Translations under genes and position numbers: made by a program
IMG/VR virus record: IMGVR_UViG_3300013131_000186
Coordinates: 1-28,847 of that record
DNA: 28,847 bases
Reading direction: 5' to 3' (one strand)
Source of the DNA: a virus
The notes under the pieces: generated by a model
Told to the model about the DNA's origin: nothing
Databases searched by the model: none
Seen by the model: only the letters and a program-made list of their open reading frames with translations
In this document: piece by piece, positions 1-28,847 of the stretch
Layout of the letters: every line of letters starts with the position of its first letter
Position numbering within the stretch: the stretch's first letter is position 1

Positions 1-1
1 A

Positions 2-460
2 TGGATTGGAACATTTGGAGACTCTACTGGCTTATTTCAGAATGGAACTGAATTAGATCCTTTCTTTAATGAGTGTACTAATAACGGAATAGAGGTTGTT
101 AAGATTAATCCGTGGTCTAGACCGGTTTCTTTTCAAGAAAATATGAAACTTGTTAACGAGTCTTATATTTCACCAACTATACAAGGACCTTGGCAAATAG
201 ATAACGAATATATTCCATGTCGAATATTTAAACATATATCATATGGACATATGGGATATGTTAATTCTAAATCTGTTAATGATATTTTTGACGGAGAATT
301 AATATACGACAGAAATACAGTTGAACTTTTTCATAAGGCGATAGATTTTAAGAATAATCCTAATCATATAGAAAAACTTAAATATTTAATTAACGAAGTT
401 AAAGAAAAACACACCTATATAAATAGAATAAATCAGATAATAGAATGCTTACCAGAATAG
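2..460 (+). CDS. Probable glycosyltransferase, C-terminal part (5' end outside window)
   Basis: The reading frame is open from base 2, so the gene begins before the window; the first in-window ATG (position 143) is internal, not the real start. About 152 residues remain. The part near the end contains RIFKHISYGHMGYVNSKSV followed by a D-G/IYDRN stretch, which resembles the C-terminal region of glycosyltransferase-like proteins seen beside phage and bacterial surface-sugar genes. No catalytic site can be judged because the N-terminal half is missing. It overlaps the next gene by 16 bases, which fits translational coupling, and it heads a run of sugar-transfer and methylation genes. The family call comes from recognising this C-terminal pattern plus context; it is moderate at best. 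Confidence 0.55.
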   Translation, partial: WIGTFGDSTGLFQNGTELDPFFNECTNNGIEVVKINPWSRPVSFQENMKLVNESYISPTIQGPWQIDNEYIPCRIFKHISYGHMGYVNSKSVNDIFDGELIYDRNTVELFHKAIDFKNNPNHIEKLKYLINEVKEKHTYINRINQIIECLPE

Positions 461-1206
461 ATAAAGCCTTACTGTGTAATGATTGTGATTCTTTGGATCG
501 CGATCCAAATAGCGGAAAAATAGTCGGAGATTTTCAGATAATGCATAACGGAATAAAAATAATAAAAGACTGTTATTGTGGAGGATGGATGACAGAATTG
601 ATAACAAAATGTAATGGACATCATGAACCTCAGGAGGAGTTTGCTTTTTATAAGGTTTTGGAAAAAATGAATGATGGTGCATTAATGATAGAGGTTGGAT
701 CCTCTTGGGCTTATTATTCTATGTGGTTTAATAAGAAAATAAAAGGCGCTAAAAATTTCATGATAGATGTCGATTCGCTTAATCTTAATTTAGGCGTGGA
801 GAATTTTAAAATTAATGGTATGAGTGGAAGCTTTCATGTAGGTAGAATACCCGAATTAAACATTTTAGATTTTATAATAAGTAATTTGATTGATTTCGTG
901 GATATTCTTCATGTTGATATACAGGGATGGGAATATCATCTATTAGATCAACTTGGAGACTTTATAAAAAATATTGGGTATATTTTTATATCTACACACA
1001 CGGATAAAAATAATAAGGGTAAAGATTGGGGATCTCCTAAAGAATTTTTACACGAAGAATGCTTGTCCTTTCTGACTGATAAAAAATTTAAGATATTATG
1101 CGAGCATGATATGAATGAATCCTATTCACATGACGGATTGATAGTAGCTAAGAATCCGAGTATTGATAAGGATTTTAATAAAATAAATATTTCAAAATAT
1201 TACTAA
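445..1206 (+). CDS. FkbM-family methyltransferase
   Basis: A 253-residue protein with SAM-methyltransferase motif I as IEVGSSWAYYSMWF (about residues 82-95) and a VDIQGWEYHLL motif (about 157-167), the acidic/Trp-Glu signature typical of FkbM-type O-methyltransferases. A small Cys-containing N-terminal part (CNDC, CYCGGW at about 11-47) precedes the domain and might bind a metal, though this is only a pattern. FkbM enzymes usually methylate sugar hydroxyls or small metabolites, and the gene lies among glycosyltransferases, so methylation of a phage-directed glycan is the likely role. It begins inside the end of the upstream gene (16-base overlap) and is followed after 2 bases by the next methyltransferase. 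No signal peptide is seen. Confidence 0.75.
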   Translation: MLTRIDKALLCNDCDSLDRDPNSGKIVGDFQIMHNGIKIIKDCYCGGWMTELITKCNGHHEPQEEFAFYKVLEKMNDGALMIEVGSSWAYYSMWFNKKIKGAKNFMIDVDSLNLNLGVENFKINGMSGSFHVGRIPELNILDFIISNLIDFVDILHVDIQGWEYHLLDQLGDFIKNIGYIFISTHTDKNNKGKDWGSPKEFLHEECLSFLTDKKFKILCEHDMNESYSHDGLIVAKNPSIDKDFNKINISKYY

Positions 1207-1208
1207 TT

Positions 1209-1907
1209 ATGGATAAAATAAGATTGCTTAATAAGTATAAGGATCTATTAGATACTGGAACTAATGAAGGATTAAGATACAATGATCCTAATAAATCAAG
1301 ATATGAATCATTTAAATATTGTCTAGAATTTTTAGATAAAAGAAAAACCCCAGAGGTATTAGAATTAGGTACTTCTAGAAGCTTTGTTGACGGTAAGTTC
1401 GAGGGATGTAATTCAGATGATACTAAATACTGGGATCCGGAAGATTTCTCTAAGTGGGATTGGGGAGCTGGATGTTTTACTATAATACTTGGAACGATAG
1501 GTAATTATTATTCGTTTACTACTGTTGATCTAATAGATTCGCATATAAGAAGATGTAAGACTATGACAGATTCTTTAAGTGTTAAATGTAATCATGTGAC
1601 CTCGGATTCTACAATATATCTGGAAAATACTGATAAAAAATATGATCTAATATATTTAGATACTGGGGATATGTGGCCTATAGATCACACTTGTAATTTG
1701 CAATTAAAGGAGACAGAAATTATAATTAGAAGAAACCTTTTAAAAGATGGAGGAATTATCTTAATTGATGATGTATTAAATGGGACACCTAGAGATATGG
1801 GTGATTTAAACAATAAATTAGGTAAATCTGAAAAAGCTATACCTTATTTAATAGAAAATGGTTTCAAAATTATTTTTGAAGGATACCAATACATTTTAAA
1901 AAAATAG
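1209..1907 (+). CDS. Class I SAM-dependent methyltransferase
   Basis: A 232-residue protein with a Rossmann-type motif I VLELGTSRSF (about residues 50-59), a probable acidic motif TTVDLID (about 104-110), a YDLIYLDTGD motif (about 145-154) and GGIILIDDV (about 181-189). This order fits the methyltransferase-24 type of class I fold, in which the LID-D stretch lines the active site. The substrate cannot be read from sequence; the neighbours (FkbM enzyme before, a second methyltransferase-like protein after, then glycosyltransferases) suggest a sugar or sugar-nucleotide intermediate. A W-rich insert between motif I and the next strand (KWDWGAG) is unusual. Spacing of 2 and 4 bases to its neighbours indicates one transcript. 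Confidence 0.7.
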   Translation: MDKIRLLNKYKDLLDTGTNEGLRYNDPNKSRYESFKYCLEFLDKRKTPEVLELGTSRSFVDGKFEGCNSDDTKYWDPEDFSKWDWGAGCFTIILGTIGNYYSFTTVDLIDSHIRRCKTMTDSLSVKCNHVTSDSTIYLENTDKKYDLIYLDTGDMWPIDHTCNLQLKETEIIIRRNLLKDGGIILIDDVLNGTPRDMGDLNNKLGKSEKAIPYLIENGFKIIFEGYQYILKK

Positions 1908-1911
1908 AATA

Positions 1912-2541
1912 ATGAAAGAATATAATTTTACGCCAACACAGGATTGGCATTTTTATTTTTCAGTGATCTTTGATAATACTAAGATCCGTAATATGATTGA
2001 GTTTGGCCTTGGGGTAGGAACCCCTTATTTGGCAGATAATTGTGAATTCCTAAAATCTGTTGAACTTTCTCTTGGTGAATATAATCTGGAGTGGTTTAAT
2101 AAGACTAAGGATGATATGAAGGGGAGAAAAAATTGGGATTGCGAGTATGTGGAAGTTAATGAAAAAATATCGGATGCCAATGACAGAGCACAGAATTTAA
2201 GATTCCCTTTGGAAGATACAAAATATTTAGTAGATCTGAAGAAGATTGTAAATAAACATCTTGATGAAAGGGAATATGATTTTATATTTGTCGATGCTGG
2301 TATACACACTAGGGGAGATATAGTGAATATGAGCTTTGGGAAAGCTGATATTATTGCAGCTCATGACACTAGTAGAGATCCTAATAGAGTATTAAAGAAT
2401 GTTTATGGGTATAATATAGTTAATGTACCTTCCAATTATACCGAGATACATTTTGAGGATACTTATATGGGAACTACTATATGGGTTAATAATAGATTAT
2501 CGGATCTTATTGGGATATTGAAGAATTATAAAGTTAATTAA
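1912..2541 (+). CDS. Methyltransferase-like protein
   Basis: A 209-residue protein with a recognisable N-terminal nucleotide-fold signature MIEFGLGVGTPYL (about residues 28-40), a YDFIFVDAGIHTRGD stretch (about 122-136) and ADIIAAHDTSRD (about 145-156). The layout matches class I SAM methyltransferases of the type that bind a metal through D-A-x-H/H-D residues, but the overall similarity is weak and it may have drifted in substrate. It is the third methyltransferase-like gene in a row, 4 bases after the previous and 1 base before the next start. A role in glycan decoration is inferred from context only. Confidence 0.55.
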   Translation: MKEYNFTPTQDWHFYFSVIFDNTKIRNMIEFGLGVGTPYLADNCEFLKSVELSLGEYNLEWFNKTKDDMKGRKNWDCEYVEVNEKISDANDRAQNLRFPLEDTKYLVDLKKIVNKHLDEREYDFIFVDAGIHTRGDIVNMSFGKADIIAAHDTSRDPNRVLKNVYGYNIVNVPSNYTEIHFEDTYMGTTIWVNNRLSDLIGILKNYKVN

Positions 2542-2542
2542 T

Positions 2543-3514
2543 ATGAGAATACTTCATGTTACTTACCATTCAGGATGCTCTGTTTCAATCAACAGTATAT
2601 GTGATGAATTAGGATATTATTTAGAAACTCAGAGAGCAGATTGGAATTATAATATATCACAGAATCTTGCAGATTCTATTTGGGTAAAGAATAAAGAATA
2701 TTACAATTCCTTTGATTGTATTATAACATCAGATACTGCACCACTTTCTCGTATATTTCTTAGAGATGAATTTACTAAGAGACTAATAATATGGGTTTGT
2801 AATAGATTTGATTATAGTGACTCTGCAACTAATAATGTTAATTTTCCTGATCCTTCTTATTACGATATTTTCAAAAGTTCAATAGAAAGACCAAACACAT
2901 TTGTAAGATCCTATACTAAATTTGAGCATGAATATGCTAAGAAATACAGAGGTGTTATATGGAGCGATGAAGTTTTTAGACCCCTTAGTTTATTTGATTT
3001 AAATACCCTTGATGAATATTTTCCTGACGGAAATAAGAAATCCGAAACATTCCTTATTACCAGATATCATAACGATAATATCTTCATGGATCTTAAAGGA
3101 AAGTGTGAATCACTGGGGATAAAATGTTTTTCTGGTGAATATAAAGGTCCTTCTGATTTAATAGGAATTAAGGGTATAATACATATCCCTTATGCATGGT
3201 CAAATTTAGCAATATTTGAAAATTGGAATATCGGAAACGTTTATTTTATTCCATCGAAAAGATTTTTACTAGAACTTTCGTATAGGAATAACTTTTTTTG
3301 GAGCCCTCCTTTAGACAGAGATTTTATAGAATCATCTGAATGGTATTTACCAGAACACAAGGATCTTTTTGTTTATTTTGATTCTTTTGAAGAATTAAAA
3401 TCACTTACTGATGATTCTTTACTTATAAATAACACTAGAAATAATCTAATTGAGTATAGTAAAAAACATAAGGATAAATGTCTTAAACAGTGGAAATCAA
3501 TAATAGAATCATGA
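2543..3514 (+). CDS. Putative GT-B-type glycosyltransferase
   Basis: A 323-residue protein starting MRILHVTYHSGCS, a typical first beta strand of GT-B glycosyltransferases, with an IITSDTAPLSRIF strand-loop (about residues 60-72), a middle FLITRYHNDN (about 170-179) that fits the start of the second Rossmann domain, and GIIHIPYAWSNLAIFENWNIGN (about 211-232), reminiscent of the donor-site loop where such enzymes hold the sugar nucleotide. The C-terminal part has a FDSFEELKSL helix, common in GT-B enzymes. No specific family could be named. Its stop overlaps the start of the fucosyltransferase-like gene as ATGA, so the two are probably translated together. Confidence 0.5.
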   Translation: MRILHVTYHSGCSVSINSICDELGYYLETQRADWNYNISQNLADSIWVKNKEYYNSFDCIITSDTAPLSRIFLRDEFTKRLIIWVCNRFDYSDSATNNVNFPDPSYYDIFKSSIERPNTFVRSYTKFEHEYAKKYRGVIWSDEVFRPLSLFDLNTLDEYFPDGNKKSETFLITRYHNDNIFMDLKGKCESLGIKCFSGEYKGPSDLIGIKGIIHIPYAWSNLAIFENWNIGNVYFIPSKRFLLELSYRNNFFWSPPLDRDFIESSEWYLPEHKDLFVYFDSFEELKSLTDDSLLINNTRNNLIEYSKKHKDKCLKQWKSIIES

Positions 3515-4260
3515 TAACTTTTTCTAAATTAGGATCTTTTGGTAGATTAGGAAATCAGCTGTTTCAAATAGCTGCAGTATTAGGGTTATCTAAAATTAAT
3601 AACACTAATGCAAAGTTTAATAAATGGGAATACTCAAAATATTTCAAAACCCCTATAGATGACTCTGGTATAGATTCTAGTGGATTTATAAAATATAATG
3701 AGAAGGGATTCTGTTATTCTCCTATACCTTTTTTGGGAAATATGGATCTTATTGGATACTTCCAGAGCGATAAATATTTTTCACATTGCGTGGAGGATAT
3801 ATTAAAATATTTTGAATTTATTGATTCGTTAGACGATGGATCTGTAGATCCAGATACAGAAACATGCTCAATTCATATCAGGAGGGGAGATTATGTAAAT
3901 CTTGTTGGGTATCATCCATTAATGGGAATGGAATATTATACGAAAGCTATAGATTCTATGAGAGCCAAAGGTGTTAAAAAATTCTATTTTTTCTCCGACG
4001 ATATACAATGGTGCAAAGATAATTTTGGATTAGATAGTGGATATGTTTATATCGAAGGAAATCAAGATATAAAGGATCTGTATTTAATGACTAAATGTAA
4101 AAATAATATAATTGCTAATTCTAGTTTTTCTTGGTGGGGAGCATGGTTAAACAGAAATCCTAGTAAGAAAGTGATAGCTCCTTCTGTATGGTTTGGAGAA
4201 TTGTCCAGAGACAAAGATAATGTTGCTGATTTATATTGTCCAGGATGGGAAATAATTTAA
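3511..4260 (+). CDS. GT11 alpha-1,2-fucosyltransferase-like enzyme
   Basis: The protein carries the GT11 hallmarks: an N-terminal GRLGNQLFQIAAV (about residues 12-24), the donor-binding motif HIRRGDYV (about 122-129), and the late SSFSWWGAWLNRNP stretch with IAPSVWFG. These enzymes transfer fucose from GDP-fucose to a galactose hydroxyl and are cytoplasmic, soluble GT-B proteins. A GTG 21 bases upstream (3490) gives a longer frame, but the ATG at 3511 forms an ATGA overlap with the upstream stop and puts the GNQLFQ motif at the normal distance from the start, so I use 3511 (249 residues). Length is slightly short for the family. GDP-fucose would have to come from the host or from genes outside the window. 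Confidence 0.85.
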   Translation: MITFSKLGSFGRLGNQLFQIAAVLGLSKINNTNAKFNKWEYSKYFKTPIDDSGIDSSGFIKYNEKGFCYSPIPFLGNMDLIGYFQSDKYFSHCVEDILKYFEFIDSLDDGSVDPDTETCSIHIRRGDYVNLVGYHPLMGMEYYTKAIDSMRAKGVKKFYFFSDDIQWCKDNFGLDSGYVYIEGNQDIKDLYLMTKCKNNIIANSSFSWWGAWLNRNPSKKVIAPSVWFGELSRDKDNVADLYCPGWEII

Positions 4261-4290
4261 ATTTTTTAACTATAATCTTAAAATGTAGAT

Positions 4291-4869
4291 ATGAATTATA
4301 AAGAACTACTAGAGAAAGAAATTGAGGGATTAAAAAGAATACCAACTAATTCAGTTAGGGACATGGTGTCTCAGATTATAAATTACAGAAATGGAGGAAA
4401 TATAATAACTTCTGGAATGGGTAAAGCCGGACAGATAGCTAATATGTTTTCTACTACTTTATGTTCCACTGGAATACCCTCTTATTTTTTACATCCTGCT
4501 GAAGCACAACATGGAGATCTTGGAATGGTTAGGGAAAATGACATCATCATAATTTTTAGTAATTCTGGTAAGACCAGAGAGATATTAGAACTAATTGATT
4601 TGATCCATAATTTGGGTCATAATAATTATATCTATGCTATAGTAGGTAAGACAAATGAGACTATTCAACTTAAATGTGCTGATTATATAGAATTTGGGCC
4701 TACTGAAGAAATATGTCCTTTGGGGCTAACCCCTACAACCTCAACCACTTGTATGTCTGTGATATCAGATCTTATTGTGGTTGGTCTTATGAAACATTAT
4801 AATTTAACAAAACTAGAATATAGTAAATTGCATCATGCAGGATATCTCGGAGAAAAATCAAGATCGTAA
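4291..4869 (+). CDS. kdsD: D-arabinose-5-phosphate isomerase (KdsD/KpsF type), SIS domain only
   Basis: Catalyses ribulose-5-phosphate to arabinose-5-phosphate, the first step of Kdo synthesis. The 192-residue protein is one SIS domain: SGMGKAGQIANMF (about 42-54), HPAEAQHGDLGMV (about 68-80), FSNSGKTREILEL (about 89-101) and PLGLTPTTSTTCM (about 142-154) match the KdsD/KpsF/GutQ pattern, and the LHHAGYLGEK end corresponds to the SHPGGALGRK end of the bacterial SIS domain. The two C-terminal CBS domains of the usual ~320-residue bacterial enzyme are absent, so it ends where the SIS domain ends. It overlaps the KdsA gene by 35 bases, and the two act in consecutive steps, which supports both calls. 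Confidence 0.88.
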   Translation: MNYKELLEKEIEGLKRIPTNSVRDMVSQIINYRNGGNIITSGMGKAGQIANMFSTTLCSTGIPSYFLHPAEAQHGDLGMVRENDIIIIFSNSGKTREILELIDLIHNLGHNNYIYAIVGKTNETIQLKCADYIEFGPTEEICPLGLTPTTSTTCMSVISDLIVVGLMKHYNLTKLEYSKLHHAGYLGEKSRS

Positions 4870-5635
4870 AATATTAATAGCAGGACCATGTGTTGCTACA
4901 TCTTTACAAGAGTGCGTCTCTATTGCAGAGAGAGTGAAAGAAGCCGGAGAAAAATACGGGTTTCTTCCTATTTTTAAAGCAAGCTTTGATAAAGCAAACA
5001 GAACTTCTGATGAATCTTATAGAGGAGTCGGAATGAGAATGGCAATATCAATATTCTCTAAATTAAGAGAAAGAGTAGATATTCCAATTATAACTGATGT
5101 TCATGAAACTTCACAAGTTGAATATTTGAAGGGATTTGTCGATTATCTACAGATCCCTGCTTTTTTATGCAGACAAACGGATCTTATTTATGCTTGTGCA
5201 AAAAGCGGACTACCTACTATTGTAAAGAAAGGACAATTCCTTTCCCCTGAATCTTGTTCTTTTATAGAGAAGAAATTTTACAGATCCGGAGGTAAGGAAA
5301 TGATGATATGTGAAAGGGGAAATACATTCGGGTATAACGATTTGGTAGTTGATGTCACATCTTTGTCAAGATTAAAGAAATCATGTCCGGAGTCTAAAGT
5401 TATTATGGACTGTACCCACAGCTTACAAAAGCCAAATGGGATTTATGGAAAAACGGAAGGTAATTCAGATTATATTGAAGACATGGTTAAATTTGCTTCA
5501 GTTATGAATACTGACGGACTTTTTATAGAAGTTCATCCTAATCCGGAAGAATCTCCATCTGACCCTGAGAATATGTTAGAATTAAGTAAATTAGAAAAAA
5601 TACTAGAAACCTCCAGAAAAATATACGGAATATGA
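4835..5635 (+). CDS. kdsA: 3-deoxy-D-manno-octulosonate-8-phosphate synthase (metal-type)
   Basis: Condenses arabinose-5-phosphate with phosphoenolpyruvate to Kdo-8-phosphate. The 266-residue TIM-barrel protein has IAGPC (residues 15-19), FKASFDKANRTS (47-58), SYRGVGM, ITDVHE (86-91), IPAFLCRQTDL (107-117), VKKGQFLSP (130-138) and ERGNTFGYNDLVVDV (160-174), a clear KdsA rather than DAHP or sialate synthase. Cys19, His195, Glu232 and Asp243 sit at almost the spacing of the metal ligands known for the Aquifex enzyme, so this is probably the metal-dependent class; the E. coli type has Asn in place of the Cys. The start lies within kdsD and the stop overlaps the next start as ATGA. KdsC and KdsB are not in the window. 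Confidence 0.93.
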   Translation: MQDISEKNQDRKILIAGPCVATSLQECVSIAERVKEAGEKYGFLPIFKASFDKANRTSDESYRGVGMRMAISIFSKLRERVDIPIITDVHETSQVEYLKGFVDYLQIPAFLCRQTDLIYACAKSGLPTIVKKGQFLSPESCSFIEKKFYRSGGKEMMICERGNTFGYNDLVVDVTSLSRLKKSCPESKVIMDCTHSLQKPNGIYGKTEGNSDYIEDMVKFASVMNTDGLFIEVHPNPEESPSDPENMLELSKLEKILETSRKIYGI

Positions 5636-6345
5636 AAAATGTAGATGTCGTAATAATATCTTGGGCTAAGGACGAGGAATTAAGATCAATCACAAAGAAT
5701 GGTTTAGATACTCTTTTTGATTCTTCTAATGATATAGCATTTCATGCCTATATTGTTGAATCTAATAGGGATGTTAATTATGATGAATATAATCAAATTA
5801 AATGGATGCATTCAACAACAACTATTTATCCTGAAGACACAAGTTTCGGATACCACAAATATTTGAATATTGGTAGAAAGGCAGGACATTCAGAATATGT
5901 TGTTTTGTGTAATAATGATTTAACATATGAAAAAGGTTGGGCAGATAAAATAATAGAGGCTATGGAAAGCAAACCTTCTATTATGTCTGCTAGTCCATGG
6001 TGCCCGCAAACACAAGGAAGTAATCAGAATGTATCTGGTTTGGTGTTTAATGGGTATAGAGTTAGAGGAGAATTAGCTGGATGGTGTATATTTCAGAAAA
6101 GAAGCATTTATGAATTAATCGGAGATCTTGACGAGCAATTTACCCATTGGTATTGTGATAATGATTATGGTATGACTTTACAGACTAAAGGAATTACACA
6201 TTCTTTAGTAACTGATTCTGTTGTCAACCATCACGATAAGATTCTAGGAAAAACACATGAGATATTCGATAATGAATATCAAAGAAATACAACGGTTTTA
6301 CAGGCAGAAAAATTTGAAAGTAAATGGAATTTAAAACAAAAATAG
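5632..6345 (+). CDS. GT2-like (GT-A fold) glycosyltransferase
   Basis: A 237-residue protein with an N-terminal VDVVIISWAKDEEL strand (about residues 4-17), the metal/nucleotide-binding acidic motif VVLCNNDLTYEKGW (about 90-103, NND at 94-96), a GWCIFQKRSIYELIG acceptor-site stretch (about 150-164) and a second acidic motif HWYCDNDYG (about 172-180, DND at 176-178) corresponding to the ED/DD catalytic region of GT2 enzymes. The middle of the protein SFGYHKYLNIGRKAG is typical of the donor-side helix. It is soluble, without membrane segments, and overlaps KdsA (ATGA) and the following oxygenase (22 bases), so it very likely acts in the same glycan route. Sugar specificity cannot be read. Confidence 0.8.
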   Translation: MKNVDVVIISWAKDEELRSITKNGLDTLFDSSNDIAFHAYIVESNRDVNYDEYNQIKWMHSTTTIYPEDTSFGYHKYLNIGRKAGHSEYVVLCNNDLTYEKGWADKIIEAMESKPSIMSASPWCPQTQGSNQNVSGLVFNGYRVRGELAGWCIFQKRSIYELIGDLDEQFTHWYCDNDYGMTLQTKGITHSLVTDSVVNHHDKILGKTHEIFDNEYQRNTTVLQAEKFESKWNLKQK

Positions 6346-7118
6346 AAAGTCTTTCTGAAAAAGAACTAAGAAATAAATTCTTAGATTCTAGACCTTTCAA
6401 TCATTTAGTGATTGATAATTTTTTGGATCTGAATACCGCTGAAAAAATAGCAGACGAATTTCCTTCGTTTGATGAAGATTTTTGGTATTCTTATGATAAT
6501 CCATTGGAGATTAAAAAAGCTAGTAATAACTGGAATAATTTTTCAGATGCTACTTATTCATATTTTATGAAAGTGCTATCCCCAGAATTTACTTCCGTAC
6601 TGGAAAAAATAGTTGGGTGTAAACTCTACCCCGATATTGGATTACATGGAGGAGGTCTACACACACATAAAAATGGAGGTAGATTAAATCCTCATCTTGA
6701 TTATTCAATACACCCTAAATTGGGTCTCCAGAGAAAACTTAATCTGATACTTTATGTTAATCCATTATGGAAACCTGAATATGGCGGTAATTTAGGATTA
6801 TGGAATACTGACGAATTCGGTAAACCAGAAAGATTAATTGAGGACATAGATTGCTTATTTAATAGAGCTATTCTATTCGATACTACACAGGACTCTTGGC
6901 ACGGAATATCAAAAGAAATAAAATCACCGGAGGGTATTAATAGAAATAGTTTAGCAGTTTACTATTTAACAGATAGACACGATTCTGCAGATCCTAGAAT
7001 GAAGGTTAAATATGCGCCAAGAGAGGATCAGAAAAACGATCCTGAAATAGAACAGCTTATTTTAAAGAGACAATCTATGGAAGGGTTTAAATCAAGTTAC
7101 GTAACAAATAAAAAATAA
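6324..7118 (+). CDS. 2-oxoglutarate/Fe(II)-dependent oxygenase (prolyl-hydroxylase-like)
   Basis: A 264-residue protein with the double-stranded beta-helix iron site: His124 and Asp126 in LNPHLDYSIHP, then His193 in SWHGI, and Arg207 in NRNSLAVYYL as the probable 2-oxoglutarate-binding residue. The strand YGGNLGLWN (about 153-161) before the distal His also fits the prolyl-4-hydroxylase-like superfamily. Such enzymes hydroxylate proteins, sugars, lipids or nucleobases; the substrate is not visible here. It overlaps the glycosyltransferase gene by 22 bases and is followed after 5 bases by a methyltransferase, suggesting a modification step linked to the glycan island. A protein substrate such as a virion protein is an open alternative. 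Confidence 0.85.
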   Translation: MEFKTKIESLSEKELRNKFLDSRPFNHLVIDNFLDLNTAEKIADEFPSFDEDFWYSYDNPLEIKKASNNWNNFSDATYSYFMKVLSPEFTSVLEKIVGCKLYPDIGLHGGGLHTHKNGGRLNPHLDYSIHPKLGLQRKLNLILYVNPLWKPEYGGNLGLWNTDEFGKPERLIEDIDCLFNRAILFDTTQDSWHGISKEIKSPEGINRNSLAVYYLTDRHDSADPRMKVKYAPREDQKNDPEIEQLILKRQSMEGFKSSYVTNKK

Positions 7119-7123
7119 ATAAT

Positions 7124-7651
7124 ATGGCACACCAAGAGCAAGCAGATTTTTGCAATTACGTCAGAAATAAATTTCCTGAAAAATTTGATAATGTTAGTGT
7201 TTTAGATGTTGGATCTTTGGACATTAACGGAAGTAACAGATTCCTATTTAGTGGTGATTATTCATACATTGGTGTAGATTTAGGTCCAGGTAAAAACGTT
7301 GATGTTATATGTAGAGGACACGAATTTAAAAGCGATGAAGTTTTTGATGTTGTGGTTTCAACAGAATGTTTTGAGCATGATGAGTTTTACCCTTTAACTC
7401 TAAAGAATATGTATGACCATTTAGCTGTTGGAGGTGTTTTCCTTTTCACTTGTGCTACTACAGGAAGAGCAGAACATGGTACAACTAGAACATCACCTTC
7501 TGATGCACCTTTTGTTGGAGATTACTACAAGAATTTAACTGAGAGTGACATAAGAGAAGTTATGGATATTGAGAATATGTTCTCCGAATTCGAATTTATT
7601 TCTAGAGAGGTATTTCCACAAGACCTTTATTTTTACGGGATTAAAAAATAA
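7124..7651 (+). CDS. Class I SAM-dependent methyltransferase (type 11 like)
   Basis: A 175-residue compact methyltransferase: motif I VLDVGSLDINGS (about residues 26-37), the acidic end of strand 2 at YIGVDLGPG (about 48-56), FDVVVSTECFEH (about 70-81) as the motif after strand 4, and HLAVGGVFLFTCA (about 97-109) as strand 5. The TSPSDAP stretch and a final VFPQDLYFYGIKK are common in small-molecule or sugar methyltransferases of surface-glycan clusters. It is the last gene of the island; a 49-base gap with an inverted repeat follows, so the transcript unit may end here. Substrate unknown. Confidence 0.8.
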   Translation: MAHQEQADFCNYVRNKFPEKFDNVSVLDVGSLDINGSNRFLFSGDYSYIGVDLGPGKNVDVICRGHEFKSDEVFDVVVSTECFEHDEFYPLTLKNMYDHLAVGGVFLFTCATTGRAEHGTTRTSPSDAPFVGDYYKNLTESDIREVMDIENMFSEFEFISREVFPQDLYFYGIKK

Positions 7652-7658
7652 AAATAGA

Positions 7659-7692
7659 TTTTTCTAAAGATAATTTATTATATTTAGAAAAA
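7659..7692. terminator. AT-rich inverted repeat after the glycan island
   Basis: Two perfect 10-base arms (TTTTTCTAAA at 7659-7668 and TTTAGAAAAA at 7683-7692) flank a 14-base loop between the last methyltransferase and a small gene. The stem is almost all A/T and lies before an A-run, not a T-run, on the + strand, so it would be a poor + strand terminator. It marks a likely unit boundary but could equally be a protein-binding palindrome or chance. Confidence 0.25.
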
Positions 7693-7700
7693 AAAACGTC

Positions 7701-7955
7701 ATGGAAATAGGTAAAAAACAAAAATTAATCTACAAAAAAGGAAATGGTAGAGGACATGTTGAAATTTATAGACATAAAGATCCTATAATGGATAACATTA
7801 TAATCTTTAATAGCGTAGACGGAAACACAAAATTTGATAATTCCTGGGTAATTGAAAAGGATTTACCAGATTGGATAAGGTCTCTAGAGAGTGATGGATA
7901 CACATTAATAAAGGAGAAAGAAGATGCTAAAATTTCTCAGAAAGATCCTAAATAA
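7701..7955 (+). CDS. Hypothetical small protein
   Basis: An 84-residue, charged protein (MEIGKKQKLIYKKGNGRG start) with no family I recognise. It has strand-rich sequence in the first half (HVEIYRHKD, NIIIFNSVDG) and a DLPDWIRSLESDGYTLI segment that looks like a helix packed on a sheet, so a small alpha/beta or OB-like domain is plausible. The leader is a run of nine A residues and CGTC with no Shine-Dalgarno site. Its end overlaps the next gene by 32 bases. It opens the cluster of small genes that separates the glycan island from the tail genes. Confidence 0.6.
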   Translation: MEIGKKQKLIYKKGNGRGHVEIYRHKDPIMDNIIIFNSVDGNTKFDNSWVIEKDLPDWIRSLESDGYTLIKEKEDAKISQKDPK

Positions 7956-8559
7956 AAAAAATGAAATGGAAAATCAACATGAGGTAGATATAGAATATCT
8001 TGATAATGAATTGAAGATATTTTCTTATAAATGGACCAAAGGCGATAGAGACGGACAGGTCTGTGAGTACGAAAGTGTTTTTAAAGATCCTACTACCGGA
8101 ATAATTTGGGTCAATTTTAAAGATGGTAGTAGAATAAATTATAACCTAATGGATGAATATATGATCTCTTTAGATCCTATTCAATTAGGAGACACACAGG
8201 TTGCAAAAATAATTTCTGAGAGAGGATTTCCAGAAACTAGTAATGCACCAGTTAAGAACGTAATGCTACCTGAAAGTAAGTCTATAAAGATTGAAAGTAA
8301 TCCTATCGTTTCACTTTTAGAGAAACAAAAACCTAACTGGGTAGAAGTTGGGATAAAATTAAAATTGAACCTACCTACAAAAAACCTTTACCAGGTTTTA
8401 ACATCTTCTTTCGAGGATGCTGATGATGAGATTATTGAATTTGTTGTTAAAGATTTGGACTTAGAAATAATTAAAGAAAGTTTAAGGATAAATATAAGAG
8501 AAATATACAAGTCCAATGGAATCAAAAAAGGAGGTAACATCACTACAGAAGATCAATAA
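7924..8559 (+). CDS. Hypothetical protein
   Basis: A 211-residue protein of unknown family. The first part (about residues 22-80) is rich in beta strands (FSYKWTKGDRDGQVCEYES, GIIWVNFKDGSRINYNL), the middle is a linker (residues ~100-128), and the end is a helical domain (PIVSLLEKQKPNWVEVGIKLKLNLPTK split over about 127-155, then EIIEFVVKDLDLEIIKESL). The ATG at 7924 follows an AAGGAGAAAG stretch, one of few Shine-Dalgarno-like sites here; a second in-frame ATG at 7966 with an A-run leader is an alternative start lacking 14 residues. It overlaps its upstream neighbour by 32 bases and the Nudix-like gene by 44. Confidence 0.6.
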   Translation: MLKFLRKILNKKNEMENQHEVDIEYLDNELKIFSYKWTKGDRDGQVCEYESVFKDPTTGIIWVNFKDGSRINYNLMDEYMISLDPIQLGDTQVAKIISERGFPETSNAPVKNVMLPESKSIKIESNPIVSLLEKQKPNWVEVGIKLKLNLPTKNLYQVLTSSFEDADDEIIEFVVKDLDLEIIKESLRINIREIYKSNGIKKGGNITTEDQ

Positions 8560-9061
8560 TACTGAATGTATTAAGGTTGATAATAATTTATACATCAGGC
8601 AAATTGAGCCTGGTGTTATTATCATGCCTTATACTTTAGACAATGAGGGTAATCCTGATAAAATAGGAATACTAGATGAGATATCCAATCATAGACCTGG
8701 TGGAATTTCTAATACTCTTATAACAGGATCACAAGATGATAAAGATTCTAATGTCTTACAGACAGCAATTAGAGAAATGGAAGAAGAATCCGGATTTAAA
8801 GTTACTGATATTAAGAGATGGAATTTTTTAGGTACAATATTTACATCTAAATTAGTGACAAATCCTAATCCTTGTTTTGCTGTTAATATAACTGGATTAG
8901 CTGCAGAGGATAAAAAAACCGATGGATCAGATGAAGAGAAGGATTCTAAATTTAATTTAGTTAGCGTTGATGATGCACTAAATATTGACGATTCATTAAT
9001 TTCTGCTCTTTTCATAAAAACATTTAAAAATATAATGCTAAAAACCAAAAACGATGAGTGA
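8516..9061 (+). CDS. Nudix hydrolase-like protein
   Basis: A 181-residue protein with the second half of the Nudix box, REMEEESGF (residues 86-94), in which the Arg and the Glu cluster would hold the Mg-diphosphate of a nucleoside-diphosphate-linked substrate. Upstream is HRPGGISNTLITGSQDD (about 59-75), the usual strand-loop before the box, but the family Glu five residues after the Gly is replaced, since the position seven residues before the Arg is Ser78. The fold is likely right and activity less certain. C-terminal half has a DEEKDS acidic linker. Phages often encode Nudix enzymes that clear nucleotide or sugar-nucleotide by-products; the neighbouring sugar genes make NDP-sugars a candidate substrate. 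It overlaps its upstream neighbour by 44 bases and the next gene by 8. Confidence 0.7.
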   Translation: MESKKEVTSLQKINNTECIKVDNNLYIRQIEPGVIIMPYTLDNEGNPDKIGILDEISNHRPGGISNTLITGSQDDKDSNVLQTAIREMEEESGFKVTDIKRWNFLGTIFTSKLVTNPNPCFAVNITGLAAEDKKTDGSDEEKDSKFNLVSVDDALNIDDSLISALFIKTFKNIMLKTKNDE

Positions 9062-9299
9062 ATCTAGAAGACAAAGAAGACAAATGTACAAGAGATTTGG
9101 ATTACTTGGGAATAAAAGTCCACAAGCTAAACAATTACGCGAATATCTTAAGAATCTAAGCAATATGCCAGAATCACAAGAAGATGTTGTTGATGAGATG
9201 ATTGACGAATTATTAGAAGACGTTGAGGACACTGAAGAGACTCAAGAATTTGTTGAAGTAAAAGAAATCGAAGAAAATGGTCCCGAACAGGAAAACTAG
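9054..9299 (+). CDS. Hypothetical small acidic protein
   Basis: An 81-residue protein with a basic, Arg/Gln-rich first 35 residues (SRRQRRQMYKRFG) and a strongly acidic tail (DVVDEMIDELLEDVEDTEE and more Glu residues), so it is markedly bipolar in charge. No family is recognised. The start overlaps the Nudix-like stop by 8 bases. Such basic/acidic small proteins next to tail genes may be assembly helpers or nucleic-acid-mimic proteins, but nothing in the sequence decides this. Confidence 0.55.
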   Translation: MSESRRQRRQMYKRFGLLGNKSPQAKQLREYLKNLSNMPESQEDVVDEMIDELLEDVEDTEETQEFVEVKEIEENGPEQEN

Positions 9300-9306
9300 A
9301 AGAAAA

Positions 9307-9438
9307 ATGGCTAAAGACTTAGGTCTTTTTAAAGATAATTCTTCTGAGCAAAAGAAGGAACAAGCTAAAAGAACTAAGGAGATGAGTAAACTAATTAAGT
9401 TGCAGAATCTCACTAGACAGAGAAATTCAAATAAATAA
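9307..9438 (+). CDS. Very small ORF, 43 residues, Lys/Gln-rich
   Basis: An ATG at 9307 after an A-run leader (AGAAAAA) opens a 43-residue frame ending at TAA 9436-9438. The product begins MAKDLGLFKDNSSEQKK and continues as a basic helix with KEMSKLIKLQNLTRQRN near the end. It fills the otherwise empty space between two small genes, lies on the same strand and keeps their spacing, which is why I list it. No family is recognised and coding status rests on position, the A-rich leader and the helix-like composition only. Confidence 0.4.
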   Translation: MAKDLGLFKDNSSEQKKEQAKRTKEMSKLIKLQNLTRQRNSNK

Positions 9439-9443
9439 TTAGG

Positions 9444-9761
9444 GTGGTTAGATTTTTATTAATAGAGAAATCCGATAGGCTAAAGTTGGTCAAAGAAAAA
9501 GAATCCGAGATTGTTCCTATTGACGTGAATCTTTGGTTTAAATCTAACAACCTTACTCCTGAATGCATGAATGAGATAAGACAATATATTTTCGAAGAAT
9601 GGCTTATCAAAAAATTTCAATCCAATAAAAACAAAATAGAATCTGGCTCGATTCCTGTCATAGTTTATAATAATATAAATGAGGGTTTTATTTCTCTTCT
9701 TGAAGAAAAGATTAAAGAAAGTTTAGAAGTAGAAGATTTTCATGTTATTTTATTCGAGTAA
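9444..9761 (+). CDS. Hypothetical protein (GTG start)
   Basis: A 105-residue frame starting with GTG at 9444; the next in-frame ATG is at about residue 41 and would remove the start of the fold, so GTG is the likelier start. The sequence VRFLLIEKSDRLKLVKEKE, a DVNLWFKSNNLTPECMNEIRQYIFEEWL helix pair split over about residues 27-54, and a final EDFHVILFE strand suggest a small alpha/beta protein. No family is recognised. It is the last of the small-gene cluster before the promoter-like region upstream of the tail block. Confidence 0.5.
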   Translation: MVRFLLIEKSDRLKLVKEKESEIVPIDVNLWFKSNNLTPECMNEIRQYIFEEWLIKKFQSNKNKIESGSIPVIVYNNINEGFISLLEEKIKESLEVEDFHVILFE

Positions 9762-9770
9762 TAAAATAAA

Positions 9771-9787
9771 GGTATATAATATAAATA
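9771..9787 (+). promoter_or_regulatory. Promoter-like motif with TATAAATA box
   Basis: The 37-base gap before the tail block contains GGTATATAAT (9771-9780) directly joined to TATAAATA (9780-9787), ending 11 bases before the ATG. TATAAATA is the exact T4 late-promoter -10 sequence, and GGTATATAAT recurs before a second tail gene (13910). AT-rich DNA produces such words by chance, so this is a candidate only. Confidence 0.4.
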
Positions 9788-9798
9788 AATGATTAGAA

Positions 9799-11631
9799 AT
9801 GGCTCAGTCTACTGACGAATTTAGCGCAAAGCTCGATAATAGCGTTGATCCTAATGTACAGAGATATCAGGCTCTTTACAAAAGCGATGCTGATAAAACA
9901 TTTGCTACCTACGAGAAAAGTGAACTTGCAGCTCTACCTAAAAGTTTATTCTATGATGCTGCGACTTCTGCTGGAGTCTATAGTGGTCTATTTTCTTATT
10001 ATGTCTTAGGTAAGGGAGGACCAGGTAAAAATGTTTCTTATGCTTTATCTGAAACTACAAGCGGAGTTGAGCAGATAGCACCAAGAGAATCCAGAAATCC
10101 AACAGCTAGAGCTATTATAAATGCTACTAGTAGAAAAAATGGTAGTGGAATACCTGCTTTCTTAGATCCTTCTAGTCCATATAGAGGACAAATCTATAAT
10201 GTTAAGGATTTTATATTCTGTAAACACTATGGTGTTATTCCTAATAATAGAATGGTTACTCTTAGAAGATTTCCTGGACCCACATTAGATTCCTTAAGAA
10301 TTCTTAATAGTGGGGGATCTCATGTTACAATAGATCCTAAGACTGGACAGGTTAAGGGAGAAAAAATCAGCTTAGTTAGCGAGAGAGCACAAATGGAGGA
10401 TAGAACTGCTTCAAGTAACGCAACCCTACCAGTTGCACAAGCAGTAACATATTTTGGAGAGGGTACAGGTAATTCTATTGATGGCATATTAGGAATAAAT
10501 ACTGGATTAGTATTTGCTTCGGAACCTCAGGATCAAATGAAAAACGAAAAAAGTGGTGACCCTGGTCTTATAAATTCACCATTTGGTGATTTGGTTAAGG
10601 CATATCTTTCTACTGGTAAGGCACAATTTAGTGCTGATAGCGCAGAACAAGCTAGTAATTTAATAGGTACAATATTAGATCCAACTAAGAATATTAATGC
10701 TTTAAAGAGAGTATTCCTAGACCAAGCTACTAGTTCCGATGGTCCTTTATCTAAAAAAATATTCGTTAATGTTAACACTGTTAGCACAATGATGATAAGA
10801 AAACAGGGCTTTAACGGCGGTACTGATCCTATAAATTTAACATTTGAATATAAATTAACATCTGTTGGCCAGATTAACACAAAGCTTCTTTTTCTTGATC
10901 TATTGACCAATTTACTTTCTCTAGGTGCAGATTATGGACAATTCCTTTCTCCTGAGATAAGACACGAACAGACTAATGTTGGTTTAGGTTTCCCTGGAGG
11001 TGCTAAGGGATATGCATTAGCTATAACTAATCCTATACAGTATGTGAGGGATCAAATGTCTAAGCTTTTATCTTCAGAGACTGTTAACTCGATAAAATCT
11101 GCAGAAGAAATTTTCAAAAAGGATTATGATGACATAGTAAACGAGGCTAAAAAATTCGTTTCTAATCCTGATAAGAATAAAATAGATCCTAATAGTAAAT
11201 TTTATCAGAGTGTTACAAGTTTATTAACAGATCAGATGCTTAAGCAAATATATTTTCAACCTATTATGTTAAGTGGATATCCAACAGGTGAATGGCATAT
11301 AGTTTTAGGAAACCCTTTAAATCCTATAGCTATGATAGGTAACCTAGTTTGTACAAATGTCAAGATATCTCTAAATGAAGAGTTAGGACCCGATGATTTT
11401 CCTACTGAAATGAAAGCTTCCTTCACTCTTCAGCCAGGAAGACAGAGACATAGGGGTGATTGGGAATCTATGTTTAACAGAGGTAACGGAAGACTTTATC
11501 TAGGTCAATTATACGAATCTACAGAATCTAGAGGAGCGTTTGTTAATACCTCAGGTATGGATCCAAATGATAATCTTAATTATACGGATATACAATCGGT
11601 AATTGCTAAAAACTCATCAACATTGAACTAA
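9799..11631 (+). CDS. Tail tube-cap/initiator-like baseplate protein
   Basis: A 610-residue protein that opens the tail block. Near its end (about residues 497-565) it has GEWHIVLGNPLNPIAMIGN, then LGPDDFPTEMKASFTLQPGR and FNRGNGRLYLG, a pattern like the C-terminal part of the T4 gp54/gp48 group that caps the baseplate hub and starts the tail tube (a W-H-x-x-x-GNP turn followed by a D-x-P-T-x-x-K strand). A middle section YNVKDFIFCKHYGVIPNNR and MVTLRRFPGPTLDSLRI (about residues 133-170) has the feel of a structural virion protein. There is no signal peptide or membrane segment. The gene follows a promoter-like site and is 25 bases from the LysM wedge gene. Family call is an inference from motif memory and position. 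Confidence 0.5.
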   Translation: MAQSTDEFSAKLDNSVDPNVQRYQALYKSDADKTFATYEKSELAALPKSLFYDAATSAGVYSGLFSYYVLGKGGPGKNVSYALSETTSGVEQIAPRESRNPTARAIINATSRKNGSGIPAFLDPSSPYRGQIYNVKDFIFCKHYGVIPNNRMVTLRRFPGPTLDSLRILNSGGSHVTIDPKTGQVKGEKISLVSERAQMEDRTASSNATLPVAQAVTYFGEGTGNSIDGILGINTGLVFASEPQDQMKNEKSGDPGLINSPFGDLVKAYLSTGKAQFSADSAEQASNLIGTILDPTKNINALKRVFLDQATSSDGPLSKKIFVNVNTVSTMMIRKQGFNGGTDPINLTFEYKLTSVGQINTKLLFLDLLTNLLSLGADYGQFLSPEIRHEQTNVGLGFPGGAKGYALAITNPIQYVRDQMSKLLSSETVNSIKSAEEIFKKDYDDIVNEAKKFVSNPDKNKIDPNSKFYQSVTSLLTDQMLKQIYFQPIMLSGYPTGEWHIVLGNPLNPIAMIGNLVCTNVKISLNEELGPDDFPTEMKASFTLQPGRQRHRGDWESMFNRGNGRLYLGQLYESTESRGAFVNTSGMDPNDNLNYTDIQSVIAKNSSTLN

Positions 11632-11656
11632 TTAAAATAAATAATAAAGATCTGAC

Positions 11657-12277
11657 ATGCTAGCAATTGATATAATAGAATCTAAACCATTATTTGATAA
11701 TCCTTATACTGGAAGAACGTATTTGGATTTATTATCTCCATCATGGAACACTAAGAATATTAATTATGAATTAAAAGGAGTTGCTGTGGTTACTGAAGAG
11801 ACTCAAATGAGACCAGATCTTGTTTCCTTGATATTTATGGGGGATCCTGGTAAATTGGGATCCTTATTAAAACTTAATAATATATCGAACCCTATCAGTG
11901 TAAAGGCTGGGGAGGTTTTATTTGTTCCTGGTAATAACATGATATCTGGTCTATTCAAGGATGGTGAAAAATCAGCAGTGAGTGAGAAGGAAAAATCAAG
12001 ATCGTTTAGGAAAGAATTACAAGACAAAATATCTAAAGTTAGTGATGGTAGATTAGAATATTTGAATGCTAAAAATATATCTAATTCTGCTGCAGCAGCT
12101 GGACAAACACCATTACCTCCTAATATATTAGCAGATGGACAACAGCAAATAGCTGTTGAATCTGGTAAATTAATATTTGGTCCAGATATCGGACAATGTA
12201 GAACTAAGGGAACTAAAAATATATCAGTAACTGATGTGAAATCTAAGCTGGCACAAAGAAACATTTTTAATAGATAA
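11657..12277 (+). CDS. LysM-domain baseplate wedge protein (gp53-like)
   Basis: A 206-residue protein with a LysM-like core at about residues 51-92: MRPDLVSLIFMGDPGKLGS then LLKLNNISNPISVKAGEVL and FVPGNN, matching the pattern of 'discharge-and-step' residues in T4 gp53, whose LysM-type fold sits in the baseplate wedge. The first 50 residues are strand-rich with GRTYLDLLSPSW, and the end has PPNILADGQQQIAVESGKL and a GQCRTKG stretch. Length and location between a tube-cap-like protein and the hub gene fit a wedge or hub connector. It is cytoplasmic until assembly. Possible alternative: a generic LysM tail-hub protein of jumbo phages. Confidence 0.6.
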   Translation: MLAIDIIESKPLFDNPYTGRTYLDLLSPSWNTKNINYELKGVAVVTEETQMRPDLVSLIFMGDPGKLGSLLKLNNISNPISVKAGEVLFVPGNNMISGLFKDGEKSAVSEKEKSRSFRKELQDKISKVSDGRLEYLNAKNISNSAAAAGQTPLPPNILADGQQQIAVESGKLIFGPDIGQCRTKGTKNISVTDVKSKLAQRNIFNR

Positions 12278-12280
12278 AAA

Positions 12281-13882
12281 ATGGCAGAAATAAATTTAAA
12301 TAAAGCTATATTACAATATTTAGCTCCTACTATAGTTTTAGATGAGCTATCAATGGTTAATATGAATAGGGATGAGGGAGATCCTAAAATCAACGACGAA
12401 AAAGCAGGTAATATACAAAAGAAGTATTTTGGTTATTATGAACCACTAATAAAAATAAATAACAATATTATAAAGGGGTTAAATTATTTCTCTTTGGATC
12501 TTACTGATTTTAAGCCTAGTGTGGTTTTCAGATTTACTACAAACGATGAAAGATTTATATTTACTTCATATCCTAAGGATGGAGATGTAATTTCTGTTTA
12601 CATAAGAGCATTGGGTGAGCTTTTTAAACCAATAAGAATGGATTTTATTATAACCCAAGTTATCTCTCCTTTCTCTAAATCATCTAGTACATTTGGTGAC
12701 GATAAAGGAAAAGATAAACAAACAGGAAAGCATCAAACCTATACTGTATTTGGGGAGATTAAAATTCCTAAGATTTATAAACACATCTCAAAGCTGTTTA
12801 AAGGAAGTAGTTATGATACATTAAAAAAAGTTGCTGAAGAATTATCATTAGGATTTGCTTCAAACGTTACAAGGACTAATGATGAGATGAATTGGATGTG
12901 CGCAAATTTAGATTATGATTCATTTATAAGGGATGTTACTAGAGCTTCTTGGACAGGTGAAGAGGATTATTTCGATTGCTGGATTGATCAATATTATAAT
13001 CTTAATTTTGTTAATTTAAAAAAGCAATTTGATAACACTAATAATAAAATTGAAACCATGAGAATTCCTTATGGTGTTAACGAAACGCCAGATTTTCAAG
13101 GAGGCGTTGAATCAAAAGAAATTGAATTTCCATTAGTTATTACAAACTCTACTAGATTTGCTAGCTCTCCACTTTATATCAGATCCTTTGGAATTGAGAA
13201 TAATGCGGGTAAGATAAGCAATGATCTTGGATATTTTCAAAAATTGCAATTTTATGATGACAAATTAGTTTCGGATAAGCCAAAAAATAAGTTTGTCCAA
13301 TATGATATAGAAAGTGTCACTAATAAGGATCTAGGAAAAAGAAGCGTTATATACAAAGGAAGAATAGGTGAAAATATTTATAAAGAGGAGGTTAAAAAAA
13401 CTTATTTAGGTACTGTATATTTTGAAAATGTTCACGAAAATTACCACCAGGCTCAGATACAAAATATTTTGAATAAGAATGATAATTACAAGATAATTTT
13501 AAAAGTTAAAAATTCTAAATGGACACCTTTCTTATATAGAGGACAAAACTTTCCAGTTGTTATAGAACAAATATCAGGTGTTAGTGCTCCAGGTGATACA
13601 AGAGATGATATAAAGGTCCAAACGAGCAAGACTAATTCAAACGATGGAGATAAAAGAATTATAAATGCTTTCCTTTCTGGTGATTATGTTGTATTAGGAT
13701 TTAATATAGAATATACAGCAAAGGATGGGATGTATCAGAGTATGATTCTTGGTAAAAAAGAATGGAGCATGAACCCAGGAATTGCTTCTGAGCAACAGAC
13801 CTCTTGGGGTAAGAATGACAGCAGTGATTTTAATTCGCTCTCTGCTAATAACCAACCAAGTAATAACGGGCAAGAAGAATAG
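12281..13882 (+). CDS. Baseplate hub protein (gp27/gpD-like)
   Basis: A 533-residue protein with the hub signature SSYDTLKKVAEELSLGFASN (about residues 176-195), then TNDEMNWMCANLDYDSFI (about 199-216) and a WTGEEDYFDCWIDQYYNLNF stretch (about 224-243) that resembles the phage late-control D/VgrG/gp27 tail-hub fold. The N-terminal PSVVFRFTTNDERFIFTSYP region is a plausible first beta-barrel domain. The gene lies 3 bases after the LysM gene and before the spike gene two positions on, as expected for a hub that binds a gp5-type spike. A 73-base gap with a promoter-like motif follows. Specific family rank (gp27 versus gpD-type) is not resolved. Confidence 0.6.
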   Translation: MAEINLNKAILQYLAPTIVLDELSMVNMNRDEGDPKINDEKAGNIQKKYFGYYEPLIKINNNIIKGLNYFSLDLTDFKPSVVFRFTTNDERFIFTSYPKDGDVISVYIRALGELFKPIRMDFIITQVISPFSKSSSTFGDDKGKDKQTGKHQTYTVFGEIKIPKIYKHISKLFKGSSYDTLKKVAEELSLGFASNVTRTNDEMNWMCANLDYDSFIRDVTRASWTGEEDYFDCWIDQYYNLNFVNLKKQFDNTNNKIETMRIPYGVNETPDFQGGVESKEIEFPLVITNSTRFASSPLYIRSFGIENNAGKISNDLGYFQKLQFYDDKLVSDKPKNKFVQYDIESVTNKDLGKRSVIYKGRIGENIYKEEVKKTYLGTVYFENVHENYHQAQIQNILNKNDNYKIILKVKNSKWTPFLYRGQNFPVVIEQISGVSAPGDTRDDIKVQTSKTNSNDGDKRIINAFLSGDYVVLGFNIEYTAKDGMYQSMILGKKEWSMNPGIASEQQTSWGKNDSSDFNSLSANNQPSNNGQEE

Positions 13883-13909
13883 AATCTTTTTAATGTTATT
13901 TTAAAATGA

Positions 13910-13920
13910 GGTATATAATG
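13910..13920 (+). promoter_or_regulatory. Promoter-like motif GGTATATAATG
   Basis: GGTATATAATG in the 73-base gap before the 837-residue protein; the first ten bases are identical to those at 9771-9780. Its end is about 35 bases upstream of the ATG. Identity between two gene-start regions in this window is the only support. Confidence 0.35.
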
Positions 13921-13955
13921 TATGGTCTTTATGATTATTAAATTATATAATTAAA

Positions 13956-16469
13956 ATGGCAGATTTTTTATCTAATCTCGGGAGTGGTCTTAAAAATAAT
14001 CTTACTCCAGATCCTAAGAAGTTCTTAAGTAGAAAAATAGATGCTCAGAGAAATAATTTCATAAAAGGAATATCCTCTCATAGACATGCTAAGAAGGAAG
14101 ATCCGACTTACTTGTCTTTTAAATTTATTTTTGATTTTGCTATAGGATCAGAGATAGATCCTGAAACTTTTTTAGCCCCTTCACCTCTATTTAGAAATTC
14201 TGATGAATTTCAAAATGATGAGGAATTATCTAATTATATAAAAGACCTAAGTAATAAAGAAACGTCTAGAGGTGATAAATTAGATGATTACGAAATGGAT
14301 AAGATAAGAGGTAAAGGTGGATTCAGTAAGGATATAGATTTTTTCTACGGTGCTAAATTCAGAGTTCCTGGACTAATAGGCGCTGGAGCCTATCCAATGC
14401 ACTCTATCTCTTATATGGGTGCACAAGATTTTTTAGGTGTTAGATCAAAACAAAGAAAAGATATGATTAGGGGGTTTAGAAATGGACTAGACTTCATTAA
14501 TAAACATTGCCCTTATTATTTTCAGAGTGTTACTGGATTAGAAACTTTATTAAAAACACCAATCCATAATTATCATAAAGCTGCAGCATCTTTAAAAAGA
14601 GCAGGAACATTAACTGTTGATTGCTTAGAAAGTATAGACATGAGAATATCTGCTTTAGCTGAATTATACAGAAAAGCAATTTACGATTATACTAATCATA
14701 GGGTAATGCTTCCTGAGAATTTAAGAAAATTTAGAATGTGGATGGTTGTGACTGAGATCAGAAATATACAGTTAAGCCAAGGTGGGGTGAACGATCTATT
14801 AAATCCTTTTAGTATACCATCGGTAGCACAGGGTGCTAATTTTTTAGAGAATTTTAGCAGCCAGACTGGATTATTTAAAGAAATGTTTGAATCCGATGAT
14901 CCTGAAGATAGACCAGGATCTGCAAAATTTGGAAGTTATGATATGATGCCATATGCTTGGGTTTATCAATTTGATAATTGTGAATTTGATTTTGACGAAA
15001 CCTATCCTTTTGGTTCTAGCATAGACAATAAAGGTAATCCTACTGCAGTTTCTACTAAATTCTCTATCCATGTAGGAAGAGTTAAAGAACACAAGATACA
15101 GTTTAATCAATTAGCTGATCTAATAGCTAAGAATGATGGAGTTGAGAGCATGGTAATAAATGATACATGGCATCCAGGAGCTAGCGGATATAATGAAATG
15201 GATTACAGTGGGAATGCTGGTATAAGTACATTAACATTTAGTGATAAAGCTAATCCTGGACAATATGCGGCAGATCTAGCTTCTAAATTTATAACTAATA
15301 GTCTTGGGGGACTTAAAGATCTAGGTGTGTCTAAATTGCAAGGTAAATTATTGGGTAATATTTACGGTCTTGGTGGTATAGATCCTAGAAACGCTCTAAG
15401 CAGCGTACAGAGTATAGTTAACCAAGCTAAAGCGGGTATTCCTAATCCATTTGCTAAAAACGATCCTCAGTCTAAAGGACTAGGAGGTCCGGGTGAAAGA
15501 CAATATCCAATTGTTAAAGAAGATGTTTATCCGGACGGTGCGAATGGAGGAGCACAAGGAAGTTTGGGTAATGTTAATCCTGGAAGCGCGCCAACTAATA
15601 ATACATTAAAGGAGGATGCATACCTTAATGTCCCAGGGACAGATTTAGGTCTTCCTGATAGAGCTTACGAGAGTATTAAAGAGGATCAATATTCAGATGT
15701 ACCTGGGAAAGATCTTGGAGTTCCTAAGAGAGTTTATCCTTCTATTAGCGAGGACACTTATAAGGATGAATCAATTACTTATCCAGGAGTTAAGGACAGT
15801 CTTTATACTATTCCCCCAGTAACTCCTGAAACTCTAAGCGATGTTTACAAGGATGATCCTATAGTATATGAAGGAGTTAAGGGTGATGAATATAAAGAAG
15901 TTCCTGGTAAGGATCTTGGATTACCTCAAAGAGATTATCCTTCTGTAAAAGAGGATGTTTATAAGGATGAGACTATTTTATATCCTGACGTAAATGATAA
16001 ACAGTACCCACCTAACCAGAATCCACCTATTGTTAATACAATTGGAGACCAATATGCAAATACCCCAGGGTCTGATTTAGGACTTCCTCAAAGAAATTAT
16101 CCTGGTATATCTGCTGATGAGTATCCAGATGTTCCTGGAAAGGATCTTGGTGTACCTAGAAGAATATATCAACCTACTAGTGGGGATGCTTATAAAAATG
16201 TACCAGGAGAAGACCTAGGATTACCTACTAGAGTTTATCCTAATAATGGATCTGGGGCAGATCAATATAAAGGGGTACCTGGAGAAGACTTAGGTTTACC
16301 TAAGAGAGCTTATCCTTTACCAGATGGTGATGTTTATAAAGAATCTCCTGGAACGGATCTAGGTCTTCCTAAAAGAGCTTATCCTAATATAACTCAAGGA
16401 GGTGATGAATATCCAAATGTTCCTGGTTCGGATCTTGGCGTACCTGGTAGAAGATATCCTGGTATTTAA
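13956..16469 (+). CDS. Tail-associated protein with C-terminal VPGxDLGLPxRxY repeats
   Basis: An 837-residue protein. Residues ~50-400 are a folded domain with features of a tail-tube-type module (a VDCLESIDMRISALAEL helix, ENLRKFRMWMVVTEIRNI, then VYQFDNCEFDFDETYPFGSS and STKFSIHVGRVKEHKI). Residues ~420-515 form a linker rich in Gly and Pro. Residues ~516-834 are low-complexity: nine copies of a 16-residue unit Y-x-x-V/T/S-PG-x-DLG-L/V-P-x-R-x-Y, mixed with three shorter units of the form YKDE/D-x-I-x-Y. The protein is basic-aromatic and Pro-rich in this tail and has no membrane segment. It sits between the hub and spike genes, so a role at the tail tip is likely; the repeat tail may be a docking or fiber-like module. 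Confidence 0.6.
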   Translation: MADFLSNLGSGLKNNLTPDPKKFLSRKIDAQRNNFIKGISSHRHAKKEDPTYLSFKFIFDFAIGSEIDPETFLAPSPLFRNSDEFQNDEELSNYIKDLSNKETSRGDKLDDYEMDKIRGKGGFSKDIDFFYGAKFRVPGLIGAGAYPMHSISYMGAQDFLGVRSKQRKDMIRGFRNGLDFINKHCPYYFQSVTGLETLLKTPIHNYHKAAASLKRAGTLTVDCLESIDMRISALAELYRKAIYDYTNHRVMLPENLRKFRMWMVVTEIRNIQLSQGGVNDLLNPFSIPSVAQGANFLENFSSQTGLFKEMFESDDPEDRPGSAKFGSYDMMPYAWVYQFDNCEFDFDETYPFGSSIDNKGNPTAVSTKFSIHVGRVKEHKIQFNQLADLIAKNDGVESMVINDTWHPGASGYNEMDYSGNAGISTLTFSDKANPGQYAADLASKFITNSLGGLKDLGVSKLQGKLLGNIYGLGGIDPRNALSSVQSIVNQAKAGIPNPFAKNDPQSKGLGGPGERQYPIVKEDVYPDGANGGAQGSLGNVNPGSAPTNNTLKEDAYLNVPGTDLGLPDRAYESIKEDQYSDVPGKDLGVPKRVYPSISEDTYKDESITYPGVKDSLYTIPPVTPETLSDVYKDDPIVYEGVKGDEYKEVPGKDLGLPQRDYPSVKEDVYKDETILYPDVNDKQYPPNQNPPIVNTIGDQYANTPGSDLGLPQRNYPGISADEYPDVPGKDLGVPRRIYQPTSGDAYKNVPGEDLGLPTRVYPNNGSGADQYKGVPGEDLGLPKRAYPLPDGDVYKESPGTDLGLPKRAYPNITQGGDEYPNVPGSDLGVPGRRYPGI
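15621..16457 (+). repeat. Nine tandem/interspersed protein-coding repeats
   Basis: Nine 16-codon units with pattern Y-x-x-x-PG-x-DLG-L/V-P-x-R-x-Y, encoded at residues 556-571, 579-594, 646-661, 700-715, 723-738, 746-761, 771-786, 794-809 and 819-834. Spacing is 23 residues for most neighbours, with longer gaps where short units (YKDESITY, YKDDPIVY, YKDETILY) intervene. The DNA differs between units while the protein pattern is held, pointing to selection on the protein. Confidence 0.9.
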
Positions 16470-16508
16470 GAAACTAGTTGTTTTAAAATAGTATAATTAA
16501 TAAACCTG

Positions 16509-17315
16509 ATGAGTCAAGTAAATAGGAATAAATTAGAAAAGTCCAATTCTGAATCACAACACTTTTTAGGTGTAGTTGTAGATAATAAGGATCCTGAATT
16601 TAGAGGGAGAGCTAAGATTAAAGTTTTTGGTATGTTCGAGGATATGCCAGACGAGGACCTTCCTTGGGCTCATCAAAGATTTGAAATGAGCTATGGTTTA
16701 AATGGAGGATCTGGTAGAATTTCCATACCTAAATTAGGATCAGTTGTACATGTTCAATTCAATAACGGAAATTATTATTCGCCAGAATATAAAGCAGTAC
16801 AGGAACTATCTCCTGATTTAGTAACAGAAATAAAAAGAAGCTACGACGGAGCACATTCATTAATATATGATGGTATCGAGAGACTAAAAATGTTCTATAC
16901 TGTGGAGAAAGGACTTGTTATAGATCTTAAAGATTCTAAGATTATAATTAGAAATGATAATTCAATACTTATAACACATGCTGATGATACAGCATCCATG
17001 GAATTAAAAGGAGGGAAGATAACAAAATACGCAGACCAAGAAATAGAGAATGTTGCAGTTAGTAGGATAAAACACACATCTGAAGAAGTTTGGTGTGATG
17101 GTAAAGTTACTAATTTGGGTCACTCTCCTTTATTTTCTGCTGTTTGTGCAGAGCCACTTTGGGATTTTTTAAAAAAACTTTCTATTGCAGTTGATTCAAA
17201 ATGGCCAGCTACACCTGGGGTTAATTCTTCTTTAGCTTCTAGCTTTGAACAATTAGCAACCAGTTCTACTGTTAGAGTTACGAGAGAGAATTTCCCTGAT
17301 GATTTAGAAGCTTAA
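16509..17315 (+). CDS. Tail spike/hub protein with gp5-type OB-fold domain, no lysozyme
   Basis: A 268-residue protein beginning with a gp5-like OB fold at about residues 18-100: FLGVVVDNKDPEFRGRAKIK, VFGMF, DLPWAHQRF and SGRISIPKLGSVVHVQF with NGNYYSPEY. It resembles the N-terminal domain of T4 gp5 and of VgrG-type spikes. A repeating strand region (IIIRNDNSILITHADD, SMELKGGKITKYA) follows and probably forms a triple-stranded beta-helix, with a TNLGHSPL stretch after it. There is no lysozyme insertion as in T4 gp5. It lies between the repeat protein and the giant protein, with 1 base to the next gene; it would form the tip that pierces the outer membrane. Confidence 0.75.
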   Translation: MSQVNRNKLEKSNSESQHFLGVVVDNKDPEFRGRAKIKVFGMFEDMPDEDLPWAHQRFEMSYGLNGGSGRISIPKLGSVVHVQFNNGNYYSPEYKAVQELSPDLVTEIKRSYDGAHSLIYDGIERLKMFYTVEKGLVIDLKDSKIIIRNDNSILITHADDTASMELKGGKITKYADQEIENVAVSRIKHTSEEVWCDGKVTNLGHSPLFSAVCAEPLWDFLKKLSIAVDSKWPATPGVNSSLASSFEQLATSSTVRVTRENFPDDLEA

Positions 17316-17316
17316 T

Positions 17317-20300
17317 ATGAGTAATATTGAAAATATAATAGATAAGATCCTGTCTGAGGATCTAGAAAATATATCAGCTGATAAATTAGTTGGTATTATT
17401 ACTGGTGGGCAAACAATAGAAGATCTTGAAAAAAACTACCAGAATCTTCAATCTGACGGGGGATTTAATTTTGAGTTAGAGAAAGCTAAATCTTCCGTAA
17501 AAGCAATGGTTGATAGTTTAAAACCAGTACCCCTTCCAATTTCAGAGGAGAAGATAGATCAGCTTTCTTGTGATTTTAGCGGAGATGATTTATACTCTAA
17601 TATTCTAATAGAATGTGCTAATCAGACAGACCCATCTCTTTTACAAGGTGTAGATTTAGATTCTTTAAGAGATGATGAAGGTAAAATAAAATCTGATCTT
17701 GTAAATTCGATACTAGAGAAAAAAAATCCTGGATTTAAATCTAGTATTAATGAATCAATATTTGATGCTATGGATCCTTTATTTTTAAGTAAACCAAGTA
17801 ATATTGGAACTAGAAAAGAAAGGACTTGTAAAGTACTAGGATTTGATTTAAAATTTGAATGTATCATTTCTAAACCTGATAATACTCCTGTTTATTATAA
17901 AATCAAAAGTGATTTTGAAAAGGACGGAAAGAAAGAAGCTAAGAAAAGGATTAAGAAAATTCTAGATGATATGTACTCCAATTCTAAGGGGTGCGATTTT
18001 AAAGATCTAGCGGGTGGAGTATTCGATGACGATAGGGATAATGATTTAAATTCTGAAACTGATGCTAATTTACTTGACCGAAATTTAGGAAGGGACAGTA
18101 AAGCATATGATGATGGTGAGAGAATGAAAGATCAGATCACTAATTATAAAGCATATGAGGAATACGATTCTCAATTCTTTCCCGGAGGACAAGATCCTTT
18201 ATTAAATGCTGATTGTGATCCTGTTTTAACTGAGGATCCAATCACGGGTGATGTCATATTAACGGAGGATGCTATCAAACAAATAATAGACCAGGATCAG
18301 TTCTGTGATCCAACTCCGGCAAAGGATCGTGCAGCTAGTCAACCACGAGAAGCAGATCCTTTAGATGTAGATCCAGATGTTGATAAATTTGATCCTGCAC
18401 AGATAGAATCTTGTATAGATGAAGCTATGAAAGCATCTTCGTCGATAGAATTTGATGTTAAGAATTTAGCAAGATGGCAGGTTGTTAGTAATTATTTAGA
18501 GGAAATATATTACCATTACGACTTAATATTTGAATATCAATCAAAGCTAAAACAACTTTGGGAAGAAAATTCAAAAGAAAAAAAATCAGGACCTGATAAA
18601 GACTTAGGTACAGCTCTTCTTGCTTTAAGTTTTGATGACAAAGTTAAAGAAACAGATAGACAGATATTATTCGAATCTCAGGATTATGATTATTACATTT
18701 CTGCATTTTTAGAAGAGGTTAAGATATTCAATAAAAATGTTTTTTTAATTTCCACTGAAAATTTAGATTTAGAGGAGGATGAATTAAGAAAAGTTTTTAA
18801 TTCTTTAATAGATCAAGGAAAATCACCAATAGTTTATGATGGAATATCTGGTAGCTATGACGTGAATCTTGGTATTTCTAAATTCCAAGAGTATTATGAT
18901 ACACTTAGTGTTATATTCAAAAAGAGAGATCTTATAAATTCCCTTAAGACTTTAAAAAAATCTGATGAGGATCAGAGGGATGCTTACATAAATACATTAT
19001 CAACAAGTCTAGGGAAAACTATTAGTCTTAGTAATATACCTTCCTTATTTGAATTAAAATCGTCTATTGTCGAGCAAGCTGCACAATTAGTTCTTAACGA
19101 AGCTGTATTTGCAGGTGTTCCTGGAACTAAATTAGGTGCTCCCGGACATATTTACAAAGAGGAATTAAAAGAATTCTCAGCTAGATTTAGTGATGTATAC
19201 TTTGACGGATTTGAAAGTATGTTAAAGTTTGAATTAACATTTATGACTGATCTAGGATCTCCTATGCCTAAAAAATTAACGGAGAAGCCTGGTAAATTTA
19301 GTCTTTTCGGAAACTCCGGTCAGATGGAGAAGGTTTTAGAAATAGATACACCACTAGTAAGACTAGGTAATGAATATGATAAGAAAGAAGGTATACTAAA
19401 AGAATTTCCAGTAGACTATTTAAATACCTGCAAAGTTCTTAAAATAAAAAATCTTAAAACAGGTCAAGAAGATGTCACTGATTTTTACAACTTTGTGTCT
19501 GATATAATAGATACAGACAAATCAAAAAATGCAATCATTAATAAAATGGTTGACGATCATGGAGTACTCTATGGAAGATTAATTGAAATTTCTGCTTCAC
19601 CTTGGCTTTTCTTTAGTGCTAGTGAAAGAGGTGATAACAATGCTAGAGATCCTTCAAAATCTAGGCCTTCTAGTTTTAATGGTGACGGAGAACCTAATGA
19701 AGCGTTCAAGGATTTTTTTAGTAATTATAAGAAAAAATGGGATGCTAGATATAATGAAAATAAAGAGAGATACATTAACCCTAAAATAAGGGATGTTAAA
19801 AAATCTGCAAGATCAGCAGCTAAGGCTTTATTCGAAGTACTTCCTGATGAACCTAAAATAGGTGCTAAGATATATCAAGCATATTATGACCTGAAAAAAA
19901 GAGTAGATCAGATACAGGATATAATACTTCTGGTTAATCAGAAGAGTGAAGAGTTTAATAAGAAACTGTCTCCTGATAACTTGAAGAAGAAATTTTCTAA
20001 AATTAAATGTGCACAACAAGAATCTGTTGGCGATAATCTTTCTCCTGGTGATTCATTGGATATGAATTTAGGAACTGATGATGATGACTCAGAGAAATGT
20101 CCACCTCCTTGCTGTGGGCCTGCAGGATCTGATTTTAAAGGAAAAGCACCTTATCTAGTTTCTTCTCCTCCTAGCGGAGATTGCCCTACAATATACCAAA
20201 AATGTTGGTGGAAACAATTTGCTAAACATCTCACAATAGTTGGTCTTTTACCTTATCCTAATGGATTACCTCCTATTGAAGATCCGAAGAAGTTCTTAAC

Positions 20301-22536
20301 TGGTGGTCCTTCAGTAAGGTTAGGACTAAAATATTGGCCAGTTGGGTATATTCCGCCAGCTTTTATTCCTATTCCTATTCCGAATCCAGTTGACGGCCAG
20401 CCTTATATTAGGATTCCTTTACCTATGATATTTACAATAATTCCTCCTATAGTTATTCCACTTCCGTTTAATTTAGGGGTTCTTGTTATTTTCATTCCTT
20501 TCATAGGAGGATTTATGCCTACCCCATTAGTTTATATAAAAGAATTTATCCTTGGGCATTCACTGTTTATTACTGGATTAAGAGGTCCTAGATTTATACC
20601 TAGAAAATTAGATCCGAAAATAAAAGATCCATTAGAAAAATTCAAACAGGCTTTGAGTTTTGGTATTCCTGATAAGCTTATAGATTTACCAAATTTTGGA
20701 AAAGATAATATCGATAGTCCTTTTAGAATAATGAAGGACCTTGCAGTTCATTTAGGTAAGATAGTTGATTCTGTTCCTCCTCCGAGTAATATAGAAGGAC
20801 TTAGACAAGCACAACAAAGTGAGACTGTATTAAGAGATAAGATAGAATCTCTTAGAAAAGAGTATGATAAAAAATCAGCTCTTTATGATATTCCTAAACC
20901 TGATCTGTCTCAATTTAAAAATGAATTGGAGGAAGTAACTAAACAGAGAAGAGAAGTTTTAAAATCTGTTATTTCTCAATATATTGATAATACATTTCCT
21001 ACTCCTAAGAGTATTCATTTTCCAAAGAATAAGGATAATTTAAAAATTGATATTCCTGGGGTTCTTAAATCTATAAGAATATTAAGAGATATGAAAGCTA
21101 ATAATGTTCCTTATAAATGCGAACCTGTAATAAACTTTAAGGAGGATATGAAGGAAGTACTTCATGCTTTAAAAATAATAACACCTCCTGAATATTTAGA
21201 AGAGAACCTAAACGTTTCTAATCCCAATCAGATATTTCTTAGAAGGAATAAAGACCCTAGATTAATGAATAAGGAGGAATTTGAGGATCTTGTTAAACAA
21301 CTGAAAGGATCTGTTAATGTCATAGCCCACATTCTTATGAGGGGTAATAAGCTTTCTGTTATAAGGAAGATAAGAAAAGGAGTTTTTTCTGAGATAGATT
21401 TCTGTGAATATCAAGGTAATTTTTTCTTTCCACTTCCAGAAATAACTGTTAATCCACCAAAAGCCCTTAAATTCAAAAGAAAAAGAATTAGGGAAATAAG
21501 GGATATGTACAGAAGAATCATGGCAGGTATGGCTTCTGTTCAATACACAGCAGAGGAATTACTTAGTTATGTTAGGTATAATGGAGAAGAAGCACAATTA
21601 GTTATAAGAGTAAAGGATCTTAAGAAAATAGTTTCTAAAAAAATGGGGCTTTCTAGAAGAAAACCTAACGAAGCAGCAAGACCTATTGACAAGGAAGAAC
21701 CACTAATATCTAATTTTCCGCATCCAGAAGGTAGTCTTTGTTGTTTAGAATCACTTAATAGCGGATTTGGTAATGCTGTTACTGCACTGGAACTTCCTAC
21801 ATTTTTCCCTCTAAAGCAAGGACAATTAAGTAATATACAAGGCCTTGGCGGTAAACTAGAGATAACAATTAAGGGAGAGGATATAAAGAAATATATAAAA
21901 GAATCTGCTAACGATCTAATAGATAAAGGAAAACTTGAGGAGATAGTTCCTGAATTAAATGACCCTCTGTCTCCTAAATTTATAAATCTTGATCCATTAG
22001 ATTTGCAAAAAATTGCAAGATCCGTTATAACTTCAACATTCAATCCAAAGGGTATAATACCTCCTATAATAGCTCCTTTAAGTTTAGCAGGAATCCAGAA
22101 AGCTAGGCCAACTGATATGGTTGAACAGATATCAATTGGAATGGGTGTACCTAATTTTGCTAGAACACCTATTTCTCTTTTCTGGCAATATTTTAAAGGT
22201 GTACCTAAAACACCACTTGGGGAGAAAATAATAAATGAAGCTATTAGATTAGCAGCTAAAATACTTGATAAGTTACCTTGGCCTATAGTTGTTCTAATAG
22301 GCAGACAAGTTGTTAATCTGATAAATCCTTTAATTATACAGGATGATCATCCTGTATGGAGAAGAATGAGTCTAAAGAATGTTTATTATGTTATTTATTT
22401 AGACGAGTTTTTAAGAAGTGCTGCTGATGTTTCTGGTCTTTTCAAATATTTCCTTGGATCTACAGGATTGGATTATCCAATACCTGAGATTAAGCCAGAG
22501 TTTAAAAAAGCTTATGAGGATATAAAAAAATATTAG
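17317..22536 (+). CDS. Giant virion-type structural protein (1739 residues)
   Basis: A 1739-residue protein of no family I can name. The N-terminal third is acidic and Asp-rich with scattered Cys. Residues 598-613 carry one unit (F-AGVPGTKLGAPGH-IY) of the repeat motif found nine times in the protein two genes upstream. A middle helical stretch (about 820-890) resembles coiled-coil. Residues 898-963 hold six Cys (898, 928, 932, 933, 956, 963) in a Pro/Gly setting. Residues ~1009-1072 form an unusual Ile/Pro/Phe-rich hydrophobic stretch; the later part is long and helical. It is not the usual tape-measure layout, since the long regular helix run is missing. It starts 1 base after the spike gene, so a role in the baseplate or central tail tip is likely. 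Confidence 0.6.
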   Translation: MSNIENIIDKILSEDLENISADKLVGIITGGQTIEDLEKNYQNLQSDGGFNFELEKAKSSVKAMVDSLKPVPLPISEEKIDQLSCDFSGDDLYSNILIECANQTDPSLLQGVDLDSLRDDEGKIKSDLVNSILEKKNPGFKSSINESIFDAMDPLFLSKPSNIGTRKERTCKVLGFDLKFECIISKPDNTPVYYKIKSDFEKDGKKEAKKRIKKILDDMYSNSKGCDFKDLAGGVFDDDRDNDLNSETDANLLDRNLGRDSKAYDDGERMKDQITNYKAYEEYDSQFFPGGQDPLLNADCDPVLTEDPITGDVILTEDAIKQIIDQDQFCDPTPAKDRAASQPREADPLDVDPDVDKFDPAQIESCIDEAMKASSSIEFDVKNLARWQVVSNYLEEIYYHYDLIFEYQSKLKQLWEENSKEKKSGPDKDLGTALLALSFDDKVKETDRQILFESQDYDYYISAFLEEVKIFNKNVFLISTENLDLEEDELRKVFNSLIDQGKSPIVYDGISGSYDVNLGISKFQEYYDTLSVIFKKRDLINSLKTLKKSDEDQRDAYINTLSTSLGKTISLSNIPSLFELKSSIVEQAAQLVLNEAVFAGVPGTKLGAPGHIYKEELKEFSARFSDVYFDGFESMLKFELTFMTDLGSPMPKKLTEKPGKFSLFGNSGQMEKVLEIDTPLVRLGNEYDKKEGILKEFPVDYLNTCKVLKIKNLKTGQEDVTDFYNFVSDIIDTDKSKNAIINKMVDDHGVLYGRLIEISASPWLFFSASERGDNNARDPSKSRPSSFNGDGEPNEAFKDFFSNYKKKWDARYNENKERYINPKIRDVKKSARSAAKALFEVLPDEPKIGAKIYQAYYDLKKRVDQIQDIILLVNQKSEEFNKKLSPDNLKKKFSKIKCAQQESVGDNLSPGDSLDMNLGTDDDDSEKCPPPCCGPAGSDFKGKAPYLVSSPPSGDCPTIYQKCWWKQFAKHLTIVGLLPYPNGLPPIEDPKKFLTGGPSVRLGLKYWPVGYIPPAFIPIPIPNPVDGQPYIRIPLPMIFTIIPPIVIPLPFNLGVLVIFIPFIGGFMPTPLVYIKEFILGHSLFITGLRGPRFIPRKLDPKIKDPLEKFKQALSFGIPDKLIDLPNFGKDNIDSPFRIMKDLAVHLGKIVDSVPPPSNIEGLRQAQQSETVLRDKIESLRKEYDKKSALYDIPKPDLSQFKNELEEVTKQRREVLKSVISQYIDNTFPTPKSIHFPKNKDNLKIDIPGVLKSIRILRDMKANNVPYKCEPVINFKEDMKEVLHALKIITPPEYLEENLNVSNPNQIFLRRNKDPRLMNKEEFEDLVKQLKGSVNVIAHILMRGNKLSVIRKIRKGVFSEIDFCEYQGNFFFPLPEITVNPPKALKFKRKRIREIRDMYRRIMAGMASVQYTAEELLSYVRYNGEEAQLVIRVKDLKKIVSKKMGLSRRKPNEAARPIDKEEPLISNFPHPEGSLCCLESLNSGFGNAVTALELPTFFPLKQGQLSNIQGLGGKLEITIKGEDIKKYIKESANDLIDKGKLEEIVPELNDPLSPKFINLDPLDLQKIARSVITSTFNPKGIIPPIIAPLSLAGIQKARPTDMVEQISIGMGVPNFARTPISLFWQYFKGVPKTPLGEKIINEAIRLAAKILDKLPWPIVVLIGRQVVNLINPLIIQDDHPVWRRMSLKNVYYVIYLDEFLRSAADVSGLFKYFLGSTGLDYPIPEIKPEFKKAYEDIKKY
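19108..19155 (+). repeat. Single copy of the VPGxDLGLPxRxY unit inside the giant protein
   Basis: Codons for residues 598-613 read F-AGVPGTKLGAPGH-IY, aligned without gaps to the consensus Y-xx-VPG-x-DLG-LP-xR-x-Y of the repeats at 15621-16457. Eight or so positions match or are conservative, with D to K, L to A and R to H changes. Both proteins are in the same tail block. Confidence 0.6.
20341..20535 (+). other. Pro/Ile-rich hydrophobic segment in the giant protein
   Basis: Codons for about residues 1009-1073 encode a run dominated by Ile, Pro, Phe, Leu and Val (for example IPPAFIPIPIPNP, then PMIFTIIPPIVIPLPF and VIFIPFIGGF) with almost no charge. Such a run is rare in a soluble virion protein. 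It could be membrane-interacting, a beta-sheet core, or a buried structural segment. Confidence 0.7.
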
Positions 22537-22601
22537 AATTTATGAAATCTTTTCTATTTTTTGGGTAGAATTATTAATAAAAATTTTTTAATACTATAAA
22601 C

Positions 22602-23714
22602 ATGAATAAAAATTATAGTTTTTTTGAATATGATGAATCCTCAAGGAATAATCTATCAAATCTTTATAATGAAACTTTTCCAGAGGATAATTCACTTTTT
22701 GAGAATGGGAAAGATTTAAAATCAAATACAACAACTCAGGTTAAAATAACTAAAATAGATACTACTAATGGAGTTACTCTAGCAGAAACCCCATTTGGTC
22801 AGGCTGTTGTTATTGACATTAAAAAAGAGGAGAAAGGATTTAGAAAATTAGGATATCCCTATTTTGAACCCGAAGTGGGTCAAACATTAGATGTTGTAAT
22901 TACTAAGGATGCAGCAGGAACATTCAATGGATCATTATCCGCTGGATACGAGAAAGCTCTTAGAAGAGAACTTCATAATGCTATTAAAAACGAAGACTGT
23001 GCATATAATGTAAAAGTTACTTCTGTTTGTAATGGAGGATTTATGGTAGATCTTTCAGGAATTCAATGTTTCTTACCTGGATCATTAGCAGCTGCAAATC
23101 GAATAATGAATTTTGCTGAATATGTTGGTAAGGAAATACACGTAATGGTTGAGGTGTATGATCAGAAAAGAGACATATTTGTAGTTTCGTTCAAGAAATA
23201 CCTTAAGAAAATTATTGACTCTAAAGTTAAAGAACTTTCTTTTGTTGAGAAATATCAAGGAGTTGTTACAGGAGCTTCTGGTACTGGTGTATTTGTTGAA
23301 TGGGATGAAATCTACACTGGTATAATTCCTTTTGATGATTCTAATAGATCTTCATTAGAGGAATTAACAGCAGGTGATAATGTTTTCTTTTATGTTACTG
23401 ACATAAAGAACCCACAGAGAGTTACTCTTTCTATACAGGAACCTAATGAGAAGCTTAAGAATATTCAATCACTTAAGGACAACTCTTTAGATTCTACTGG
23501 TAGTAGCGAGGGTAAAACTTACGGGGGAGAAGTTGCTAAACTAAAAAACTTTGGTGTTTTTGTTAGATTGGAAAACGGACTAAACGGACTAATTGAAAAA
23601 GAGAAGTTAGCAGGGAAATTAGAATCATATGAAGTGGGTCAAAAAGTTACTTGTATGGTTTCTAATGTCGATTCTTCTTCTTTGAAAGTTCAATTGATTG
23701 AGGTTTCTAAATAA
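22602..23714 (+). CDS. Ribosomal protein S1-like protein with four S1 domains
   Basis: A 370-residue protein with four OB-fold S1 domains at about residues 44-115, 134-199, 216-279 and 307-367. The third and fourth are clear: KYQGVVTGASGTGVFVEWDE with YTGIIPFDD, and YGGEVAKLKNFGVFVRLENG with LNGLIEKEKL, both ending in the usual strand. The second has YNVKVTSVCNGGFMVDLSGI and CFLPGSLAA. S1 domains bind single-stranded RNA; bacterial S1 brings mRNA to the 30S subunit, mainly for leaders without a strong Shine-Dalgarno site. Four domains is fewer than the six of full-length E. coli S1. It is preceded by a 65-base gap and followed by the strong terminator, so it may be expressed apart from the tail genes. 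Confidence 0.85.
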   Translation: MNKNYSFFEYDESSRNNLSNLYNETFPEDNSLFENGKDLKSNTTTQVKITKIDTTNGVTLAETPFGQAVVIDIKKEEKGFRKLGYPYFEPEVGQTLDVVITKDAAGTFNGSLSAGYEKALRRELHNAIKNEDCAYNVKVTSVCNGGFMVDLSGIQCFLPGSLAAANRIMNFAEYVGKEIHVMVEVYDQKRDIFVVSFKKYLKKIIDSKVKELSFVEKYQGVVTGASGTGVFVEWDEIYTGIIPFDDSNRSSLEELTAGDNVFFYVTDIKNPQRVTLSIQEPNEKLKNIQSLKDNSLDSTGSSEGKTYGGEVAKLKNFGVFVRLENGLNGLIEKEKLAGKLESYEVGQKVTCMVSNVDSSSLKVQLIEVSK

Positions 23715-23734
23715 TCGGTACACTAAATAATTTT

Positions 23735-23765
23735 AGGGTTTCACTTTAAGTGGAACCCTTTTTTT
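23735..23765 (+). terminator. Intrinsic (Rho-independent) terminator
   Basis: A 10-base-pair stem (AGGGTTTCAC and GTGGAACCCT, one G-U wobble) with a 5-base loop TTTAA is followed by a run of T up to 23765. It begins 21 bases after the S1-like stop. This is the only strong intrinsic terminator I found in the window. Confidence 0.85.
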
Positions 23766-23770
23766 GTTTA

Positions 23771-23780
23771 GATATATAGT
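23771..23780 (+). promoter_or_regulatory. Promoter-like motif GATATATAGT
   Basis: Right after the terminator, GATATATAGT ends 2 bases before the ATG of the amidoligase-like gene. It resembles the TATATA-containing words before other gene starts here; being that close to the ATG, it would need a nearly leaderless transcript or be a non-promoter word. Confidence 0.2.
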
Positions 23781-23782
23781 GT

Positions 23783-25213
23783 ATGAGTAGTTTGTTAAAT
23801 AACGATTTTTTTTATTCTGTTAAATTAGGATTCGAGTTTGAATTTTATAGTAATCAGAATAGAAACGACATTGCTGAGAATTTAGGGAAAGTCTTAGGAA
23901 AAAAAGTATTAGTTTTTGGTAAATATCATTCCAATTTTAAACCCACTGATAAAATCTTTAAATTAGAGCCCGACTATTCAGGAGGTAGTAAAATGGTTGA
24001 ATTTATTACAGGACCTCTTCCTTATTTTGAAGCTATTCCTATTTTAATAAGAACCCTTAAATGGATAGGAGAAAATGGATACACTGACAAGAAATGTGCA
24101 TTTCAATTTGGTGTTAGTTTTGATACATCTATTTATCCCGAAATCCCTAAGATGACTCATCTTAATATACTTAAATTTATATTAGGATTTGATGAACCTA
24201 GTATTTATATAGATTTCCCAGAGAGACAAGACTCATTATATGCTAAGTCTATAAAAAGAATTATTCCGACTAACAAGTTTGTAGATCCATCCGATATCTC
24301 CTATATAGATAAGAACCTTTTTGAAGTTCCAGTAGAGAAGAATATGGGTATAAATTTTCTTAAATTACAGGATAATTATATAGAGGTTAGATATTTAGGA
24401 GGAACTGATTATCAATTAAAGCTGAAACCTATCAGAAGCGTTATAGACAATATAATCATCTATACTTTCAACGTCTTAAGAAACAATGATTACTTCAACG
24501 ATAATGACGTAAAGACGCTAAAAACGATACTTAAGGATATTTATAAGAACTCATCAACATTCATAGATTCTGAAACCTTCAAGAAGAATTACCCTCATTT
24601 AAATATAATGGTGGATTTAAGAGGTGATGATCAGATACTAAGAACATTTTTTAATAATTTCAGGGATGTTCTCTATGATATAATTATTGAGAATGGTATA
24701 TCAGAGGGCCTTGTTAATTATGATAGTAACCTTGGTAAATTCCAATTAAAAGATTGTAAGACTCAGAGAGCTTATCTACTTAAGGACTATGATCTATTAG
24801 AGTGTGAGGTTTCGGGTAACGTATTAAATTGTAGATTATTCAATTGCGATGTTGTTAATTCTACTTTAGAAGATTGCGATTTAATTACTAATAACGAGGT
24901 TAAGAAGTCTAAAATTATACATTCTGATATTATGTTCAGTAATGTTATACACGATTCTTATATTGATAATAAATCCAAGGAAATCAATTGTGAGGTATTT
25001 GGAGGTATAATAAGATCCGGAGTTATAGGGGATCTTTCTACTATATCGCCAGAAACTGAAGTTGTTGGTGAAGCAGCAGACGATAAGAAAATGAAAGGAG
25101 GATTAAAGAAAAATAGATTCCCTGATAGAAATGACAGAGATAATTCAAAATTCTCAGATAATAATAAAAAACCTTCTGGCATACCAGGGGCTAATTTCAA
25201 AGAATATAATTAA
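23783..25213 (+). CDS. Amidoligase-like enzyme fused to a beta-helix-like domain
   Basis: A 476-residue protein. The N-terminal part fits the putative amidoligase family (glutamine-synthetase/gamma-glutamylcysteine-ligase-like fold): LGFEFEFYSN (residues 15-24), KLEPDYSGGSKMVEFITGPL (60-79), CAFQFGVSFD (105-114) and NYIEVRYLGGTDY (198-210) hold the acidic residues expected to bind Mg-ATP. A helical part follows to about residue 310. Residues ~322-396 are a short-period repeat with Cys, Asp and Asn at regular spacing (LKDCKT, LLECEV, LNCRLFNC, LEDCDL) that looks like a right-handed beta-helix or pentapeptide-type fold. The end is a basic, disordered tail. Amidoligases join carboxyl and amino groups; a cross-link or tag on virion protein or cell wall is possible. 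It follows the terminator and precedes a virion-type gene by 5 bases. Confidence 0.7.
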   Translation: MSSLLNNDFFYSVKLGFEFEFYSNQNRNDIAENLGKVLGKKVLVFGKYHSNFKPTDKIFKLEPDYSGGSKMVEFITGPLPYFEAIPILIRTLKWIGENGYTDKKCAFQFGVSFDTSIYPEIPKMTHLNILKFILGFDEPSIYIDFPERQDSLYAKSIKRIIPTNKFVDPSDISYIDKNLFEVPVEKNMGINFLKLQDNYIEVRYLGGTDYQLKLKPIRSVIDNIIIYTFNVLRNNDYFNDNDVKTLKTILKDIYKNSSTFIDSETFKKNYPHLNIMVDLRGDDQILRTFFNNFRDVLYDIIIENGISEGLVNYDSNLGKFQLKDCKTQRAYLLKDYDLLECEVSGNVLNCRLFNCDVVNSTLEDCDLITNNEVKKSKIIHSDIMFSNVIHDSYIDNKSKEINCEVFGGIIRSGVIGDLSTISPETEVVGEAADDKKMKGGLKKNRFPDRNDRDNSKFSDNNKKPSGIPGANFKEYN

Positions 25214-25218
25214 TAACC

Positions 25219-25998
25219 ATGACTGAAGCAGATCTAATCCAGGAGGTTAAAGACGAGATTGCTCACACTGCATCTCTTCCTTACAATTTAAATGACCAGG
25301 AAATAAAGAGGATAATAAAAAGAGCTAGGGCTTTCTTTTATGATAATTACCAATATGCAGTGGAGGATAAAATATTCGTATTAGGTAAAGAATTATTTGC
25401 TAATCCTTCATTCAGAGCAACCAGACAAATACAATTACCCTCGTGTGTTAGGTCAGTGTATGATGTTAGAGAAGTTAGTGGATCTGGTTTAATAGGTACA
25501 CCTGATAAAGACTTTGGGGATTCTAAATTATTAGGATCTGAATTAATGCTTTCTCCTTTCTCTGGAGATAACTTAGTTTATAGAACTGTTCTTTATTCAT
25601 TCTTTGACTTAGCTAAAGCATACCTTCTAGAAACATATGCTTTCACATACAACAAGAACACTAAGAAATTAACAATTAATGGTAGGGATCCTAACAGAAC
25701 TAAGACAACCATGGGAGAATCTTCAACAACTATGTATGACGGTAAAGATGTTGCTTGTAGGGCTTATATAGATATTCCTGAAGAAAGTCTATACGACGAT
25801 GAATTATTTGTTAGATACGTTCTTGCAGAGGCAAAAATAAATATTGGTAGATTATTAGGTACTTTTGAGTATAACTTACCCGGAGGTGTTAGAATAAATT
25901 ACAATAATATTCAAACCCTAGGTACAACTGAAAAAGCTGAAATAATTCAGATGATTAAAGATGAGAACACCCCTAGTTGGTTCCTTCAGTGGAATTGA
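25219..25998 (+). CDS. Probable virion structural protein
   Basis: A 259-residue protein without a family I can name. It begins with a helix (TEADLIQEVKDEIAHTA), followed by a NDQEIKRIIKRARAFFYDNY helix (about residues 25-44), a strand FRATRQIQLPSCVRSVYDVRE (about 64-84), and ends with PGGVRINYNNIQTLG and EIIQMIKDENTPSWFLQWN, a Gly/Asn-rich strand plus helix common in head-tail connector or baseplate proteins of large phages. It is bounded by the amidoligase-like gene (5 bases) and a 47-base gap before the homing endonuclease. Virion role is from context; an enzyme cannot be excluded. Confidence 0.5.
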   Translation: MTEADLIQEVKDEIAHTASLPYNLNDQEIKRIIKRARAFFYDNYQYAVEDKIFVLGKELFANPSFRATRQIQLPSCVRSVYDVREVSGSGLIGTPDKDFGDSKLLGSELMLSPFSGDNLVYRTVLYSFFDLAKAYLLETYAFTYNKNTKKLTINGRDPNRTKTTMGESSTTMYDGKDVACRAYIDIPEESLYDDELFVRYVLAEAKINIGRLLGTFEYNLPGGVRINYNNIQTLGTTEKAEIIQMIKDENTPSWFLQWN

Positions 25999-26016
25999 AA
26001 AAAAAATAGGTTTAAT

Positions 26017-26026
26017 GATATATAAT
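26017..26026 (+). promoter_or_regulatory. Promoter-like motif GATATATAAT
   Basis: GATATATAAT lies in the 47-base gap before the homing-endonuclease gene, 19 bases upstream of its ATG. It is one base different from the GGTATATAAT at 9771 and 13910. Confidence 0.3.
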
Positions 26027-26045
26027 ACATATAAAAAATCATTTT

Positions 26046-27254
26046 ATGTGTATATTAGAGAAAATTGAATCATGGAGATCCTATCAGGGAAAAGCTTTTG
26101 GTGCTATTATAGGTAGTATCAAAAAGAAATCAGAAATTATCCAGGAGCTAAGGGAGCTAACAGCCTTTTTGGATATAGTTTATTCAGAAGAAATATCTAT
26201 TCAGCAGAGATTTTATCATGTTTGGTTTAATTCTTATGAAATTGAGTTATGTCCGTATTGTGGTAAACCAAAATTATTTTCAAAAAAAGCTAAATTTTCT
26301 ATAGATCGTTACGGGGAAAAGCCTACAAATCCTGTAAATTATTATGCAACTTGTATGTCTGAAGCTTGTGTTAAAAAATACAATAGAGATAAAACGAATG
26401 AATCTATGTTGAGGAATCATGGTACTACTAATCCAATGGAAGTTCCTGGATCTTTAGAAAAAATTAAAGATAATAACAGAAAAAAATACGGAGCTGACTT
26501 TTATACAGAAACCGAAGAATTTAAAGAAAAAATAAATATAACCTTTAATAAAAAATACGGAGGACATCCAACTAAACTAAAAGAGACACAAGACAAGAAA
26601 AGAAAAACCAATAAAGAAAAATATGGATTTGAACATGTTCTAGATAATCCAGAAATAAAAGAAAAAGCGAGGATTACCAATAATTTAAAATATGGAGGAA
26701 ATTCTTCTATGTGTTCAGAAGATGTTAAAAATAAATCAAAAGAAACTAATAGAAGGAAACATGGAACAGATTGGTATATTCAGAGTGAAGATTTTAAAAA
26801 GAAATCCAAAGAAACTATGATATTAAAATACGGAGTGGAACATGTTATGCACTATACCCCTTCATTTGAAAAATCTTTGGATACGTCATATAAGAAAAAA
26901 TTGTTTATATTTCCATCAGGTAGAATAGAAAAAATCCAAGGATACGAGGGATTTGGATTAGTTGAGCTTTTAGATAGAGGATATAGAGAGGAGGATATCA
27001 TAGTTTCCAATAAAGAGATTGAAAAATATACCGGAAATATTTGGTATTATGATATTTACGAAAACAATAAGAGAAAAAAATATTATCCGGACATTTATAT
27101 AATATCAGAAAATAAGATAATAGAGATAAAATCTAAATATACCTATGAAGTTAACTTGTCGAGAAATATTCTTAAAAAACAAGCATGCCTCAATCTAGGA
27201 TTAAATTTTGAGTTTTGGATCTATAATTCTAAAGGTGAAAAGACTATAAAATAG
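26046..27254 (+). CDS. Homing-endonuclease-type protein: zinc site, KYG repeats, PD-(D/E)xK nuclease end
   Basis: A 402-residue protein in three parts. (a) A probable zinc site: Cys69, Cys72 (LCPYCGKP), Cys103 and Cys108 (TCMSEAC). (b) Residues ~120-275 carry a 22-23-residue repeat, each with a K-Y/H-G triplet (at 147, 170, 192, 215, 238, 261), as in phage DNA-binding repeats of free-standing endonucleases. (c) A C-terminal VSR/PD-(D/E)xK-like core: YYPDIYI (Asp349) then NKIIEIKSKY (Glu360, Lys362). This family is found in large phages as mobile, selfish genes. It interrupts the virion genes with gaps of 47 and 33 bases, each containing a TATATA word. The similarity is to a homing endonuclease by architecture, not by a tested function. 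Confidence 0.75.
   Translation: MCILEKIESWRSYQGKAFGAIIGSIKKKSEIIQELRELTAFLDIVYSEEISIQQRFYHVWFNSYEIELCPYCGKPKLFSKKAKFSIDRYGEKPTNPVNYYATCMSEACVKKYNRDKTNESMLRNHGTTNPMEVPGSLEKIKDNNRKKYGADFYTETEEFKEKINITFNKKYGGHPTKLKETQDKKRKTNKEKYGFEHVLDNPEIKEKARITNNLKYGGNSSMCSEDVKNKSKETNRRKHGTDWYIQSEDFKKKSKETMILKYGVEHVMHYTPSFEKSLDTSYKKKLFIFPSGRIEKIQGYEGFGLVELLDRGYREEDIIVSNKEIEKYTGNIWYYDIYENNKRKKYYPDIYIISENKIIEIKSKYTYEVNLSRNILKKQACLNLGLNFEFWIYNSKGEKTIK
26403..26870 (+). repeat. Tandem 22-23-residue KYG repeats in the endonuclease gene
   Basis: About six units between residues 120 and 275, each with N/E/K-rich helix and a K-Y/H-G triplet spaced 22-23 residues apart (147, 170, 192, 215, 238, 261). DNA identity between units is modest, so this is an old protein-level repeat. 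Confidence 0.8.
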
Positions 27255-27272
27255 TCCTTTCATTTTTCTTTG

Positions 27273-27282
27273 AATATATAGA
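27273..27282 (+). promoter_or_regulatory. Promoter-like motif AATATATAGA
   Basis: AATATATAGA ends 5 bases before the gp25-like ATG. It shares the TATATA core with the words at 9771, 13910, 23771 and 26017. Low confidence because of the AT-rich context. Confidence 0.2.
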
Positions 27283-27287
27283 ACAAG

Positions 27288-27659
27288 ATGGCAAGATTTT
27301 CAGAAATTTACCCGAGAAACCCGGATGATCCTAATTATAAATCTGGGGTAATGCATACAGACGATCAAGTTGAGATACTGATTGGTATGATTAAAAACTG
27401 TATGATGACTACCCCTGGAGAAGTTCTAGGGGATCCTTATTTTGGTATAGACCTTGAATCACTATTATTTGATCTTGAGGTTGACCAAGATACGTTAGAG
27501 AGAAGTATAGCACTTCACCTATCTACATATGTACCATTAGCTAGAAGTTTATATCAAGTGGATTTTAAGGTTGGTTTCTTAAAAGGCGAGACTAGAGATG
27601 CTTGTATAATAGATTTTGCAATAAAAGGAAGCCCTATTTTGGGTATAAAAATTTTTTAA
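27288..27659 (+). CDS. Baseplate wedge protein, gp25-like
   Basis: A 123-residue protein near the normal length of T4 gp25 (about 130). It has the family layout: HTDDQVEILIGMIKNCMMTTPGEVLGDPYFGIDLESLLF (about residues 24-62, the GPW/gp25 lysozyme-like-fold signature around TTPGEVLGDP and GIDLESLLF), then a LSTYVPLARSLYQVDFKV strand-helix and FAIKGSPILGIKIF end. The protein sits at the sheath-baseplate junction and starts wedge and sheath assembly. It is followed after 1 base by a gp6-like gene, the conserved neighbour order of contractile tails. This is among the firmest calls in the window. Confidence 0.85.
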   Translation: MARFSEIYPRNPDDPNYKSGVMHTDDQVEILIGMIKNCMMTTPGEVLGDPYFGIDLESLLFDLEVDQDTLERSIALHLSTYVPLARSLYQVDFKVGFLKGETRDACIIDFAIKGSPILGIKIF

Positions 27660-27660
27660 T

Positions 27661-28847
27661 ATGGATTTATTTACTAAAGACAAAGCGAAGATATCCGATT
27701 TAATATCACAAACGTTTGAATTAATTCAAGCAAGATATTCTATGTCAGAGCAATTATTTACTGTTGCTTCTGTATGGGGGCAAATAATATTTGTTCTGGA
27801 TAACCTAGCACAATTTATTTTATTCTTTATTGAGGATTCAATAACAGAATTAAACATACACAAAGCAACAAGAGAATCTTCAATTTATGGACTTGCAACA
27901 TTAGCTGGTCATAATCCAACAAGGTCAATTTCTGCTAAGGGTGAAATAACAATTTCATGGAATGGTAAAAAATTCGAAGATATACAGGGTGGAGCTATAC
28001 TTCTTCCTAATTGGTCCGAGGTTCGATGTATAAACAATGCAAAGAAATATCTAATAAAACTTCCACAAGATTATATTAGAGTTAATCTGGACGGATCTAG
28101 TAAAATTACAGTTCCGATTATAGAGGGGGTAAAAAATGCTGCAAGATTTACGGGGACTGGGCAGTTATTACAAAGCTATAACATATCATCCCGAGGAACA
28201 TCTAACATAGAAAATTTTGAGGTTGTTGTGAGAGTTAACGGAGAAGTATGGAAGAAGTATGATTCCCTTTATGATATACCTAGACAAGGAAAAGGATATT
28301 TAGTTAAAAGCTCTTTAATATCTGGAATTGATTTATTTTTTGGTAATGTCCATTTTGGAATTCCACCTGCTCCAGGTACATTAATTGAGGTTGAGTATTT
28401 AGATTCATCTGGTGCATTAGGTAACGTAGATATTGATGATGTGAGTAAGGTTTTATTTGCCTTTGATTCTGACGGTACTGATCTATTTGGTAACAATGTG
28501 ACTCTTTCTGATATCTTTAACGTTAAATGTGAGATAGCTCCTCAGTTAGGGGCATCACAAGAGCCGGTAGATCTTACCAGAATAATTGCTCCTAAAACAT
28601 CAAGAAGTTATGTCTTAGCTAACCCTACAAATTACATAACATTTTTTGAAAAATTTGGACAGTTTTCTATAATAGAAGCTTTTACAACTTTTGATGATGA
28701 GTATTTAGATGATGACAATATCATTTATTTAATACTTGTTCCAGATATCACAAAGATGTTAAAGAGCAATGAGACGTATTTTGATATAAAAGAAAGTAAA
28801 TTCAAATTAACTCCAAATCAAGTGAAAGCTATAAATGCACTACTTGA
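27661..28847 (+). CDS. Baseplate wedge protein, gp6-like (3' end outside window)
   Basis: The frame is open from ATG 27661 to the window end (395 full codons), with no stop, so the 3' part is missing. The start MDLFTKDKAKISDLISQTF is followed by NIHKATRESSIYGLATLAGHNPTRS (about residues 87-111), the helix and loop seen in gp6/Baseplate_J-type wedge proteins before the first beta domain (ISAKGEITISWN). Later PPAPGTLIEVEYLDSSG and ANPTNYITFFEKFG look like the beta-barrel and alpha/beta parts of T4 gp6. It lies 1 base after gp25-like, the standard order, which supports it strongly. The region is the inner wedge ring that holds the baseplate together. Confidence 0.75.
   Translation, partial: MDLFTKDKAKISDLISQTFELIQARYSMSEQLFTVASVWGQIIFVLDNLAQFILFFIEDSITELNIHKATRESSIYGLATLAGHNPTRSISAKGEITISWNGKKFEDIQGGAILLPNWSEVRCINNAKKYLIKLPQDYIRVNLDGSSKITVPIIEGVKNAARFTGTGQLLQSYNISSRGTSNIENFEVVVRVNGEVWKKYDSLYDIPRQGKGYLVKSSLISGIDLFFGNVHFGIPPAPGTLIEVEYLDSSGALGNVDIDDVSKVLFAFDSDGTDLFGNNVTLSDIFNVKCEIAPQLGASQEPVDLTRIIAPKTSRSYVLANPTNYITFFEKFGQFSIIEAFTTFDDEYLDDDNIIYLILVPDITKMLKSNETYFDIKESKFKLTPNQVKAINALL

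Follow-up and report, generated by a model that had tools for sequence, protein, structure and literature searches.

In T4, gp48 and gp54 are each present in six copies at the junction of baseplate and tail tube (PMC3004832), and in simple myophages the C-terminal domain of the tube initiator reaches down to BH1a, a protein that acts as a filler of the gap between hub and wedges (PMC11915804). The tail-tube rings of SPP1 lie 38.5 Å apart, and in 80alpha gp53 a C-terminal arm folds on the next ring (PMC8718954). Amino-acid tandem repeats that are disordered and under selection have also been described, in Borg elements (PMC9879509). Herein we describe a phage protein of 837 aa that combines a predicted tail-tube fold with a long C-terminal arm of tandem repeats.

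The protein is encoded in a 28.8-kb fragment, i.e., the whole stretch of 28,847 nucleotides that was analysed (hereafter the window). Its gene (13956..16469, +) is an open ORF with homologs in more than 100 IMG/VR loci, 130 of them usable and distinct (five IMG/VR scans). An earlier note, made from the letters alone, had reported nine copies of PGxDLGxPxRxY at 15621-16457, and all nine were confirmed at the C-terminus of this ORF. Its 16-residue unit did not hold, as the true period is 23 aa and a preceding D-x-Y is equally invariant. Counted with the D-x-Y, the units start at nt 15615, 15684, 15885, 16047, 16116, 16185, 16260, 16329, and 16404 (residue spacings of 23, 67, 54, 23, 23, 25, 23, and 25). 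Units 1-2 (DxYxxxPGxDLGxPxRxY, 23 aa each) occupy 15615..15752 (+) and are separated by degenerate units (15753..15884, +) from unit 3 (15885..15953, +), which a further degenerate unit (15954..16046, +) separates from units 4-9 (16047..16466, +), the last of which reaches the C-terminus (final residues DEYPNVPGSDLGVPGRRYPGI). The degenerate units, DTYKDESITYPGVKDSLY, DVYKDDPIVYEGVKGDEY, and DVYKDETILYPDVNDKQY, fill the 67- and 54-aa gaps in the same D-x-Y / YP frame. The array sets on at about residue 508 with GLGGPGERQYPIVKEDVY (15477..15530, +), a degenerate first unit in which G510, G511, P512, R515, Y517, D523, and Y525 are invariant in 27 relatives. When the 334-aa tail was shuffled 5000 times, the mean number of units was 0.0002, and no shuffle held more than one. 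With a net charge of −20 over its 334 aa the arm is acidic; it is rich in P, G, and Y and contains no Cys or Trp.

A profile built from 209 units of 27 distinct relatives gave the full unit as D-x-[YF]-x-x-x-[P]-G-x-[DE]-L-G-x-[P]-x-R-x-Y-[P]-x4, which covers 23 residues. The pattern used to collect these units did not demand the leading D, and D was found six residues ahead of PG in 209/209 of them, likewise Y/F in all; D, Y, PG, D/E, LG, R, and Y are kept in nearly every unit. Across the nine copies in the window, codon use varies at the Gly positions, at Leu and at one of the two Pro positions, the other Pro being CCT and Arg being AGA in 9/9 copies. The pairwise medians between units were 0.42 for dN and 0.87 for dS, which bears out the earlier suggestion that the DNA varies while selection holds the protein pattern, and identifies that selection as purifying. 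Within the relatives, units two apart share 69% identity, neighbours 61%, and units three apart 58%; since units two apart are the most alike in 50 of the 69 array loci, a 46-residue two-unit superunit is common. This 46-aa superperiod is present in most relatives, and the window array has no clear sign of it.

The repeat is not a named family such as RTX, LRR, ankyrin, or collagen, as the same note had supposed: nothing scored above cut-off in Pfam (lowest E 0.19), NCBIfam (17 bits, where the cut-off is 70), PHROGs (E 1.6e-4 at best, across 21 aa, to a family whose function is unknown), or the PDB by sequence. A PDB match of the array to a dioxygenase (E 0.0035) was taken as compositional. 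Searched alone against annotated phages, the array gave chance matches only (E 0.1 or worse), and a scan of genome contigs found no host-genome copy of it. The whole 837-aa protein had nothing significant in Pfam, NCBIfam, PHROGs, or the PDB by sequence either. In all fetched loci together, 204/204 ORFs that match the unit profile also show the core motifs of this protein family. Repeats of such a kind in a tube or baseplate protein are undescribed in the openly licensed literature, which is weak evidence of absence.

AlphaFold2, given the first 610 residues and a 93-sequence alignment drawn from the 130 usable IMG/VR homologs, modelled the core elements of residues 49-385 (14100..15110, +) at pLDDT 84-96 as a tail-tube fold. 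A full-length model made with the 27 close relatives alone reached pLDDT 35 and was inadequate. The best matches to solved structures were chains of baseplate/tube complexes, 9f4a_BQ (Z 11.2) and 5iv5_BG of T4 (Z 11.0), and further ones were 8bfk_A (Z 10.0) and the T4 tube protein gp19 (5w5f_A, Z 9.5). After the two leading chains came tube proteins of phiKp24, phiKZ, T4, and P1, and nearly all of the top PDB matches belong to phage or contractile-system tubes. In BFVD the model matched members of its own family, including the pT24 homolog (E 1e-16), as well as tube proteins, one of them labelled ‘baseplate tail tube initiator’ (E 5.6e-3). The model and its Z values both agree with the tail-tube fold expected of a gp48/gp54-like initiator. 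Foldseek alone found no PDB match below E 0.001 (best E 0.02, the top rows all tube or neck proteins), and the assignment to gp48/gp54 therefore rests on Z values of about 11, gene position, and exclusion. Behind the tube fold, a long helix is predicted with low confidence from AF2 secondary structure (residues 434-467), running into an LLGNIYG motif (residues 465-471; together 15255..15371, +) in which G467, N468, Y470, and G471 are invariant in the 27 close relatives.

Gene position agrees with the fold. Directly downstream lies a gene for a gp5-like baseplate hub/lysozyme-type OB protein (16509..17315, +; phrog_430 ‘baseplate hub subunit and tail lysozyme’, E 3.5e-17), whose match to Phage_base_V (E 2.6e-4) falls just under the Pfam cut-off. 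The same arrangement is seen in PTm1 and pT24, where the homolog also precedes a gp5-like gene, which there carries the annotation baseplate hub/lysozyme or baseplate assembly. The gp5-like protein of many relatives (L024, L021, L005, L026, and others) ends in collagen-like G-x-y repeats (GTSGTSGTSGITG, TGATGATG), and that of the window is without them. The major tube appears to be encoded elsewhere: in G001, a relative contig with an array of the window clade, a tandem pair of gp19-like genes (phrog_45 ‘tail tube’, E 6e-11) adjoins a sheath gene and is far from the array gene, so that in this relative, the window being a fragment, the sheath-adjacent tube genes are other genes. At L288 1438-2597, a relative has tandem gp19-like tail tube genes, two paralogs, beside a sheath gene. 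It follows from G001 that the tail is contractile and that the array protein is a second kind of tube-fold protein. We consider it most likely to be a baseplate-proximal tube ring, i.e., a gp48/gp54-like tube initiator, and neither the major tube nor a fibre; it would presumably form a hexameric ring that nucleates the tube.

Upstream of the array gene is a conserved partner gene for a 533-aa protein (12281..13882, +; phrog_35886, unknown function, E 3.5e-20), whose gene order is kept in distant relatives and which is hub-like by position. The 206-aa protein before it (11657..12277, +) is conserved with the locus, had no significant family match, and, judged by eye, is possibly gp53/LysM-like. 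A C-terminal [ND]-I-[FY] ending, supposed at first to be a docking motif shared by the 206-aa and 533-aa proteins, is conserved in the window clade; the idea was dropped because it is absent in distant clades and such endings are not enriched in PAU (8 vs 4.6 expected), nor strongly in two large contigs (3 vs 2.4 and 5 vs 1.5). Downstream of the gp5-like gene, a 1739-aa protein (17317-22536; conserved, at 1445-1743 aa, among relatives) without a significant family match carries a very hydrophobic, proline-rich stretch (FTIIPPIVIPLPFNLGVLVIFIPFIGGFMPTPLVY), and its lone PGTKLGAPGHIY was attributed to chance, as it is not conserved in relatives. Further along, the 370-aa product of 22602-23714, which lies amid structural genes, contains several S1 RNA-binding domains (Pfam E 1.6e-20), and that of 26046-27254 (402 aa) has K-YG motifs in repeated form and matches Pfam DUF7487 (E 2.8e-56). 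At the other end of the window, a sugar cassette (3490-7651) includes two glycosyltransferases, one of them of family 11, together with a SIS-domain isomerase, a DAHP_synth_1 protein (Pfam E 1e-55) whose size is KdsA-like, a 2OG-Fe(II) oxygenase, and a methyltransferase, and looks like phage-encoded synthesis of KDO or a surface sugar.

The core of the array protein is homologous to proteins of Bacteroidota jumbo phages (PTm1 ORF-235, pT24 BPT24_163, MaF61 ORF80, and Prevotella Lak) and to PAU gp255 (tblastn E 1e-6 to 1e-10). Those among them with an annotation (368-435 aa) are without an array; all are either labelled hypothetical or unannotated, and the PAU protein ends in NENIYGQS and that of PTm1 in DLGNVYN. 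Kinship to these cultured phages makes freshwater Bacteroidota likely hosts of the array-bearing ones. The distant homologs are mostly 370-470 aa, also without arrays, and end in a conserved tip: N[VI][YFN] lies no more than eight residues from the C-terminus in 32 of 40, against 1.3 expected. In a quick tree from core columns only, some of whose branches beyond the DLG clade are long, the bearers of the DLG array form one clade (35/35, SH-aLRT 95, one change), and on this sequence tree the array arose once, with a single origin. The sister pair of the clade has a single proto-unit in each member, TDVFPNVPGSDL / LTDVFPNVPGSDL in L214 (HMM E 1.5e-5) and EDVYPNVPEPP with KEDVYPNVPEPP...DLGNVF in L231. 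Other arrays occupy the same C-terminal place: L235 has 17-aa LGNTY units, L263 16-aa GPPTGDVYPN units, L228 and L230 units of 19-20 aa, L247 14-aa SITKLDL units, and L245, L246, and L253 a 16-aa NADLTGA unit in about thirty copies. Among these, the L228/L230/L235 and L245/L246/L253 groups are separate from the DLG clade in the tree. Some of the arrays visibly multiply the N/D-V-Y tip and others do not. Given unrelated arrays in at least two other lineages, this C-terminus is a place where array growth has set in repeatedly, a hot spot.

Copy number varies between near-identical phages by whole units, as expected from the recombination that had been proposed for it. L094 and L096, whose DNA is 99.2-99.8% identical over 9 kb and whose cores are identical, differ by exactly 138 bp, that is, two units or 46 aa, and the arms of L121 and L124 (core 95%) differ by exactly 23 aa, or one unit, which shows directly that units are gained or lost in register. 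In 60 close homologs the s.d. of length is 99 for the arm, which ranges from 191 to 734 aa, and 20 for the core; in a farther clade the arm reaches 1165 aa in L154 (25 canonical units by pattern, 38 domains by profile) and at least 1328 aa in L155 (at least 44 canonical units, at least 51 domains), which runs off the contig end. Arms thus span 191 to more than 1300 aa around a core that stays near 500 aa, and the DLG array from about 4 to more than 44 units; the relatives are mostly metagenome contigs in which long arrays may be mis-assembled, and the two-unit difference of L094 and L096 is clean in both.

We favour, at a probability of roughly 45%, the reading that the protein is a ring subunit at the hub-tube junction of a large contractile-tailed phage and that its arm is a multivalent array of docking motifs. 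The ring would sit where the baseplate hub meets the tail tube, in the manner of gp48/gp54, and six arms would leave it, each long, intrinsically disordered, and set with tandem docking motifs. Each unit (D-x-Y ... PG-x-DLG-x-P-x-R-x-Y) would bind weakly to a recurring tail surface, for which the candidates are successive rings of tube or sheath and the wedge or hub proteins that surround the ring, and many such contacts could jointly strap hub, wedges, and tube or speed assembly. The array would have grown from one ancestral unit, with whole units gained and lost through in-register recombination. What leads us to a docking strap is the combination of ten conserved positions per unit, a docking-like ancestral tip, a carrier at the hub, and the precedent of the myophage initiator. 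In the full-length single-chain AF2 model the arm has a pLDDT of about 25 and no secondary structure; the units, modelled as disordered, could fold upon binding, and the hexamer, disorder in the virion, the docking itself, and its partner are what we infer.

The docking array has to be weighed against a spacer or filler, in which the length and flexibility of the arm matter (as an entropic brush, by lumen filling, or as an assembly tether), its motif is incidental, and lineages use any expanded repeat. At least two other lineages carry unrelated arrays at the same position with periods of 14, 16, 17, and 19-20 aa, and the arm varies from 191 to more than 1300 aa beside a core near 500 aa; as the NADLTGA, SITKLDL, and LGNTY types do not all share the Y motif, length or disorder alone may be what is selected. 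Against this, ten positions of the unit are near-invariant over hundreds of copies and deep divergence within the DLG clade, and synonymous exceeds non-synonymous change between units, a constraint that a mere spacer would not require. A spacer is a possible reading that we hold tentatively. A strap or ruler, with one unit docking per tube or sheath ring so that arms climb the tube and unit number tracks tail length, is unlikely: 14-23 extended residues can span the rise of one ring, the longest array has more than 44 units, and 80alpha gp53 offers a precedent for an arm that folds on the following ring, yet the near-identical L094 and L096 are two units apart and, more weakly, G002 and G009 have arms of 305 and 374 aa beside largest proteins, the putative tape measures, of 2254 and 2257 aa.

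The earlier note had read the array as a host-range or docking tail, and of this the tail protein stands. In its host-range form, variable units would serve at the cell surface to display or exchange parts that bind receptors, for which the variable copy number and the tail location speak, as do the exterior C-terminal domains of the SPP1 and lambda tube proteins, that of SPP1 being proposed to touch the cell wall. The carrier is, however, a tube-fold protein encoded beside the gp5-like hub gene and not a fibre, and its units stay conserved from phage to phage instead of diversifying; sequence and structure searches found no fibre or adhesin fold or homology, the arm itself having no confident model to compare. 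A role in host range is accordingly quite improbable, and docking inside the virion is plausible: the arms look like rows of docking hooks and not like part of a host-recognition fibre. Neutral or slippage-driven expansion without function, to which the low-complexity composition, the rapid copy-number change, and the repeated origin of arrays would be congenial, can be dismissed almost entirely, as the array is kept in 35/35 sampled clade members and is constrained at the protein level, with synonymous divergence.

If the docking array is extended beyond the DLG clade, the family might, as a doubtful generalization, share a group-wide and so far undescribed baseplate device, in which the N-V/I-Y/F/N tip, a conserved docking peptide at the C-terminus of the initiator ring, was made independently in several lineages into polyvalent arms that strap hub, wedges, and tube with a strength set by unit number; such arms would consist of 14- to 23-aa units, more than 44 per chain at most, with hundreds of sites per virion. 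Through these results a family that has so far been annotated as hypothetical in cultured and uncultured jumbo phages (PAU, Tenacibaculum, Lak) gains a structural identity and a role that can be tested, and a probable virion ring protein is seen whose arm, predicted to be disordered, differs in length by whole units from one phage to an almost identical one. Were the arm a multivalent strap, unit number would be a natural setting for how stable the tail is or how it is triggered, readable in related phages without engineering.

Compared with described systems, the array protein shares with the initiators of T4 (gp54/gp48), Pam3, XM1, E217, and Mu (gp43) a tail-tube fold, a gene beside the hub/spike gene, and separateness from the major tube protein; several of these initiators, too, extend C-terminally past the tube domain. 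In the openly licensed literature no variable tandem-repeat arm is described for these initiators, whereas the arm of the array protein is 200 to more than 1300 aa long and predicted disordered. Lambda gpV, T5 pb6, SPP1 gp17.1*, and 80alpha gp53 with its C-arm likewise carry extra C-terminal material on a tube-fold protein, but there the major tube protein bears either folded Ig/FN3 domains or a short arm, and here the extra material is a repeat array on what would be the initiator ring instead. The closest published phenomenon to the DLG array is the tandem repeats of Borgs, which are also fast, independently arising, in-frame, and disorder-making, and which homologous proteins can carry (PMC9879509). 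In Borgs, which are extrachromosomal elements of archaea, the repeats are perfect and spread over many genes, whereas the phage arrays are divergent and confined to one virion gene per phage. Taken by modelled fold, position, and exclusion, the array protein is thus most simply of the tube-initiator kind.
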